From Mycobacteroides salmoniphilum (GTDB lineage: Bacteria > Actinomycetota > Actinomycetes > Mycobacteriales > Mycobacteriaceae), in assembly GCF_004924335.1 (NCBI RefSeq), contig NZ_CP024633.1, positions 2,852,001 through 2,916,000 of the forward strand: a stretch of 64,000 nt of DNA, written 5' to 3'. The position numbers were made by a program, and so were the translations under genes. Below the pieces are notes generated by a model. The model saw only the letters and a program-made list of their open reading frames with translations, did no database searches and had not been told where the DNA came from. The first letter of the stretch is position 1. Each line of letters opens with the position of its first letter. Shown one piece after another: positions 1 to 64,000 of this stretch.

Positions 1-16
1 AGAACGGACAGTGCAT
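1..16 (-). CDS. nrdR: NrdR transcriptional repressor, N-terminal codons only
   Basis: Only the first five codons lie in the window. Read on the minus strand they give M-H-C-P-F, the invariant beginning of NrdR, whose first cysteine belongs to the zinc ribbon. A GGAG ribosome site sits about six bases before the ATG. In M. tuberculosis nrdR (Rv2718c) directly follows the chiZ homologue on the same strand, which is the arrangement here. NrdR represses ribonucleotide reductase genes in an ATP/dATP-dependent way. The call rests on five residues plus gene order. Bases 17-146, between this start and the chiZ stop, show no further gene. Confidence 0.7.
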
Positions 17-146
17 TACTGCTCCTTCGCCGGTTCTGGACTCCAAGTCACTGGGCTGGGTGGGCTGACACACAGCGCAGCGCGCCCAGACCGGTCTCGA
101 GGATACCCGTGCTCCCACACGTTCGAAGGTCACGCCCGTTCGCCGA

Positions 147-656
147 TCAGCCGACCGGAGAAACCAGCGTCTGACCGGCTTGTACTGTCGCCGAGCCGAG
201 TTCATTGAGTTCACGGATCTTGGACACCACCGCCGAGCGCGGGGCATCCGGCGCGACACGCGAGGCCACGTCGGCCAGGGTCTCTCCGGGAGCCACCTGG
301 ACGACCGCCACGCGCTCCGGCACACCAACTCCCCCGACCCCGGCCGCACTGACCTGGCCGAGCATCAGCAGCCACATCGTCGCCACCGCAGCACCCACCG
401 AGACAACAATCGTCGCCTTGAGACTCACCGGGCGACGACCATGCGCCCGATGCGGCACTGTCGAGACCCGGATCCCGGTGCCCCGGTACGCCGCCGGCCG
501 GCCGGCGGGCCGGCGATAGGCGACGGTGCGCACCGGCAGCGCCCGACGCTGAGTCAGCGGATACTCCGCGCTGTAGGCACGTGCCTGCGGGGCGCCATCG
601 CGTGACGCGTACTCGGCAGCGCGAGTACGCGGTGTGGTGAGAACGTTTGTGCTCAT
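147..656 (-). CDS. chiZ: LysM-domain SOS protein, ChiZ/Rv2719c-like
   Basis: A 169-residue protein with a basic, proline/arginine-rich N-terminal half, one hydrophobic segment near residues 80-105 (V-V-S-V-G-A-A-V-A-T-M-W-L-L-M) and a C-terminal LysM-like domain (residues about 115-165, with V-A-P-G-E-T-L and V-Q-A-G-Q-T-L). Single-pass topology puts the LysM outside, bound to peptidoglycan. In M. tuberculosis the homologue Rv2719c is a DNA-damage-induced cell-wall hydrolase that delays division. I start at ATG 656; the open frame runs further up, but those residues are un-protein-like. It is divergent from lexA and two SOS boxes lie just upstream, as expected for SOS control. Confidence 0.85.
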   Translation of the reverse strand: MSTNVLTTPRTRAAEYASRDGAPQARAYSAEYPLTQRRALPVRTVAYRRPAGRPAAYRGTGIRVSTVPHRAHGRRPVSLKATIVVSVGAAVATMWLLMLGQVSAAGVGGVGVPERVAVVQVAPGETLADVASRVAPDAPRSAVVSKIRELNELGSATVQAGQTLVSPVG

Positions 657-716
657 CTGTATGCCCTTCCTGTCCTGTCGATCGGGAGGCCCGTTCGCTC
701 TTATGTTCGAATGTAC

Positions 717-751
717 TCGATCATGTGTTCGATGTCCGAACATGTGATCGA
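717..751. promoter_or_regulatory. Two LexA (SOS) boxes upstream of chiZ
   Basis: TCGATCATGTGTTCGA at 717-732 matches the mycobacterial SOS consensus TCGAAC-N4-GTTCGA at all but one arm position. CCGAACATGTGATCGA at 736-751 matches at all but two. They lie four bases apart and 61-95 bases upstream of the chiZ start, so LexA could bind them as a pair. A lone TCGAA at 707-711 is not a full box. Confidence 0.75.
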
Positions 752-837
752 TTTGTAGCATCCGTCACCGACAAGTGGTCTTGAGCTGCATAAACGCCAC
801 CCGCAACCGCCGCATCCGGCGCTATTCGCGACACGCA

Positions 838-853
838 TCGAACACATGTTTGA
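838..853. promoter_or_regulatory. LexA (SOS) box of lexA
   Basis: TCGAACACATGTTTGA differs from TCGAAC-N4-GTTCGA by one base. It ends 32 bases before the lexA ATG and overlaps the predicted -35 hexamer at 850-855, so bound LexA would block polymerase: classic autorepression. Confidence 0.85.
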
Positions 854-878
854 TAAATACCGTCGACAGGTCTAGATT
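850..878 (+). promoter_or_regulatory. Predicted sigma-A promoter of lexA, leaderless
   Basis: TTGATA at 850-855, a 17-base spacer and TAGATT at 873-878 make a good sigma-A promoter. The ATG of lexA starts eight bases after the -10 element, where transcription should begin. No Shine-Dalgarno sequence is present. Together this predicts a leaderless lexA mRNA, a common form in mycobacteria. Confidence 0.6.
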
Positions 879-885
879 CGGGCCC

Positions 886-1560
886 ATGAGCGACACACCC
901 AGCAAGGGACCCGCCACCGGTTCACTGACCGAGCGCCAGCGGACCATCCTGGAGGTCATCCGCGCATCGGTGAATGAGCGGGGTTACCCCCCGAGCATCC
1001 GCGAAATCGGAGATGCCGTGGGACTTACCTCGACATCGTCGGTCGCCCATCAACTACGCACCCTCGAACAGAAGGGCTTCCTGCGGCGTGATCCGAATCG
1101 TCCACGCGCCGTTGACGTTCGAGGAATCGATGATTTCCGCAGTCCCTCGGCGACCACCGATGTGGCCGGTTCCGGCGACCTGCCCGAGCCGACTTTCGTG
1201 CCCGTCCTGGGCCGTATCGCCGCCGGTGGTCCCATCCTGGCCGAGGAGGCCGTAGAGGATGTGTTCCCGCTCCCCCGCGAGCTGGTGGGCGAGGGATCGC
1301 TGTTCCTGCTCAAGGTGGTCGGCGAATCAATGATTGACGCCGCGATATGCGATGGCGACTGGGTGGTGGTCCGCCAGCAGAATGTCGCCGACAACGGCGA
1401 TATCGTGGCGGCGATGATCGACGGTGAGGCGACCGTCAAGACATTCAAGCGGACAACGGGTCAGGTCTGGCTGATGCCGCACAACCCACTGTTCGAGCCG
1501 ATCCCCGGAAATGACGCCGCCATCCTCGGCAAGGTCGTCACTGTCCTGCGCAAGCTCTAG
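886..1560 (+). CDS. lexA: LexA repressor
   Basis: A 224-residue SOS repressor. Residues 13-75 form the winged-helix DNA-binding domain (L-T-E-R-Q-R-T-I-L, then P-P-S-I-R-E-I). The self-cleavage site Ala113-Gly114 and the catalytic pair Ser148 (V-G-E-S-M) and Lys185 (A-T-V-K-T-F) are all present. RecA filaments trigger cleavage and so release the SOS genes, including recA and chiZ in this window. I use the ATG at 886, which sits right after the promoter; the longer open frame reaches back through the promoter and SOS box. The stop shares bases with the converging acetyltransferase gene. Confidence 0.97.
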
Positions 1561-2102
1561 CCGTCACCCGGCGGCGGCCCGGGTGCGGAATCATCGTCTA
1601 CACGGCCATCGAGGGATGGCAAAAACAGCTGGAAGTGCGCCACGTCGTGCCAGCTGCCCAACTTATAGCCGATCCGCCGGTAGCATGCGACCTGCTCGAA
1701 TCCCATTGCCCCGTGCAGCTTTTCACTCGCCGCATTGGGTACCACGACAACGGCCAGCACTGTGCGATAGCCGAGGCAGCGCAGCCGGTCGAGCAGTGCC
1801 GTGTACAACTGGCGGCCCGTCCCGCGCTGCTGCCGGGTGCCGTCCACATACACACTGACCTCGCACGCCCACTGATAGGCGGTCCGTGATTTCCACGGCA
1901 CCGCGTAGGCGTAGCCGACGATCTCACCGCCATCTTCGGCGACAAGCCAGGCATGCCGGTGGGCCGCCGTGCGGATACGTTCGGCAAGAACAGCATCCGA
2001 CGGCGGCACCTCCTCGAACGAGATAGGCGTATCCGTGACATACGGCGCATAGATCGCCGCACAGGCGGCCGCGTCATCGGCAGCCGCGTCGCGAATGATC
2101 AT
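1557..2102 (-). CDS. GNAT N-acetyltransferase, phosphinothricin acetyltransferase-like
   Basis: A 181-residue GNAT protein. It opens I-I-R-D-A and has A-I-Y-A-P-Y-V, the E-V-S-V-Y-V strand, an acetyl-CoA loop (Q-Q-R-G-T-G-R) and the C-terminal L-H-G-A-M-G-F. This pattern fits the Pat/Bar subfamily, which acetylates phosphinothricin, methionine sulfoximine or other small amines; the real substrate is unknown. It starts six bases after the stop of the upstream acyl-CoA dehydrogenase and is probably co-transcribed with it. The last residues are a loose, proline-rich tail. Confidence 0.85.
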
Positions 2103-2108
2103 GAGGCG

Positions 2109-3263
2109 CTAGAGCGAGCGCCCGATGATCTCCTTCATGATCTCGGTGGTTCCGCCGTAGATCGTCTGGATACGCGAGTCCATGTACGCCCGGGCAACCG
2201 GGTACTCGCGCATGAAGCCATATCCACCGTGCAGCTGCAGGCAGCGGTCGATCAGGTGGACCTGCTTTTCGGTGCTGTACCACTTGGCCATCGCGGCCTG
2301 CTCGACGCTCAGTTCCTTCTTGTTGAGCAGCGTGATGAACTCGTCGACCATGATCCGGATCATCGTGGCATCGGTGGCAAGCTCGGCCAGCACAAAGCGG
2401 CTGTTCTGGAAGCTCTTGATGGGCTTGCCGAACGCCTTACGCTCGGATGTGTACTGGATAGTCGCCTCAAGCATGGTTTCCATCGCCGCGGCCGCTACGA
2501 CGGCAATGGACATGCGTTCCTGGGGCAGGTTCTGCATGAGGTAGATGAAGCCCTGGCCCTCGTCACCCAGCAGGTTGGCGGCGGGCACCCGGACATCGGT
2601 GAAGGACAGCTCGGCGGTGTCCTGTGCATCAAGGCCCATCTTGTCGAGCTTGCGGCCGCGCTCAAAGCCCTCCATGCCGCGTTCCACGACGATGAGGCTG
2701 AAGCCCAGCGCACCCTTCTCGGGATCGGTCTGTGCGACCACGATGACCAGGTCGGCGTTAATGCCGTTGGTGATGAAGGTCTTGGACCCATTGAGAATGT
2801 AATGATCGCCGTCCTTGACCGCGCGGGTCTTGATGCCCTGCAGGTCGCTTCCGGTGCCCGGCTCGGTCATGGCGATGGCGGTAATCAGCTCACCGGAACA
2901 GAAGCCCGGGAACCAGCGGGCCTTCTGCTCGTCGTTAGCCAGATCCCGGAAGTACGGACCCGCGACATCGTTGTGCAAAGTGAAACCAATACCCGACTGG
3001 CGAGCCTTGGTGATCTCTTCGCCGATGATGCCGTTGTAGCGGAAATCGACGAGTCCACCGCCGCCGAACTCCTCGGGCATGTCAGTGCCCAGGAAGCCCT
3101 GTTTGCCCGCCTCGACCCAGAGAGAGCGATCGACGATCTTGTTCTCGTCCCACTCCTCCCGGTACGGCTCGGCATGCCGTTCCAGGAAGGTCTTGAACGA
3201 CTCGCGGAACAGTTCGTGCTCGGGTTCGAAAATGGTGCGTTTGAACTTGACGGCGCCGGCCAT
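2109..3263 (-). CDS. fadE20: Acyl-CoA dehydrogenase, FadE20-like
   Basis: A 384-residue acyl-CoA dehydrogenase of normal length. The signatures are A-M-T-E-P-G-T-G-S-D (FAD/substrate site, about residue 125), the L-P-Q-E-R-M helix, and C-terminal Q-L-H-G-G-Y-G-F followed by I-Y-G-G-T-T-E-I. It oxidises an acyl-CoA to the enoyl-CoA, passing electrons to electron-transfer flavoprotein. Position next to hflX fits M. tuberculosis fadE20 (Rv2724c), from which the name is taken. The ATG at 3263 is chosen because GGAAGG lies five bases ahead; a GTG six bases further up would overlap that site. An inverted repeat upstream suggests TetR control. Confidence 0.88.
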   Translation of the reverse strand: MAGAVKFKRTIFEPEHELFRESFKTFLERHAEPYREEWDENKIVDRSLWVEAGKQGFLGTDMPEEFGGGGLVDFRYNGIIGEEITKARQSGIGFTLHNDVAGPYFRDLANDEQKARWFPGFCSGELITAIAMTEPGTGSDLQGIKTRAVKDGDHYILNGSKTFITNGINADLVIVVAQTDPEKGALGFSLIVVERGMEGFERGRKLDKMGLDAQDTAELSFTDVRVPAANLLGDEGQGFIYLMQNLPQERMSIAVVAAAAMETMLEATIQYTSERKAFGKPIKSFQNSRFVLAELATDATMIRIMVDEFITLLNKKELSVEQAAMAKWYSTEKQVHLIDRCLQLHGGYGFMREYPVARAYMDSRIQTIYGGTTEIMKEIIGRSL

Positions 3264-3304
3264 GATCACCTTCCGGTTTGGGTTTACGTACTCGGCAGAA
3301 TGTA

Positions 3305-3328
3305 TACCAACCCACTGGTCGGTTGGTA
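3305..3328. promoter_or_regulatory. Inverted repeat, probable TetR-type operator
   Basis: TACCAACC at 3305-3312 and GGTTGGTA at 3321-3328 form a perfect 8-base inverted repeat. The eight-base centre (CACTGGTC) is itself partly symmetric, giving a 24-base palindrome with only two mismatched pairs. It lies between the divergent starts of the acyl-CoA dehydrogenase (3263) and the molybdoenzyme (3374). Size and A/C-rich arms resemble operators of TetR-family lipid regulators in actinobacteria. The regulator is not encoded beside it. Confidence 0.55.
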
Positions 3329-3373
3329 CTCGCCTACCTGGTTTCGACGGACAGAAAGCCTAGGCTGACTGGG

Positions 3374-5665
3374 GTGACCAAGCTGGCACTTTCACATACT
3401 CACTGGGGTGCGTTTACCCCCGAGGTCCGCGACGGAGAAGTGATCGGGGTCACACCCATCCCGACTGATCTGGACCCCTCCCCGCTGCTGCAGAACATTC
3501 CCGGTTCAATCCGCCACCAGGCCCGAGTGACCGCGCCATCCGTACGCCGTGGCTGGCTGCGCGACGGGCCGGGCCCCAGCGCAGCGCGTGGCTCCGACGA
3601 GTACGTCGAGGTGTCCTGGGAGGAGCTCACCGAACTGCTGGCCGACGAACTGCGGCGGATCGTCGATACCCACGGCAATGAAGCCATTTACGGCGGCTCA
3701 TACGGCTGGGCCAGCGCGGGACGGTTCCATCACGCTCAGAGCCAGGTACACCGGTTCTTGAAACTGCTTGGTGGGTACACCTTTTCACGTCATTCGTACA
3801 GTCTGGGCGCAACCGGCGTCATCATGCCGCACGTCGTAGGCACCCACGACGGGCTGTTCAAGAGGTCGACGTCGTGGGATGTCATCGTCGAGAACACCGA
3901 TCTCCTGGTCTCATTCGGCGGTATCGCCCTGAAGAACACCGGCGTCAACCATGGCGGCACCACCGCGCATCCGGCTCGTGACGCCCTCGACAGGTTCCGC
4001 GCCCGCGGCGGGCGCATCGTCTCGTTCAGTCCGCTGCGCGACGACATAGACGGCGAATGCGAGTGGCACGCACCTGTTCCCGGGACGGACGTCGCGGTCA
4101 TGCTCGCCCTGGCCCATGTGTTGGCCGTGGAAGGTCTGGCGAATCTGACCTTCCTTCGCACCTACTGCACCGGTTACGAACGATTCGAGCGCTACCTCCT
4201 GGGCATCGACGACGGTGTGCCCAAAAGTCCGGAATGGGCGGCGAGCATCAGCGCTCTGAACGCTGACGAGCTGCGCACACTGGCGCGGCGCATGGCGGCC
4301 GGGCGCACCCTGGTGACGGTCAGCTGGTCGCTGCAACGGGTGCGCCACGGCGAACAGGCCCCGTGGATGGGGCTCACCCTGGCCGCGATGCTCGGTCAGA
4401 TCGGTCTTCCCGGAGGCGGTTTCGGCCACGGCTATGGCTCGATGAACGAGGCGGGACTGGCCCCGGTCAGCTGCCCACTGCCAACCTTCCCCCAGGGGCC
4501 CAACCCGGTGGAGACGTTCATCCCGGTGGCGGCCATCAGTGAGCTGCTGCTGCGGCCCGGCGAGACGCTGGCCTACAACGGCCAGACACTCACGCTGCCG
4601 GACATCAAATGCGTCTACTGGGCGGGCGGAAATCCGTTCCACCACCATCAGAACCTGCCGCGACTGCGCCGCGCGCTGGCATGCGTCGACACCGTCGTGG
4701 TGCACGATCCGGTGTGGACGGCGATGGCCAAGCACGCCGATATCGTGGTGCCCTCTACCACCAGCCTGGAGCGCGACGACTTTTCCGGAAGCCGCAACGA
4801 CCCACTGCTGGTGGCGATGAAGGCCGCGGCACCGCCGTATGCCAACTCGCGCGATGACTACACGACATTCTCGGCGCTCGCCCAAAGGCTGGGGTTCGGC
4901 GAGCAGTTCTCCGAGGGGCGCACCGCCGCGCAGTGGCTCCGCCACATCTACACCGAATGGGCCGGGGCCCGCGATTTCGCGGTGCCAGACTTCGACGACT
5001 TCTGGGAGCAGGGCTACCTGCAGTTGCCGACCGATCCCGGTCTGACTCTGCTGTCGGACTTCCGCGACAACCCAGACGCGCACCCGCTGCACACTCCGAG
5101 CGGGCGCATCGAGATCTTCTCGGAAATCATCGACGGTTTCGGATACGCCGACTGCGGCGGCCACCCACAGTGGTACGAGCCCGCAGAGTGGCTGAACGGC
5201 GAACGTGCCCAAAGCTTCCCACTGCACCTGATTGCCAATCAGCCGCGGACCCGACTACACAGCCAGCTCGATTTCGGCGGCACCAGCCAGGCCTCGAAGG
5301 TTCAGGGACGCGAACCCATCCGCATGCATCCTGCCGACGCCGCCGAACGTGGCATCGCGGACGGCGACGTGGTGCGCGTGTTCAACGACCGCGGCGCCTG
5401 CCTGGCCGGGGCGGTTCTCGACGAAGGACTGCGGCGCCAGGTGGTGCAGCTGGCCACCGGTGCGTGGTACGACCCGATCGATCCGTCCGATCCAGATTCG
5501 CTCTGCGCACACGGCAATCCCAATGTCTTCACCGACGACTCGGGAACCTCGTCCTTGGCACAGGGTTGCACCGGTCAGCACGTACTAGTGCAGATCGAGC
5601 GGTTCGAGGGACCACTGCCTCCGGTGCGGGCGCACATCCCGCCGCGGCTCGTTCCGCGCGATTAG
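3374..5665 (+). CDS. bisC: Molybdopterin oxidoreductase, biotin/TMAO sulfoxide reductase type
   Basis: A 763-residue bis-MGD molybdoenzyme of the DMSO reductase family, closest in pattern to BisC/TorZ. It lacks the N-terminal iron-sulfur cysteines, as this subgroup does. Diagnostic stretches are S-Y-G-W-A-S-A-G-R-F, the presumed Mo-ligand serine in H-S-Y-S-L-G-A, the W-A-G-G-N-P-F-H-H-H-Q-N cofactor loop and N-Q-P-R-T-R-L-H-S-Q-L near the C-terminus. No Tat signal is visible, so it is probably cytoplasmic and repairs oxidised small molecules such as biotin or methionine sulfoxide. The start is GTG 3374, preceded by GGGG. Its stop overlaps that of hflX. The symbol indicates subfamily, not proven substrate. 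Confidence 0.85.
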   Translation: MTKLALSHTHWGAFTPEVRDGEVIGVTPIPTDLDPSPLLQNIPGSIRHQARVTAPSVRRGWLRDGPGPSAARGSDEYVEVSWEELTELLADELRRIVDTHGNEAIYGGSYGWASAGRFHHAQSQVHRFLKLLGGYTFSRHSYSLGATGVIMPHVVGTHDGLFKRSTSWDVIVENTDLLVSFGGIALKNTGVNHGGTTAHPARDALDRFRARGGRIVSFSPLRDDIDGECEWHAPVPGTDVAVMLALAHVLAVEGLANLTFLRTYCTGYERFERYLLGIDDGVPKSPEWAASISALNADELRTLARRMAAGRTLVTVSWSLQRVRHGEQAPWMGLTLAAMLGQIGLPGGGFGHGYGSMNEAGLAPVSCPLPTFPQGPNPVETFIPVAAISELLLRPGETLAYNGQTLTLPDIKCVYWAGGNPFHHHQNLPRLRRALACVDTVVVHDPVWTAMAKHADIVVPSTTSLERDDFSGSRNDPLLVAMKAAAPPYANSRDDYTTFSALAQRLGFGEQFSEGRTAAQWLRHIYTEWAGARDFAVPDFDDFWEQGYLQLPTDPGLTLLSDFRDNPDAHPLHTPSGRIEIFSEIIDGFGYADCGGHPQWYEPAEWLNGERAQSFPLHLIANQPRTRLHSQLDFGGTSQASKVQGREPIRMHPADAAERGIADGDVVRVFNDRGACLAGAVLDEGLRRQVVQLATGAWYDPIDPSDPDSLCAHGNPNVFTDDSGTSSLAQGCTGQHVLVQIERFEGPLPPVRAHIPPRLVPRD

Positions 5666-7059
5666 AGCCCGGCGAGGAGGGCGGCCAGCGCCCGCGGCAC
5701 CCTGCCCACCACGCGCGTGCCCTCTGCCAGATGTTCGGTGGAGTGCACCTGACCCTCGGTATGGATTCGGGCCACCAGTTCACCGCGGTCGTAAGGGATG
5801 ACCACGTCGACGGGCACATCTGCGCGGGGCACCGTCTCGGCGATGGCCGCGCGAAGCTTGGCGACCCCGTCACCGGTGTGCGCCGACACGAACAGCGCAT
5901 GGGGCAGTGCGCGACGCAGCTGCGCCAAGGCAAGATCACCCGCTGCGTCGATCTTGTTGATCACCAACAGCTCCGGTGCCGCCGATGAGTCGTGGTCGGC
6001 GACGACGTCGCTGATCACCGCGCGCACCGCCTCGATCTGGGCCAGCGGCGCCAGATCGGAGCCATCCACCACGTGGACGAGCAGGTCCGCGTCGGCCACC
6101 TCTTCCAGGGTGGACCGGAAGGCCTCCACCAATTGGGTGGGCAGGTGCCGCACGAAACCGACGGTGTCGGTGATGACGAATTCGCGTCCGTCGTCAAATG
6201 TTCCACGTCGCGTTGTCGGTTCGAGTGTGGCGAACAACGCATCCTGAACCAGCACTCCGGCACCGGTGATCGCATTCAGCAGGCTCGACTTACCGGCGTT
6301 GGTGTAGCCGACGATGGCGATCGACGGAGCATCACTCTCGAGTCGACGGCTGCGCTTGGTGTCACGAACCGTCTTCATTTCACGGATCTCGCGACGCAGC
6401 TTGGACATGCGTTCGCGGATCCGGCGCCGGTCGGTCTCGATCTTCGTCTCACCGGGGCCACGGGTACCCACGCCGCCACCGGCGCCGCCAGCACGGCCAC
6501 CGGCCTGGCGGGACATGGATTCACCCCAGCCACGCAGCCGCGGCAGCATGTACTCCATCTGCGCCAGGGACACCTGTGCCTTGCCTTCGCGGCTGGTGGC
6601 GTGTTGGGCGAAGATATCCAGAATCAGCGCGGTGCGGTCGATGACCTTGACCTTCACCGCCTTCTCCAGCGCTACCAGCTGTGCCGGGCTGAGTTCACCG
6701 TCGCAGATCACGGTGTCGGCACCAGTGGCCAACACGATCTCACGCAGCTCGATCGCCTTGCCAGATCCGATATATGTTGCCGGATCGGGTTTTTGACGGC
6801 GTTGAATCAACGCTTCGAGCACCTCGGACCCGGCGGTCTCGGCGAGCGCCGCGAGTTCAGCCATGCTGACGTCGGCCTCATGCGAGGTCCCGTCGGTCCA
6901 GACGCCTACCAGCACAACCCGTTCCAGGCGCAGCTGCCGGTACTCGACCTCGGTGACGTCCGCGAGTTCGGTGGAGAGCCCCGCCACACGTTTGAGTGCG
7001 GCGCGGTCTTCGAGGGCAAGTTCACCGTCTGTGGGTGTCGGAAAGGATGTCGAATTCAT
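5662..7059 (-). CDS. hflX: GTPase HflX, ribosome-associated
   Basis: A 465-residue GTPase. The N-terminal HflX domain (residues 1-190) carries the glycine-rich linker R-Q-A-G-G-R-A-G-G-A-G, followed by a long helical region. The G domain shows G1 G-Y-T-N-A-G-K-S-S, G3 D-T-V-G-F and G4 N-K-I-D. HflX binds the 50S subunit and splits or rescues stalled and heat-damaged ribosomes. The ATG at 7059 is 80 bases after dapF; the frame stays open into dapF, so a longer form as in M. tuberculosis (Rv2725c) is possible. No clear ribosome site supports either choice. Confidence 0.92.
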   Translation of the reverse strand: MNSTSFPTPTDGELALEDRAALKRVAGLSTELADVTEVEYRQLRLERVVLVGVWTDGTSHEADVSMAELAALAETAGSEVLEALIQRRQKPDPATYIGSGKAIELREIVLATGADTVICDGELSPAQLVALEKAVKVKVIDRTALILDIFAQHATSREGKAQVSLAQMEYMLPRLRGWGESMSRQAGGRAGGAGGGVGTRGPGETKIETDRRRIRERMSKLRREIREMKTVRDTKRSRRLESDAPSIAIVGYTNAGKSSLLNAITGAGVLVQDALFATLEPTTRRGTFDDGREFVITDTVGFVRHLPTQLVEAFRSTLEEVADADLLVHVVDGSDLAPLAQIEAVRAVISDVVADHDSSAAPELLVINKIDAAGDLALAQLRRALPHALFVSAHTGDGVAKLRAAIAETVPRADVPVDVVIPYDRGELVARIHTEGQVHSTEHLAEGTRVVGRVPRALAALLAGL

Positions 7060-7138
7060 GTCTCTGCTGTCTGCTCTTCGCGCACGTCGCTCATCGCGCA
7101 CCGATGCTCCCACCTGTGGCTCATCGATCGCATCCCAA

Positions 7139-8035
7139 TTATCCGCAGGAACCAATGCCGCCCCACCATTCATCGGAGATTTCGCCGTCGGCCAACAGCA
7201 TCGAAGGCCCGCGCAGGAAGCTGGACTCACCGGTGATCGTCACCCGGACCTGCCCACCGGGGATGTTGACCACAATCTCGCCGGCCGACCGTCCAAGGTG
7301 CCGCAGTGCCGCATAGGCGGCCGCCACGGTTCCTGTTCCGCAGGAACGCGTCTCACCAACACCGCGTTCATGGACCCGCATTTGCACCGCGCCGACGGCA
7401 CCGTCGGGGCCGTTCACGGGGGCCGTCAGCACCTCGATGTTGACCCCGTCGGGAAATAGCGCTTGGCTAAATTCCACGTGAGCACCGACGTCGAGCATGC
7501 GCAGATCCTCGGCGGTCAGATCGGCGTCCACACAGGCCAGATGCGGATTTCCCACATCGATGGCCAGCCCGGAGAATCGCCGGCCGCCGACACTCGCCTC
7601 GCCGGCCCCGAACTCCTTAACCGGCCCCATGTCAACGGTCACGTCGGCCGCGAGCTGGCTCCAGGAATTGATAATCACCGGCCGCGGTCCGGCCAGTGAT
7701 GCGACAACGAACTCGTCGCGGTGTTCCAGCCCCACCGACCGCAGATAGTGCGCGAACACCCGGACACCGTTCCCGCACATTTCGGCGATCGAACCGTCGG
7801 CGTTGCGGTAGTCCATGAACCAATCTTCACTGCTCACACCGGCCGGCTTCTCGGCCAGCACCTCGCCCTCGAGGGCAGCGCCCACGGTGGTCACGCGCAG
7901 CACACCGTCGGCACCAAGACCGCGTTGCCGGTCACACAACGCCTGGACGGCGGGAACCGTCAGATCCCGTTTGATGTGGATGTCCGGCAGCACCACGAAG
8001 TCGTTCTGGGTGCCGTGGCCCTTGGTGAACTTCAC
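7139..8035 (-). CDS. dapF: Diaminopimelate epimerase
   Basis: A 298-residue epimerase that converts LL- to meso-diaminopimelate for lysine and peptidoglycan synthesis. Both catalytic cysteines are visible: A-E-M-C-G-N-G-V-R and T-R-S-C-G-T-G. The protein begins [13 protein letters not shown]. Its GTG start (8033-8035) overlaps the miaA TGA in a GTGA junction, which points to translational coupling and settles the start over longer open-frame options. The hflX, dapF and miaA order is the mycobacterial norm. Two other lysine-pathway genes, dapA and dapB, occur later in the window. Confidence 0.95.
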
Positions 8036-8961
8036 GTATTCGAGGATAGGCGCCACCGCGACTCGATTTCGCCGCAGAGTCCGGCTGCGTCGCCGTCGCT
8101 GCCTGCCAGCCACATGATGCGGTGATCGCGACCAAACCACGATCGCTGACGGCGTACATAGCGCCGGGTGCCGATGAAGGTCAGTTCACGCGCCTGCGCC
8201 AGCTCACCGGCGCCTCCCCCGGCATCCAGCGCCGCAATCACCTGGGCATATCCGATGGCCCTCGACGCGGTAACACCGTCACGCAGGCCGGCACCCAGCA
8301 GCTGCTCGACCTCCGTGACAAATCCTTGCTCGAACATCAGATCTGTGCGCCGCGCGATCCGTTCATCGAGTTTCTCCGTCTCCCAGTCCAATCCCACGAT
8401 CAATGTGTCCCACCGTGGAGAGCCGATAGTCGGCGCCGACGCGGCGAACGGCTGCCCGGTAAGTTCGATCACCTCCAGCGCCCGCACCGTGCGACGCCCG
8501 TCGGTAGGCAGGATGACCGCGGCCGCCGCCGGGTCGCGCGTGGCGAGTTCGGCGTGTAACGCGGCGACTCCAATCTCCGCCAGCCGCTGCTCCCAGCGCG
8601 CCCGCACCTGCGCATCCGTCGCGGGAAACGTCCAATCATCAAGCAAGGATTGGATATACATCATCGATCCGCCGACGATCACGGGCACATGTCCTCGCGC
8701 CCGGAGGTCATCGATGGCCGCAACGGCCTCCTGTTGATAGGTCGCGACGGTGGCGGTCTCGGTCACCTCGAGCACATCGAGCATGTGGTGTGGAATGCCC
8801 CGGCGTTCAGCCTTCGGCACCTTGGCTGTGCCGATATCCATACCGCGGTACAGCTGCATCGCGTCGGCGTTGACGATCTCGCCATCCAGTCGCTCGGCGA
8901 GCTCCAAGGCGAGGGCCGATTTGCCGGTGGCGGTGGGGCCGATGACGGCGATGGGTCGCAT
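8032..8961 (-). CDS. miaA: tRNA dimethylallyltransferase
   Basis: A 309-residue enzyme that adds the dimethylallyl group to A37 of tRNAs reading U-starting codons. The P-loop G-P-T-A-T-G-K-S is at residues 8-15, followed by the [17 protein letters not shown] substrate segment and the C-terminal [11 protein letters not shown] motif. Start ATG 8961 overlaps the upstream TGA by one base (TGATG). The product feeds MiaB, which is encoded in this same window and completes the ms2i6A modification. Confidence 0.95.
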
Positions 8962-9632
8962 CACGACACCTGCCAGGTGCCCGCGAAGTACCCAACCCCG
9001 TACGGAGATCCTTGGTAAAGGCACCGAGCCTGGACGGCGTCCGAACCCACCAATCCGGCAAGTGCCCGGTAGACGGCACCCCCGGTGATGACGTCGGACA
9101 GGCCGCGCAGTGACGCCACATCTCCCCGCGCGAGCGCGTCGACAAGTCTCTGCTGTGCGGCCGCGGCCTCGGGCCGATAACCCCCGGGCGCCTTGTCGGT
9201 GAGGGTGTTGGCACCGTCGGCGATGACGAGTACACCCGGGGGCATCGGCAACGCCTCGATCTCCTCACGCAATGCCCGCCCACAGGCGGCACCGTCTGCG
9301 CCGGAGACACCGACAAGTCGCACCTGTACCTCCGCGGCCGCCACACGTGCGCGTAACCAGCCGGCGATGAGCGCCGGCAGCGGCAGTTCGACGGCGCCGG
9401 CGGGCATCGGCGAGAGCGAAACACGCACGTCAACCCCGTACCCGGCGAATGTGCCCGACGCGTCGCTGCCATACCGGCCATCCCCCGCTCCGATCGCGAT
9501 CCATCGGGTGGGCAGGCTTCGCACCGCCGTGATCGCGGCCTCACGCAGGTCAGCGGTTTCGTAGGCAACCTCACCGCCCAGCTCGGGCACCAGCAGCGGG
9601 GTCGACGGGCAGATCGCTATCGAAAGATCCAC
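8961..9632 (-). CDS. Conserved hypothetical protein, Rv2728c-like
   Basis: A 223-residue protein beginning [18 protein letters not shown], the opening of the actinobacterial family next to miaA. The fold resembles the class III extradiol dioxygenase (LigB-like) superfamily, but I see no convincing set of metal ligands, so enzymatic function is open. Conserved-looking segments are I-G-A-G-D-G-R-Y and [17 protein letters not shown]. The GTG start at 9632 is four bases after the stop of a 44-codon ORF and the gene overlaps miaA by one base, so it belongs to that operon. Confidence 0.8.
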
Positions 9633-9636
9633 GACG

Positions 9637-9771
9637 CTAGGTCACCTTTGGGCTGGAGGGCGCAGTGTCCAGCGAGCCCAGCCCCAGCGCAGCGGCCTGG
9701 ATGACGTCGCCAGATGCGACGCACCCGGCAGCTCCGACGGCGAGGGCCGACGCGATATCCGCCTTGGACAT
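9637..9771 (-). CDS. Small hypothetical protein, 44 residues
   Basis: An ORF of 44 codons that begins M-S-K-A-D-I-A-S-A-L-A and is rich in Ala and Gly, with one cysteine at residue 17. Support comes from context: a strong GAGGAGG ribosome site five bases before the ATG, and a TAG only four bases before the GTG of the Rv2728c-like gene. It is therefore the first gene of the operon leading to miaA, dapF and hflX. There is no signal peptide or clear transmembrane helix. It could be a true small protein or a leader peptide coupling translation of the next gene. I recognise no family. Confidence 0.6.
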   Translation of the reverse strand: MSKADIASALAVGAAGCVASGDVIQAAALGLGSLDTAPSSPKVT

Positions 9772-9896
9772 CGCGGCCTCCTCGCGGAATCATCTGGCAT
9801 ATGTTCGCCCGTGCGGCGATGACACCTGTTTGAATGAACGGTGTAGTGAGCTTAGGGCGCCGTGTTGCGCGGCAACAATTGTAGGAAGAGGTTTCG

Positions 9897-11252
9897 ATGC
9901 CGGATCAGTCATCACAGCAAGAGAACGTTGCTCCCGCCCACCAGTCCGGAGCTGCCCCCGTCCCCCGGCCGGGGCCGAAACCTCATCCGATGCCGCGGCG
10001 TCCCGCGGCATCGGCGCCCGCTCCTGCGGCCCATCATGTTGATCCGCACAAGTTCGGCCGCGTGGATGACGACGGCAGCGTCTGGCTGATCACGTCCGCC
10101 GGTGAGCGTCAGATCGGGTCGTGGCAGGCCGGAGATGCCGACGCGGCGTACACGCATTTCGGCCGCCGATTCGAAGACCTCGAGACGGAGATCCAGCTGC
10201 TGGAATTGCGGCTCGGCTCTGGTTCCGGCGACGCGCGCAAGATCAAGACCGCCGCGGAGCATCTCGCGGAGACGCTGCCCACCGCGTCCGTCCTCGGCGA
10301 TGTGGACTCGCTCTCGGCGCGGCTGACGGCACTCCTGGAGTCCGCGGACGCCCAGGCCGCCGCCGCGCGCGTACAGCGCGATGAGGCCCGTTCAGCGAGT
10401 ATCTCCCGCAAGGAAGAACTCGCCGCCGAGGCCGAGGAGATCGCGAACAATTCCACACAGTGGAAAGCTGCCGGTGATCGGATCCGGGTCATTCTGGACG
10501 AGTGGAAATCCATCCATGGCGTCGACCGCAAGACCGACGATGCCCTGTGGAAGCGGTATTCGGCGGCGCGCGAGACGTTCAATCGCAGGCGCGGCGCGCA
10601 TTTCGCCGAACTGGATCGCGAACGCGCCGGGGCACGGGAGAAGAAGGAAGACCTGTGCAAGCAGGCCGAGGCACTCTCCGATTCCACCGACTGGGGTGCA
10701 ACCGCAGGGGCATTCCGGAATCTGCTGAACGACTGGAAGGCCGCCGGTCGGGCTCCCCGGGAGACCGACGACAATCTGTGGCACCGCTTCAAGGCCGCTC
10801 AGGACAAGTTCTTCGCGGCCCGCAACGCCGAATCCGCCTCCCGCGATGCCGAATTCGTGGCCAACGCGGACGCCAAGCGTGCATTGCTGGTCGAGGCCGA
10901 GAAGATCGATCCGGAGACCGATGTGGATGGCGCCCGGGCTGCGCTGCGGGCCATCGGCGACAAGTGGGATGCCATCGGGAAGGTGCCGCGTGAACAGCAG
11001 CCCGATCTGGAACGGCGACTGCGCGCGATAGAGAAGAAGGTGCGCGACGCCGGCGAATCCGGCTGGGGCGACCCCGAGGCGGAGGCACGCGCCGAGCAGT
11101 TCCGCGTCCGCGCACGCCAGTTCGAAGAGCAGGCCGCCAAGGCAGAGGCCGCGGGCAAGACCAAGGATGCCGAAAAAGCTCGTGCCAGCGCCAAGCAGTG
11201 GCAGGAATGGGCCGATGCCGCGGTGGCCGCGGTCAAGAGCCGATCGCGCTAG
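9897..11252 (+). CDS. DUF349-domain coiled-coil protein, Rv2731-like
   Basis: A 451-residue protein. After a proline-rich N-terminal 45 residues come repeated helical units with the DUF349 pattern: [16 protein letters not shown] near residue 190, then [20 protein letters not shown] near 275, then [10 protein letters not shown] near 355. The C-terminus is a charged Ala/Lys/Glu coiled coil. DUF349 proteins lack a settled biochemical role. The start is ATG 9897 with a GGAAGAGG site. Its stop abuts the stop of the converging membrane gene with no spacing. Confidence 0.88.
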
Positions 11253-11867
11253 TTACTGCGCGTCCCCGTCTTCCTCGAAGGCGTCGTCGAGGAAGGTGCG
11301 CTGATCGCGCTTGGCGGCCTCACGCCGCTCCTGTTCGGCCGCCAGCTGCACCGAGGTACGTGACCACACGACACGTGCCCAGTGAAAGGTCAACAGAATG
11401 ACGGCGATCCAGGCGACCACCAAACCGATCCCCGGTCCGGGATGTCCGGCTCCGGCGGTCTGACGGGTCCAAATCGCGAGCATGCCAATCACACTGGCGA
11501 CGAACGAACCCGCCAGCGCGATCCAGGACAGCACCCATCGGCGAGTCAGTAACGCCAGCATGGAAAACCCGACACCGAAGACCATCGCGAGCCATACGAA
11601 GATCCGGGACGGCACCCGCACCGATTCCTGGTCCGCTATCGCTCCGTTGAGCAGAACATCGAATCCCCGGGCATGTCCGGTGTGCGGCAGTACGAATGTG
11701 AGAAGCAGCGCGAAGACAAGGACGGCCACCACGAGGGCGCGGGCACCCGGATCGATCTCTCCGGCGACCTTCTTCTCGGCCGCGTCGATATCCCTGCGGA
11801 ACTCCTCGAAATCCCTGCGGAACTCCTCGAACTCGGCGTCTTCTTTTCCGGATTCCGCGTCACTCAT
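11253..11867 (-). CDS. Conserved membrane protein, Rv2732c-like
   Basis: A 204-residue protein with an acidic helical N-terminus (about 40 residues, with a repeated E-E-F-R-R-D motif) and four predicted membrane segments: [13 protein letters not shown], then [13 protein letters not shown], then [14 protein letters not shown], then [13 protein letters not shown]. The tail is charged. ATG 11867 overlaps the miaB stop as ATGA, so it is translationally coupled to miaB. That linkage is kept in M. tuberculosis. Function is unknown. Confidence 0.82.
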
Positions 11868-13390
11868 AGCCCGCACCCTGCAACCTCAATCTGCTCTGCC
11901 GCCTTCGGGACTCCAATGGCCGGCATACCCAGGCCGATTCCCGATGTAGACGGCTTCTTGCCGGTTTCGTGTGCATCACCGGCCCGGGTGCGCCGATGGC
12001 TGAGCACTCCCCCGTCGGCGATCAGGTGATGCGGCGCCGCGCCGGTGACGTCGACGGTGATGACATCGCCGGGACGCAACTCGCCGTCCAGCTGTCCTTG
12101 CGGCCGGAAGTGCACCAACCGGCCGTCACGGGCACGTCCGCTCATGCGCGCGGTCTCGCCGTCTTTACGGCCTTCGCCGGTGGCGATCAGCACCTCGATC
12201 TGTCGACCGATCTGCTTCTGATTCTCTTCCAGCGTGATGGATTCCTGCAGCACGATGAGCCGGTCATAGCGTTCCTGCACAACGGCTTTCGGCAGCTGAT
12301 CAGGAAGCTCGGCCGCCGGTGTCCCCGGCCGGATCGAGTACTGGAAGGTGAACGCGCTGCAGAAGCGTGCGCGACGCACAACCTCAAGTGTCTGCTCGAA
12401 GTCCTCTTCGGTCTCGCCGGGGAATCCGACAATGATGTCGGTGGTGATGGCGGCGTCCGGCATGACCGCACGTACCTTGTCGATGATCGATAGGAAGCGC
12501 TCGGACCGGTATGACCGGCGCATCGCCTTGAGGACGCGATCAGAACCGGATTGCAGCGGCATATGCAGCTGGGGGCACACGTTCGGGGTCTGTGCCATGG
12601 CCTCGATGACGTCATCGGTGAATTCAGCGGGATGTGGAGAGGTGAATCGCACCCGCTCCAGCCCCTCGATGCGGCCGCAGGCGCGCAGCAGATCGGCGAA
12701 AGCGCCGCGATCGCGGGCAATGTCAGGATCGGCGAAGTTGATGCCGTAGGCGTTGACGTTCTGACCGAGCAGCGTCACCTCCAGCACACCCTGCTCCACC
12801 AGCGCCTGCACCTCGGCGAGGATGTCGCCGGGACGCCGATCGATCTCTTTGCCCCGCAAAGAGGGAACGATACAAAAGGTGCAGGTGTTGTTGCAGCCCA
12901 CCGAAATCGACACCCAGGCCGCGTAGGCCGATTCGCGAGTCGCGGGCAGTGCCGACGGAAAGTGTTCGAGGGCCTCGACGATCTCGACCTGGGCCTCGTT
13001 GTTGTGACGCGCACGTTCCAGCAGCGTGGGCAGCGATCCGATGTTGTGAGTGCCGAAGACGACGTCGACCCACGGCGCCTTCTTGAGCATGCCCTCGCGG
13101 TCCTTCTGAGCGAGACAGCCGCCGACGGCGATCTGCATGTTCGGGTTGGCGGCCTTGCGCGGCGCGAGGTGGCTGATATTTCCGTACAGCTTGTTATCGG
13201 CGTTCTCACGCACCGCGCAGGTATTGAAGATGACGATGTCGGCGTCGGTGCCGTCGGGGGCCTTGACATATCCGGCCGCATCCAGGAGGCCCGACACCCG
13301 CTCGGAGTCGTGCACATTCATCTGGCAGCCGTAGGTGCGGACCTGGTACGTCCGGACCGCCGATGCATCGGAAGTCACGGTACTGGTCAC
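11864..13390 (-). CDS. miaB: tRNA-2-methylthio-N6-dimethylallyladenosine synthase
   Basis: A radical-SAM methylthiotransferase of about 508 residues. The N-terminal UPF0004 domain starts T-Y-G-C-Q-M-N and supplies three cysteines (also N-T-C-A-V-R-E and G-G-C-L-A-Q). The radical-SAM triad is [13 protein letters not shown] domain ends the protein. It methylthiolates i6A37 of tRNA, acting after MiaA. I chose the GTG at 13390; a GTG at 13378 or a longer start at 13495, which would overlap the upstream gene, cannot be excluded. Confidence 0.93.
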
Positions 13391-13469
13391 CGGCTTATGG
13401 TACGTGCCCCCGCTCAGGTGGTTTCCGTCGCCGATGGGCGAGGTTTCCACCACCGTTCTTTCATCTCTT

Positions 13470-13940
13470 TCATCGCGCCTCGCGCTCCGGCACATGCCAG
13501 CCCCGCCACCAGTCGTCGATGCTGCAGACGGCGTTCACGCCTATCCAGATCCACCAGCCGGCCCACAACCACGATTCGGGGAGTCCAGGCTCGGCCAATG
13601 CTTCGAGAACACAGAGCACCACGACACTCGCGATGAGCACGTTGACGACCGCGAACGAGGTATCTCGCCTGGGCCGGGGCCGCTCGAGAATCTCGTTGTC
13701 GCGTAGATGCCGCCCTGCATCGACCGTCACCTGCCTCGATGGGGTGACTAAACGCATTAGCGAGCTGGGCAGAATAAACAACCCGCAAACCAGCCCAAAA
13801 CTTGCCATAACCCAGACACCTGTAGTTGCCCCGTTGATCACCGCAGCCACGAAAGATGCGATGAACAGAACAGATGTGAGGACTCTTGCAAACGCCTTGA
13901 TTCGCGGGCCTTCAACGGAAGGCCGCCGTCGCGTCCGCAT
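13470..13940 (-). CDS. Conserved membrane protein
   Basis: A 156-residue protein with a basic start (M-R-T-R-R-R-P) and four hydrophobic stretches: [15 protein letters not shown], then [16 protein letters not shown], then [13 protein letters not shown], then [13 protein letters not shown] charged loop lies between the second and third. I recognise no family. ATG 13940 is preferred because the upstream 58 codons overlap the promoter area of gluA and are unlike protein. It lies upstream of miaB on the same strand. Confidence 0.65.
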
Positions 13941-14062
13941 GACCCCAGTATTACAGGTGTTTGCTGCGCCATGCCATCCGGTCCACCGGATCACATGCCG
14001 TCGAATGAGCGGACCCATGCGTTCCACGCTGCGAAAGTGTGGGGAACCCGTATTGTCTGACC

Positions 14063-14851
14063 ATGCCGGTGAGCACCGACACTTCAACGAGCGGGGAAAA
14101 CGCCCCCGCAACAAGCATCCCGATGATCTCCCTTGAGCATGTCGATAAGCATTTCGGCGACCTGCACGTTCTCAGGGACATCACCCTCGAAATCCCCCGC
14201 GGCCAGGTTGTCGTCATCCTCGGCCCCTCGGGCTCGGGCAAGTCGACACTGTGTCGCACCATCAACCGTCTGGAACCCATCGACACCGGCACCATCCGGA
14301 TCGACGGCAAGGCACTCCCCGAAGAGGGGCGCGCGCTGGCCAACCTGCGCGCGGAGGTGGGGATGGTTTTTCAGTCCTTCAACCTCTTCTCACACAAGAC
14401 AATTCTCGACAATGTGACGCTCGCACCGATGAAGGTGCGCAAGAAAGACAAGGAGTCCGCGCGCAAGCATGCGATCGAACTGCTTGAGCGCGTCGGAATC
14501 GCCAGTCAGAAGGACAAATACCCGGCGCAACTATCCGGCGGGCAGCAACAGCGCGTCGCGATCGCGCGATCCTTGGCCATGGGCCCGAAGGTCATGCTCT
14601 TCGACGAACCCACCTCCGCGCTGGACCCCGAAATGGTCAATGAGGTTCTCGACGTCATGGTGTCGCTGGCCAAAGAGGGCATGACCATGCTGGTGGTCAC
14701 TCATGAGATGGGGTTCGCCCGTAAGGCCGCCGACCGGATCATCTTCATGGCCGACGGTGCCATCATCGAGGACACGGACCCGGAGAGCTTCTTCACCAAC
14801 CCGAAGTCCGAACGCGCCAAGGACTTCCTCGGCAAGATCCTCGGGCATTGA
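14063..14851 (+). CDS. gluA: Amino-acid ABC transporter, ATP-binding protein
   Basis: A 262-residue ABC ATPase of the polar amino acid class. Walker [11 protein letters not shown]-loop V-F-Q-S-F-N-L-F, signature L-S-G-G-Q-Q-Q-R, Walker B V-M-L-F-D-E-P-T and the switch histidine in V-V-T-H-E-M-G-F are all intact. It is the first gene of a four-gene unit with the gluABCD order known from corynebacteria: ATPase, binding protein, two permeases. Glutamate is therefore the likely substrate, though glutamine or aspartate are possible. An internal ATG at 14129 would remove about 20 poorly conserved residues. Its stop overlaps gluB by one base. Confidence 0.9.
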
Positions 14852-15870
14852 TGAGTCGCTTGCGCGAAGAAGCTCAAGCACCGATGCGACGACGCACCGC
14901 ACTGATGGCGGCTGTGGCCTTGGTTGCGACTCTGATCAGTTCCTGCGGCAGTACCGAACCCCGTCAACTACTCGGATCGATCCGCAGCGGCACCGTCATC
15001 CTCGGCACCAAATTCGATCAGCCCGGGGTGGGCCTGCAGCACCCCGACAAGAAGATGAGTGGATTCGACGTCAAGATCTCGGAGTACGTCGTCAATGCCA
15101 TCGCCGACGAACTTGGTGTCGCACACCCGGCCATTCGTTGGTACGAGACGCCGTCGGCGCAGCGCGAACAACTCATCGACAACGGCACCGTGGACATGAT
15201 CGCCGGGAGCTACTCGGTCAACTACAGCCGCGCCCAGAAGGTGTCCTTCGCCGGCCCGTACCTCATTACCTACCAAGGGCTTCTGGTGCGCAAGGCGGAT
15301 AACTCACTGACCACGCTGGATGACCTGAACCGGGGCAAGAAGCTGTGTTCGGTATCCGGCTCGACGCCCGCGCAGAACGTGAAGAACCTGCTGGCCGGCA
15401 CCCAGTTGCAGGAGTTCGACTCCTATTCTTCCTGCGTGGAGGCGCTGCGGCGGGGCAAGGTCGACGCCCTCACCACCGACGAGACGATCCTGGCGGGATA
15501 CGCCAAGCGTTACGAGGGCGAGTTCAAGCTGATTCAGATGAACTACGAGCTGAGCAAGCCGTTGTGCATCGGAAAACCCAAGAAGCAGAAGAAGAACGGC
15601 GACCCGTTCTCCCGGGAGGTTTACGGGATCGGCCTCGCGAAGGGTGATACCGCCGCCATCGAGGCCATCGACCGCGCCCTCGACAAGATGATCGCCAGCG
15701 GAACCTGGGATGCCGATCTGCGGGACGCACTCGGTAACAGCACGATCGATGATTGGGAGAAGCGCGCCACGAGCGGCACCTACGGCCTGCTGCCCGACCC
15801 GTCACCCGCCGCGATCGAGAAGATCACCGGCATCAAGCCCGTCGCCGACAAGGCCTGTGAGGCCGCATGA
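14851..15870 (+). CDS. gluB: Glutamate-type solute-binding lipoprotein
   Basis: A 339-residue periplasmic binding protein anchored as a lipoprotein: basic residues R-R-R at 13-15, a hydrophobic stretch, then the lipobox L-I-S-S-C with the lipidated Cys32. The SBP family 3 core follows, with [16 protein letters not shown] and [11 protein letters not shown] lysine-rich insertion (K-P-K-K-Q-K-K-N) is noticeable in the C-terminal lobe. It delivers amino acid to the GluC/GluD permeases. The ATG overlaps the gluA stop (TGATG). A start at Met12 would also give a normal lipoprotein signal. Confidence 0.9.
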
Positions 15871-16550
15871 ACGCGCTATGGGCGAACATGGGGCCGCAGC
15901 TGTGGCCGGCGTTCTGGACCACCCTCAAGCTGACATTCTTCTCTGCCGTGGGCGCACTGGTGTGGGGCACGCTCCTGGCGGAATGCCGGGTCTCGCCAGT
16001 GCCGATCATGCGGATCTTCGGCACCTGGTACGTCAACCTGATCCGGAACACCCCACTGACCCTGATCATTCTGTTCTGTTCGGTGGGGCTCTACCAGAAT
16101 CTCGGTATCGCACTGGCGCCCGAGAACTCAAACTTCATCAGAAACAACAACTTCTGGTTATCGGTTCTCGGGTTCTCTTTGTATACAGCGACTTTCGTGT
16201 GCGAGACATTGCGCTCCGGGTTCAACACCGTCCCGCTAGGCCAGGCCGAGGCAGCCCGGTCCCTCGGAATGCCGTTCTGGAGGGTCCTGACGCTCATCGT
16301 GTTACCGCAGGCCATGCGTGCGGTGCTGGCCCCCATGGGCAGCGTGCTGATCGCGCTGGTGAAGAACACCTCGATCGCCTCGGCGATCGGCGTGGCCGAG
16401 GCCGCCCTGCTGATGCGATCGGAGATCGAGCTGTTCGCCGACCAGATTGTCTGGATCTTTCTCATCATTGCGGCGGGCTACATGGTGATCACGCTGACGA
16501 TCGGGTTGACCTTCGGATACTTCGCGAAGCGGTTGGCGGTGAAGCGATGA
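15867..16550 (+). CDS. gluC: Amino-acid ABC transporter permease
   Basis: A 227-residue integral membrane protein with five or six hydrophobic segments and the HisMQ-type permease pattern: [10 protein letters not shown] near residue 52, and the EAA-loop stretch [11 protein letters not shown] near residue 125, which docks on the ATPase. It starts with an ATGA overlap on gluB and ends with an ATGA overlap on gluD. Together with GluD it forms the heterodimeric channel. Confidence 0.9.
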
Positions 16551-17488
16551 CCGGCAGTGCCACCGTCATGTACGACGCGCCCGGTCCAAAGGCCCGCGCG
16601 GTCAATCGGATCATCGCCGTCGCGTTCATGGCCCTCGTGGGCGCGGCCGCGGCCTGGGTGATCTGGACTCTCGTCGCCAATGAACAGCTCACCGCCGAAA
16701 AATGGTCACCCTTCCTGCGCCTGGACACGTGGACGACGTACATCCTGCCGGGGCTGTTGGGAACCATCACCGCGGCGGCGTTGTCGATCGTCTTCGCGCT
16801 GATTCTCGGTGCGGTGCTCGGCATCGGCCGGCTCTCCGAACACCGCGCGGTGCGCTGGATTTCGAGTGCCCTCGTCGAATTCTTCCGCGCGATCCCCGTA
16901 CTGATCTTGATGGTGTTCTCGTACTACCTGTACGGGCAACAGGCCATTTTCCCGTCCGAGTATCTGGCATTCGCCGCCGTGGTGACGGGACTGTCGCTGT
17001 ACAACGGTTCAGTCATCGCCGAGATCCTGCGTTCGGGCATCCAGTCGCTACCCTCGGGACAGTCCGAGGCCGCCGTGGCGCTGGGCATGCGCAAGTCACA
17101 GATGATGCGGCTGATCCTGCTCCCCCAATCGATTGCGGCGATGCTGCCCGCTCTCATCTCTCAGATGGTCATCGCACTGAAGGACTCTGCGCTGGGCTAC
17201 GCATTCGGCTACATCGAGGTGGTGCGTTCGGGCATCCGCTCGGCGTCGTACTACGGAAACTATCTGCCCGCGCTCGTCGTGGTCGCAGTCATCATGATCC
17301 TCATCAACTTCGCCCTGTCGTCGCTGGCCACCAACATCGAGCGTCAGCTGCGGGAAGGTCGCAAGAAGAAGAGCCTCTTGGAGGTTCCGCACGCACAGCC
17401 CGAACCGGGGTTGGTCACCAAAGATCTCCTCGAGACACGTGGCGTGGATCCCGCGCACAAGGACTTACGCCGGGACTACGGCGAGTAG
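16547..17488 (+). CDS. gluD: Amino-acid ABC transporter permease
   Basis: A 313-residue permease, partner of GluC. After an N-terminal membrane segment ([11 protein letters not shown]) and an external loop come the HisMQ core with [10 protein letters not shown] near residue 111 and the EAA loop [12 protein letters not shown] near residue 178. The last 50 residues are a hydrophilic, charged cytoplasmic tail typical of actinobacterial GluD. ATG 16547 overlaps the gluC stop. Its TAG is directly followed by the converging stop of the next gene. Confidence 0.9.
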
Positions 17489-17938
17489 TCACCGGATGGC
17501 CAGTGGCGACTCGTCACCGGCCGGGCGGGGACCGAAGATGCTGCGTTCTTCTTCGGCGATCTGCGTGTCATTGATGCTGGCTTCGCGCCGCGACATCAGC
17601 CCTTCCGCGGTGAACTCCCACAATTCGTTGCCGTAGCTGCGCCACCACTGGCCGGCCTCGTCATGCCATTCGTATTGAAAGCGCACCGCCATCCGGTTTT
17701 CCCGGAACCCCCACAGCTCCTTGCGCAGCGCGTACCCGTTCTCCTTGGCCCACTTACGGGTCAAGAAGTCAACGATTTCGGCGCGTCCGGTAATGAACTC
17801 GTCGCGATTTCGCCACACCGAATCTTCGGTATAGGCAGCGGCGACGCGCTCGGGATCGCGCGTGTTCCAGGCATTCTCGGCGGCCCTGACCTTCTCGCGG
17901 GCGGAATCGATGTCGAACGGTGGCAGCGGTGGGCGCAT
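17489..17938 (-). CDS. NTF2-like protein of the DUF1348 family
   Basis: A 149-residue single-domain protein of the SnoaL/NTF2-like fold. The pattern [26 protein letters not shown] and F-Q-Y-E-W-H-D identifies DUF1348. No function is established for this family; the cone-shaped pocket suggests small-molecule binding or hydrolysis. ATG 17938 is the internal start that begins family-like sequence. It is the last gene of a three-gene operon with a flavin-oxidoreductase-like protein and a VOC protein. Confidence 0.82.
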
Positions 17939-17954
17939 GATGTGTCTTTTCTTG

Positions 17955-18842
17955 TCAGAGAGGCGGATTGGCGGGCGAAGGTTCAGCTTCACCCCACCGT
18001 AGGCGGCTGGCATTCACGATCTCGACGACCTCGTCGATGGTGAAGTCGACGGAACACTGCGCACCCGGGGCGAAAGTACCCTCGTCCCAATTGAGGCGCG
18101 CGATGCCCGAGAGCTGCAGAGTCGATCCGGTATGCCAATTCGGGATCAGCAGACCACACCGGGGATCGACATGCAGATTCCCCAGTGTCATGAACATCGA
18201 GTTGCCCAGGTAGTCGGGCCACCGTAGTTCGTTCGGTGAGAGCACCCGCAGGAAACCGGAACTGCCGCCGCGATGCGATGCGTCGGCGTTGCCTTCGCTG
18301 TCGGCGGTACCGATGATGAAGGTGTCCGTTGCCGCGACCGTCCGCTGCTGCTCCTCGTTCAGGGCGGTCGCGCGGCGCGGTGTCCCGGGCAGTCCGGGCC
18401 CGATCCCGGAGACGTCGCGCCGCGCAATGTACTTGGGGCAGTTGGAATACACCTGATCGGTGGTGAGAATCAGGCCCTGCCCCGACGGCACCGCGGTGCC
18501 ATTGACGCGCATCCGGCGCCGTCGTTGCGGCTGCAACGCGATCATGCCGATCTTGCGCTCCGATTGCAGTGGCTCCGCCAGTGGGTCGCCCGGAACCGGC
18601 ACACCGTCAATCGCGATAGTTCGGGCGTCAGTGGCATGCGCGAACCCCGGCGGACCGACGATCTGGCTCGCCCACATCCGGCCATCGTCATCCCGGGCCG
18701 ATACGAACACCAGCGGTTGGGCGGCAAGAAAGGCGGCCGCAACCTCAGGTATCTGTGCCGAGATGATCCGCCCGACACGAATGGCACTGTCGGACTGTCC
18801 CATTCGATGCTGAACGGCGAGCTCGCCGGGGTGGTAAGTCAT
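17955..18842 (-). CDS. Pyridoxamine 5'-phosphate oxidase-like flavoprotein
   Basis: A 295-residue protein with a split-barrel FMN-binding fold: [14 protein letters not shown] near residue 51 and a second unit with [21 protein letters not shown] near 194. The C-terminal half is the recognisable PNPOx domain. Members reduce or oxidise small molecules with FMN or F420; the substrate here is unknown. ATG 18842 lies one base after the TGA of the VOC gene, so the pair is coupled. Confidence 0.8.
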
Positions 18843-18843
18843 C

Positions 18844-19305
18844 TCAGAAGAATCCGCATGTCGGCGCGTCGCCCGCCGGCGCCTCGTGCTGCTCGACGCC
18901 CGTTCCCGCGAACACCTCGAGACGGATCCCGTCGGGATCGGTGAAGAAGATCCCGCCCGAGGACGCCCCTTCCCGGTGCGCGACCACTCCGTCGTACGCG
19001 AACACGGTCGATAGTTCCTTGAGGACTGCCTCCACTTCCTGCACCTCCTGCACGGAATCCACCTGGAAGGACAAATGGTGCAAGCCTGGTGTGGCCGCCG
19101 AGAATTCCCCACGACTCTGCTCCCAGAGGGTGAGCACGGGAACGCCGTCGAATCCGAGGAACGCGAAGCGCTGTGCGCCGTCGGCGCTCACCACGAGCTG
19201 GTCGAATGCGAACGCTCGCTGGTAAAACGCCACCGATCGCTCCAGATCGCTGACATTGAGTCCGACATGACCGGTGATGACGCGGGGGGTGATGGCAGTG
19301 CCCAT
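18844..19305 (-). CDS. VOC-family (glyoxalase/dioxygenase fold) protein
   Basis: A 153-residue protein with two beta-alpha-beta-beta-beta halves. Likely metal ligands are His13 (I-T-G-H-V-G-L-N-V), a second His in G-L-H-H-L-S-F and the C-terminal Glu in D-P-D-G-I-R-L-E-V-F. This fits metal-dependent lyases, dioxygenases or fosfomycin-type resistance proteins; sequence alone does not choose. It is first in the operon with the flavoprotein and DUF1348 genes and divergent from a CGNR regulator, suggesting a small detoxification or catabolic unit. Confidence 0.82.
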   Translation of the reverse strand: MGTAITPRVITGHVGLNVSDLERSVAFYQRAFAFDQLVVSADGAQRFAFLGFDGVPVLTLWEQSRGEFSAATPGLHHLSFQVDSVQEVQEVEAVLKELSTVFAYDGVVAHREGASSGGIFFTDPDGIRLEVFAGTGVEQHEAPAGDAPTCGFF

Positions 19306-19317
19306 GAATAATCCTTC

Positions 19318-19401
19318 CTAACCTGTAAATCCTTCTTGATGGTTAGACGGTAATCAGGGCGGGGCCCACTGTCAACCGTCTATTTTACTTTTATCGGTTA
19401 G
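19318..19401. promoter_or_regulatory. Repeated GGTTAG operator-like motifs in the divergent region
   Basis: GGTTAG occurs at 19341-19346 and 19396-19401 on the plus strand and as CTAACC at 19318-19323. TAGACGGT (19344-19351) and ACCGTCTA (19375-19382) form a perfect 8-base inverted repeat in between. The region is AT-richer than its surroundings and separates the VOC operon from the CGNR gene. It is a plausible binding region for that regulator. Confidence 0.45.
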
Positions 19402-19449
19402 GATTCATGTGACACGCTCCCCCGGAAAGGAGGCGGCTAACCTCAGGCC

Positions 19450-19968
19450 ATGTCCGATCCACGTCCCCATCTCGGCGAACCGCTCGCACTGGATCTGCTG
19501 AACACCCGGTGGATGAGTGGCGATGGACCGCAGGATCTGTTCACCGCTCCCGGTGGCGTGCAAATTTGGTTGCGCACCAACAATCTTCAGGATCGATGCG
19601 CAGCCGATGACAAGACCCGAGAGGCATTGCTCCTCGCGCGTGACGCCATCTACCGCGCGGTGAAAGATTCCGATATCGACGAGATCAACGCCGTGCTGTC
19701 CCACGGCGCAATCCGCCGCTCTCTGACTGCCGACGGGCCGGTCGACATCGCCGAGGTTCCCGAACCACACTGGCTTCCCGGCTGGCTCGCCGCCGACAGC
19801 CTGCTGGCCCTGCTGGCAGAGTCTCCCGATCGGATCAAACAATGCGCCCACCCGCAGTGCGTGTTGTTCTTCTACGACACGTCCAAGAATGGGGCCCGTC
19901 GCTGGCATTCGATGGCGACCTGCGGAAACAGGGCAAAGGCCGCGCGGCACTACGCCAAAAGCGTGTGA
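19450..19968 (+). CDS. CGNR zinc-finger protein, probable transcription regulator
   Basis: A 172-residue protein with an N-terminal ABATE domain (L-G-E-P-L-A-L-D-L-L-N-T-R-W) and a C-terminal CGNR zinc finger. The metal-binding set is C-A-H-P-Q-C followed by M-A-T-C-G-N-R-A-K-A-A-R-H. CGNR proteins are thought to be stress-response regulators binding DNA through the finger. Divergent placement from the VOC, flavoprotein and DUF1348 operon, with repeated motifs between, suggests local control of that operon. The ligand is unknown. Confidence 0.85.
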   Translation: MSDPRPHLGEPLALDLLNTRWMSGDGPQDLFTAPGGVQIWLRTNNLQDRCAADDKTREALLLARDAIYRAVKDSDIDEINAVLSHGAIRRSLTADGPVDIAEVPEPHWLPGWLAADSLLALLAESPDRIKQCAHPQCVLFFYDTSKNGARRWHSMATCGNRAKAARHYAKSV

Positions 19969-20062
19969 TCAACCTTCACAGCTGCATCACAGGACCGATT
20001 CTTACTCAACTATCACAATCGAGGTATTACGTAACAGGTATCACTTCGTTACCATAACTCCC

Positions 20063-20446
20063 ATGCGCAACATCGTATTGGCCGTTGGCGTGTCCGCCGT
20101 TTTTGGGGTGGCGTGCGCGGGAGCAGCACTCACGGGTGCACCGGTGGCCTACGGAGCTCCGTTGAACTTCGATTGCCTGCAGGTCGCGACGCCGGTTGGA
20201 ATGAATCTCACCTGCGTGAACCCGACTCCCTTCACCATGGACGCACACTTCAAGGGGAATTGCGGGCCGCTCCCCATGCTCAACGAAGACACGGAGATCG
20301 GGCCGTTCAAAACGATCTCCCGCCAGGTACCGTGCCTGCCGGGCGTGCAGTCGCCGACGGCCGAAGCGTCGATGAGCATGAGATCCAACGCGCCGGACGA
20401 GGGCGGCCCGCCACCCAATCCGCCGGCTCGCCCTTTCGGTCTCTAG
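20063..20446 (+). CDS. Small secreted protein of unknown function
   Basis: A 127-residue protein with a cleavable signal peptide: basic start M-R-N, hydrophobic I-V-L-A-V-G-V-S-A-V-F-G-V, and a likely cut after A-Y-G-A (residues 30-33). The mature part has four cysteines that could pair and a proline-rich end (G-G-P-P-P-N-P-P). No family is recognised. The ATG is the only start that places the signal peptide at the N-terminus. Upstream sequence is AT-rich, suitable for a promoter. It converges on recX. Confidence 0.75.
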   Translation: MRNIVLAVGVSAVFGVACAGAALTGAPVAYGAPLNFDCLQVATPVGMNLTCVNPTPFTMDAHFKGNCGPLPMLNEDTEIGPFKTISRQVPCLPGVQSPTAEASMSMRSNAPDEGGPPPNPPARPFGL

Positions 20447-20458
20447 GACCGGCTTCAG

Positions 20459-21061
20459 TCACCCGACGTTGCGACGTTCTGTCTCTGACGCCAGGGCATT
20501 CTTCACGACGTCATAAGCCATGGACTGGCTGTATCCGCGACGCGCGAGCATGGCCACCAATCGACGTGCGGCCTTGATACCCCCATCATCGAGACTTTCT
20601 GACCGGAGTTTCTTGGCGACAAGCTGTGCCGCACGGGAACGCTCGGCATCTCCGTCGATCTGCGCGAGCGCCGCGGCCGCATTCTCGGCCGACACTCCCT
20701 TGGTCCGAAGCTCTGCAGCCAAGGCACGCTTGCCTTTTCCGGCGTAGGTATGCCGGGACTGCACCCATTGCGTTGCAAAGTCGGCGTCATTGATCAGTCC
20801 GGCGGCGGCCAGCCGTTCCATGACTCGATCAGAAACCTCATCGGGGTACCCGCGCCGAGTTAGCCTTTCGGTCAGCTCGGCGCGGGTACGCGCCCGACTT
20901 GTCAACAGGCGAAGGCAATATGACCACGCCTGCTCGTCCCGCGAGTCAACCGGTTCACGCGTCGGGGCTTCGGGTACCGACGCGACCCGGGATCGCAGTT
21001 CGTCTAGGGATTCCCGAGAGGGGGAATCAGAAGTCGACTGGGGCCGGGACAACTTCGTCAT
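20459..21061 (-). CDS. recX: RecA regulator RecX
   Basis: A 200-residue RecX with the three-helix repeats: [15 protein letters not shown] near residue 49, G-L-I-N-D-A-D-F-A near 90, and [12 protein letters not shown] near 168. RecX binds and limits the RecA filament. Its ATG lies inside the end of recA, a 35-base overlap that is a mycobacterial hallmark and lets the two be made together. Confidence 0.93.
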
Positions 21062-22067
21062 CGGTCAGCACCGCTCCGATACCGAGCTTCTCCTTGATCT
21101 TCTTCTCGATCTCGTTGGCGACATCGGCGTTCTCCAACAGGAAGTTGCGGGCGTTCTCCTTGCCCTGACCCAATTGCTCACCCTCATAGGTGAACCAGGA
21201 ACCGGACTTGCGGATGAAGCCCTGCTCCACGCCCATATCGATGAGCGACCCCTCCTTGGAGATGCCCTTGCCGTAGAGGATGTCGAACTCTGCCTGCTTG
21301 AACGGCGGCGACACCTTGTTCTTAACCACCTTGACGCGAGTGCGGTTACCCACTGCATCGGTGCCGTCCTTGAGGGTCTCGATACGACGCACATCAAGGC
21401 GAACCGACGAGTAGAACTTCAAAGCCTTACCACCCGTGGTGGTTTCGGGCGAGCCGAACATCACACCGATCTTCTCACGGAGCTGGTTGATGAAGATCGC
21501 GGTGGTGCCCGAGTTGCTGAGGGCACCGGTCATCTTGCGCAGGGCCTGGCTCATCAGGCGGGCCTGCAGACCGACATGGCTGTCGCCCATCTCGCCCTCG
21601 ATTTCGGCGCGCGGTACCAGCGCGGCCACCGAGTCGATGACGACGAGGGAGATGGCGCCGGAACGCACCAGCATGTCGGCAATTTCCAGAGCCTGCTCAC
21701 CGGTATCCGGCTGGGATACCAGCAGCGAGTCGGTGTCGACACCGAGGTTCTTGGCGTATTCCGGGTCGAGCGCATGCTCGGCATCGATGAATGCGGCGAT
21801 ACCGCCGGCGGCTTGCGCGTTGGCGACCGCGTGCAGCGCGACGGTGGTCTTACCGGAGGATTCCGGCCCGTAAATCTCGACCACACGGCCACGGGGCAGG
21901 CCGCCAATACCGAGCGCCACGTCCAGCGCGATGGATCCGGTTGGGATCACGGAGATGGGCTGACGCACCTCGTCGCCGAGCCGCATGACCGAGCCCTTAC
22001 CGAAGTTCTTGTCGATTTGTGCGAGCGCGAGCTCGAGAGCCTTCTCGCGATCCGGTGCCTGCGCCAT
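21027..22067 (-). CDS. recA: Recombinase RecA, without intein
   Basis: A 346-residue RecA. Walker A G-P-E-S-S-G-K-T is at residues 67-74, Walker B is L-V-V-I-D-S-V-A, and the loop-2 region reads [13 protein letters not shown]. The reading frame is uninterrupted, unlike M. tuberculosis and M. leprae recA, which carry inteins. RecA promotes strand exchange and LexA cleavage. ATG 22067 has GGAGAA six bases ahead; a start four codons earlier is in frame but badly placed. An SOS box lies 127 bases upstream. Confidence 0.97.
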
Positions 22068-22193
22068 GGTGTTCTCCATTTCGTCTTGGTGTTCGAAGAT
22101 CGGGTTCCCGATCGGTTGAGGTGGACGCTAACCGAGCCCACCGACAAGCGATCTACCTGCGCGGACCGTTCATTCGACTGAGATTAGAGTAAG

Positions 22194-22209
22194 GCGAACA
22201 TCTGTTCGA
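22194..22209. promoter_or_regulatory. LexA (SOS) box of recA
   Basis: GCGAACATCTGTTCGA differs from TCGAAC-N4-GTTCGA at one position. On the minus strand its half-site TCGAAC (22209-22204) stands 17 bases ahead of TAATCT (22186-22181), which would make it the -35 region of the damage-inducible promoter. The 5' leader to the ATG is then about 105-115 bases. Confidence 0.8.
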
Positions 22210-22248
22210 ATCAAGCAGGCGCGCCGGTGCGGCGTGTCACCCGAACCA

Positions 22249-22443
22249 TCACCATTGATCGCGCGGAACGTCGAAATCGGCGCATAGCGCCCGCCACACG
22301 TCACGGGGTTCTGCCCCATCCTCGACGGCCTGCGCCGCGGTGCGTCCGCCCATCGCGGTCAGTACGTGGTCAACCAGCACGGACGAGCCGTAGACCGCAC
22401 CGAACCGACCGGTGACAAGCTCATGAAATTCCGTCAGACGCAC
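22249..22443 (-). CDS. DUF3046 protein, Rv2738c-like
   Basis: A 64-residue protein, M-R-L-T-E-F-H-E-L-V through the end D-F-D-V-P-R-D-Q-W, which is typical of DUF3046. It is small, soluble and mostly helical, with unknown function. Actinobacteria keep it next to recA. The GTG start lies four bases after the glycosyltransferase stop, so it is the second gene of that pair, upstream of recA. Confidence 0.85.
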   Translation of the reverse strand: MRLTEFHELVTGRFGAVYGSSVLVDHVLTAMGGRTAAQAVEDGAEPRDVWRALCADFDVPRDQW

Positions 22444-22447
22444 ACGG

Positions 22448-23605
22448 TCACTTTAGGGCCGCCATCGCGTCCTGGCACACCCGTACCGGATCCTGCACGT
22501 CGACGGCACCGGCGGCAGCCCGGCGAGCGGCCTCCGTATAGCGCCGCGCCCCCAGGACACGACCGATGGCCGCGGTCAGTGAATCTCGGTTAAGCGGCCG
22601 GACCAACTCGGCACTACCTTGCCGTACAACACGATTCGCCAGCTCCCACTGATCGCCGCCACCGGGAACCACCACCACCGGCACCCCAGCCAGCAGCGCT
22701 TTACTTAAAAACCCATGTCCCCCACCACAAATGGCGAGATCCGCCCCAGCCAGCAACAAGTCCTGACGCGCCAGCCCCGCAACCGCCCACGGCGGCAACC
22801 CGGATGCGGCCGGATCCAGCGCAGAGACAACCACGCGCGCGCCCGCCGATTCCAAGGCCTGTAGTGCCAGTTCGGTCATACCCTCAGCCCCGGTGAAAGC
22901 CGTCGACGGTGCGATCACGACCACCGGGCCCGAACCCGAGGGTGGCTGCAGCACAACGTCTGTGGGCTCCCAGTGCAGCGGCCCCACCAGCACTGCCTCA
23001 TCCGGCCAGTCAGGTCTCGGTACCTCCAGCGCCGGCAGTGTCGCGATCAACCGTCGGACAGGCCCTGGATCTTTGGCGGACAAGCCAATGCCAACCCGCG
23101 CCTGGGAACGCTGACTCAGCCCCTCGTTGATCGACTTCTGGGTCAGCTTGCGCATCAGCACATCGCGCAGCCGGCCACGCAACCCCACCCCGGGAGCCAG
23201 TCCACTTCCCAATGGTGGCAAAGCTTTTGACGGAAGATATAGCGGATGCGGATTGAGCTCCACCCACGGCACGCCGAGCAGTTCGGCAGCCATGCCGCCG
23301 CAGGCGGTGATGACATCGGAGACGATCAGGTCCGGTGATAGTTCGCGCAGCTGATCGACATTGGCGGCCGCCATGTATGCGGCGCGCTGATGGATCTTGG
23401 TGCCGGAGTCCAGGTCGTCGTCCTCGGCACGCGGCTGCAACCCGAGAAGCTCGATCGATTCCACACCAGCCGAACGGGCCTGGTCGAGCCAGCGCGTGCC
23501 CGTCAGAAGCACCGGATCGTGGCCGGCGGCGGCGAATTTGAGGCACAACGCGATCGCGGGAAAGGCGTGCCCGGGATCGGGACCGGCGACCACAGCGACA
23601 CGCAC
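22448..23605 (-). CDS. Glycosyltransferase, MGT/UGT type, Rv2739c-like
   Basis: A 385-residue GT-B fold enzyme. The N-terminal domain starts R-V-A-V-V-A-G-P-D-P-G-H-A-F-P. The C-terminal donor-binding domain has D-L-A-I-C-G-G-G-H-G-F and V-P-V-V-V-V-P-G-G-G-D-Q-W-E-L-A-N-R-V, close to the UDP-sugar motif of macrolide and polyketide glycosyltransferases. Acceptor and sugar are not known; in mycobacteria it may act on a lipid or small molecule. It is transcribed away from the epoxide-hydrolase-like genes. Confidence 0.85.
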   Translation of the reverse strand: MRVAVVAGPDPGHAFPAIALCLKFAAAGHDPVLLTGTRWLDQARSAGVESIELLGLQPRAEDDDLDSGTKIHQRAAYMAAANVDQLRELSPDLIVSDVITACGGMAAELLGVPWVELNPHPLYLPSKALPPLGSGLAPGVGLRGRLRDVLMRKLTQKSINEGLSQRSQARVGIGLSAKDPGPVRRLIATLPALEVPRPDWPDEAVLVGPLHWEPTDVVLQPPSGSGPVVVIAPSTAFTGAEGMTELALQALESAGARVVVSALDPAASGLPPWAVAGLARQDLLLAGADLAICGGGHGFLSKALLAGVPVVVVPGGGDQWELANRVVRQGSAELVRPLNRDSLTAAIGRVLGARRYTEAARRAAAGAVDVQDPVRVCQDAMAALK

Positions 23606-23646
23606 CGCCCTACCCTGCCACAGCGATTCGGACTACCGTGAAATGC

Positions 23647-24090
23647 ATGACCTACAGCACGCTGGAACTGGCCGCGCTCACCCCGGCACAGACCGTCACC
23701 CGCTTCCTGGAAGCCGCTCAGAACGGTGACACCGATTTCGCAGAAAGTGTCCTGGACGAGAATCTCGTCTACCAAAACGTGGGCCTGCCGACGATCCATG
23801 GACGTCGCGCAGCGCTGAAGGTGTTCGAGCCGCTCAAGCGCCCGGGGTTCGGTTTCGAGGTGCAGATCCATCGCACCACCACCAATGGGAACACCGTGAT
23901 GAATGAACGTCACGATGCCATCGTGCTCGGTCCGCTGCGCCTGCAGTTCTGGGTCTGCGGGGTCTTCGAGGTCTCCGACCAGGGCACCATCACCCTGTGG
24001 CGCGACTACTTCGACATGTTCGACATGTTCAAGGCCACGCTCCGGGGATTGGTGGGCATCCCGTTGCCCGCACTGCGGCCAAGTTTCTGA
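23647..24090 (+). CDS. ephG: Limonene-1,2-epoxide hydrolase family protein, copy 1
   Basis: A 147-residue protein of the LEH family (Rv2740/EphG type). The active-site set of limonene epoxide hydrolase is present: Tyr and Asn in Y-Q-N-V-G, the Arg-x-Asp pair in N-E-R-H-D, and the second Asp in L-W-R-D-Y. It should open small epoxides with water. ATG 23647 is used; a GTG three codons earlier is in frame. It is divergent from the glycosyltransferase and followed by a second family member. Confidence 0.85.
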   Translation: MTYSTLELAALTPAQTVTRFLEAAQNGDTDFAESVLDENLVYQNVGLPTIHGRRAALKVFEPLKRPGFGFEVQIHRTTTNGNTVMNERHDAIVLGPLRLQFWVCGVFEVSDQGTITLWRDYFDMFDMFKATLRGLVGIPLPALRPSF

Positions 24091-24191
24091 CCGCTAAGCG
24101 GCCTACGAATCGGTCCACCCTGTCTTGGGCTGCACCCCGATATCTGGCCGCACCCCTTCTCTGATCCGCGACGCGTGTCTACCGTTGCCCC

Positions 24192-24626
24192 ATGACGGAC
24201 ACGCTCGCCACCACCGCCCCCATCGAGATCGTCGAGGGATTCTGGGACGCCCTGCGCCGCAGCGACCTGGCAGCCCTCGATGTACTACTCGATGACGCCG
24301 TGCGCTGGGAAAACGTGGGCCTGCCCACGGTCCGTGGGCGCACCACGGTGCTGCGGGCCCTGTCCTCGCTGAATCTGCCGGGCGCCGGTTTCGACGTCAA
24401 GATCCACCGGATCACCTCCGAGGGCAACACCGTGATGACCGAGCGCACCGATGTCATCATCGTGGGTCCGCTGCACATCGCGTTCTGGGTGTGCGGTGTC
24501 ACCGAGCTTTCCAACGATGGCAAGGTCGCGCTCTGGCGTGACTACGCCGACATCTGGAACCTCACCAAGGGCCTCGCCCGAGGCATCCTCGGGATCGTGG
24601 TCCCCGCCTTGCGCCCGACACTCTGA
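24192..24626 (+). CDS. Limonene-1,2-epoxide hydrolase family protein, copy 2
   Basis: A 144-residue paralogue of the preceding gene, alike along its whole length (G-N-T-V-M, F-W-V-C-G-V, L-W-R-D-Y and P-A-L-R-P are shared). The catalytic Arg-x-Asp (T-E-R-T-D) and the later Asp are kept, but the Tyr before Asn is replaced by Trp-Glu (W-E-N-V-G), which should change how the attacking water or the epoxide is held. The intergenic 100 bases contain a short palindrome, CCGCTAAGCGG. A tandem duplication followed by substrate change is likely. Confidence 0.83.
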   Translation: MTDTLATTAPIEIVEGFWDALRRSDLAALDVLLDDAVRWENVGLPTVRGRTTVLRALSSLNLPGAGFDVKIHRITSEGNTVMTERTDVIIVGPLHIAFWVCGVTELSNDGKVALWRDYADIWNLTKGLARGILGIVVPALRPTL

Positions 24627-24629
24627 ACC

Positions 24630-24794
24630 TCATGGCAGCGGAGTCTTGTCCGCATCCGTCACCGCGCGGTACAGCATCACGCCGCCGAGAATCAGCACAC
24701 CGACCACCAGCATCGGCACCAAGAGCTTGAAGATGGCGCCCACCACAAGGAATGCCAGCCATACAACCAGCAGCACGCCAATGATCTTCCACAC
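24630..24794 (-). CDS. Small membrane protein
   Basis: A protein of about 54 residues, almost entirely two membrane helices (I-I-G-V-L-L-V-V-W-L-A-F-L-V-V-G-A-I and L-V-P-M-L-V-V-G-V-L-I-L-G-G-V), ending in a short charged tail. The GTG at 24794 gives the typical V-W-K-I-I-G start; a second GTG directly before it and a longer frame to 24857 are alternatives. It lies downstream of pspM on the same strand and may be part of that envelope-stress unit, but it is not the PspN of M. tuberculosis. Confidence 0.6.
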   Translation of the reverse strand: MWKIIGVLLVVWLAFLVVGAIFKLLVPMLVVGVLILGGVMLYRAVTDADKTPLP

Positions 24795-24899
24795 CACAGG
24801 TACCCACCGTTCTCTCGACTTGCTGCGATAGAGCAAGCCTGGCAGGGCAACGAGCACCTGAGGAACCCCGGAATTCGAAGATCAGGGAAAGATCGGGGA

Positions 24900-25727
24900 T
24901 TACCCTGACAGCTGGCCGAGCTCTTCGAGCGCACCCGCCCACCCAGTGAGACGATCGGTGGCCGATACCAGGTCATCGAAGAGCGGCCCGCGCGACATCG
25001 GCGATGCCATGACCGCCCCGCCGTTTGCGGCAGACACCAATTGCGCTGCCGCAGTGACCAACTCGTTGTATTGCCGCACACCCGTGTCGAGCTGCGCGGT
25101 GAACGCCTTGATGGTCGGCTGCAGATACTCCCGGGTGTGCGGTGCCTCGACCGCGGCCCGCTCCATGGACACCACTTCTTTGGCAGTCGCGGCCATCACA
25201 TACGCAGCCTGGTTGGCTGCGGCAAGGATCTGGCGCCCCTCGCTGTGCGGAATCATGTTGCCGCGCTCCACCACTCCGAGGAGAGAGAACAGCCCACGCT
25301 CGGCGGCGTCCAGGGCGGCCATGGGCGGACGAGCGGCCGAACTCAACGGCGGCAGCCGCCGCTCCACCCCGGGGCGCGGCGGCGGCAACGGCTCAGCCTT
25401 GAGGAAGCGATACCGCACCAACAGATACGTCGCCGGAATCGCACAGCCGGCGGTGAGTAGCGCCGGAATGATCAGCAGCCAGGGCGGCGCACCGGTGGTC
25501 GCGAGCACCGTGGTGACAAGCAGGCCGGCCGCACAGGCCAGCGCCCAGCGGATACTCCAGCGCTTGGCCCGCAGCCGCTTCCGCAGCAGCTTCTCGCGTT
25601 TGTCGGACATCGCGTGCATGCGGTGGGCGAGTTCCTCACCAAGATCATTGACGTTGGTGAGCACGCGGCGCAGCAGCTGGTCCCAGCCTCCTTGGACCGC
25701 GGTGCGGCGGGGCGGCTGGGGGGTCAT
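24900..25727 (-). CDS. pspM: Psp-associated membrane protein PspM, Rv2743c-like
   Basis: A 275-residue protein: a basic N-terminus, a helical stretch (G-E-E-L-A-H-R-M-H-A), two adjacent membrane helices near residues 62-103 (A-L-A-C-A-A-G-L-L-V-T-T-V-L-A and L-L-I-I-P-A-L-L-T-A-G-C-A-I-P), a proline-rich linker and a C-terminal helical domain. In M. tuberculosis PspM anchors PspA at the membrane as part of the clgR-pspA-pspM-pspN response. The gene follows pspA after 110 bases that hold a strong hairpin. Start ATG 25727; GTG 25733 also possible. Confidence 0.82.
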   Translation of the reverse strand: MTPQPPRRTAVQGGWDQLLRRVLTNVNDLGEELAHRMHAMSDKREKLLRKRLRAKRWSIRWALACAAGLLVTTVLATTGAPPWLLIIPALLTAGCAIPATYLLVRYRFLKAEPLPPPRPGVERRLPPLSSAARPPMAALDAAERGLFSLLGVVERGNMIPHSEGRQILAAANQAAYVMAATAKEVVSMERAAVEAPHTREYLQPTIKAFTAQLDTGVRQYNELVTAAAQLVSAANGGAVMASPMSRGPLFDDLVSATDRLTGWAGALEELGQLSG

Positions 25728-25782
25728 GTTCACATTGTGCCCGAAAATTTCGCGGCCGCCGAGTACGAATGTTCGCGCGACA

Positions 25783-25824
25783 AATCCGCCGAGTGCGAGC
25801 GATAGCGCTCACACTCGGCGGATT
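25783..25824. terminator. Long hairpin between pspA and pspM
   Basis: Bases 25783-25801 and 25806-25824 are inverted copies over 19 bases with one mismatch, separated by the loop ATAG. Arms begin AATCCGCC and end GGCGGATT. It lies 14 bases after the pspA stop and 56 bases before the pspM start, so it may be a partial terminator or an RNA-stability element that lowers pspM relative to pspA. There is no T-run, as is usual for mycobacterial terminators. Confidence 0.65.
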
Positions 25825-25837
25825 GAAGGGAAGAAAG

Positions 25838-26647
25838 CTACTGCTGGCCCAGCGGATTGGCCGGGTTGACCTGCTCGGGCGCCGTCGCGGGCGCCGGCGT
25901 CGCGGTGCCACCGGCGGGAAGGGCCTCACCCTTCATGGAGGCGCGAATCTGCTCCAGGCGCGAATGCCCGGCCATCTGCACGCTGGCCTGCTGTACCTCA
26001 ATCATGCGGCCCTGCACCGAGTTCTGCGCCAGCTCCGCCGAGCCCAGAGCATTGGCATAGCGACGCTCGATCTTGTCGCGCACCTCGTCCAGGCTCGGGG
26101 TGTTACCGGGAGCCGCCAGCTCACTCATCGACCGCAGCGAGGCGGACACCTGCTCCTGCATCTTGGCCTGCTCCAGTTGGCTCAGCAGCTTGGTGCGCTC
26201 GGCGATGCGCTGCTGCAGCATCATCGCGTTCTGCTCGACGGCCTTCTTGGCCTGGGCCGCGGCGGCGAGCGCCTGGTCGTGCAGCGCCTTGAGATCCTCG
26301 ACGCTCTGCTCGGCGGTGACCAGCTGGGCGGCGAACGCCTCGGCGGCGTTGTTGTATTCGGTTGCCTTCGCGGCATCACCCGAGCCGGTGGCCTGGTCGG
26401 CCAGGGTCAGCGCCTGACGAACGTTGACCTGAAGTTTCTCGACGTCAGCGAGCTGACGGTTGAGTCGCATCTCGAGCTGGCGCTGATTCCCGATCACCGA
26501 GGCAGCCTGCTGCGAGAGCGCCTGGTGGTTCCGCTGGGCCTCCTCGATGGCCTGCTGAATCTGCACCTTCGGGTCTGCGTTTTCGTCGATCTTCGCGTTG
26601 AACAGTGCCATCAGGTACTTCCACGCCTTGACGAACGGGTTAGCCAT
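25838..26647 (-). CDS. pspA: Phage-shock protein A, 35-kDa antigen
   Basis: A 269-residue PspA/IM30 (ESCRT-III-like) protein: amphipathic N-terminal helix ([12 protein letters not shown]), a long coiled coil rich in Gln/Ala/Glu to residue 230, and a Pro/Ala-rich tail ending G-Q-Q. It matches mycobacterial Rv2744c. It polymerises on damaged membranes and in M. tuberculosis also binds and restrains ClgR. Between clgR and pspA lie 123 bases that should carry the pspA promoter; I could not identify a clear ClgR box there. Confidence 0.93.
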
Positions 26648-26770
26648 GAGATCGATCCGCTTTCTGTCGCAGTCGTCACTATCTAGGAGTGCGTGGGTCC
26701 CAACTTATCGGTTGCACGTCGATTCCCCCACCCCCTACCGGGGCGCAAAACAATGCGACCGCCACAGTAG

Positions 26771-27121
26771 TTAGGCGGCCGCCATTGCGCGAACCTGCGG
26801 AATGACCACCTTGGTGGCGACATCGATCCCGCTGAGCGAGCGCGATGCCGACGTCACCGCGGGCTGCGGAGCCGCGACGGGCGCCTCACGACGGGCCATC
26901 CGCTCGCTGACCTCTGATAACACCGCCGAAAGCGGGACCTCGAGCGCGCCGCAGATCGCGGCCAGCAGCTCGCTGGAGGCTTCCTTGCGACCGCGTTCCA
27001 CCTCGGACAGATATCCGAGGCTGACGCGGGCGGAGTCCGACACCTCACGCAAGGTCCTTCCCTGCCCGGATCGAGCGCTCCGCAGGGTGTCGCCGATGGC
27101 CTCTCGAAGCAACAGCGCCAT
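26771..27121 (-). CDS. clgR: Transcription activator ClgR
   Basis: A 116-residue Xre/cro-type activator. The helix-turn-helix [20 protein letters not shown] (residues about 21-40) matches M. tuberculosis ClgR nearly exactly. ClgR activates clpP, clpC and the psp genes. The protein ends in A-M-A-A-A, the sort of nonpolar tail that marks ClgR for Clp proteolysis. ATG 27121 follows AAGGAGAAGG. The upstream 12 in-frame codons are not family-like. A SigE-type promoter precedes it. Confidence 0.93.
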
Positions 27122-27186
27122 GTCCTTCTCCTTTGCGTCCTGAACGTCGGCGTCCATACCGCGTAGTAGTTGAGTCTGCCTTGCTC

Positions 27187-27213
27187 AACGTTGCCGCGCA
27201 CGCGGAGGTTCCC
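27187..27213 (-). promoter_or_regulatory. Predicted SigE-type (ECF) promoter of clgR
   Basis: On the minus strand GGGAAC (27213-27208), 17 bases and CGTT (27190-27187) fit the ECF consensus GGAAC-N17-CGTT used by mycobacterial SigE and SigH. It sits about 65 bases before the clgR ATG. In M. tuberculosis clgR is SigE-dependent, so the assignment agrees with known biology. Confidence 0.6.
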
Positions 27214-27345
27214 GGAAGTTTGGGTGACAGACACCTCAGTCCGGACCGCTTCCGGCGGAATCATCGTTTCGGTCGATAGACAGTTCAGCCGTTCGGGTGT
27301 TGTAGTGATGCACTTCGGCTTGCCCCGGTTGATGAAAGGACTTAC

Positions 27346-27774
27346 GTGGCAGAAATCGTCTGGCATTTTGAGCACCCGCGGATGGCCGTATGGGAAGCGA
27401 CACTCAACGCCGATCGGTGGCCACTGCGCGTAGATAGTTTCAGTCCAGTCGAGGGCGCCACATTCACCAGTGGTCCTTTTCCGGCGCTTGGCGGCGAGTA
27501 CCTCGGGAGGCTCAACTGCAGTGTGTCAACGCTGCGTCCCCATGAGCTCTGCGTGTTCGACGTTTCAGTACCCAAGCACGCTGGATCGCCGTCGCAGTGG
27601 GAAATCCGCACCGAATGGTCCGATCACGCAGGGGGCACGCAGGCTGTCACCACGATCTGCGGAGCCCGCCCCGGTAGCCACAGCGACCGTCTACTCATGG
27701 ACATGCTCGGCTCGGTGATTCGCTGGATGTACGGCCACGTCGACGAGGATCTCAAGGAGCCGACGGGCCGATGA
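27346..27774 (+). CDS. Hypothetical protein, SRPBCC-like
   Basis: A 142-residue protein with a GTG start and AAAGGA about six bases upstream. The order of short strands ending in a C-terminal helix (D-R-L-L-M-D-M-L-G-S-V-I-R-W-M-Y) resembles the SRPBCC/polyketide-cyclase fold, a hydrophobic-pocket protein, but no sequence motif is decisive. No signal peptide or membrane segment. It abuts the relic of an FAD monooxygenase and may once have belonged to the same unit. Confidence 0.65.
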   Translation: MAEIVWHFEHPRMAVWEATLNADRWPLRVDSFSPVEGATFTSGPFPALGGEYLGRLNCSVSTLRPHELCVFDVSVPKHAGSPSQWEIRTEWSDHAGGTQAVTTICGARPGSHSDRLLMDMLGSVIRWMYGHVDEDLKEPTGR

Positions 27775-28311
27775 CGTCGATGCGGAGTTGATCGAGCCGG
27801 TCGCGGTGCGACTGCGCAAGGTGTTTGGATCGCGCCCCCGGGGCCGCATACTCGGCGAAGTACTCGATGCGATGGGACTCGGCCAATCAGTATCTCTTCG
27901 ATTCGGTCGGACAGGTCCCAGGGACCGCTGGCACAACGACCGTGTGGCGCTCGTCGGCGACGCGGCCTGGTGCGAAACGATGTACTCCGGGCTCGGAGTG
28001 TCGTCGGCGCTGGCCGGCCCCGATCTGCTGGGCACCATGCTCGACCGCTACCCCCGATGATCTGAATTCGGCTCTCGCCGAGTGGGAGCGCGCTGCGGCC
28101 GTTCATCGACGCCTATCAGAACTTCGGGCTCACCCAGCGTTTCTTCTTCACACCCGAAAATCGCAAGGAATTGCTCTTACGTCGAGGGCTTGCCCGGCTA
28201 GTCCACACGCCGTTCACCCGAACACTGCTCGCCCGCCTGACTCAGGGCAGCAGGACCGCACGCCTCAAAGATCAGGATATCGCCGGGGACGTTGAGAACC
28301 AGTCGCTCTAG
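27775..28311 (+). pseudogene. FAD-dependent monooxygenase remnant, truncated and frameshifted
   Basis: Only the C-terminal part of an FAD-dependent oxidoreductase is left. One frame carries the FAD-binding motif N-D-R-V-A-L-V-G-D-A-A-W-C and G-L-G-V-S-S-A-L-A-G-P-D-L-L-G-T and stops at 28060. Homology continues in a second frame (S-A-L-A-E-W-E-R-A) and then a third (L-R-P-F-I-D-A-Y-Q-N-F to N-Q-S-L, stop 28309-28311). The N-terminal Rossmann domain with its glycine motif is absent. Two frameshifts plus the truncation make it non-functional. Confidence 0.75.
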
Positions 28312-28417
28312 CGCTGGGGAAAAGCCGTACCGGTGAGGTGCTCGGAGGCGGCCCACAGCTGCTCAGCGACTTCGAGATCGCTGGCAGCTGCCGAGCGGCC
28401 GCGCCCGTTTGGCGGAT
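28308..28417 (-). pseudogene. C-terminal relic of a short-chain dehydrogenase
   Basis: The minus strand between the pgsA stop and the FAD-enzyme relic reads G-R-G-R-S-A-A-A-S-D-L-E-V-A-E-Q-L-W-A-A and then S-E-H-L-T-G-T-A-F-P-Q-R-stop. This is the usual C-terminal end of mycobacterial retinol-dehydrogenase-like SDR proteins (LW-x2-S-E-x-L-T-G). Nothing of the NAD-binding region remains, so a deletion joined its tail to the pgsA end. Its TAG shares CTAG with the stop of the facing relic. Confidence 0.55.
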
Positions 28418-29017
28418 TTATGCGGATGTGGGACGAGGACGCAACGCCTGCACCAGATAGTCGATGCCGGTGAGGACGGTGAGGACCACCGCCAGCCCCA
28501 TGAGGACCACCGCCGCGGTGTGCCAGTACCCCGTCAACGGCAGCAGATAGCCGGCGATCGCCAACGACTGGACCATGGTCTTAAGCTTGCCGCCCCGGTT
28601 TGCCGGGATCACACCATGGCGGAGCACCGAGAAGCGCAGCACCGTGATCCCGACCTCACGCACCAAGATGACCACGGTCACCCACCACGGAAGATCTCCG
28701 AGGACACTGAGCCCCACCAGTGCCGCGCCGATGAGCGCCTTATCGGCGATCGGGTCGGCGAGCTGGCCGAATGGGGTGACCAGCCCATAGCGGCGGGCGA
28801 GCACGCCGTCGTATCGGTCGGTAGCGATGGCCAGCGCGAATACCCCGAAAGCGGCAATGCGCCAGGAGGATTGGTGCCCGCCCTCGGTGAACAGGACGAC
28901 GATGAACACCGGTATCAGCACGATGCGCAGCACCGTGAGGATGTTGGCAATGTTCAGCAGAGGCACCGGCGCAGCCGAAGCCTCGGAATCAGGCTGGGTT
29001 TCCGGTGGCATCGGCAC
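28418..29017 (-). CDS. pgsA: CDP-alcohol phosphatidyltransferase, PgsA (PgsA3-like)
   Basis: A 199-residue membrane enzyme. The CDP-alcohol phosphotransferase motif D-G-x2-A-R-x8-G-x3-D-x3-D is complete, within D-R-Y-D-G-V-L-A-R-R and G-Q-L-A-D-P-I-A-D-K. Several membrane helices follow (P-W-W-V-T-V-V-I-L). It probably makes phosphatidylglycerophosphate from CDP-diacylglycerol and glycerol-3-phosphate. Position between clgR and argA matches M. tuberculosis pgsA3 (Rv2746c). Start GTG 29017; ATG 29011 is nearly as good. It diverges from argA. Confidence 0.9.
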   Translation of the reverse strand: MPMPPETQPDSEASAAPVPLLNIANILTVLRIVLIPVFIVVLFTEGGHQSSWRIAAFGVFALAIATDRYDGVLARRYGLVTPFGQLADPIADKALIGAALVGLSVLGDLPWWVTVVILVREVGITVLRFSVLRHGVIPANRGGKLKTMVQSLAIAGYLLPLTGYWHTAAVVLMGLAVVLTVLTGIDYLVQALRPRPTSA

Positions 29018-29059
29018 GTCAAACAGCCTATCTGTTCTGGAGCTGGCTACTGTTCACGC

Positions 29060-29605
29060 ATGAGCGCTGAAGGTACATCCGGCATCTCAGGGAATCCGGG
29101 GCACACGACCCCCACGGTGACCGTTCGCCGGTCCCGTACCTCCGATGTGCCCGCTATCAAGGCGCTTGTCGACGTCTACGCCGGACGGATCCTGCTGGAG
29201 AAGAACCTGGTGACGCTGTACGAGGCGGTCCAGGAGTTCTGGGTGGCCGAACTCGGCGGAGAGATCGTCGGCTGTGGCGCCCTGCACGTGCTGTGGTCGG
29301 ACCTCGGCGAGGTGCGCACCATCGCGGTGCACCCCAGGCTCAAGGGGGCCGGAGTCGGGCACGCGATTGTCAGCCGCCTGCTCGATGTCGCCAGAGATCT
29401 GGAACTCAAAAGGGTGTTCGTGCTGACTTTCGAGGTCGACTTCTTCACCAAACACGGATTCAGCGAGATCGAGGGCACCCCGGTGACCGCCGAGGTGTAC
29501 GAGGAAATGTGCCGGTCCTACGACACCGGTGTGGCCGAGTTCCTCGACCTGAGCTACGTGAAGCCGAACACGCTGGGCAATACCCGGATGCTCGTCCACC
29601 TCTGA
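29060..29605 (+). CDS. argA: N-acetylglutamate synthase, GNAT type
   Basis: A 181-residue GNAT enzyme matching M. tuberculosis ArgA (Rv2747). It acetylates L-glutamate or glutamine, the first step of arginine synthesis. The acetyl-CoA loop is L-K-G-A-G-V-G-H-A-I; other marks are V-R-R-S-R-T-S-D-V-P-A-I-K and F-F-T-K-H-G-F. An N-terminal extension of about 20 Gly/Thr-rich residues is present. In M. tuberculosis ftsK is the next gene; here about 7.5 kb separates them. Confidence 0.92.
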   Translation: MSAEGTSGISGNPGHTTPTVTVRRSRTSDVPAIKALVDVYAGRILLEKNLVTLYEAVQEFWVAELGGEIVGCGALHVLWSDLGEVRTIAVHPRLKGAGVGHAIVSRLLDVARDLELKRVFVLTFEVDFFTKHGFSEIEGTPVTAEVYEEMCRSYDTGVAEFLDLSYVKPNTLGNTRMLVHL

Positions 29606-29654
29606 TTCCGCGCATCGGGACCTTTTCAGCACGATCGTCGGCCAAGATCGAGGC

Positions 29655-30305
29655 ATGCCACGACTGCGCCAGGTGTCCCGCGCCGAAACCGACGACCGAC
29701 TTGTCCATCGCATGTATGACCAGATTTTCGGCGACCGCGATCCGGTCACCGCTCCGGGAACCACGACCGGCACCCCGGGTGACTGGTGGACGGTCTTTGC
29801 GCTCGTACCCGACGCCCTGAAGCACTCGGTCCAGGGTTTCGCGTTCTACCGCAGCCCCGATCGCAAGCTGGACCCGGTTCTGCGTGAGCTTGGACAGACC
29901 CGGGCCGGCTGGGCACGCCGCAGCCAGTTCGTCTTCTCCCAGCACTGCAAGTCGTGCCGCATTGTCGGCATCTCGGAGGAGATGATCGCCGCGATCCCGT
30001 CGTGGAGTACGGCCGAGTGCTTCACCCCTGTACAGCGCGCCGTGCTGGCCTACACGGACTGCTTGGTGCTCGACGGCGGCCGGGTACCCGATGGCGTGTT
30101 CACCGCACTGAAGGCCCACCTCTCCGATGAGGAAATCCTGGAGCTCACCTACATCACGGCCATGTACGAGATGCACGCGGTGATGAGCACGGCGCTGCGT
30201 TTGGAGTGGGACAACCGCGACGAGCCGATCGTAGAAATCGCGGCTCCCGAGGGGTTCACATCCTTCGATGTGGGCGACGCCATCGCACTGCGGCGCGACG
30301 AGTAG
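29655..30305 (+). CDS. Carboxymuconolactone decarboxylase/AhpD-like protein
   Basis: A 216-residue helical protein with the CMD/AhpD pattern: F-V-F-S-Q-H-C-K-S-C-R-I-V-G near residue 96, with a C-x2-C pair and a neighbouring His that could form a thiol redox centre, and I-T-A-M-Y-E-M-H-A near 170. It may act as a peroxidase-type or gamma-carboxymuconolactone decarboxylase enzyme; which is not clear. It ends four bases from the converging end of the P450/prenyl operon and belongs to the same inserted block between argA and ftsK. Confidence 0.82.
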   Translation: MPRLRQVSRAETDDRLVHRMYDQIFGDRDPVTAPGTTTGTPGDWWTVFALVPDALKHSVQGFAFYRSPDRKLDPVLRELGQTRAGWARRSQFVFSQHCKSCRIVGISEEMIAAIPSWSTAECFTPVQRAVLAYTDCLVLDGGRVPDGVFTALKAHLSDEEILELTYITAMYEMHAVMSTALRLEWDNRDEPIVEIAAPEGFTSFDVGDAIALRRDE

Positions 30306-30309
30306 TGAC

Positions 30310-30882
30310 TCAGCGCCGTATCTGTGCGTGCTCGGCGAGCACTGCCACAACATCGGGATGGCCAGGTACCCACTGACCCGACATCGCGTGTGTCGTCGTT
30401 ACGCTGGCTGGCTCCTTGACTCCTCGAATCTCCATGCAGCCGTGGGCCGCGGTGATGAAGCAGGCAGCACCAACCGGTGAAAGTTCTTCTTGCACTGCGG
30501 TTGTCACCTGGTATCCGATACGCTCCTGCACCTGCAGGCGCCGCGCATAACCGTGGACCACCCGAGCCAGCTTCGAGAGGCCGACAACCTCGCTACCTGC
30601 ACCCGGCCGGTAGGCAACAGTCGCGACCCCGGTGATGGGCAGCAGATGATGTGCGCACGTGGAGACGAGCCGTATCCCAGCCACGATCACCAGACCGGGA
30701 TCGCTCGGCGCCGGAAACCGCCGGCGCAGGTGGACGGCGGGGTCCTCGTCGTATCCGGCAAGCGATTCCGCCCACGCCCTGGCCACCCGCCCTGGAGTGT
30801 CCTCCGTGTGCTCGTCATTGCCGACTCCAGTCGCCAGCAGTAGATCGGTCACGGCGGACTTCACCTTCTCCACATCGATCAT
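30310..30882 (-). CDS. folE: Divergent GTP cyclohydrolase I
   Basis: A 190-residue FolE that should convert GTP to 7,8-dihydroneopterin triphosphate. Zinc ligands Cys76, His79 and Cys149 are kept (C-A-H-H and A-A-H-G-C-M), and the active-site stretch G-L-S-K-L-A-R-V-V is normal. The Glu of the canonical C-E-H-H motif is Ala here, and the N-terminal extension of housekeeping FolE is missing. Mycobacteria normally carry their folate folE in the ftsH-folP cluster, so this is probably a second, pathway-specific copy. It is the last gene of the six-gene operon, 22 bases after the isomerase/pterin synthase fusion. Confidence 0.88.
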   Translation of the reverse strand: MIDVEKVKSAVTDLLLATGVGNDEHTEDTPGRVARAWAESLAGYDEDPAVHLRRRFPAPSDPGLVIVAGIRLVSTCAHHLLPITGVATVAYRPGAGSEVVGLSKLARVVHGYARRLQVQERIGYQVTTAVQEELSPVGAACFITAAHGCMEIRGVKEPASVTTTHAMSGQWVPGHPDVVAVLAEHAQIRR

Positions 30883-30904
30883 CGAACGGTGCTCCCCTCT
30901 CTGT

Positions 30905-31942
30905 TCATGCGCTCCACGACGGCGACTCGGTCAATTCCGCGGCATTGACATGTGTTTCCGTCACCTTGACGCGGTGGACCGTGACATTGGACCAACCGGC
31001 CTCGGCAATGAATCCCGCGGTGACCCGGGCCAGCAGTTCGGAAACGTTCTCGACCGTGGGCCACTCCAAACCGTGCGAGGGGGCGTCGAGGCCAAATCGA
31101 AAGAGCTTCGATCGCTCTGCCCGGAGAGCCGGCACAAGCGGGTCCGCGTGTCCGAGCATCGCGCCGTGATCAAGATTGGCGTCGATCCAGTCCCGCAGCC
31201 GTGCCTTGAGTATCCCGAAGTCGACGAGGATCCCTTGCTCGTTCAATGCCCCAGCCACCGTAATCTCTGTCCACCAGGAATGCCCGTGCAGGTTGACGCA
31301 CTTTCCGCCGAGGATGGGCAGCCGATGCGCGGTCTCGAAATTATGGCGCACCGTAACGGTCCGCGTCGTGGTGCGCCCGCTAGCCTGGAACGGCACCAAT
31401 TCCCTTGAACCAGAAGGCAAGTTTCGTATTTGCGCAAGCTTGGCGACCTGCAACTTGCACCATGGCGACACCGGACGGGTACCGGCGAGCACTTCGTCGC
31501 ACAGCTGCGTCCACGGCAGCCATCGGTAACCCGCCACTTCGTCCGGGTTCAGAGTCGGGACCTCTGCGATCGTGCCCACATAGACCGGGCAGACTTCGTT
31601 CTCAACCACGCCGTTCTCCATGGCTGCCCGATAACGAAAGTCTGGCAGTGCCAGCTGCGGTGATGACATCTGGACACCGAGCTCGTAATGCACCCGTTCG
31701 ATGATCGCCTCGGCGATATCCACGCCCGGAGGTGGATGTCCGCAGCAGCTGTTGGACCAGGCCCCCGGCCAGGTCCGCTTACTCCAAGCGCGCTGGGTAA
31801 GGAGCACGAACCGATAGGACGGATCGAACAGGTAACAAGAAAAGGCAAGGTGCAGTGGAGTGTTGTCGTCATGCACGGTCGCCTTGGGTGCGATGCCGCA
31901 CGCCCGACCGGCGTCATCCAGGAGCACCACGTCATCAGTCAT
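30905..31942 (-). CDS. Fusion: isopentenyl-diphosphate isomerase + QueD/6-pyruvoyl-tetrahydropterin synthase
   Basis: A 345-residue two-domain protein. Residues 1-175 are a type I IPP isomerase (Nudix fold) with catalytic Cys67 in S-C-C-G-H-P and Glu116 in V-V-E-N-E-V-C-P, matching the numbering of the E. coli enzyme. A linker of about 20 residues leads to residues 195-335, a QueD/PTPS domain with zinc ligands His206, His219 and His221 (C-V-N-L-H-G-H), catalytic Cys215, His259 in N-L-D-H, Glu298 in P-T-V-E-N and Glu329 in V-T-E-T. Both active sites look intact. One half equilibrates IPP and DMAPP; the other would act on dihydroneopterin triphosphate from the adjacent folE. The start overlaps the P450 stop by eight bases. 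Confidence 0.9.
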   Translation of the reverse strand: MTDDVVLLDDAGRACGIAPKATVHDDNTPLHLAFSCYLFDPSYRFVLLTQRAWSKRTWPGAWSNSCCGHPPPGVDIAEAIIERVHYELGVQMSSPQLALPDFRYRAAMENGVVENEVCPVYVGTIAEVPTLNPDEVAGYRWLPWTQLCDEVLAGTRPVSPWCKLQVAKLAQIRNLPSGSRELVPFQASGRTTTRTVTVRHNFETAHRLPILGGKCVNLHGHSWWTEITVAGALNEQGILVDFGILKARLRDWIDANLDHGAMLGHADPLVPALRAERSKLFRFGLDAPSHGLEWPTVENVSELLARVTAGFIAEAGWSNVTVHRVKVTETHVNAAELTESPSWSA

Positions 31943-33149
31943 GGCTGCGCCGTTCCCATCGAATCGGTAAGGCATCGCGAATGTTGACCATCGGCAGAGC
32001 CGCCCGCCACGTGGCCGGGTCAGGCAGCACGGGGCAGGTAAATCGTTGCATCAATGCCACCAATGCTTCTTCCAATTCGATTCGGGCCAAGCCGGAGCCG
32101 AGGCAGCGGAATATCCCACCACCGAAAATCAGTTGGCGCTTCTGGTGTTTGGCCAGAATGTCGAAGGTGCCCGCACTGTCATACGCTCTCGGATCTCGCG
32201 TTGCACTCGGCGGACAGAACATCACGAACTGGCCCGGTTCGAGGGTGAGGTCACGGTAGTCGATCCGCTCGGTGGCGAAGCGGAAAATCGCACGGATCTG
32301 CGGCGCAAAACGCAGCACCTCATCGACCGCCTGGCCGATCAGCTCCGGATTTCGATGAACCAGTTCCCACTGCCGCGGGTGGCCGTGAAAAGCGATCAGC
32401 GCCCGACCCAACTGACGGGCCACCGATTCCTGACTGGCCCAGGCGATATCCAGGACAAGCCCCTCTGCTTCTGCCCTGCTCAGCAGGTTCGTTCCGGAAA
32501 CCTCTGCGGCAAGGAAAGATACGAAGTCCTCACCAGGCTCCCGCAGACGAAACTCAAAGAGACCATGGACGTACTTCTTGAGCTGCTCAATACCCTGATC
32601 AATGATCGGCAACACCGCAGGCAGGTCACTCCATACGAACACCAGACCGGCATCCTTCGACACCAATCGGAACATCTCATGATCGCCATCCGGAACACCC
32701 AGCAAGCGCGCGATTGCCCCGCTGGCATAGGGGGATCCGAATCGCTCCGCGAAGTCGACGATCTCGTCGGCCGGCATATCTTGAGCCAGGTTCTGTGCCA
32801 ATGTCCGCAATGCTGGGCGCAGCGCCTCAACTCGCTTGGGGCTCAAGCCCGGAGCCGCCACGGACCGTAGGCGCAGGTGGTCTTCCTGTGGGGTGTTGCG
32901 CACCGTCGTGATCCACCAGTCATACATCGGACCTGACGTGACCCCGTTCATACGCAGGAACCGGCGACCGTCTAGACCCAGGCGGGGATCTTTGAGAAGC
33001 TCGGCGCATTCTTCATAGCGCAGAACAACCGGACCCTGTGGACTCTGCGCGAACCAATACTGCTCGCGGGCCCGATCAACCTCGTCCGAGGCGAGATCGA
33101 AGTCCCGACTCAAGAGATCGAGAAATGGCACCGACGGCGCTGTAAGCAT
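31935..33149 (-). CDS. Cytochrome P450 with unusual I-helix
   Basis: A 404-residue soluble bacterial P450. The haem-binding loop F-G-G-G-I-F-R-C-L-G puts the ligand at Cys349; the E-x-x-R motif is D-E-V-L-R; the PERF-like region is altered. In the I-helix, the usual A-G-x-D/E-T is A-S-Q-E-S, so the conserved Gly and Thr are replaced while the acidic residue remains, which may change oxygen activation. It lies between ubiA (17-base gap) and the isomerase/pterin synthase fusion (8-base overlap). Likely role: oxidation of the prenylated or terpenoid product. Confidence 0.88.
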   Translation of the reverse strand: MLTAPSVPFLDLLSRDFDLASDEVDRAREQYWFAQSPQGPVVLRYEECAELLKDPRLGLDGRRFLRMNGVTSGPMYDWWITTVRNTPQEDHLRLRSVAAPGLSPKRVEALRPALRTLAQNLAQDMPADEIVDFAERFGSPYASGAIARLLGVPDGDHEMFRLVSKDAGLVFVWSDLPAVLPIIDQGIEQLKKYVHGLFEFRLREPGEDFVSFLAAEVSGTNLLSRAEAEGLVLDIAWASQESVARQLGRALIAFHGHPRQWELVHRNPELIGQAVDEVLRFAPQIRAIFRFATERIDYRDLTLEPGQFVMFCPPSATRDPRAYDSAGTFDILAKHQKRQLIFGGGIFRCLGSGLARIELEEALVALMQRFTCPVLPDPATWRAALPMVNIRDALPIRWERRSHD

Positions 33150-33166
33150 TGCGTTCTCCTGCGTAA

Positions 33167-34120
33167 CTATCTGCTGATGAGGACGTAGGCGGCGGGTATC
33201 ACGGTCGACCAGGCCAGGATTGGCGCGTAGTAAGGCAAATACTTCGTGTATGAGCGCACCACGTCGACACCGTCGGCGACCGGCTTACCGATCACGCGCC
33301 GCAAGATGCTGGCGTTGACCGCCAACGCGATACCGACACCGAGTCCATACGGCAGCAGCGCCCACGAGAATCCGCCAAGCTCGAGCACCGCCCACGTGAC
33401 CAGACCGGCGCCAAGACCTACCAGAACGGTTCCCAGCATAAACGCACGTGTAAGACCAAGAGCGCGAACCGAAGTGAGCACACCAAACTGCTCATCCTCG
33501 GGAATGTCCTCGGCTGTTTTAGCCACCATCACGCCGTTGAGAGTCAGACCCATTCCGAAAATCGCCACGAGCGTGAACCATTCGATTGGGTACGGCAATG
33601 AACGAATGATGATCAGCCCAGGCACGATCGTGAGGGTGATGTTCAGCACGGGAATCTGCCAGATCCCCCGGCCTTTCAGCCGTAGCGGCGGCAACGAGTA
33701 CTGGGTTCCAAAGAACAATGCCGCCAGGCCAATACCAACCAGATCCCAGTGCCGGGTGGTGAACATCAGGTACAAACCGAGCACTACGCAGAGCACAATA
33801 GTGGCGTTGATCTCACGCCGTACGCGCGTTTCACCCAAACCGAACACCGCAGTGGCCTGCCGCGACTTGTGCGCGAGGTCTTGGTCACGATCAGCCAGGC
33901 AGTTCACCATATTGCATATCTGTTCGCCCTGAATGACCAGCACCGCAGCAGCCAAGAATGGCAGGGACACTAGGTCCGTCCACGAATGTGCGCTGAGAAA
34001 CGCGGCAACCAGAATGGTTGCTACGGTGCTGGAGAGGAACTCTGGACGACGGATGTGTACGGAGTACCGCAGATGTGTACGCCATGATGTCGGCGTCTCT
34101 GCGTGGGCAAGTTGATCCAT
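33167..34120 (-). CDS. UbiA-family prenyltransferase
   Basis: A 317-residue integral membrane protein with about eight or nine helices. Both Mg-diphosphate motifs are present: N-C-L-A-D-R-D-Q-D at 73-81 (N-x3-D-x3-D) and D-I-P-E-D at 205-209, plus the Y-S-L-P-P-L-R-L-K-G-R-G loop. UbiA proteins attach polyprenyl chains to aromatic rings or, in some bacteria, cyclise terpenes; both are possible here. ATG 34120 is preceded by AGGAGAG, twelve bases away. It follows the polyprenyl synthase by 37 bases, so that enzyme most likely supplies its donor. Confidence 0.88.
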   Translation of the reverse strand: MDQLAHAETPTSWRTHLRYSVHIRRPEFLSSTVATILVAAFLSAHSWTDLVSLPFLAAAVLVIQGEQICNMVNCLADRDQDLAHKSRQATAVFGLGETRVRREINATIVLCVVLGLYLMFTTRHWDLVGIGLAALFFGTQYSLPPLRLKGRGIWQIPVLNITLTIVPGLIIIRSLPYPIEWFTLVAIFGMGLTLNGVMVAKTAEDIPEDEQFGVLTSVRALGLTRAFMLGTVLVGLGAGLVTWAVLELGGFSWALLPYGLGVGIALAVNASILRRVIGKPVADGVDVVRSYTKYLPYYAPILAWSTVIPAAYVLISR

Positions 34121-34157
34121 TGTGTGATCACTCTCCTGGCGTGGGCATCCGTTGCGG

Positions 34158-35168
34158 TTATGCGACACGAGTCGCCATATGCTGGATGAGATTCGAAAAT
34201 GCCTGGCGTGCGGGATTTTCCGGAAGCTGTAACAAGTCGCTCTGCGCCTGGCCGCCCAGTTCAACAAGCTTTTGTGCAGCGAGTTTCACTCCTTGCGCCT
34301 CATTGATGAGAAACAGTGCCTCATCGACGAGACGCGGGTCGTCGATCGGCCCGTGGAGTAGCTCGCGCAGCCGCTGGCCGGCAGGGCTGTCATCGCGCAT
34401 GGCATAGAGCATCGGCAGGGTGATAATCCCTTCCCGTAAATCAGTACCGATGGCTTTGCCTGACTGCGAGAAATCAGAAGAGACGTCGATGATGTCGTCG
34501 GAGATCTGAAACATCGTTCCGAGCAGATCGCCAAATCGGTACAGACAGTCGACATGTTCCTTACGGGCACCGGCAAGCTGCGCCCCCAACTGACCTGCGG
34601 CCGCAATGAGCACGCTTGTCTTGCGCCGAATGGTGATCCAGTAATGGGACTCTGGATCGGTCTCCGCAGGAGCCCCCATCGTCTCCTGCATCTGCCCCGC
34701 CACCAGCTCGGTGAAGGTCACACCGATGATGTCCATCGCGTGCTCCCCCAATGTGGCCGCGATCCGCAGCACACGGCCAATCAGATAGTCGCCCGCGAGA
34801 ACAGCGATTTTGTTGTCCCACATCGCATTCGCGGAATGCACACCGCGGCGCACCAGCGCGCCATCCATCACATCATCGTGATAGAGCGTTGCCAAATGAG
34901 CGATCTCGATCATCGCCGCCGCGAGCACCACCTGAGGATCGTCGGCACCGGGTCCGAACTGTGCCGCCAGTAACGTGAACAGAGAGCGGAAGCGCTTCCC
35001 GCCGGCCCGCGAGAGATGTGACACCGCGTCCAGGACACGCTCGTCGTAGTCGTCCAGCTCAATGGCGAACTGCCGCTCCACATCCTGGAGTCCTTGCCGC
35101 GCGATCTGCGTAAGCACCGGATCACCCAGATCAATGCCGCCCACCAAGACTCCGCCGCTAACCGACAT
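34158..35168 (-). CDS. Polyprenyl diphosphate synthase
   Basis: A 336-residue trans-isoprenyl diphosphate synthase. First aspartate-rich motif D-D-V-M-D is at 98-102 and the second, D-D-I-I-D, at 224-228; A-G-G-K-R-F-R is the IPP-binding site. Residues before the first motif are small (L-A-T-L-Y-H), more like medium or long-chain synthases (GrcC/IspB type) than short farnesyl synthases, so a chain of C20 or longer is likely. The ATG lies inside the upstream P450, an 11-base overlap. It extends DMAPP with IPP, the two compounds balanced by the isomerase in this operon. Confidence 0.9.
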   Translation of the reverse strand: MSVSGGVLVGGIDLGDPVLTQIARQGLQDVERQFAIELDDYDERVLDAVSHLSRAGGKRFRSLFTLLAAQFGPGADDPQVVLAAAMIEIAHLATLYHDDVMDGALVRRGVHSANAMWDNKIAVLAGDYLIGRVLRIAATLGEHAMDIIGVTFTELVAGQMQETMGAPAETDPESHYWITIRRKTSVLIAAAGQLGAQLAGARKEHVDCLYRFGDLLGTMFQISDDIIDVSSDFSQSGKAIGTDLREGIITLPMLYAMRDDSPAGQRLRELLHGPIDDPRLVDEALFLINEAQGVKLAAQKLVELGGQAQSDLLQLPENPARQAFSNLIQHMATRVA

Positions 35169-36597
35169 GGACGGCCCCCTTCAACGACCTTCTCGGGGAT
35201 AGCGCGAGGCGCATCCCATGTTTGGGACGAAGCGTTATCTTCGACAACATCTCCACTCGGTGCCCGGGGTCGTGTTCGAACCGATAGTTTTGAATCAGCG
35301 CAGCCAACACCAGCTGGCCTTCCATCAATGCGAAATGCTTACCTATGCAGACATGCGGTCCACCGCCAAACGGCACATACGCGCGGTGATGAACACCTGC
35401 CGGTTTGTCTCCAACGAATCGAGCAGGTTCGAACTGTCCCGGGTCCCGCCACTGCTCGGGATCACGCCCGATATTGAAGACGCTGATAAGCAGCCGCGCG
35501 CCCTTGGGTATCCGATAGCCCCCGAGTACGGTGTCCTCACTGACCAGCCGCGGCAGGATTGGTGCAGAGGGATAGAGCCGCAACGCCTCGCTCACCACCT
35601 GCTGCGTGTAGGGCAGGTGCGCCAGGTCATCCAGCGCGGGAAGGCGCCCACCCAGCACGCTATCCACTTCCGCCTCCAACACTTTGCGCGCATTATCGTT
35701 CTGCGAGAGCAGATATAGCGCCCAGGTGAGGGTTTGTGCCATCGTCTCGTGGCCCGCGGCAAAGGTCGTGATCACCTCGTCCCGGATTTCGGTATCGCTG
35801 AGCCCCTCCCCGGTGTCTGCATCCCGCGCACTGAGGAGCATGTCAAGTAAGTCCCCTCCAGTGCCGGGGTTTCTCCGCCGCGACCGAATCAGCTCATACA
35901 CAAAATCGTCGAAAGAACCCATCAACTCCCGAAATCGCCGATTGGCCGGAGTCGGCACGATCAACGGGGGACTGAAAGGATTCTGCTGCCGGTTAAATGC
36001 GTAGGTCAGGATCTCCTCGACCGATTCCGGTGTGACGATAATGTCAGCATCGGCCGCCCTCATGCCAAACATGCAGCGCGACACAATATCCAGGGTCGCC
36101 CGGATGATGACTGGATGGACGTCCACGACAGCGCTGCTTCGGGAAACCTCCGCCAGATCGGCAAGCATGGCCTGCGCGCACTCCACCATCGTGGAGTACA
36201 TCCCCGCGATGCTGGGCCGCGAGTAAAGGGGTTGCATCATCCGGCGATTGCGTTTCCAGTGCTCATGGTCTGCGGTCGTCAGCAACCCCTGCCCCAGCAC
36301 CAAACGCAGCGGGCTGGTGTTGCCGAGCTTGCCGTAAACAGCCGTGTTGGCAAGTACTTCGGCGGCAAGCTGGTGGTCCGAGACGCAGTAAACCTGCAAT
36401 GGGCCAAGACGGTAGCGGACCACTCCCCCATAGCGTTCCCACCCGATCCGGGTCGCTTCGAGAATGTCCCGGCGAAACGCAGGGATGCTCCCCAACAGGG
36501 GGGATCCGGGGACCAGCGGCGCCAGCGGGCTATCCGCCCATCCGCTGTCAGCTGCATTAGCTGCAGATTTATCCAGACGCGATCTCGAGAGCCTCAT
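35158..36597 (-). CDS. Cytochrome P450, CYP4/CYP102-like class
   Basis: A 479-residue P450, longer than most bacterial forms. A proline-rich entry ([10 protein letters not shown]) precedes the catalytic domain. The I-helix A-G-H-E-T is canonical, E-x-x-R is E-A-L-R-L-Y-P, and the haem loop [11 protein letters not shown] gives Cys417. No fused reductase. The pattern resembles fatty-acid or terpene hydroxylases. It is the first gene of the six-gene operon; GGAAGG lies nine bases before the ATG, and a CRP-like palindrome lies 45-60 bases upstream. Confidence 0.9.
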
Positions 36598-36641
36598 ACA
36601 AGCAGCCTTCCGCTATGGCGAGAACCACATGTCGACATCCG

Positions 36642-36657
36642 TGCGATCTAAATCACA
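36642..36657. promoter_or_regulatory. CRP-like palindrome upstream of the P450/prenyl operon
   Basis: TGCGATCTAAATCACA matches the mycobacterial CRP (Rv3676 type) consensus TGTGA-N6-TCACA with one arm mismatch; outward bases extend the symmetry (GTGCGAT/ATCACAC). It lies 45-60 bases before the first ATG of the operon, a position that would affect promoter activity. Confidence 0.5.
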
Positions 36658-37168
36658 CGCCACCTGGGGAGGAACACTCCCACAATGCCAGCCGGCATCC
36701 AAGGGGATTTAATTTGCTGAATGGTGTGTCAATCGTCACCCTGCCGAGACCTTGACAGCGGGATTTATCCATACTACAAGCGCAGTGATCGTCTCACTGC
36801 GCCGACAGTGCAATAACACACGACCTAACTTATGCCTATTTACCTGCGTAGATGGGACACGCCTCATCGCAGGCGTGTGTCGCCGGGTGACGCGGAATTC
36901 TCCAGGCGGCGGAGATGGTCCATTGGTCAGAAGATGTCGAGAACTCAGTAAAAGAGTTACTGCGAACGTGTCGACGACTGCAATTCTGGCTAATGCGTGT
37001 ATCCACTCTTGCGGGATGAGAACCCAACGGGCCCCTCGTCTAGCGGAACCCGCCGAGCACACTCAGGGAAGTACCAACCAAGATCTGCTTCGTTGCTGTA
37101 GCAATGAAGCGGCCTGCCGTCGTCAAGCCAGGGCTCCACCATCGACACCCGGAAACGCACCCCGAGAT
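36658..37168. other. Long non-coding stretch between the P450/prenyl operon and ftsK
   Basis: About 510 bases without a convincing gene. It is visibly AT-richer than the flanks, especially 36700-36880. It should contain the operon promoter at its left end and the ftsK 3' region at its right end. The short ORFs within it lack ribosome sites and protein-like composition. It could mark the edge of the inserted block. Confidence 0.5.
37087..37110. terminator. Hairpin downstream of ftsK
   Basis: GCTTCGTTGC (37087-37096) and GCAATGAAGC (37101-37110) pair over ten positions, one as a G-T wobble, around the loop TGTA. It lies 59 bases past the ftsK stop on the minus strand and is a likely terminator, without a T-run. 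Confidence 0.5.
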
Positions 37169-39658
37169 TTAGAAGTCCTCGGGCACTCCGCCGTCGTCTT
37201 CGTCCTCCTCGTCGGCTCCCCCACCGCCGCGGATCGAGGCCATCACACTGCCGAGATCCTCGGGTTTGACCATGACCTCGCGCGCCTTGGATCCCTCACT
37301 GGGGCCGACGATTCCGCGCGTCTCCATCAGGTCCATGAGACGGCCCGCCTTGGCGAAGCCGACCCGCAGCTTGCGCTGCAGCATCGAGGTCGAGCCGAAT
37401 TGACTCGACACCACGAGCTCGACGGCCTGCAAGAAGGCGTCCATATCGTCACCGATGTCGGGATCGACGTCGTCCTTACCGGGGCCGCCGCCGACCTTGG
37501 CGGCAGTCACGCCCTCGGTGTAGTCGGGCTCGGCCTGTTCCTTGGCGGCGTTGACGACGGCGGAGATCTCCTCGTCGGTGATGAACGCACCCTGCATGCG
37601 GACGGGCCGCCCCGCCCCCATCGGCAGGAACAATCCGTCGCCCATGCCGATGAGCTTTTCGGCGCCGGGCTGGTCCAGGATGACGCGGCTGTCCGTCAGC
37701 GACGATGTCGCAAAGGCAAGGCGCGAAGGCACATTCGTCTTGATGAGGCCGGTGACGACGTCCACCGACGGGCGCTGGGTTGCCAGCACAAGGTGAATAC
37801 CCGCGGCGCGGGCCTTCTGGGTGATGCGCACGATGGCGTCCTCGACATCACGGGGCGCAGTCATCATCAGGTCGGCGAGCTCGTCGACCACCGCGAGAAT
37901 GAAGGGGTACGGGCGGTACTCGCGCTGGCTGCCCAACGGTGTGGTGATCTCGCCGGAACGCACCTTGGCATTGAAGTCGTTGATATGCCGAACGCGGCTC
38001 GCCTGCATGTCCTGGTAGCGCTGTTCCATCTCCTCCACCAGCCACGCCAGTGCGGCCGCCGCCTTCTTGGGCGAGGTGATGATCGGCGTGATCAGGTGCG
38101 GAATGCCTTCGTAGGGCGTCAGTTCCACCATCTTCGGGTCGATCAGGATCATCCTGACCTCCTCCGGGGTGGCGCGTGCCAGCAGCGAGACGAGCATCGA
38201 GTTGACGAAGCTCGACTTACCCGAACCGGTGGAACCGGCGACCAGCAAGTGCGGCATCTTGGCCAGGTTGGCGGAAATGAAGTCGCCCTCGATGTCCTTG
38301 CCCAAGCCGATCAACAGCGGATGGTGATCCCTGCGGGTCTCGGGCGCGGTCAGCACATCGGCCAGCCGCACCGTCTCCCGGTCGGTATTCGGCACCTCGA
38401 TGCCGACCGCGGACTTACCGGGTATCGGCGCGAGCAGACGCACACTGTCGGTGGCCACCGCATAGGCAATATTGCGTTGCAGCGCAGTGATCTTCTCCAC
38501 CTTGACGCCGGGGCCGAGTTCGACCTCGTAGCGGGTGACGGTGGGGCCACGGTTGAAGCCGGTGACGGCCGCATCGACCTTGAACTGCTCCAGCACCCCG
38601 GTGATCGCCGCAATCATCTCGTCGTTCGCCGCGCTGCTCTCTTTCGGCGGGTCTCCCGCGATGAGCAGATCCAGCGAGGGCAGCACGTATGGGCCCTCGA
38701 CCACCCGATCGACAACGGGCATTTGCGCTTTGGGCTTGGCCTTCTTGGTCGGTTTGACCACCGGCGCCGGCTTGGGTGCGGCGGGAGGCTCGGGGGCCGC
38801 GACTCCCTCTTCCTCGAGCGGGTAGTTCTCCATCGGCGTTGTCCCGCGCTTGAATTCGCGAGTCGCCTCGTAGTCGTCTTCCGGCTCGAGATCCTCTTCG
38901 TCCCACTCCGAGTCCAGGTCCTCGTCGTCCCACTCGTCATACTCCTGGGGCGAGAACATGTTCCGTAGGGTGTCCGGGATGTCGCGGATCGTGGTGCCGG
39001 TCAGCAGCAGTACGCCGAAAACGATCGCCATCACGAGTAGCGGCGCGGCGATCCACGCGGTGAGGCCTTGCGCGAGCGGTCCGCCGATCACGAAGCCGAC
39101 GAATCCGCCTGCGGCCGAGCGCCCCTCCGGGGAATCGGGGGAACCCGCGAACAGATGCCACAGGCCGAGGATCGGCAGCGCAACCATGGCGAAGCCGAGT
39201 AGCAGGCGCGGACGCTCCTCCGGATTCGGCTCGGTGCGCATCAACAACACGGCGATGACAAGAGCGATAACCGGAACCAGCGCCACACCGGAGCCCACCA
39301 CCGCACGGAAGACATCGTCGATCCAGCCGCCAACCGGCTTGGCAGCGTGGAACCATGAGCTCGCGCCCACCACGAAAGCCAGGCCCAGCAACGCCAGGGC
39401 GATACCGTCGCGGCGGTGTCCGTGCTCAATGTCGTGAGCGCGGCCCACGGACCGGAACAACGACCCGACGCCATGGGCGCAGGCATGCCACCCGGTGCGC
39501 GCCCCGCGGCCCAACGCCACCAGCGGCGTCGTCCAGTGCTGGCTACGACGCTGAGTGCGACGGCGCGGTGCCGGACGACGGGTCGGCGCGGTGTTACGCG
39601 ACCGGGGTCCCGATTTGGTGTTCCGGCCGCGTGAACGGCTGACAGTCTTACTCGCCAT
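37169..39658 (-). CDS. ftsK: DNA translocase FtsK
   Basis: An 829-residue FtsK/SpoIIIE protein. After a basic, Arg/Ser-rich start, the first 260 residues hold four or five membrane helices. A charged Glu/Pro-rich linker follows. The motor shows Walker [10 protein letters not shown], Walker [13 protein letters not shown] and T-Q-R-P-S. The C-terminal gamma winged helix ([17 protein letters not shown]) reads KOPS signals. It moves chromosome ends across the septum and activates dimer resolution. ATG 39658 is chosen; the in-frame extension to 39823 is not protein-like. Confidence 0.95.
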
Positions 39659-39786
39659 GGGCGACAGCCTAGTCGCAATAGTCACATCCGCACCATCTGC
39701 AACACGGGTAAAACCGCTAGTAAGCAAATGTTTTGTCACCTGCGCGAGGCCGCGCTGAGACCGTCTCGTGACCTGAAAAACCCGGC

Positions 39787-40329
39787 CTAGCGGTCCGGAC
39801 GGGGCTTGGTCTCGCCCAGCCACGACTGATTCGCCGCGATGTAGAACTGGTCGCCGTTGTAACTGCTGGCTGAATGACCGCGGAAGCAGTAGACGCCCTC
39901 ATCTTTCGTGACGGCACATTTGACGGCACGGTAGTTGAAGTAGTTACCCGGCGTGAGCACCGGTGGACGCGTCGCGGAAGTGAACTGCGGCTCGCTGGTG
40001 CTGTCGAAATGGGCACGCCAATCGCCCGGGAACCACGCCACCTGGTTCGTGCCTGCGGGCGCCCCGGGGAACGCACCGTTGCAGCCAAAGCTCCCGTCGA
40101 TCCAGATGGCACAGATCAACCCACGAGGAGTCGCGAACCAGGCCCCGTCGGTGTCATCACGGAGGAACTGCTCAAAATCGGCCTGCTTGAACTTGGTGAT
40201 GTTGTTGACGTCGGGATACGGATTCGGGTCTCCCGAGATGTCCGGATCCGCCACCGCGGAGGCCACCGATCCGACGAAAAGTCCCAGTGTCAGCGCGATG
40301 ATGCCCGCCAACCGAGTCAACAGCCGCAT
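39787..40329 (-). CDS. Secreted protein, paralogue A
   Basis: A 180-residue exported protein: signal peptide [16 protein letters not shown] with a cut near A-V-A-D. The mature part has [36 protein letters not shown] and four cysteines likely forming two disulfides. This is a mycobacterial secreted family without known role. A second member (41838-42341) lies on the other side of the oxygenase gene. Confidence 0.8.
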
Positions 40330-40423
40330 CCCAACCCCTCCCGAAATTCGTGGTTACCGAGTCAGCAAAATAGCGAGGCCGATTCTATTGACCCCGCCGA
40401 CCCCGCGAGGGAAAATCAGCCAG

Positions 40424-40441
40424 ACACTTGACAATGAGTGT
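40424..40441. promoter_or_regulatory. Inverted repeat with TTGACA upstream of the MpaB-family gene
   Basis: ACACT (40424-40428) and AGTGT (40437-40441) flank eight bases containing TTGACA (40428-40433), a perfect -35 hexamer. It lies 36 bases before the oxygenase ATG. A repressor bound here would cover the promoter; the size suits a TetR protein. Confidence 0.4.
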
Positions 40442-40476
40442 TGCCAACATGGCCCGGTGCTCGCTAGCCTGTCCCC

Positions 40477-41841
40477 ATGAGTGGCAATGGCGCCCTATCG
40501 ACGGTCAGCACCCATCCCAACGACTACTACTGGCGGGCGGGCATGGACCTACGCCCCGCACCTGCCCGGTTGCGATTCGATGCGATGTGGACTCAGTCCC
40601 GCAGGGACATCCTGGCGCCGTGGATGGACTTCCACGAGATCCCCAGGGAGACGCCGCGCACCCGGCTGCTGGTCGATCACCTCTGGCAGGGCGACGAACT
40701 GATGGACGCGGTCGTGGACCGCATCCGCAAGATGCCCGCACGCCAGGGTCGGGCGATGCTCACCCGAGCCCTCGATCACGGCATCGAGTCGATAGAGAAT
40801 CCGCCGGCGGAGTTCGTCGCGCTGTTCGAGCAGCTCGACAATCCACCCGCGTGGTATGACCCCGCGCTCTGGGAACGCGGGCGACAGCTGTGGAACAACT
40901 CCTCGTTGGCGGCCAAGTTCGGTATGGGATTTGGCGACACCTTCGGCACGTTTGTGGGCGATGAGGTCGCCTACGCCACCGGCGCGACCGGACGATTCGT
41001 CAACGACACCCTGCGCCGCAACCTGGAAACCACCGCGTGGTTTCGCAAGATGACTTATCGCGGTGCTCTGGAACGCTCTTCGCAGCCATTCAAGGACACC
41101 GTCCTGGTACGTCTGATGCATGCACAGGTGCGTGCCGGACTCCGGCGCTCCTGGGGCGACGAACAGTTCGCCCACCACGGCAACCCGATTTCCAATTCCA
41201 TGATGATGGGTGCCGCGATGACCTTCGGGCTCATCCCGCCGCTGATCGACCATCAGCACGGGCGCACTCGCAGCACCGCCGATCTTGAAGCCGCCGTGAT
41301 GTATTGGGCGTACATCGCCTACGTGTTCGGTGTGGCCGAGGAACTGATTCCCAAATCCGTGGCCGAGGGGATGGAGACCATGGACTACATGGTCGCCTAC
41401 GCCGGCGGCCCCTCCGAATGGACCGACGTCATGATGACTGCGGCATTCGGCTTTGTCGACAAGGGGATGGCGGGACGCATTGGCCGGCTCGTGTTCACTC
41501 CGGTTCTCGGTGTCGCCGCGTACTACGGCGGTGAGGATCTGGTGCGGGCACTCGTGCGCGCCACTCCCCTGCGCGACGCCCGGCTGCAGCCGTGGACGTG
41601 GCTGACGGGTATCGCGGTACACGCCAACGTCCAGTTGCGCCGCCTGACCGACAGCCTGCCCGGCGCCAAACGCCGTGCACAACAACGCAATGGCGAGCTG
41701 CTGTGGTGGTCGGCGACGGTCATCAATCAGGCGCTGGCCAAGCTCGGCGGCATGCACGACACCTCATACACCCACCACGACGCGACGGCGGCGACACCGG
41801 CAGGATGCCCGGTGCCGCACGCCCCACGCGTCAGCGCCTAA
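40477..41841 (+). CDS. MpaB/DUF2236-family oxygenase
   Basis: A 454-residue protein of the DUF2236 (latex-clearing/MpaB) family. The characteristic haem-binding-type stretch is V-R-L-M-H-A-Q-V-R-A-G-L near residue 211, with G-D-E-V-A-Y-A-T-G-A-T-G and N-P-I-S-N-S-M-M-M-G around it. Some members cleave carbon-carbon double bonds of isoprenoids; in mycobacteria the substrate is unknown. No signal peptide. ATG 40477. The stop shares the four bases CTAA with the converging secreted-protein gene. Confidence 0.85.
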   Translation: MSGNGALSTVSTHPNDYYWRAGMDLRPAPARLRFDAMWTQSRRDILAPWMDFHEIPRETPRTRLLVDHLWQGDELMDAVVDRIRKMPARQGRAMLTRALDHGIESIENPPAEFVALFEQLDNPPAWYDPALWERGRQLWNNSSLAAKFGMGFGDTFGTFVGDEVAYATGATGRFVNDTLRRNLETTAWFRKMTYRGALERSSQPFKDTVLVRLMHAQVRAGLRRSWGDEQFAHHGNPISNSMMMGAAMTFGLIPPLIDHQHGRTRSTADLEAAVMYWAYIAYVFGVAEELIPKSVAEGMETMDYMVAYAGGPSEWTDVMMTAAFGFVDKGMAGRIGRLVFTPVLGVAAYYGGEDLVRALVRATPLRDARLQPWTWLTGIAVHANVQLRRLTDSLPGAKRRAQQRNGELLWWSATVINQALAKLGGMHDTSYTHHDATAATPAGCPVPHAPRVSA

Positions 41842-42341
41842 TTCTGGGCACCCAGCCACGTCTTGCCGGGTGACACCATGAACTGGTTCGAGTAACTCGC
41901 ATAGTTGCCGCCACCGGTGCAGTACACGTTGTTCTCCGGCGTCGTGGCGCAGCGGGTGCTGCCGAGTTCGATGTAGTTGTTGGCCGGCAACACACGCTGT
42001 GCCTGCCCCGAGGAGAACCGCGGCTGCCCAGTGTTATCGAAGTGCGCCGCCGACTCTCCCCTGAACCAGCCAACCTGGTTGGCGCCGCCGGGAGCGCCCG
42101 CTATGGCACCGGTGCACCCGAAGCTGCTGTCCTCCCAGATCCCGCAGTCCAGGCCGAACGGCGTGGAGAACCATAGGCCGGGCTTGTCGGCGATACGGAA
42201 CCCCTCGAAATCCAGCTTGGCGTACTTGCTGGTATCCGGGTACGGATTCTTCGGCGGGTCCGCCGCGGCGGGCAGCGCCGCCCCCACCGACATCGCCAAA
42301 CCTGCTACCGCGCCCACCATCGCAAACAATTTACGCGACAT
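41838..42341 (-). CDS. Secreted protein, paralogue B
   Basis: A 167-residue exported protein with signal peptide (M-S-R-K-L-F, hydrophobic A-V-A-G-L-A-M-S-V-G, cut near A-A-A-D). The mature sequence repeats the layout of the 39787-40329 product: N-P-Y-P-D-T, L-W-F-S-T-P-F-G-L-D-C-G-I-W, S-F-G-C-T-G-A-I-A-G-A-P-G-G-A-N, and two further cysteines. The pair arose by duplication and flanks the DUF2236 oxygenase gene. Function unknown. Confidence 0.8.
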   Translation of the reverse strand: MSRKLFAMVGAVAGLAMSVGAALPAAADPPKNPYPDTSKYAKLDFEGFRIADKPGLWFSTPFGLDCGIWEDSSFGCTGAIAGAPGGANQVGWFRGESAAHFDNTGQPRFSSGQAQRVLPANNYIELGSTRCATTPENNVYCTGGGNYASYSNQFMVSPGKTWLGAQN

Positions 42342-42497
42342 TAATTGCCTCTCCCCTATTTCCCAGTATCGCTACACTACGCAGTCCGCGTGCAGTACCA
42401 CGTGATAAATCATACACAAGTAGTTAACTGAAAAACCCATCCAAATAGATGCAGCTACCTTTGTGCTTTCGCCTTCCCCTCGCACGTAGATTCATCT

Positions 42498-43076
42498 ATG
42501 GTCGGATACATGACCGAGAAGGTCTCCCGTCATGACTACTTCACCGCCGCGTTCGAACTACTGGCCGCGGGCGGGAAACCCGCGCTCACCACGACGGCGG
42601 TATGCCGAAGAATCGGCGTGACAACAGGCTCGCTGTACCACCACTTCGGCAGCGGCGCCGGCTTCTACCGGGCCGTCATCGACTACTGGGAGAACGACGT
42701 CACTACCGCGCAGCGCCGACGCGTAGACGAGGTGGCCAACCCGCGGGAACGGCTGGTCGTACTGGAACAAGCCGCGCGCGAAGGAGATCACGAGGTCGAG
42801 AAGGCCATTCGCGCCTGGGCGATGGCGGACCGCTATGTCGCTGCGGCACAGCACCGCGTGGACCAGGTACGGCACAAACATCTCACCAAGCACTACATCG
42901 AGGCCGGGTTCGAACCCGGCCGGGCGGACACCCTGGCCCGCATCGGATTCAGCGTCCTGGTCGGGGCCCAACAGATCGGCACGCGCGTTGATCGCGAGCG
43001 TCTCAATGCCGCACTCGACGAGTACTCCGTCTGGATCAATTCGTCGGTGCCGGTGGAGGCGACCACTTCCCGATGA
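42498..43076 (+). CDS. TetR-family transcription regulator
   Basis: A 192-residue regulator. The N-terminal helix-turn-helix is typical: T-T-T-A-V-C-R-R-I-G-V-T-T-G-S-L-Y-H-H-F (residues about 32-51). The C-terminal ligand-binding part is helical and not diagnostic. It is divergent from secreted paralogue B. ATG 42498 or ATG 42510 may be used. The end overlaps the converging membrane gene by 41 bases. A perfect 20-base palindrome lies within its own coding sequence. Confidence 0.88.
   Translation: MVGYMTEKVSRHDYFTAAFELLAAGGKPALTTTAVCRRIGVTTGSLYHHFGSGAGFYRAVIDYWENDVTTAQRRRVDEVANPRERLVVLEQAAREGDHEVEKAIRAWAMADRYVAAAQHRVDQVRHKHLTKHYIEAGFEPGRADTLARIGFSVLVGAQQIGTRVDRERLNAALDEYSVWINSSVPVEATTSR
42902..42921. 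repeat. Perfect 20-base palindrome inside the TetR gene
   Basis: GGCCGGGTTCGAACCCGGCC reads the same on both strands without a mismatch. It encodes part of A-G-F-E-P-G-R in the regulator. It may be coincidence in GC-rich coding DNA or an intragenic operator. Confidence 0.5.
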
Positions 43077-43617
43077 CCTTGGTGTAGCGGGACATCAGTC
43101 CCAGAGCTTGGTCGGGGAATAGTTCACGAGGGAAGGCTTCACGTGTCCCCGGCCGAGCCGAGAACAGGATTCCCACGGCATCGCCGTTCACCACAACGTT
43201 CTTGATCTCAGCGTAGTCACGCAGGACCATGAGCCGAGTGGTCAGAAACGATTGCCCAAGCAAAGCATTCGTCGTTGGACGCAGCACCCAGTACGTAAAG
43301 TCTGACGCTCCGAACTCGGCGCGCTGCACCGTCCCAGCCGGGATCGCTTGCATGGACAGCCGAGTACGAGATCGAATTCTCGACGCGATCAGGGCTGCCG
43401 CCGCGACCACGACGATCAGGATCACCACACCCGCGAAAACATCAACAAACACGAAGAAGAACGCGACGTACAGCACGGCCCCAACAATCAGAATCCAGAC
43501 GCCCCATGATCGTGCCACTGTACGGAGCGCGCCCTTGGTAAGTTTGCCTCGTCCATCCTCGGTGAGGACAACCTCGGTGCGGATCGGTAGCCCTGTCACA
43601 GGGTGTTGATCGGTCAT
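43036..43617 (-). CDS. Membrane protein of unknown function
   Basis: A 193-residue protein. A hydrophilic N-terminal 35 residues precede two close membrane helices (V-W-I-L-I-V-G-A-V-L-Y-V-A-F-F-F-V-F-V and G-V-V-I-L-I-V-V-V-A-A-A-A-L-I), followed by a soluble C-terminal domain of about 115 residues, probably cytoplasmic. No family recognised. Its 3' end overlaps the TetR gene by 41 bases, tail to tail. Confidence 0.7.
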   Translation of the reverse strand: MTDQHPVTGLPIRTEVVLTEDGRGKLTKGALRTVARSWGVWILIVGAVLYVAFFFVFVDVFAGVVILIVVVAAAALIASRIRSRTRLSMQAIPAGTVQRAEFGASDFTYWVLRPTTNALLGQSFLTTRLMVLRDYAEIKNVVVNGDAVGILFSARPGTREAFPRELFPDQALGLMSRYTKVIGKWSPPPAPTN

Positions 43618-43717
43618 ATCCCTCCCTTGATACCCGCACAGCCTATCGACCGATGGTCACTCGACACCGTTTCGGTACGGTGGAATTCGATCGACTCCCA
43701 ACGACGAGAGGTGTTCC

Positions 43718-44029
43718 ATGCCCACTGTGGTGGCGTTCCTGTATCCCCAGCCGGACAAGCGCGACGAGGTCCGTGCCGCGCTTCTCGAGACCATCCCCCA
43801 GGTGCACGACGAGCCTGGCTGCAATCTCTACTCCCTGCATGAGGCACATGATCGCTTCGTCTTCGTGGAGTCCTGGGCAAGCAACGAGGCCCTGGCGGAA
43901 CACGGGAAGGCGCCCGCCGTCACCGCGATGTTCGGCAAGGTAGGCCCGCTGCTCAGCCAAGCTCCGGAAATCGTTGTCGCCGAAGCACTTCCAGCAGGCG
44001 ATCCCGCCAAGGGCGATCTGACCCACTGA
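43718..44029 (+). CDS. Antibiotic-biosynthesis monooxygenase (ABM) domain protein, Rv2749-like
   Basis: A 103-residue ferredoxin-like fold protein. The pattern [20 protein letters not shown] and F-V-F-V-E-S-W-A-S is that of ABM/YgiN-type quinol monooxygenases. It forms a dimer in relatives. It lies one base before the SDR gene in the order known from M. tuberculosis Rv2749-Rv2751, so the three genes likely work on one substrate. Confidence 0.85.
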
Positions 44030-44030
44030 T

Positions 44031-44849
44031 ATGGGCAAGCTAGACGGCAAGGTCGCCTTTATCACCGGCGCGGCCCGCGGACAGGGCCGCGCCCACGCGA
44101 TCAAGCTGGCTTCGGAGGGAGCCAACATCATCGCGGTCGATATCTGCGCACAGATCCCCTCGGTCGAGTACCCGATGGCCACCACGGAGGACCTGAACCT
44201 GACCGTCAAGGAGGTCGACGCCCTGGGGCGCGTCATCTCGGCACACGAGACCGATGTACGTGACCGGGATGCGCTGCAGGCAGCCTTTGATGCCGGCGTC
44301 GAGGCCCTCGGGCCGGTCGACATCGTGATCGCGAACGCCGGCATCGCCACCCTCACTCCCGAAAGCGGCGAGCAGGGCTGGACCGATGTGCTCGACGTCA
44401 ACCTCACCGGCGTCTATCACACCATCGAGGTGGCCCGGCCGTCGATGGTGGAGCGCGGTGCCGGCGGTTCGATCGTGCTGACCAGCTCGGTAGCCGGACT
44501 GACCGGCATGGTGATGAACACCCCGGGCGGGCTGGCCTACACCGCCGCCAAACACGGGTTGGTCGGGCTCATGCGGTCCTATGCCAACATGCTTGCGCCA
44601 CACAATATTCGGGTAAACACGATTCATCCGGGTGGTGTCGCGACGCCCATGCTGGTGAATCCGGTGACCGAGGAGTTGTTCGCCAACGGCGCGCCCGAAG
44701 GCATGTCCGATACCGGGCATGCCTTGCCGGTGGTTCTCATGCCGCCCGAGGATATGGCCAACGCGGTGGCCTGGCTGGTATCGGAGGACGCCCGGTACGT
44801 CACCGGTGTCGCGCTCCCGGTCGACGCCGGTTTCACCAACAGGCGCTAG
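44031..44849 (+). CDS. Mycofactocin-coupled short-chain dehydrogenase, Rv2750-like
   Basis: A 272-residue SDR. The NAD site is [11 protein letters not shown] near residue 12, followed by [10 protein letters not shown]. The catalytic set is Ser in L-T-S-S-V-A-G, and Y-T-A-A-K-H. Residues near 30-60 form the insertion typical of mycofactocin-associated SDRs, whose bound nicotinamide is recycled by mycofactocin. It oxidises an alcohol or reduces a ketone of unknown identity. It starts one base after the ABM gene. Confidence 0.87.
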
Positions 44850-44851
44850 AG

Positions 44852-45727
44852 GTGGCACGGACAAATCCCGCGGCACAGACCGCATACGGCCCGATGGTCA
44901 TTGTGGCGATCGAGCAGCACGAGCCGCGCGGGTCCCGGATCGTCGATGACGACCTGGCGGTACGGATCCTGCCCGCCGGATTGCGGTGGTTTGTTCGTGC
45001 CACGGCCTGGACGAAGCTGCGGAAACTGTTGATCAGGCTGGGTGAGCGCAGCGGCCAGGGCGCCTGGTCGATCTTCGTGTGCCGTAAGCGCTACATCGAT
45101 GACCAACTCGCCTCGTGGGCAGGCACAGTGGAATCGGTTGTCAATTTGGGCGCCGGAATGGACACCCGGGGATGCCGACTGGCCCGAAGCTCACCGATAC
45201 CGGTGTTCGAGGTCGATCAACCGGTGAACATCGCGGCCAAACGGCGCGCGATCCAGAAGGCGGTCGGCGTAGTGCCGCCGTCGGTGCACCTTGTTCCTGT
45301 CGAATTCCAGCACGACAACCTGGCCGACGCGCTACGCCGGGCCGGGCACGACGTCACCGCACGTACCTTCTTCATCTGGGAGGGCGTCACGCAATACATT
45401 CCCGAACCGGCGGTCCGGTCGACACTCGACTACCTGAGCAGGGCTGCACCGGGCAGCCGTCTGGCCTTCACCTACGTGCAACGCGATTTCATCGATGGTT
45501 CGAACCTCTACGGGAACACGATTCTGTACAAAAGGTTTCGGATACGCAGCCAGGTATGGATGTTCGGCCTCGCCCCCGGTGCGGTGACACCCCTGCTCGC
45601 CGAGTACGGCTGGCGGGTAGTCGAAGATGTCAGCGGTCCCGATTTCCAGGAGCGCTATCTGACACCCGTTGGACGCGACCTCTCGACCACCGAACTGGAA
45701 CGGACCGTGCTCGCCGAAAAGATCTAG
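44852..45727 (+). CDS. SAM-dependent methyltransferase, TIGR00027 family, Rv2751-like
   Basis: A 291-residue methyltransferase related to leucine carboxyl methyltransferases. The SAM-binding motif is V-V-N-L-G-A-G-M-D-T-R; further marks are V-F-E-V-D-Q-P and F-I-W-E-G-V-T-Q-Y. The family is greatly expanded in mycobacteria. GTG 44852 is two bases after the SDR stop. Its TAG overlaps the converging rnj stop as CTAG. Confidence 0.87.
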   Translation: MARTNPAAQTAYGPMVIVAIEQHEPRGSRIVDDDLAVRILPAGLRWFVRATAWTKLRKLLIRLGERSGQGAWSIFVCRKRYIDDQLASWAGTVESVVNLGAGMDTRGCRLARSSPIPVFEVDQPVNIAAKRRAIQKAVGVVPPSVHLVPVEFQHDNLADALRRAGHDVTARTFFIWEGVTQYIPEPAVRSTLDYLSRAAPGSRLAFTYVQRDFIDGSNLYGNTILYKRFRIRSQVWMFGLAPGAVTPLLAEYGWRVVEDVSGPDFQERYLTPVGRDLSTTELERTVLAEKI

Positions 45728-47415
45728 CCCACCGTCAGCACAGTGGGCACGATCATCGGCTGACGGCGGTACTTCTCGCCAACCCACTTGCCCACCACGC
45801 GCCGCACAGCCTGCGCGATGCGGCCGGTATCGGTAACCGACTGTTCGGCAAGAGAATTCAACTCCGCAATAACGAGTTCGGTGACCGGATCGAGCGCCTT
45901 GGCATCATCGGAGAAGCCGCGTGAGAACAGCTGCGGCCTGCCGACGGCACGCCCGTCACTGCGCACCGCGACGGTGATCGCGATGAATCCCCCGCCACCC
46001 AGGGCCAGGCGCTCTCCCACAGTGACATCAGATACGTCACCGTCGACCAGGCCGTCGACAAACATCTTGCCCACCGGCACACGACCGGAGATGCGCACGC
46101 GCTCGTTGTGCAGGTCGACACTCACACCGTTCTCCGCCAGCACGATTCGGTTGTCGTCCACACCGGTCTTGACGGCGAGCCCCGCATTGGCACGCAGGTG
46201 CCGCCAGGTGCCGTGCACCGGCATCACATTGCGTGGCCGCACCGCGTTGTACAGGTACAGCAACTCCCCCGCGTAGGCGTGGCCCGAAACATGGACCCGT
46301 GCATGGGTATTCGTGACCACCCGGGTGCCCACCTTCGCGAGAGCGTCGATGATGCCGTAAACCGCCTCCTCGTTTCCGGGCACCAACGACGAGGACAGGA
46401 TGACCAAATCGTCGGTGGTGAGTGTGATCTGGCGGTGGTCGCCACGTGCCATCCGCGACAGCGCCGCCATCGGCTCACCCTGTGTACCGGTGGTGACCAT
46501 CACAACCCGTTGCGGCGCAAGCTCGTTCGCGGCTTCCACGTTGATAAGATTGCGATCATCGATATCGAGGAAGCCCAGATCGCGCGCAATGCCCATGTTG
46601 CGCACCATCGATCGGCCTACCAGTGCGACGCGCCGGCCGTGCGCCACCGAGGCGTCGATGATCTGTTGCACCCGGGCCACATTGCTGGCGAAACACGCGA
46701 TGATCACCCGTCCGCGGGCGGTCTCGATGAGCCGGTTGAGCGTCGGGGCGATCTCACTCTCCGACGGGCCCACACCCGGAATCTCGGAGTTGGTGGAGTC
46801 GACGAGGAACAGGTCGACTCCCCGGTCGCCCAGCCCGGACAGTCCCGGCAAGTCGGTCGGGCGGCGGTCCGGGGGCAGCGGATCAAGCTTGATATCGCCG
46901 GTGTGCAGGACCGTCCCGGCCTCGGTGTGCACGGCAATGGCAAGGGCGTCCGGAATGGAATGGTTGACCGCGAAGTACTCGCATTCAAAGGCGCCGTGGG
47001 TGGACCGCTCCCCCTCGGCGACCTTGACGAATCGCGGGGTGATGCGGTGTTCGCGGCACTTGGCCTCCACCAGCGCCAGCGTGAACGCCGAACCGACGAC
47101 GGGGATATCGGGGCGCATCTTGAGCAGGAACGGGATGGCCCCGATGTGATCCTCGTGCGCATGCGTGAGGACCAGCGCCTCGACATCGTCGAGGCGATCT
47201 TCGATAAGGCGGATGTCCGGGAGAATCAGGTCCACGCCGGGCTCTTCATGACCCGGGAAGAGCACTCCACAGTCGATGATGAGCAGACGGCCACGCAGCT
47301 CGAAAACCGTCATGTTGCGGCCGATTTCGCTGATACCGCCCAGTGCAGTGACACGCAGCGCGCCCTCGGCGAGCGGTCCGGGCGCACGCAGGTTATCGGG
47401 TGGGGTGAGAGCCAC
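45724..47415 (-). CDS. rnj: Ribonuclease J
   Basis: A 563-residue metallo-beta-lactamase/beta-CASP nuclease. The zinc motif H-A-H-E-D-H is near residue 85, with D-I-K-L-D near 175 and H-V-S-G-H-A near 375. It has 5'-exonuclease and endonuclease activity and takes part in RNA maturation and decay. The GTG start follows the dapA TAG with no base between, so dapA and rnj form an operon, as in M. tuberculosis (Rv2753c-Rv2752c). Confidence 0.95.
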   Translation of the reverse strand: MALTPPDNLRAPGPLAEGALRVTALGGISEIGRNMTVFELRGRLLIIDCGVLFPGHEEPGVDLILPDIRLIEDRLDDVEALVLTHAHEDHIGAIPFLLKMRPDIPVVGSAFTLALVEAKCREHRITPRFVKVAEGERSTHGAFECEYFAVNHSIPDALAIAVHTEAGTVLHTGDIKLDPLPPDRRPTDLPGLSGLGDRGVDLFLVDSTNSEIPGVGPSESEIAPTLNRLIETARGRVIIACFASNVARVQQIIDASVAHGRRVALVGRSMVRNMGIARDLGFLDIDDRNLINVEAANELAPQRVVMVTTGTQGEPMAALSRMARGDHRQITLTTDDLVILSSSLVPGNEEAVYGIIDALAKVGTRVVTNTHARVHVSGHAYAGELLYLYNAVRPRNVMPVHGTWRHLRANAGLAVKTGVDDNRIVLAENGVSVDLHNERVRISGRVPVGKMFVDGLVDGDVSDVTVGERLALGGGGFIAITVAVRSDGRAVGRPQLFSRGFSDDAKALDPVTELVIAELNSLAEQSVTDTGRIAQAVRRVVGKWVGEKYRRQPMIVPTVLTVG

Positions 47416-48360
<945 letters not shown>

Positions 48361-49113
48361 TTATCCCTCGTAAACCAACGGGGAGATCGCGACCTCGGTG
48401 CCGTCGGCCAAGGTTGCGATGTCGAAGTCGCCAAAGATCGACGGCGCCAGGTCGGCGAGCTGACGCAGGCAGGCTATCGCCAGCCGGCGAATCTCCACGT
48501 CGGCGTGCTCGCTGGCGCGCATGGCGATGAAGTGCCGCCAGGCCCGGTAGTTCCCGGTGACGACGATGCGGGTCTCGGTGGCATTGGGCAGCACCGACCG
48601 GGCCGCCTGTCGCGCCTGCTTACGCCGCAACACGGCATTGGGGACGTCGGCGAGCTTGGATTCCAGCTTCTCCAGGAGCTCGACGTAGGCCGCACGGCTG
48701 GCATCGGTGGCCGTGCGCAGCAGCTCCACCAGCTCGGGATCATCCTCGACGGCAGGCGGTAGCACCACGTTGGAGTCCGCCTCGGGGACAAATCGCTGCG
48801 ACAGCTGCGAGTAGGAGAAGTGGCGGTGGCGGATCAGCTCGTGCGTGCACGACCGGGAGATTCCGGTGATGTAGAAGGTGACCGAGGCGTGCTCGAGCAG
48901 CGAGAGATGTCCCACCTCGATGACGTGGCGCAGATAGCTCTCGTTGGTGGCGGTGCGCGGGTTGGGCTTGGACCAGCTTTGATAGCAGGCCCGGCCGGCG
49001 AATTCGACGAGCGCCGAGCCGCCATCGGCATCGGTACTCCAGTCGATATCCGGAGGTGCGATGAAGTCGGTCTTCGCTATCAGCTGCACGCGCAGCGGCA
49101 CGATCTCTGCCAC
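48361..49113 (-). CDS. thyX: Flavin-dependent thymidylate synthase
   Basis: A 250-residue ThyX with the signature [13 protein letters not shown] near residue 95. It methylates dUMP using methylenetetrahydrofolate, FAD and NADPH. The GTG start at 49113 gives [11 protein letters not shown], the same opening as M. tuberculosis ThyX, so the longer frame is not used. The classical ThyA is also encoded in this window. Confidence 0.96.
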
Positions 49114-49213
49114 GCGCCACACCCTATCGGCGGTCGTGGCCGACCGATCACCGGCACAAGCCCGCCGACGGTCTCGATATGCATTCCGCAACTCCCCCAG
49201 CTAGCTTTGACGT

Positions 49214-49897
49214 GTGCGCATCCTCGAATGGCAAACCGGCGATCGCGATGAGCTGCGAGGCTTCATCCGCCAGTATCTCGTCGCCGGCTTCTGGTCACGG
49301 GACGAGGTAGCAGAGTCTGTCGCCGAGTGGGTGGACGATTCCGGCCAGGTCGATCCCGATGAGGCCGCGGCCCTGGTGCAGCAGATGTGGAACGAGCGTC
49401 TCGCCGAACAGGCGACGTGGGCCGACACCGGCGACTACGGCCGGCTCCAGTACACGTTCGCCCACCTGGAATCCGAGGGCATCCTCGCGCGCATGTGCTT
49501 CGCCTGCTGCAGAACCTGCGGCACCTCCGAGATCGACTTCGAGCGCACCATCAATCCGGATCCGCCCGATTGGTACCGCTACCACCAGTGGGCTTTCCAC
49601 GAGCAAGATGCACTGCGCCTTGCCGACGACAATCCAATTCTTTACTTGGGGTACAGCGCGTTTCGCGCCCACCCTGGGTTGCCGACAGACCTGCTGGAGG
49701 CGTATCAGCGCAACGAGCCGGATGCCGAGGCCCAGGTTCACGAACGAACCGACGCCATCGTGGGCCGCCGCATTGTGCAACTGGCGCAGCACTTCGGCCT
49801 GGACACGTCGTGGTCCGGGTCGGGGAAGGCCAGGATCGAAGTGCACGCCGATCAGTGGCGCAAACCGCTGCCGGTCGGCTCCCCGCCGACGCGATAG
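49214..49897 (+). CDS. DUF6891-like conserved protein
   Basis: A 227-residue soluble protein. The stretch M-C-F-A-C-C-R-T-C-G-T-S-E-I near residue 94 holds a cluster of cysteines (C-x2-C-x2-C) that could bind zinc or iron-sulfur. Other features: acidic N-terminal helices and the Y-H-Q-W-A-F-H-E-Q-D segment. I believe it belongs to DUF6891, whose role is unknown. GTG start. It runs toward the YceI gene in the same direction, 22 bases apart. Confidence 0.65.
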   Translation: MRILEWQTGDRDELRGFIRQYLVAGFWSRDEVAESVAEWVDDSGQVDPDEAAALVQQMWNERLAEQATWADTGDYGRLQYTFAHLESEGILARMCFACCRTCGTSEIDFERTINPDPPDWYRYHQWAFHEQDALRLADDNPILYLGYSAFRAHPGLPTDLLEAYQRNEPDAEAQVHERTDAIVGRRIVQLAQHFGLDTSWSGSGKARIEVHADQWRKPLPVGSPPTR

Positions 49898-49919
49898 GCC
49901 CCACCTTTACGATCGGCCG

Positions 49920-50462
49920 GTGAGCTCCTGGACGCTCGGACCCGAGCACGGCACGCTAACCCTGCGCACCGGCGTCACCGGACGCGCGGCCCGGATAGGC
50001 CACCGTCTCACGATCGTCATGGACTCCTGGACCATCTCGGTGGAGGAAGCCGATGGCCAACCAGCGTCCGCCACCCTTGTTGTCGATGTGAACTCCCTGC
50101 GAGTCGACAGTGGCGAGGGCGGCCTGACACCCCTGAGCACACCGGAGAAGGCAGTCGTGCGGGCCAACGCGCTGAAGACACTGGATGCCAAGCGATTTCC
50201 CACTATCGAATTCCGTGCCGAGACGATCACCGAGGCGGTCGCGGGCTATCGCATGCATGGCTCCCTGACCATTCACGGGACAACCCAGATGGTCGATATC
50301 GACCTTGCCGCCACCGACGACGGTGAAGGCAAGCAGCTGAGCCTGACCACGGAGGTGTCACAGCGGGCCTATCGGGTGAAGCCGTTTTCGATGGCGATGG
50401 GATCACTGAAGGTCGCCGACCTGGTCACCGTGTCGTTCGAAGGACGCCGCCCAGGGGCTTGA
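49920..50462 (+). CDS. YceI-like lipocalin-fold protein
   Basis: A 180-residue YceI protein beginning S-S-W-T-L-G-P-E-H-G-T-L and carrying V-D-V-N-S-L-R-V, R-F-P-T-I-E-F and M-H-G-S-L-T-I-H-G-T-T. This fold binds long isoprenoid or amphipathic molecules in an eight-stranded barrel. No signal peptide, so cytoplasmic. The GTG start is chosen from the family N-terminus. Its end overlaps the converging DNA glycosylase gene by 38 bases. Confidence 0.85.
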   Translation: MSSWTLGPEHGTLTLRTGVTGRAARIGHRLTIVMDSWTISVEEADGQPASATLVVDVNSLRVDSGEGGLTPLSTPEKAVVRANALKTLDAKRFPTIEFRAETITEAVAGYRMHGSLTIHGTTQMVDIDLAATDDGEGKQLSLTTEVSQRAYRVKPFSMAMGSLKVADLVTVSFEGRRPGA

Positions 50463-51648
50463 CCACGTCACCGCGCTTCCCGACGGCGACGCCCTCAAGA
50501 CCGAGCCACGACGCCATGGTGCGGAGCTGTTCGGCCAACGGCCCGGCGATGCGCGAGGGATCCTGCCCCTGTTCCGCGAACGCCCCGATGGCGTTGAGGG
50601 TCCCGGCCGCACGATCGGCCTTGAGGTCGACCCTGCCGACAAGATGCCCGTCGAGCAGAAACGGCCAGACGTAATAGCCGTACTGCCGCTTGGGTGCCGG
50701 GGTGTAGATCTCGATGCGATAGTGAAAGTCGAAGAGGCGCTCGACCCTGGGACGGAAGAAGATCAGCGGATCAAAGGGGCACAGCAGCGCGGTGCCACGA
50801 TCCACGCGTGGAATCGTCTGCCCGGGGTCCAGATAAGCCGGCGCGTTCCACCCGTCGACGGCCACCTTCTCCACTTCCCCCGCATCGGCGAGCGCGGCCA
50901 GCGCCGGTTTGATCTGTCCCGCCGCGAGCCGGAAGTAGTCGCGGATGTCAGCTTCAGTTCCCAGGCCCAGCGCACGCACCGCCCGGCGGGTGAGTTCCAG
51001 CACCGCCTCCTCATCGGAGACCTCGCGTCGGTAGATGTCCGCGGGAATCACCTTGTGCGCCAGCTGGTAATGCCGCGAGAACCCGACGCGTTTATCGGTG
51101 GTCAGCTCACCCGAGGAGAACAGGGCTTCGGCAATCCACTTGGTCTCGCTGCGGTCCCACCACGGGCCCTTGCGTCCCGGTGCTTCCCGCTCCAGGTGGG
51201 CCTCGATCTGTCCGGCCGTGCACGGCCCGAGCTCGGCGACGGCGGCGAGAACCTCCTCGACCAGGCGCGGATTCTCCTCAACGAACTTTCGCGCCCATCG
51301 CCCATGCTGGTACTCGCGCATACGCCATCGCATCAGCGGCCAGTCCTGGATGGACATCAGCGCCGCCTCGTGCGCCCAGTACTCGATGAGTAGCCGTGGC
51401 GTGCGCGCGCTGTGACTCCAGGCGGCGTCGTCGAGAAGCGTGCGATCGTAGGGCCCGAGCCTGCTGAACACCGGCGCATAGTGGGCACGCACCGCGACCG
51501 ATACCGAATCCAGCTGCAGCACCTGGATTCTTGAGATGAGCTTGCGCACGTGCGCACGGGTCACCGAAGTCGCGGACGGACCGGTGAAGCCCTGCGCCGC
51601 GATCGCGATGCGGCGCGCCTGCGCGACGTTCAATGTCGAGCGGCTCAA
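50425..51648 (-). CDS. AlkZ/YcaQ-type winged-helix DNA glycosylase
   Basis: A 407-residue protein of the winged-helix DNA-binding (HTH_42) family. The catalytic Q-x-D motif is present in V-L-Q-L-D-S-V-S near residue 44. Marks further on are W-S-H-S-A-R-T-P-R-L and L-L-C-P-F-D-P-L-I. Relatives AlkZ and YcaQ unhook interstrand crosslinks or alkylated bases. The start is TTG at 51648, which overlaps the upstream TGA as TTGA. Confidence 0.83.
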   Translation of the reverse strand: MSRSTLNVAQARRIAIAAQGFTGPSATSVTRAHVRKLISRIQVLQLDSVSVAVRAHYAPVFSRLGPYDRTLLDDAAWSHSARTPRLLIEYWAHEAALMSIQDWPLMRWRMREYQHGRWARKFVEENPRLVEEVLAAVAELGPCTAGQIEAHLEREAPGRKGPWWDRSETKWIAEALFSSGELTTDKRVGFSRHYQLAHKVIPADIYRREVSDEEAVLELTRRAVRALGLGTEADIRDYFRLAAGQIKPALAALADAGEVEKVAVDGWNAPAYLDPGQTIPRVDRGTALLCPFDPLIFFRPRVERLFDFHYRIEIYTPAPKRQYGYYVWPFLLDGHLVGRVDLKADRAAGTLNAIGAFAEQGQDPSRIAGPLAEQLRTMASWLGLEGVAVGKRGDVVKPLGGVLRTTR

Positions 51649-52310
51649 CGCGTTCCCACAAGGCGGGCCAGCCAGTCGGCGTCGGACGGGTCCACCATCT
51701 CCCCCGAGCTGTCGATGACGGCGGGGACGCCGCCCAGGCCGTGATCCGTCAGCTGCTGCTCATTACCCGCTGTTCGTTGGCGATCGGCATCGCTGACCTG
51801 AAGAGATGAAATATCGTGCAGCACATCGCCCGTCACTCCGACCCCGGCGGCAATGTCGCTGATCTGGAGATTGGTGAGGTTGCCCACGCCTTCGGCCGGT
51901 TGCCTCCGGAACATCTCACCGATGAAACCCTGGATCACAGGGTCCGCGGCACCCGACCTGTCGATCAGGAACAGGGCGGCCGCGGCCCGCGACGAATAGT
52001 CGCCACTGGCCGAGATCGGGTCCAGAAAGCTCACCGGTCGATAGGTCACCTGCAGTCGTCCCTCGGTGACGTACTTCGTGATCTCCTCGCCGTATTCGGC
52101 TTCGAATCGCTGGCAGAACGGGCATTGAAAATCGACGAACACGGTGATCCCGGTGGCGACGTCACCGGCGCCGCCCACCGTCACACCGGCGCCCTGGCTA
52201 CTCCCCCAGCCCGCCGCCTCCGCGGGTGCCGACGCGGTTCCGTCAATGACGCGACTGCAGCCGGTGAGCACCCACACCATGACGGTCACGAGAAGCAGGG
52301 CACGCTTCAC
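51645..52310 (-). CDS. DsbA-like thioredoxin-fold lipoprotein
   Basis: A 221-residue exported lipoprotein. The signal [12 protein letters not shown] ends in the lipobox L-T-G-C (Cys18). The active site is D-F-Q-C-P-F-C (Cys63, Cys66) and the cis-proline loop is G-V-P-A-V. It should act in the cell envelope as a thiol oxidoreductase. The GTG start overlaps the dfrA TGA as GTGA; the longer frame would bury the signal peptide. It is third in the thyA-dfrA operon. Confidence 0.85.
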
Positions 52311-52798
52311 CCATCGACCTTCCGGTAGCTCAGGAACTGGTACCTCAATCCGGATGCGCTTGTCTGCCAATCATTTCCCTCGACCACCCAACTCTCGTCG
52401 AGCTCCGGCGCGAGGGCATCGCCCGGCACATCGGCGTCCACCACGGTCACCTCGCATCGCTGCGCCAACGGCAGGAACAGCCGGTAGATTTCCCCGCCTC
52501 CGATGACCCAGGGGGCCTCATCGGAGGCAGCCAACGCGGCGTCCAAGCATCCGACGGCCAATGCGCCGTCCGGTTCGAACAACGCATCCCGGGTGAGCAC
52601 GATATTGGGCCGCCCCGGCAGCGGCCGAACACTGGAGGGCAGCGACTCCCAGGTCTTGCGCCCCATGATCACCGTGTGCCCCATAGTGATTGCCTTGAAG
52701 CGCGTCTGATCTTCCGGTAGCCGCCACGGGATGGCGCCATCCGCACCGATGACGCCGTCGCGGGATTGTGCCCAGATCAGCCCGATCGTTCCCGTCAT
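52307..52798 (-). CDS. dfrA: Dihydrofolate reductase
   Basis: A 163-residue DHFR. It shows I-G-L-I-W-A-Q-S near the start, the substrate Asp in [18 protein letters not shown] and the NADPH loop W-V-I-G-G-G-E-I-Y. It regenerates tetrahydrofolate consumed by ThyA. ATG 52798 overlaps the thyA TGA (ATGA), a tight coupling of the two cycle enzymes. Confidence 0.96.
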
Positions 52799-53595
52799 AC
52801 CGCGACAGGCGCCTTGATGGCCGGATGATGCTGATAGTTCTCGACCGTGATGTCCTCGTATTCGTAGTCGAAAATCGAATCACGCTGCGCCAGAACCAGC
52901 CTGGGATACGGATAGGGATCGCGGCTGAGCTGCTCGGTGACCTGCTCGACGTGGTTGTCGTAGATATGGCAGTCACCGCCGGTCCACACGAAGTCGCCCA
53001 CTCCGAGCCCCGCCTGTGCTGCCATCATGTGGGTGAGCAGCGCATAGCTGGCGATGTTGAACGGAACTCCGAGGAACAGGTCGGCGCTGCGCTGATACAG
53101 CTGGCAGCTCAGCTTGCCGTCGGCGACATAGAACTGAAAAAAGGCGTGACAGGGTGGCAGCGCCATCTGCGGGATCTCGCCGACGTTCCAGGCCGAGACA
53201 ATGTTGCGGCGTGAATCGGGGTCGGCGCGCAGCAGGTCGAGCGCAGCACTGATCTGGTCGATGTGCTCCCCCGACGGGGTGGGCCAGGATCGCCATTGCA
53301 CCCCGTACACCGGACCCAACTCGCCTGCCTCCGATGCCCACTCGTCCCAGATGGTGACCCCGCGCTCCTGGAGCCAGCGGACATTGGATTCGCCGCGCAG
53401 GAACCACAGCAGCTCGTAGATCACCGACTTCAGGTGAACCCTCTTGGTGGTGATCAGCGGGAAGCCGTCGTCCAGGCGATAGCGCAGCTGGTGACCGAAG
53501 ACGCTGCGCGTGCCGGTGCCGGTGCGATCCGACTTGGGCGTGCCCTGGTCGAGCACGAGACGCAACAGATCCTCGTAAGGAGTGGGAACGGGCAC
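52795..53595 (-). CDS. thyA: Thymidylate synthase, classical
   Basis: A 266-residue ThyA. The catalytic cysteine is in [11 protein letters not shown]; other marks are D-R-T-G-T-G-T, the arginine loop D-P-D-S-R-R-N-I and C-Q-L-Y-Q-R-S-A-D. It makes dTMP from dUMP and oxidises the folate to dihydrofolate, which DfrA then reduces. First gene of the operon thyA-dfrA-DsbA-like-AlkZ-like. Confidence 0.97.
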
Positions 53596-53669
53596 GCGGC
53601 TAGCTTACTTCCCGGCTCCGACGATGCCGGGTCCCCGACGCACCGAGAGCGCCCTGCACAGAGCGCCTT

Positions 53670-54965
53670 CTATCGTTTCGCAAGTGTGTGAACCCGCGCG
53701 ACGATGTCCGCGCGCAGCACGCGCAGCTGTGTATCGGTCAGCGATTCGGCGGGGAATTTGCACACGATGGTGAACTCGTCGCCGATGGAGTAGACCTCGT
53801 AGCGGGATGCCTGCGGCACGGATGCACCGTCCGTGATCGTGGTTCGCGGCGTGCTGAGCTGGGCGTCGAAGTCCTCCAGGAACAGCTCCGCCGGCAAGGG
53901 CGGGATGGGCAGAATTCCAGGATTGGTGATCCGGATGAATGGCCCGAAATCACCCGCCAAGAACCCGTCACCGATGTGGTGCACGCTCTGCAGGAGAAAT
54001 CCGCTGTCGATGTCCTCGTGGATTTGACGTGCCACTTCGGCGCCGATCTGCACAGGGTCATCGTTTACGCGGACCATCACTTGACTTCGCGCGATCATGA
54101 TTCCGTTGGCGATCTCGCCGAGTTCGGCGGGAGGTGTCAGGTGCTTGCGATAGTCCACGAGTGACTCGAAGCCCAGGTTCACCGGCGCATCGTCGTCGAC
54201 CGGGATCAGCGCACGTTCCGCCAGTGCGATGACACCGGTGATGAGCGTGTTCACGGTCGTGTGGCGTTGCCGCGCCGCGGCGCGCAACGCGGCGGACACC
54301 TCCGAGTCGAAGCGTTGCTTCCACCCCAGCACGGTTCGCGGTGCGGTGGGGTTTTCCTGCGGCTGACCGCCCCAGGCCGTGTCGCCGAACCAGTGTTTGA
54401 CCGGAAGCGTGGTTCGCAGCAGGCCCCGGCTCTCCATCGCGGACTCCGGGGCCACTGGAATCGGCTGGCGTTGCGCCTGAGGAGCTTCGCCCGTCATCAC
54501 GATATGGGTGTAGAGCTCCCACAATTCGTGGAAGTAGACGTAACTCAGGCGCGCGTCCGCGATCGAATGATCTACCCCCACCGCGACCGCGCTACCGGCT
54601 TCCCGTGGATGGACCAGGACCGCGAACGTTCCAGCATCGAGCGAAAGCACCGGCAGCGTTGCGACATCGTCGAGCGGCTCAGCCCGCATGGATACCGCGG
54701 AGGCTCGTACGGGCTCGGTGGTGACCCGAAAGCGACGGCCGACGGGATCGACGCGTGCCGCGAGGAAAGGGTGCTTGCGTTGCAGAACCGTCGCTGCGGC
54801 ACTCAATGCGGCGACGTCCAGGTCACCCCGCAGCCAGGCCACGTACCAGATGGTTGTGTACTTGCGCAGATGGTTCAATTCCGACTCTGCCACCGAGAGC
54901 ATCCGCTGAATATCGACGGTTTCGGCCGTGCGTAGTGTGACGTTCAAGGCGAATTCCGATTTCAT
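53670..54965 (-). CDS. PapA-like acyltransferase (condensation-domain fold)
   Basis: A 431-residue protein of the Pap/condensation superfamily. The catalytic H-x3-D motif is H-S-I-A-D at 133-137, in V-G-V-D-H-S-I-A-D, and the N-terminus resembles PapA5-type enzymes (V-A-E-S-E-L-N-H-L). Such enzymes esterify alcohols with polyketide or fatty acyl groups in mycobacterial surface lipids. No polyketide synthase lies beside it, so the acyl donor is unknown. No good ribosome site precedes ATG 54965; Met22 at 54902 is a possible start. The upstream region is strikingly AT-rich. Confidence 0.75.
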   Translation of the reverse strand: MKSEFALNVTLRTAETVDIQRMLSVAESELNHLRKYTTIWYVAWLRGDLDVAALSAAATVLQRKHPFLAARVDPVGRRFRVTTEPVRASAVSMRAEPLDDVATLPVLSLDAGTFAVLVHPREAGSAVAVGVDHSIADARLSYVYFHELWELYTHIVMTGEAPQAQRQPIPVAPESAMESRGLLRTTLPVKHWFGDTAWGGQPQENPTAPRTVLGWKQRFDSEVSAALRAAARQRHTTVNTLITGVIALAERALIPVDDDAPVNLGFESLVDYRKHLTPPAELGEIANGIMIARSQVMVRVNDDPVQIGAEVARQIHEDIDSGFLLQSVHHIGDGFLAGDFGPFIRITNPGILPIPPLPAELFLEDFDAQLSTPRTTITDGASVPQASRYEVYSIGDEFTIVCKFPAESLTDTQLRVLRADIVARVHTLAKR

Positions 54966-55022
54966 ATGGACTGAATAGATGAGCGTTATTCTATGTCCGT
55001 GATATGGATACTCCGCATATCC

Positions 55023-55036
55023 AGAGATTCATCTCT
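55023..55036. promoter_or_regulatory. Perfect palindrome in the AT-rich region before the PapA-like gene
   Basis: AGAGATTCATCTCT is a 14-base inverted repeat with a TC centre, 58 bases before the gene start. GGATA/TATCC lies just beside it. The surrounding 130 bases are much AT-richer than the rest of the window. Confidence 0.35.
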
Positions 55037-55126
55037 ATTAATATTTCGTAATCTCCGGAGCCCGATTTAACAGACTATTCCGAATATGACAGATTCGAAT
55101 GTGCCACCGAATTGCCAACCCTGCGG

Positions 55127-55597
55127 CTACGAGGTTTCCGAGGATCGATGTCGCAGTCTTCCACCCAGGCTGTGTAGCCCGCGCAGCGTCGTGCGCAGCG
55201 CATAGAACCCCGCGACCAGCGTCAATGCCAACATCACCAGGAACATGACCAGCCAGTTGGTCCGGGTGTGCTCGATGTTCCACCAGATCACGGTGAACAG
55301 AACGGCCCCGACGAACACCAGGATGTCGCGCCAGCTGCCCCCGTAGGAGAAAGCGGCCTCGCGCAACGAACGGCTGCGATCGGTGCTGGCGATCAGATCG
55401 TCGATCCGCTGATCGATGGTGCGCTGGAACGCGGCGCGACGTTCGGTCTGCTCCACGGGGATGCGATCGAGCAGATCGAGGTCTTTGGCGATCAACGCCC
55501 GGAAGTCCGGGGGCTTGAGATTGCCCGCCACCGCTCCCAGCAGGGCACCCCCGGCGATGGGCGCGGCCCCCAGGGCAAGTTCGGCAAGTCCGGGCAT
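55127..55597 (-). CDS. Membrane protein of unknown function
   Basis: A 156-residue protein: a glycine-rich hydrophobic start (G-A-A-P-I-A-G-G-A-L-L-G-A-V-A), a charged helical middle with several Arg/Asp/Glu, then two membrane helices (I-L-V-F-V-G-A-V-L-F-T-V-I-W-W and L-V-M-F-L-V-M-L-A-L-T-L-V-A-G). The tail is basic. Family not recognised. It follows the flavodoxin-fold gene by ten bases, and so is the end of the dapB operon. Confidence 0.68.
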   Translation of the reverse strand: MPGLAELALGAAPIAGGALLGAVAGNLKPPDFRALIAKDLDLLDRIPVEQTERRAAFQRTIDQRIDDLIASTDRSRSLREAAFSYGGSWRDILVFVGAVLFTVIWWNIEHTRTNWLVMFLVMLALTLVAGFYALRTTLRGLHSLGGRLRHRSSETS

Positions 55598-55607
55598 GCC
55601 AGTCTCC

Positions 55608-56060
55608 TCAATGCATCAAGATCGCGGCGAGCGTGCCGCCAAGGTTATAGGCCTGCTCGCGCACGGATGCGTCGATCGGCCCAACCACCTCGAGCACGTC
55701 AGCCGCCTTCTCCAGCGCCAGTCCGGTCACGATCTTGTCCACCGCGGATGCCGCGCCCACCGTGTCGTTGTTGCCGTGCACCCACACGCCATAGGGGCGT
55801 GCGGCGACATGGTCCAGGCTCGGGTAGTAGACGGTGTCGAAGAAGTGTTTGAGGGCACCGGACATGTACCCAAAATTCGCGGTGGTGCCAAACAAGTAGC
55901 CGTCGGCGTCCAGCATGTCGGGGATCGTCGCGGCAAGAGCGGGCCGGGCGACCACCTCGACTCCGGAGATGTCGGGGTCCCTCGCGCCCGCCAGCACCGC
56001 CTCCAACAGTTCTCGGGTCGCCGGCGACGGGGTGTGGTGCACCACCAGCAGCCGCATCAT
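55608..56060 (-). CDS. Flavodoxin-fold NAD(P)H:FMN oxidoreductase, Rv2771c-like
   Basis: A 150-residue flavoprotein. The phosphate-binding loop is H-H-T-P-S-P-A-T-R-E near residue 8, and the flavin-contacting segment is F-G-T-T-A-N-F-G-Y-M-S-G near 57. The physiological partner is unknown. Starts with an ATGA overlap on the preceding membrane gene; position corresponds to Rv2771c, two genes after dapB. Confidence 0.8.
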   Translation of the reverse strand: MMRLLVVHHTPSPATRELLEAVLAGARDPDISGVEVVARPALAATIPDMLDADGYLFGTTANFGYMSGALKHFFDTVYYPSLDHVAARPYGVWVHGNNDTVGAASAVDKIVTGLALEKAADVLEVVGPIDASVREQAYNLGGTLAAILMH

Positions 56061-56517
56061 CGGGCCGCGTCCTGCTGCATCTCTACGGCGGTGCGCATGG
56101 TCTCGCGCGCACGGCCCCGGTCCCCCGCATAGTCATACGCGCGCGCCAGCCGGTACCACCCCACCCAATCGTCGGGTTCTGCCTCGACCTCTGCCTTCAC
56201 CGCCACAAAGAGCGCGTCGGCGTCCTCACGATTGACGCGCCCCGACGGCGTCCTACGCAGAGCGCTCACATCCAGATCACGCCCCAACTCGATGGCCAGA
56301 CCCGCGAGCCGCTGATGCGCGAAACCCGCACGCAACGTGGCGATCATCGCCCACACACCGATGAACGGAAGGATCAGCACGCCAATACCCATACCGATCG
56401 CCGCGGGCTTCCCGCTCTCGATCAATGCGACACCCATTCGACCCAGGATCAGGAAGTAGACGACCATCGCCGCACACATGAATGCGATGAGGATCTTGAT
56501 CCGGGCTGCGGCGGACA

Positions 56518-56518
<1 letters not shown>
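56057..56518 (-). CDS. Membrane protein with TPR-like tail, Rv2772c-like
   Basis: A 153-residue protein with two N-terminal membrane helices (I-K-I-L-I-A-F-M-C-A-A-M-V-V-Y-F and A-I-G-M-G-I-G-V-L-I-L-P-F-I) and a C-terminal segment reading D-D-W-V-G-W-Y-R-L-A-R-A-Y-D-Y, like one tetratricopeptide unit. The GTG start shares one base with the dapB TAG. Probably co-translated with dapB; function unknown. Confidence 0.75.
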
Positions 56519-57629
<1,111 letters not shown>

Positions 57630-57998
57630 ATGTCGGGCCGCAAGCGATACGCGCGTGTGGGTGGCGTCGCGATTGCCCTCCTTGCGACCCTGTGTTTCCT
57701 CGGACCGGCCACACACGGGCAGACGTTCGGCTGGCGAACAGCGATCGTGGGAACTTCGCCAGCATCGAACCTGCTGCCCGAAGAGGTCCATGAGCACGTC
57801 AAGAGCCCGCTGAGCGCGACCGCTACGCGCATCCGCCAGCAACCCACCTCGATACCGGTTCCGGCCGCAATCGTGATGACGGCGCTCTTGGGCGCCACCT
57901 TGTTGGCGCTCCTGGTCTCACGAGGCTTCATGTTCTCGCGAGCCCCCGACAACTTGGGACGACAACGCCTTATCACCCTCGGGATAGATCGACGCTGA
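57630..57998 (+). CDS. Small two-helix membrane/exported protein
   Basis: A 122-residue protein. The start M-S-G-R-K-R-Y-A-R-V is followed by a signal-like helix (V-A-I-A-L-L-A-T-L-C-F-L-G), a 50-residue external part and a second helix (A-I-V-M-T-A-L-L-G-A-T-L-L-A-L-L-V) with a basic C-terminal tail. No family recognised. Codon use and composition look genuine, but the ribosome site is weak. It lies upstream of the SulP gene and may be co-transcribed with it. Confidence 0.6.
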   Translation: MSGRKRYARVGGVAIALLATLCFLGPATHGQTFGWRTAIVGTSPASNLLPEEVHEHVKSPLSATATRIRQQPTSIPVPAAIVMTALLGATLLALLVSRGFMFSRAPDNLGRQRLITLGIDRR

Positions 57999-58119
57999 GT
58001 CGTCGCCGTGACGGCAACGACGCCGTCAGACGCGTCTCATCCACTGATCTATCCACTTCGTCGCGCACGCGTTTAGCCGCAGCTGCCGCGACCCTTCATC
58101 CCGATAGGGCTTACCGATC

Positions 58120-60369
58120 ATGACGACTTCCGTCACCGAGCAGGCTTCGAAGCCGTCGTTACTGCAGAATCTGCGGCACGACCTCCCGGCCTCCCTCGTC
58201 GTATTCCTCGTCGCACTGCCGCTTTCGCTCGGCATCGCGATCGCCTCCGGTGCCCCGCTGATGGCGGGTCTCATCGCGGCCGTGGTCGGTGGCATCGTCG
58301 CCGGCGCCATCGGCGGATCACCGCTGCAGGTCAGCGGCCCGGCCGCCGGCCTGACCGTCGTAGTGGCCGAGCTCATCAACAAGTTCGGCTGGCAGATGAC
58401 CTGCCTGATCACCATTGGTGCGGGCCTGCTGCAGATCCTGTTCGGGCTGAGCCGGATCGCCCGCGCCGCACTCGCCATCGCACCGGTGGTGGTGCACGCC
58501 ATGCTCGGCGGTATCGGCGTGACCATCGCGCTACAGCAGATCCACGTCCTCATGGGCGGCACATCGCAGAGCTCCGCCTGGCAGAACCTCAAGGCGTTGC
58601 CTCAGGGCGTCCTCAACCACCATCTGCCCGACGTCATCATCGGTGTGATGGTGATCGCGATCCTGCTGCTGTGGCCCAAGCTGCCGCCCAAGATTCGCAT
58701 GATCCCCGGTGCCCTGATCGCGATCGTGGTCGCGACCGCCTTCGCGGCGCTCACCAACTCCCCAGCGGAGCGGATCTCCCTGTCGGGTAACTTCTTTGAC
58801 GCTCTCAGCCTGCCGACCCTGACCGGACCTGTCGATGGCGACTGGGCCGGAGTGCTCTTGGGTGTGCTGACCATCGCCCTCATCGCGAGTGTCGAGTCAC
58901 TGCTGTCCGCGGTCGCCGTCGACAAGCTGCACACCGGTCCCCGGACCAACTTCGATCGCGAAATGATCGGCCAGGGCAGCGCCAACATGGTGTCCGGCTT
59001 CCTCGGCGGCCTGCCCATCACCGGCGTGATCGTCCGCAGCTCGACCAACGTGGCGGCGGGCGCGAAGACTCGCGCTTCGGCCATCCTGCACGGTGCCTGG
59101 GTACTGCTGTTCGCCTCGCTGTTCAGCAGCGTGGTGCAGCTCATCCCCAAAGCCGCACTGGCCGGCCTGCTGATCGTCATCGGTGTCCAGCTGGTCAAGT
59201 TGGCTCACATGAAGCTCGCTTGGCGCACAGGCGATTTGGCTGTCTATGCCATCACCATGATCAGTGTCGTGTTCCTCAACCTGCTCGAAGGTGTCGGCAT
59301 CGGGCTCGTGGTGGCCATTGGCATTCTGGTGGGCTGGGTCATGCGGGCGCACATGGACGCCAGGCCATTCGGCACTGAGGGATCGCGGCAGTGGCATGTC
59401 GAGCTCGACGGCACGCTGAGCTTCCTGTCGCTCCCCCGACTGACCAAGACGCTCAGCACGGTTCCCCCGGGCGCACATGTCACGCTGGCGATCAACGCCG
59501 ACTACGTCGACCATGCCATCTCGGAGGCCATCTCCGACTGGAAGCGCGCCCACGAGGCCGCAGGCGGCACGGTGATGATCGTCGAGTCCTCACACGCCAA
59601 GCTGCACCACGCCCACACCACCCGGCCCCAGCGGCATTTCGTTTCACGCGCTGTTGGTTTGGTGCCGTGGCGGTCGTGGCGTCGCAGCGAGAACGACGGC
59701 GCGGGTGCGTCGATCATCGACGGCATCAACGAGTACAACAACCGCGGTTCCGGTGCCCTGCGACCCCATGTCAGCGAGCTGGCCGACTACCAGGATCCCG
59801 ACGCGCTGTTCCTCACCTGCGGCGACTCGCGCATCCTGCCCAATGTCATCACGGCCAGTGGGCCGGGCGACCTGTTCACGATTCGCAATGTGGGAAATGT
59901 GGTGCCCACCGATCCCGCCGATGGTTCGGTGGACGCGTCGCTCGACTTCGCGATCAACCAATTGAATGTGAGTTCGGTTGTGGTGTGCGGGCATTCGTCA
60001 TGCGGAGCGATGAAGGCGCTGCTGACCGAGTCGACCGATACGCCGACCACCCCGGTGGGACGCTGGCTCGACTACGCCCGCGACAGCCTCATCGCATTCC
60101 AGGAACACCACCCGGCACGATCCAGCGCGGAGGCACACGGCTTCAACGAAGTCGATCAGCTCGGCGTCGTGAATGTGGCAATCCAGGTGGAACGCCTTAT
60201 TCACCACCCGATCCTGGCCGGCGCCGTGGTATCCGGGCGGGTGCGCGTGGTCGGCACCTTCTTCAACATCGCCGAAGCGCACGTGTACGAGGTGGACGAG
60301 AACGGGATCGTGGGCCAGGAAGGTACGGCCGATGACGTCGTGGAGGACCCGGCGCCGGCCACCAGCTGA
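58120..60369 (+). CDS. SulP anion transporter fused to beta-carbonic anhydrase
   Basis: A 749-residue fusion. Residues 1-435 are a SulP transporter with more than ten helices (L-P-A-S-L-V-V-F-L-V-A-L-P-L-S near residue 22). Residues about 430-500 form a short STAS-like domain. Residues 535-740 are a beta-carbonic anhydrase with zinc ligands in L-T-C-G-D-S-R and C-G-H-S-S-C-G-A. It should import bicarbonate or another anion, with the anhydrase equilibrating CO2. M. tuberculosis Rv3273 has the same architecture, but at another locus. The ATG follows GGGCTT weakly; the N-terminal sequence supports it. Confidence 0.92.
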   Translation: MTTSVTEQASKPSLLQNLRHDLPASLVVFLVALPLSLGIAIASGAPLMAGLIAAVVGGIVAGAIGGSPLQVSGPAAGLTVVVAELINKFGWQMTCLITIGAGLLQILFGLSRIARAALAIAPVVVHAMLGGIGVTIALQQIHVLMGGTSQSSAWQNLKALPQGVLNHHLPDVIIGVMVIAILLLWPKLPPKIRMIPGALIAIVVATAFAALTNSPAERISLSGNFFDALSLPTLTGPVDGDWAGVLLGVLTIALIASVESLLSAVAVDKLHTGPRTNFDREMIGQGSANMVSGFLGGLPITGVIVRSSTNVAAGAKTRASAILHGAWVLLFASLFSSVVQLIPKAALAGLLIVIGVQLVKLAHMKLAWRTGDLAVYAITMISVVFLNLLEGVGIGLVVAIGILVGWVMRAHMDARPFGTEGSRQWHVELDGTLSFLSLPRLTKTLSTVPPGAHVTLAINADYVDHAISEAISDWKRAHEAAGGTVMIVESSHAKLHHAHTTRPQRHFVSRAVGLVPWRSWRRSENDGAGASIIDGINEYNNRGSGALRPHVSELADYQDPDALFLTCGDSRILPNVITASGPGDLFTIRNVGNVVPTDPADGSVDASLDFAINQLNVSSVVVCGHSSCGAMKALLTESTDTPTTPVGRWLDYARDSLIAFQEHHPARSSAEAHGFNEVDQLGVVNVAIQVERLIHHPILAGAVVSGRVRVVGTFFNIAEAHVYEVDENGIVGQEGTADDVVEDPAPATS

Positions 60370-60379
60370 TCGGCGATAT

Positions 60380-60895
60380 CTACAGGGGGGCTCCCCCGCG
60401 GAGATGCTCGAAGATCAATGACGTCTGCGTGCCCGCGACATCGGGCTGTGCGTTGAGTTTCTCAACCACGAAGGATCTCAGGTCCTCGGTGTCGCGGGCC
60501 GCCACGTGCAAGATGTAGTCGTCGGCACCAGCCAGGAAATACACGTCGATGACCTGTGGCAGCTCACGGATATCCCGGATGAAGGTGCGGATCTTTCCTC
60601 GCGCGTTGGCTTGCAGGCTGACCGAAATCATGGCCTGCAGCGGTCGGCCGATGGCGGCCGGGTCGACGTCGGTGAAGAATCCACGGATCACCCCGGTTTC
60701 CTGAAGACGTCGGACCCGTCCATGACAGGTGGACGCCGCGATCCCCACTGCGTCCGCGAGTGCACTGTTGGGTATACGTGCGTCATCGTGCAGTTCCATC
60801 AAAATGCGGCGGTCCACCTCGTCGAGATCCACGCGCCGAACATCATTCGGCGTGGGTGGCATGTCGTACCGAGATTCCGGTGATTTTGCGGCCAT
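60380..60895 (-). CDS. aldR: Lrp/AsnC-family regulator of ald, AldR-like
   Basis: A 171-residue regulator. The winged helix-turn-helix is D-E-V-D-R-R-I-L-M-E-L with N-S-A-L-A-D-A-V-G-I-A-A-S-T-C; the RAM ligand domain follows (Y-F-L-A-G-A-D-D-Y-I-L-H-V). It is divergent from ald, exactly as Rv2779c and Rv2780 are in M. tuberculosis, where AldR represses ald unless alanine is bound. The start is uncertain among Met at 60922, 60895 and 60862; none has a good ribosome site. Confidence 0.9.
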   Translation of the reverse strand: MAAKSPESRYDMPPTPNDVRRVDLDEVDRRILMELHDDARIPNSALADAVGIAASTCHGRVRRLQETGVIRGFFTDVDPAAIGRPLQAMISVSLQANARGKIRTFIRDIRELPQVIDVYFLAGADDYILHVAARDTEDLRSFVVEKLNAQPDVAGTQTSLIFEHLRGGAPL

Positions 60896-60992
60896 TTTTG
60901 CAATGTACCGAATCTTCCACACAAATATTGCGCCTTTATCGACGCTTCTTCACACTTGAACATGAGACTTAGTTCTGAACAGGAGAAGAATG

Positions 60993-62120
60993 ATGCGCGT
61001 AGGGATCCCGACCGAGATCAAGAACAACGAGTACCGCGTGGCCACCACCCCGGCAGGTGTGGCCGAGCTAACCCGACGCGGCCACGAGGTGATCATCCAG
61101 TCCGGCGCGGGCGAAGGCTCCTCGATATCCGATGTGGACTTCAAAGCCGCTGGCGCACAGGTCATCAACGGCGCCGAACAGATCTGGGCCGAGGCCGACC
61201 TCCTACTCAAGGTCAAGGAACCGATCGAGCCCGAGTACGCGCTGATGCGTCGCGGACAGACTCTCTTCACCTACCTGCACCTGGCCGCATCACTGCCATG
61301 CACGGAGGCGCTACTGAAGTCGGAAACCACCTCGATCGCCTATGAGACCGTGCAGACCGTCAGTCCAGATGGATCGGCCGCACTCCCCCTGCTGGCCCCG
61401 ATGAGTGAAGTGGCCGGACGGCTCTCCGCGCAGGTCGGCGCCTACCACCTGATGACTCCGGTGGGCGGCCGTGGCCTGGTGATGGGCGGCGTCCCGGGTG
61501 TCGGCCCCGCCGACGTGGTCGTCATCGGCGGGGGCGTCGCCGGATACAACGCCGCGCGGATCGCCGCCGGAATGGGTGCTCACGTCACGGTTTTCGACGT
61601 CAACCTCAACAAACTGCGTGAACTGGACGCCGAATTCGGGGGCACCATCCGGACCCGGTACTCGTCCACGCTGGACTTGGAGGGCGCCGTGAAACGAGCC
61701 GACCTGGTGATCGGCGCCGTGCTCATCCCGGGTGCCAAGGCACCCAAACTCGTATCGAATTCACTGGTAGCCCAGATGAAACCGGGCTCGGTACTGGTGG
61801 ACATCGCGATCGACCAGGGCGGCTGCTTCGCCGACTCACGTCCCACCACCCACGACGAGCCGACCTATTCGGTGCACGACAGCGTGTTCTACTGCGTGGC
61901 CAACATGCCCGGCGCCGTGCCGCGGACGTCCACCTTCGCCTTGACCAATGCCACCATGCCGTATGTGCTGGCACTGGCGGACAAGGGCTGGCGGCAGGCC
62001 TGCCGACAAGATGCCGCACTGGCCAAGGGACTCTCGACACATGAGGGTGCGCTGCTGAACGCCCATGTCGCCGAGGATCTTGAGCTGCCCTTCACCGATC
62101 CCGCGGAACTGCTGGTCTAG
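60993..62120 (+). CDS. ald: Alanine dehydrogenase
   Basis: A 375-residue NAD-dependent enzyme interconverting alanine and pyruvate plus ammonia. It opens M-R-V-G-I-P-T-E-I-K-N-N-E. The NAD loop is V-I-G-G-G-V-A-G-Y-N-A-A, and catalytic Lys74 (V-K-E-P) and His95 (Y-L-H-L-A) are present. Of two adjacent ATGs the second (60993) has the better spacing from AGGAG. Two hairpins follow the stop. Confidence 0.96.
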   Translation: MRVGIPTEIKNNEYRVATTPAGVAELTRRGHEVIIQSGAGEGSSISDVDFKAAGAQVINGAEQIWAEADLLLKVKEPIEPEYALMRRGQTLFTYLHLAASLPCTEALLKSETTSIAYETVQTVSPDGSAALPLLAPMSEVAGRLSAQVGAYHLMTPVGGRGLVMGGVPGVGPADVVVIGGGVAGYNAARIAAGMGAHVTVFDVNLNKLRELDAEFGGTIRTRYSSTLDLEGAVKRADLVIGAVLIPGAKAPKLVSNSLVAQMKPGSVLVDIAIDQGGCFADSRPTTHDEPTYSVHDSVFYCVANMPGAVPRTSTFALTNATMPYVLALADKGWRQACRQDAALAKGLSTHEGALLNAHVAEDLELPFTDPAELLV

Positions 62121-62132
62121 AGAACATGTTCC

Positions 62133-62184
62133 GAGGCGCCCGCCTCTGAGCGACACACCCGGTCAATCCGGGGAACTGTCGCTC
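62133..62184. terminator. Double hairpin terminator between ald and the diiron oxygenase gene
   Basis: GAGGCG/CGCCTC (62133-62146) forms a short stem. Directly after it GAGCGACA (62148-62155) pairs with TGTCGCTC (62177-62184), enclosing a second stem CCCGG/CCGGG (62158-62162, 62168-62172). The gap separates two converging genes and probably stops transcription from both sides. No T-run. Confidence 0.6.
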
Positions 62185-62199
62185 GAAGGCCGGCACCAC

Positions 62200-63225
62200 C
62201 TACACCGCGGTCTCGGCGGTGAGGTCGTTGGTCCACGTCGGCGTCTTGATCTTCTTGCGATACGGCACCTTGTCGTTGAACCTGTTCACCGCGCGCCCCA
62301 CCTTGTGCAGCGGATGATCGAAGTCAGTGAAGTAGGTGCTGTTGACGATCGGGTACCTCAGCACCCGGAAGATCGGCAACCGGCTGGCATTGCTGCTCTT
62401 GCGGCCTCCTGATTCGGCATAACGATCGAACGCACGCTGAATCAGAATCGTGTCGATACCCATGTTCCGCATCGCATCACCCACCCGGGTCAGGAAGCCC
62501 GCGAACCGGATGACGTGAGGATTTGCCAACCCGACGGCACGGACAATAGTCACCGGCTTGAGCAGCGGCGCCACATCCTCCACCAGCATCCTGGAGAACT
62601 TGCGGGTACCCAGCATGTCCATGACCGCGAAACCGATTGCCAGGTGCCGTGATTCGTCGGAGTTGATCTTGGCGAACACCTCGTGGAACAGCGGATCCTC
62701 GACCTCGCCGGACAGGAACTTCAGCACGGCGCCATCGAGCCCCACCTCGAAGAACGGAATGACGGTGGCCATGTAGACGAACGGGAGACGCCGGTCGCCG
62801 AGGTTGTCGAACCCGCGTAGCGCCTGCAGCAGGGCCTTGATGTCCCCGGACTGCGGCGGAATTTCGCCCTCCTCCAACATGCCCCACCGGCGCATCAGTG
62901 CGATCTCGGCGTTGGCATGCCGCTGTTCCTCGGCGTGGAAATAGCTGTAGATCTCCCGCAGTGTGTCGTTCGGGGCAGTGATACCCAGTGTGCCCATCAT
63001 GCGGCCGCCGATGTGCTCAATCCACACCAGATCCGACATGAACTGTTTGAGATCGTCAAACTGCTCGGGGTTGATGGTCTCGGCCCCTGGCTTGCCCCAG
63101 TCGAAGTCCGCCAGTGTCCACTGCCTGGCCTTGATCTTGACGAGGACATTCTCAAAGAACTCGTCGTTCTTCGAGATGTCCTTGGTGTTCTCTCTGGTCA
63201 GCTCGTCTGGCAGTACGGCGGTCAT
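62200..63225 (-). CDS. Ferritin-like diiron oxygenase, AurF-like
   Basis: A 341-residue helical protein. The diiron ligand pattern is visible twice: Glu in W-I-E-H-I-G-G-R with E-E-Q-R-H, and Glu in P-F-F-E-V-G with D-E-S-R-H. This matches the p-aminobenzoate N-oxygenase AurF and related diiron oxygenases. ATG 63225 overlaps the stop of the flavin monooxygenase gene (ATGA), so the two oxygenases are made together. Substrate unknown. Confidence 0.85.
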   Translation of the reverse strand: MTAVLPDELTRENTKDISKNDEFFENVLVKIKARQWTLADFDWGKPGAETINPEQFDDLKQFMSDLVWIEHIGGRMMGTLGITAPNDTLREIYSYFHAEEQRHANAEIALMRRWGMLEEGEIPPQSGDIKALLQALRGFDNLGDRRLPFVYMATVIPFFEVGLDGAVLKFLSGEVEDPLFHEVFAKINSDESRHLAIGFAVMDMLGTRKFSRMLVEDVAPLLKPVTIVRAVGLANPHVIRFAGFLTRVGDAMRNMGIDTILIQRAFDRYAESGGRKSSNASRLPIFRVLRYPIVNSTYFTDFDHPLHKVGRAVNRFNDKVPYRKKIKTPTWTNDLTAETAV

Positions 63226-64000
63226 TGGGCTACCCCTAACTTCGCGGAATTGACGGAATCGAGTTCCTGCTGGGTGAGGATCTTGTAGTCGGCGGCATCG
63301 ACATCGGCTAACGCACGCCGGAATTCACTTGTCGTGCCTGGGAAGAGCTCGCTGGCGACTGTTTCCGCAGTCTTGTACCAGCGGAACGCACCATCGCGCC
63401 AGGTGGTTCGATCGAATCGCCGAACGGCACGCGCCTGCTCACGTTCGAGAGACTCTCGACGCACCTCGATGGAGACAAACGCCAACGAGTCAACTAAAGC
63501 CAAAGAAGCCGCCACATACTCGATTTGCGCCTCAATATGCGATAGGCCCGCCAACGCGTTCGACCCGGAACCAGGGCCGGTGAGCAAGAACAGATTGGGG
63601 AATCCCGGCACGTTCACACCGCGGAAGGCCTTCGGCCGAGAGCCCCAATGCTCGTCGAGTGTGGAGCCGTCCGCCCCCTTGATGGCAAAGGGCGCTTCGA
63701 TAAGCACCTCCGGGGCATCGAGCGCGAAGACCAGACAGTCGGCCTTGTGAGTCATGGCATCGGCCGACCGCACACCGATGGCGCTCACTCCCGTGACGGG
63801 CCACGGCACCAGCTTGCAATTGTCTTGCTGCACCGCAGAATAGAAGTCATCGGAGAAAAGGACCCGGCGGCTGCCCACACGGTAGGCCGGTAGCAGGTTA
63901 CGACGCAGCCAGGGGTCCTTCACATTGCGGTTGAGGTGGTTCTCGGCCACCGCCTCGACAAACCGGGTGCCCACTCCGCGCCACACCAGACCGCGGCGCA
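63222..64000 (-). CDS. Flavin-containing monooxygenase, C-terminal part (runs off the window)
   Basis: The last 259 codons of a Class B flavoprotein monooxygenase. Visible are V-K-D-P-W-L-R-R-N-L-L-P-A-Y-R-V-G-S-R-R, the second Rossmann region's D-C-L-V-F-A-L-D-A, and G-F-P-N-L-F-L-L-T-G-P-G-S-G-S-N near the end, typical of Baeyer-Villiger/4-hydroxyacetophenone monooxygenases. The FAD-binding N-terminus lies beyond 64000, so the start is not seen. It leads the coupled diiron oxygenase gene. Confidence 0.82.
   Translation of the reverse strand, partial: RRGLVWRGVGTRFVEAVAENHLNRNVKDPWLRRNLLPAYRVGSRRVLFSDDFYSAVQQDNCKLVPWPVTGVSAIGVRSADAMTHKADCLVFALDAPEVLIEAPFAIKGADGSTLDEHWGSRPKAFRGVNVPGFPNLFLLTGPGSGSNALAGLSHIEAQIEYVAASLALVDSLAFVSIEVRRESLEREQARAVRRFDRTTWRDGAFRWYKTAETVASELFPGTTSEFRRALADVDAADYKILTQQELDSVNSAKLGVAQ

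Follow-up and report, generated by a model that had tools for sequence, protein, structure and literature searches.

A six-gene operon of Mycobacteroides salmoniphilum that may link reduced pterins to terpenoid synthesis

A six-gene operon occupies the minus strand at 30310-36597 of the window, which here means the whole stretch of 64,000 nucleotides of Mycobacteroides salmoniphilum DNA that was analysed; the host groups with Mycobacteroides. Every one of the six reading frames is open, each gene belongs to the family that an earlier note, made from the letters alone, had assigned to it, and the catalytic motifs are present. The Pfam E-values of the six genes span 1.4e-11 to 3.6e-94, and together with a gene order conserved in four genomes they exclude chance. 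The locus comprises the following features.

30306..37168, no strand: acquired insert (operon plus 571-nt upstream region), from the CMD stop codon to the ftsK stop codon, as judged from the empty site in relatives and from G+C
35158..36597, minus: P450a, the operon's first gene, a terpenoid-hydroxylase-like cytochrome P450 (Pfam p450, 3.6e-94)
34158..35168, minus: all-trans polyprenyl diphosphate synthase, predicted chain length C20-C45 (Pfam, 3.1e-57)
33167..34120, minus: UbiA-family membrane prenyltransferase (Pfam UbiA, 1.1e-14)
31935..33149, minus: P450b, the second cytochrome P450 (Pfam p450, 1.4e-11)
30905..31975, minus: IDI-QueD fusion (NUDIX 3.5e-14, PTPS 9.8e-25)
31421..31942, minus: type I isopentenyl-diphosphate isomerase domain, residues 12-185 of the fusion (NCBIfam; PDB 3hyq, 9.8e-43)
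30920..31363, minus: PTPS-I/QueD domain, residues 205-352 of the fusion, CxxxHGH type (PTPS, 87 bits; CVNLHGH)
30310..30882, minus: GTP cyclohydrolase I (FolE), the genome's second copy (Pfam, 9.4e-51)

The genes are tightly packed. P450a overlaps the polyprenyl synthase gene by 11 nt, and a 37-nt gap follows before UbiA, counted from the ATG at 34120; this start is likelier than the TTG at 34267 that begins the mechanical reading frame (33167-34267). UbiA and P450b are separated by 17 nt, P450b overlaps the fusion gene by 41 nt (8 nt if the IDI start is the ATG at 31942), and 22 nt lie between the fusion and FolE. No exporter or regulator is found among the six genes. RNA elements at the locus were rejected, as the window holds no Rfam match at gathering scores.

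Comparison with related genomes indicates that the operon is an acquired insert of roughly 6.86 kb. When 297 sampled genomes are ranked by ftsK similarity, the nine closest comprise two with an occupied site between CMD and ftsK and seven with an empty one, in which argA-CMD stands directly against ftsK; P450a is present at this site in the genome under study and in G169. The G+C content is 60.8% in the operon and 64.1-64.2% in its flanks, and no informative flanking repeats surround the insert. The CMD gene (29655-30305) was rejected as a seventh member because it adjoins argA in relatives without the operon, being present without it in seven of the nine nearest genomes. Three further CMD relatives (L143-L145) show no ArgA or FtsK match in flanks of roughly 1.5 kb. 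Carriage of the fusion by a plasmid or a phage was likewise rejected, since none of 130 matched plasmid records and none of 27 matched phage records cover 80% of it; the 20 plasmid matches listed all concern the IDI part, and the 15 phage matches listed concern either the QueD or the IDI part.

The complete operon, with gene order and insertion site unchanged, occurs in three more, closely related genomes, which brings the full operons to four. A fifth, diverged cluster lies at another chromosomal place in Mycobacteroides sp. CBMA 271. It keeps P450a, the prenyl synthase, UbiA and FolE at 63-73% protein identity and additionally encodes a methyltransferase and a reductase of the RibD_C type. 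The cluster genes examined do not include QueD, so that carboxypterin made by cluster genes alone cannot be the acceptor shared by all clusters. This RibD_C was rejected as a housekeeping copy because another copy (43%), with one in-frame TAG inside the matched stretch, lies elsewhere in that genome; the genome under study (G000) also has a RibD_C copy, 45% identical to that of the cluster. As riboflavin synthesis is the better-known role of RibD_C proteins, the CBMA 271 reductase could act on something else. One protein that presumably belongs to this family is Rv2671, and it is reported to reduce dihydrofolate (PMC10530724).

The UbiA proteins of the window and of the four other clusters (L081-L084) form one tree clade (SH-aLRT 100). 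FolE is present in all five clusters, at two chromosomal sites, and QueD in four. Since the four full operons are closely related to one another, these count as two lineages rather than five independent cases, and all five known clusters fall within one clade of one genus. The earlier note had made its interpretation depend on FolE and QueD being conserved together with the prenyl genes elsewhere, and such co-conservation is what was found. No further UbiA-FolE cluster turned up in thin samples of 401 genomes from the family, 396 from the phylum (UbiA E <= 1e-25) and 296 from the class (FolE E <= 1e-55).

Both pterin enzymes carry the residues expected of their families. FolE reaches 172 bits against Pfam (cut-off 27) and 175 bits against NF006826 (cut-off 162), whereas its scores against NF006825, TIGR00063 and NF006824 do not reach the cut-offs of those models. 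Its zinc and catalytic motifs CAHH and HGC align with those of the host FolE. The cluster FolEs form one clade apart from the host enzyme (SH-aLRT 83, quick tree). QueD shows the motifs CVNLHGH, LDHG and ETHVN (CxxxHGH, the active-site Asp-His and Glu), and its active-site residues are those of QueDs from QueD-QueE-FolE triads; it scores 64.7 against TIGR03367, below the cut-off of 89.25, and in the tree of QueD sequences the branches are long and the forks weak. The IDI domain to which it is fused in frame reaches 234 bits against PRK03759 (cut-off 127). The fusion is full length in the window, L081 and L083, and L082 matches all but three residues.

The UbiA protein (54.7 bits against Pfam, cut-off 34.2) belongs to a family whose NxxxDxxxD and DxxxD motifs are found in all five cluster sequences. 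A named-genome scan with two short peptide patterns, which may miss members, gave 61 UbiA loci. The best 34 (L081-L114) were sorted, the other 27 being weaker UbiA matches; among these best 34, FolE occurs in four, a type III PKS in six, phenazine-type genes in five and a DUF1702 gene in ten, and nine have none of these markers. On this sequence evidence, several sister UbiA clades adjoin other scaffold pathways, such as phenazine or type III PKS genes; this association is not universal among the 34 loci sorted, as the nine without marker pathways demonstrate. The sequence of the operon UbiA does not reveal its acceptor. One weaker locus on an archaeal contig (L116) combines a 42% FolE match with a 25% UbiA match about 8.4 kb away.

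One of the closest described systems is the mpz cluster of Streptomyces sp. SpC080624SC-11 (prenylated phenazines JBIR-46/47/48), in which a UbiA-type enzyme likewise stands beside genes for a nitrogen-heteroaromatic acceptor and for isoprenoid supply (PMC4044012). According to that source, the membrane-bound Mpz10 attaches a prenyl group to 1,6-dihydroxyphenazine and finds its best BLAST hit in a protein of Nocardia brasiliensis, and the acceptors known for bacterial secondary-metabolism UbiA-type enzymes are a hydroxyquinoline, a small polyketide and phenazines. The acceptor pathway of mpz consists of phzBCDEFG-like genes, whereas the clusters studied here hold FolE with QueD or RibD_C; Mpz10 uses C5 DMAPP beside six mevalonate genes, in contrast to the polyprenyl synthase, IDI and two P450s of the operon (same source). 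No PhzD, PhzE or PhzF is found among the six genes or beside UbiA in L081-L084. A single 27% PhzE match lies in L082, about 7.7 kb from UbiA. The operon UbiA is only 36-40% identical to the phenazine-cluster UbiAs found, including 37% to that of Streptomyces L099, whose gene set resembles mpz. Nocardia clusters that combine a type III PKS with a cupin (L085-L089, L092) have a UbiA 44-45% identical to that of the operon; unlike the operon, they carry polyketide acceptor genes and no match to its FolE, QueD or prenyl synthase.

The polyprenyl synthase has the Asp motifs DDVMD and DDIID, scores 377 bits against NPPPS_Mycobact (cut-off 600) and matches the structures 9imq (313 bits) and 3lmd (305 bits). 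The chain nearest to it is that of a nonaprenyl (C45) synthase, and one named geranylgeranyl (C20) synthase is almost as near, which does not settle the "C20 or longer" isoprenoid expected in the earlier note. Visual inspection of the translations shows FxxGxxxCxG in both P450s. The best NCBIfam matches of P450a, both below cut-offs, are albaflavenone monooxygenase and pentalenene oxygenase; its structure matches are 7wzl, 6l8i (presumably CYP97) and 3dbg (presumably CYP170A1). P450b is nearest to 3p3l (218 bits) and 3p3o (217 bits), which we take to be AurH, with the next protein at 132 bits. AurH builds a tetrahydrofuran ring via two C-O bond formations (PMC6718629).

Taken together, the gene content tilts slightly towards a meroterpenoid with a reduced pterin as its non-terpene portion, which would receive its prenyl chain at the membrane before oxidation takes place. 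FolE would convert GTP to 7,8-dihydroneopterin triphosphate, and the QueD domain, judged by its motif and active site, would turn this into 6-carboxy-5,6,7,8-tetrahydropterin. By family chemistry, the fused IDI domain would supply DMAPP and the polyprenyl synthase an all-trans C20-C45 diphosphate, from which UbiA may transfer the chain to the electron-rich reduced pterin at the membrane. As their nearest relatives suggest, P450a would then oxidise the terpenoid chain, and P450b may form another C-O bond or close a ring. The RibD_C-type reductase of the CBMA 271 version could take QueD's place as the source of reduced pterin, which the methyltransferase may decorate. Of the prenylated pterin or pterin-linked terpenoid proposed in the earlier note, the co-conservation of FolE and QueD with the prenyl genes thus stands, and the product itself is one that we infer. 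The literature yielded no known metabolite or enzyme assay for this UbiA clade.

The pterin might instead be a cofactor: FolE with QueD or RibD_C would supply tetrahydropterin that serves the P450s as a reductant or source of electrons, or that gives redox protection, and UbiA would prenylate or cyclise something else. This is unlikely, even though tetrahydropterin is a plausible end point of both cluster versions and the six genes lack a P450 redox partner. A tetrahydropterin-dependent hydroxylase is not among them, and FolE and QueD are the only acceptor-building enzymes in the operon. Moreover, CxxxHGH marks the PTPS-I class and CxxxxxHGH the PTPS-II or biopterin class, according to PMC5041015; QueD has CVNLHGH, in which the PTPS-II position is taken by Gly. 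Tetrahydrobiopterin synthesis (FolE, PTPS-II, sepiapterin reductase) also passes from FolE to a COG0720 enzyme, but the operon differs from it in this motif and in having no sepiapterin reductase among its six genes.

It is quite improbable that the product is an ordinary terpenoid or prenylquinone-like compound, with UbiA a terpene cyclase or acting on a housekeeping aromatic and FolE and QueD mere leftovers of a captured triad-type cassette. The resemblance of P450a to terpene oxygenases would suit such a product, as would the closest relatives of FolE and QueD, which are members of QueD-QueE-FolE triads in actinomycetes and viral contigs. The operon FolE is 68% identical to those of the preQ0/7-deazaguanine cassettes of genome G1246 and viral contig L049 and 58-63% to those of the actinophages Saguaro, Sonali and Funsized; QueD is 66% identical to that of G1246, 61% to that of L049 and only 24-49% to those of Saguaro, Sonali, Funsized and Megan. 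Leftovers would decay, however, and FolE is under strong purifying selection despite a housekeeping FolE (G000:C1:437543-438076). Its dN/dS among the four full operons is 0.04-0.06, and in none of the three comparisons does more than one other operon gene have a lower value; the fusion has 0.12-0.14, and values against CBMA 271 are saturated (dS 1.8-2.4). The retention of FolE in the diverged CBMA 271 cluster and the fusion of QueD to IDI also argue against leftovers.

Unlike preQ0 cassettes, which have QueE, QueC and a transglycosylase, the operon has none of the three, and its QueD is fused to IDI inside a terpenoid operon. QueE was found in none of the four cluster-bearing genomes searched, the genome under study included, and in both control genomes, which had been chosen from those already shown to contain a QueE resembling the query. 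The best QueC match in the genome under study was a single one of 24 bits (cut-off 150.3); the same search was positive in 12 of 14 control genomes, nine of them over the cut-off. With neither enzyme found, the route should stop at carboxypterin, and a 7-deazaguanine end product appears unlikely, as the earlier note had anticipated. A 7-deazaguanine-terpenoid, in which another enzyme such as P450b replaces QueE in contracting the carboxypterin ring before the deazapurine is prenylated, is very improbable: terpenoid nucleobases such as tuberculosinyl adenosine exist, P450s can abstract hydrogen and the FolE and QueD relatives stand with QueE in all eight neighbourhoods examined, but, besides the QueE and QueC results, the route is impossible from the CBMA 271 cluster genes alone, as these lack QueD, and we know of no P450 that ring-contracts carboxypterin.

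Returning to the prenylated reduced pterin, a wider proposal, tentative and somewhat short of probable, is that such polyprenylated tetrahydropterins are membrane-anchored and represent a new class of bacterial meroterpenoids, made by FolE and QueD captured from a QueD-QueE-FolE cassette and joined to a UbiA/P450 module. A literature search found no paper on a lipid-anchored pterin, and to our knowledge none is known so far, so that the operon product, if the proposal is true, would be the first. Such a product could act as a lipid-soluble redox cofactor or be secreted as a small molecule. A pterin acceptor would represent a new scaffold class for bacterial secondary-metabolism UbiA enzymes, and the operon would illustrate how natural-product synthesis can arise by the rebuilding of a base-modification cassette.

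The earlier note had described six minus-strand genes between 30310 and 36597 encoding, in order of transcription, a cytochrome P450 (P450a), a polyprenyl diphosphate synthase, a UbiA prenyltransferase, a second P450 (P450b), an IDI-QueD fusion and FolE, and open reading frames and family profiles bear this out, with the catalytic motifs intact. The junctions are compact as claimed, with small overlaps and gaps, although the maximum is 41 nt rather than 37. Of the two UbiA start candidates, the ATG at 34120 is more likely than the TTG at 34267, and IDI-QueD may start at 31942, in which case it overlaps P450b by 8 nt. The closed host genome (4,776,697 bases) encodes a second FolE (C1:437543-438076) with a higher family score (253 bits vs 172 for the operon copy), and thus the operon FolE should be dispensable for folate. 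The fusion itself was the sole match to it in this genome, and so a second type I IDI was not observed. Among 98 genomes searched, only this one carries the full-length fusion.

A UbiA scan of named genomes gave 61 loci and revealed the whole operon in Mycobacterium sp. D16Q14 (L081), Mycobacteroides sp. LB1 (L082) and Mycobacterium sp. D16R12 (L083), with identical gene order and position between CMD and ftsK. Protein identity among the four full operons is 91–99%. The insertion site was surveyed in the nine genomes nearest by ftsK (88–100% identity) from a sample of 297, which does not include LB1 and D16Q14. The operon occupies the site in two of the nine (M. salmoniphilum and D16R12), and the site is empty in seven, where ftsK directly adjoins argA-CMD; the gene pair argA-CMD itself is present in all nine, with or without the operon. 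Therefore, CMD is old and the operon is an insert. The elements concerned are:

28409-29605, plus strand: argA
29655-30305, plus strand: CMD-family gene
30306-37168: the insert, about 6.86 kb
36990-37166, minus strand: 58-codon open frame lacking a start, immediately following the ftsK stop

The G+C content is 60.8% in the operon and 64.1–64.2% in its flanks. Its tetranucleotide distance (0.221) exceeds that of all 20 equal-sized tiled stretches (at most 0.209, in a stretch that itself overlaps the operon). Between LB1 and the window, dS is lower in the operon genes (0.14–0.35) than in ftsK (0.46) and CMD (0.75), which suggests that species exchanged the operon at a later time. The 58-codon frame resembles, as read by eye, the end of a protein, and the acquisition may have left it behind. 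The ArgA frame has an N-terminus extending about 230 residues beyond the family model, and part of this extension matches, at about 40% identity, sequence immediately upstream of argA in other mycobacteria.

A diverged second version of the cluster occurs in Mycobacteroides sp. CBMA 271 (L063/L084), one of the seven empty-site genomes, on another contig. Identities to the operon are 66% for P450a, 63% for the prenyl synthase, 68% for UbiA and 73% for FolE; these genes are followed by a SAM methyltransferase, a second P450 (40%) and a RibD_C reductase, and no IDI-QueD match was found in the cluster stretch (17–21 kb). This RibD_C gene is an extra copy: another lies elsewhere in CBMA 271 (43%, the match containing one in-frame TAG), and M. 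salmoniphilum also has one (45%). In quick trees, the FolEs of the clusters fall into a single clade (SH-aLRT 83; 99 for the four full-operon FolEs), as do the five cluster UbiAs (SH-aLRT 100), and FolE therefore probably predates the split between the two versions. The earlier note would have been contradicted if FolE and QueD were never co-conserved with the prenyl genes, and its prediction held up; FolE is present in five of five clusters and QueD in four, a count that amounts to two lineages because the full operons are close kin.

The operon genes look to be in use. Between the window and the other three full operons, dN/dS is 0.04–0.06 for FolE, 0.12–0.14 for IDI-QueD, 0.05–0.13 for P450b (slightly under FolE in two of three comparisons), 0.09–0.15 for P450a, 0.14–0.32 for UbiA and 0.12–0.18 for the prenyl synthase, compared with 0.04–0.11 for ftsK; against CBMA 271, dS has reached saturation. 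Within the fusion, each of the three pairs shows higher identity over the QueD part than over the IDI part (96–99% vs 90–97%).

The nearest relatives of FolE and QueD sit in QueD-QueE-FolE triads, as in genome G1246 (L191; QueD 66%, FolE 68%) and viral contig L049 (61% and 68%), both with QueE in between. QueD lies beside FolE in 13 of 14 IMG/VR loci (QueD 50–62%, FolE 42–68%), and QueE was confirmed in both of the two checked. Additionally, actinophages Saguaro, Sonali, Funsized and Megan carry transglycosylase, QueC, QueD, QueE and FolE genes (nearly) in a row; FolE of the first three is 58–63% identical to the operon copy, and QueD of all four just 24–49%. Across 296 genomes sampled class-wide, FolE at E <= 1e-55 occurs elsewhere only in G1246 and G1173, adjoined by QueE in both. 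In L191, the stretch 7540-15627 comprises the triad and, after it, two ATP-grasp-type proteins, KAS III, an acyl-CoA dehydrogenase and an aminotransferase; it resembles a cluster for a natural product and may draw on 7-carboxy-7-deazaguanine.

The absence of QueE and QueC noted earlier agrees with the genome searches. QueE was not found in M. salmoniphilum, LB1, D16R12 or CBMA 271, with both control genomes positive (easy ones, already known to carry a close QueE), and QueC gives just one 24-bit match in M. salmoniphilum. The QueD domain scores under the NCBIfam QueD cut-off (64.7 vs 89.25). Its motif, CVNLHGH, belongs to the PTPS-I class CxxxHGH, not to the biopterin (CxxxxxHGH) or folate (ExxHGH) classes, as defined in PMC5041015.

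The neighbourhoods of UbiA relatives were sorted for the best 34 of the 61 loci (L081–L114) by four markers. FolE is nearby in four loci, all of the Mycobacteroides group; type III PKS with a cupin in six (Nocardia); DUF1702 in ten (Nocardia); and PhzD/PhzE-type genes in five assigned by homology alone (L093, L094, L099, L103, L104), three of them with PhzF. Several UbiA clades thus adjoin a scaffold-building pathway, and within the Mycobacteroides clade no genes for building a scaffold are present other than FolE with QueD or RibD_C. This is an argument from association and does not hold universally, as nine loci have none of the markers. The row in L099 (DAHP synthase, PhzE, PhzF, FMO-like, ABM, FAD_binding_3, UbiA, polyprenyl synthase) strongly resembles the mpz cluster, in which the membrane prenyltransferase Mpz10 has been demonstrated to add two prenyl groups to 1,6-dihydroxyphenazine (PMC4044012).

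Several other loci were observed alongside. In Mycobacterium sp. 852002-40037 (L066 8855-16205/L103), a methyltransferase, PhzF, UbiA, a MenJ-like reductase, a PhzD-like isochorismatase-type hydrolase and a PhzE-like synthase, with a P450-like match further on, form a putative prenylated-phenazine cluster. The Nocardia loci L076, L085–L089 and L092, with type III PKS and cupin beside UbiA (L076 also with an FMN reductase), are probable prenylated polyketide clusters. Among the DUF1702 loci, L096 additionally encodes UnbV/ASPIC and type I PKS-like domains; each of L095, L098 and L100 contains two UbiA genes. Outside the 34, a Heimdallarchaeota contig (L116) matches FolE at 42% and UbiA at 25%, the two matches lying about 8.4 kb apart.

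By family chemistry, FolE and QueD would convert GTP through dihydroneopterin triphosphate to 6-carboxytetrahydropterin, their expected end point, and IPP would be converted to DMAPP and then to polyprenyl diphosphate. The chain may range from C20 to C45 because the nearest structures score nearly alike (nonaprenyl diphosphate synthase 9imq, 313 bits; 3lmd, named geranylgeranyl synthase, 305). UbiA would couple the pterin with this chain, and the P450s would oxidise the product. The best models for P450a are albaflavenone monooxygenase and pentalenene oxygenase, both below cut-off. Among solved P450s, P450b is closest to 3p3l (218 bits) and 3p3o (217), which we take to be AurH; the next scores 132. 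AurH forms two C-O bonds to give a tetrahydrofuran ring (PMC6718629). In CBMA 271, RibD_C would take the place of QueD as the source of reduced pterin. Rv2671 is presumably of the RibD_C type. Its reported reduction of dihydrofolate (PMC10530724) makes this exchange plausible by analogy.

No product or enzyme assay for the operon was found. In open-licence PMC papers, searches on prenylated pterins, pteridines or pterin meroterpenoids, on UbiA or prenyltransferases with GTP cyclohydrolase, P450 or terpene clusters, and on QueD in pterin natural-product clusters found no described pathway. Further points weigh against a prenylated pterin: the clusters represent two lineages of one clade, QueD is not universal among them, the acceptor of UbiA cannot be read from sequence, and the pterin may instead act as a cofactor. 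The prenylated pterin proposed earlier is partly supported and gained strength from comparison across genomes; the product itself we infer. The operon would then be a UbiA-type meroterpenoid cluster whose scaffold pathway the open-licence PMC literature searched does not describe.
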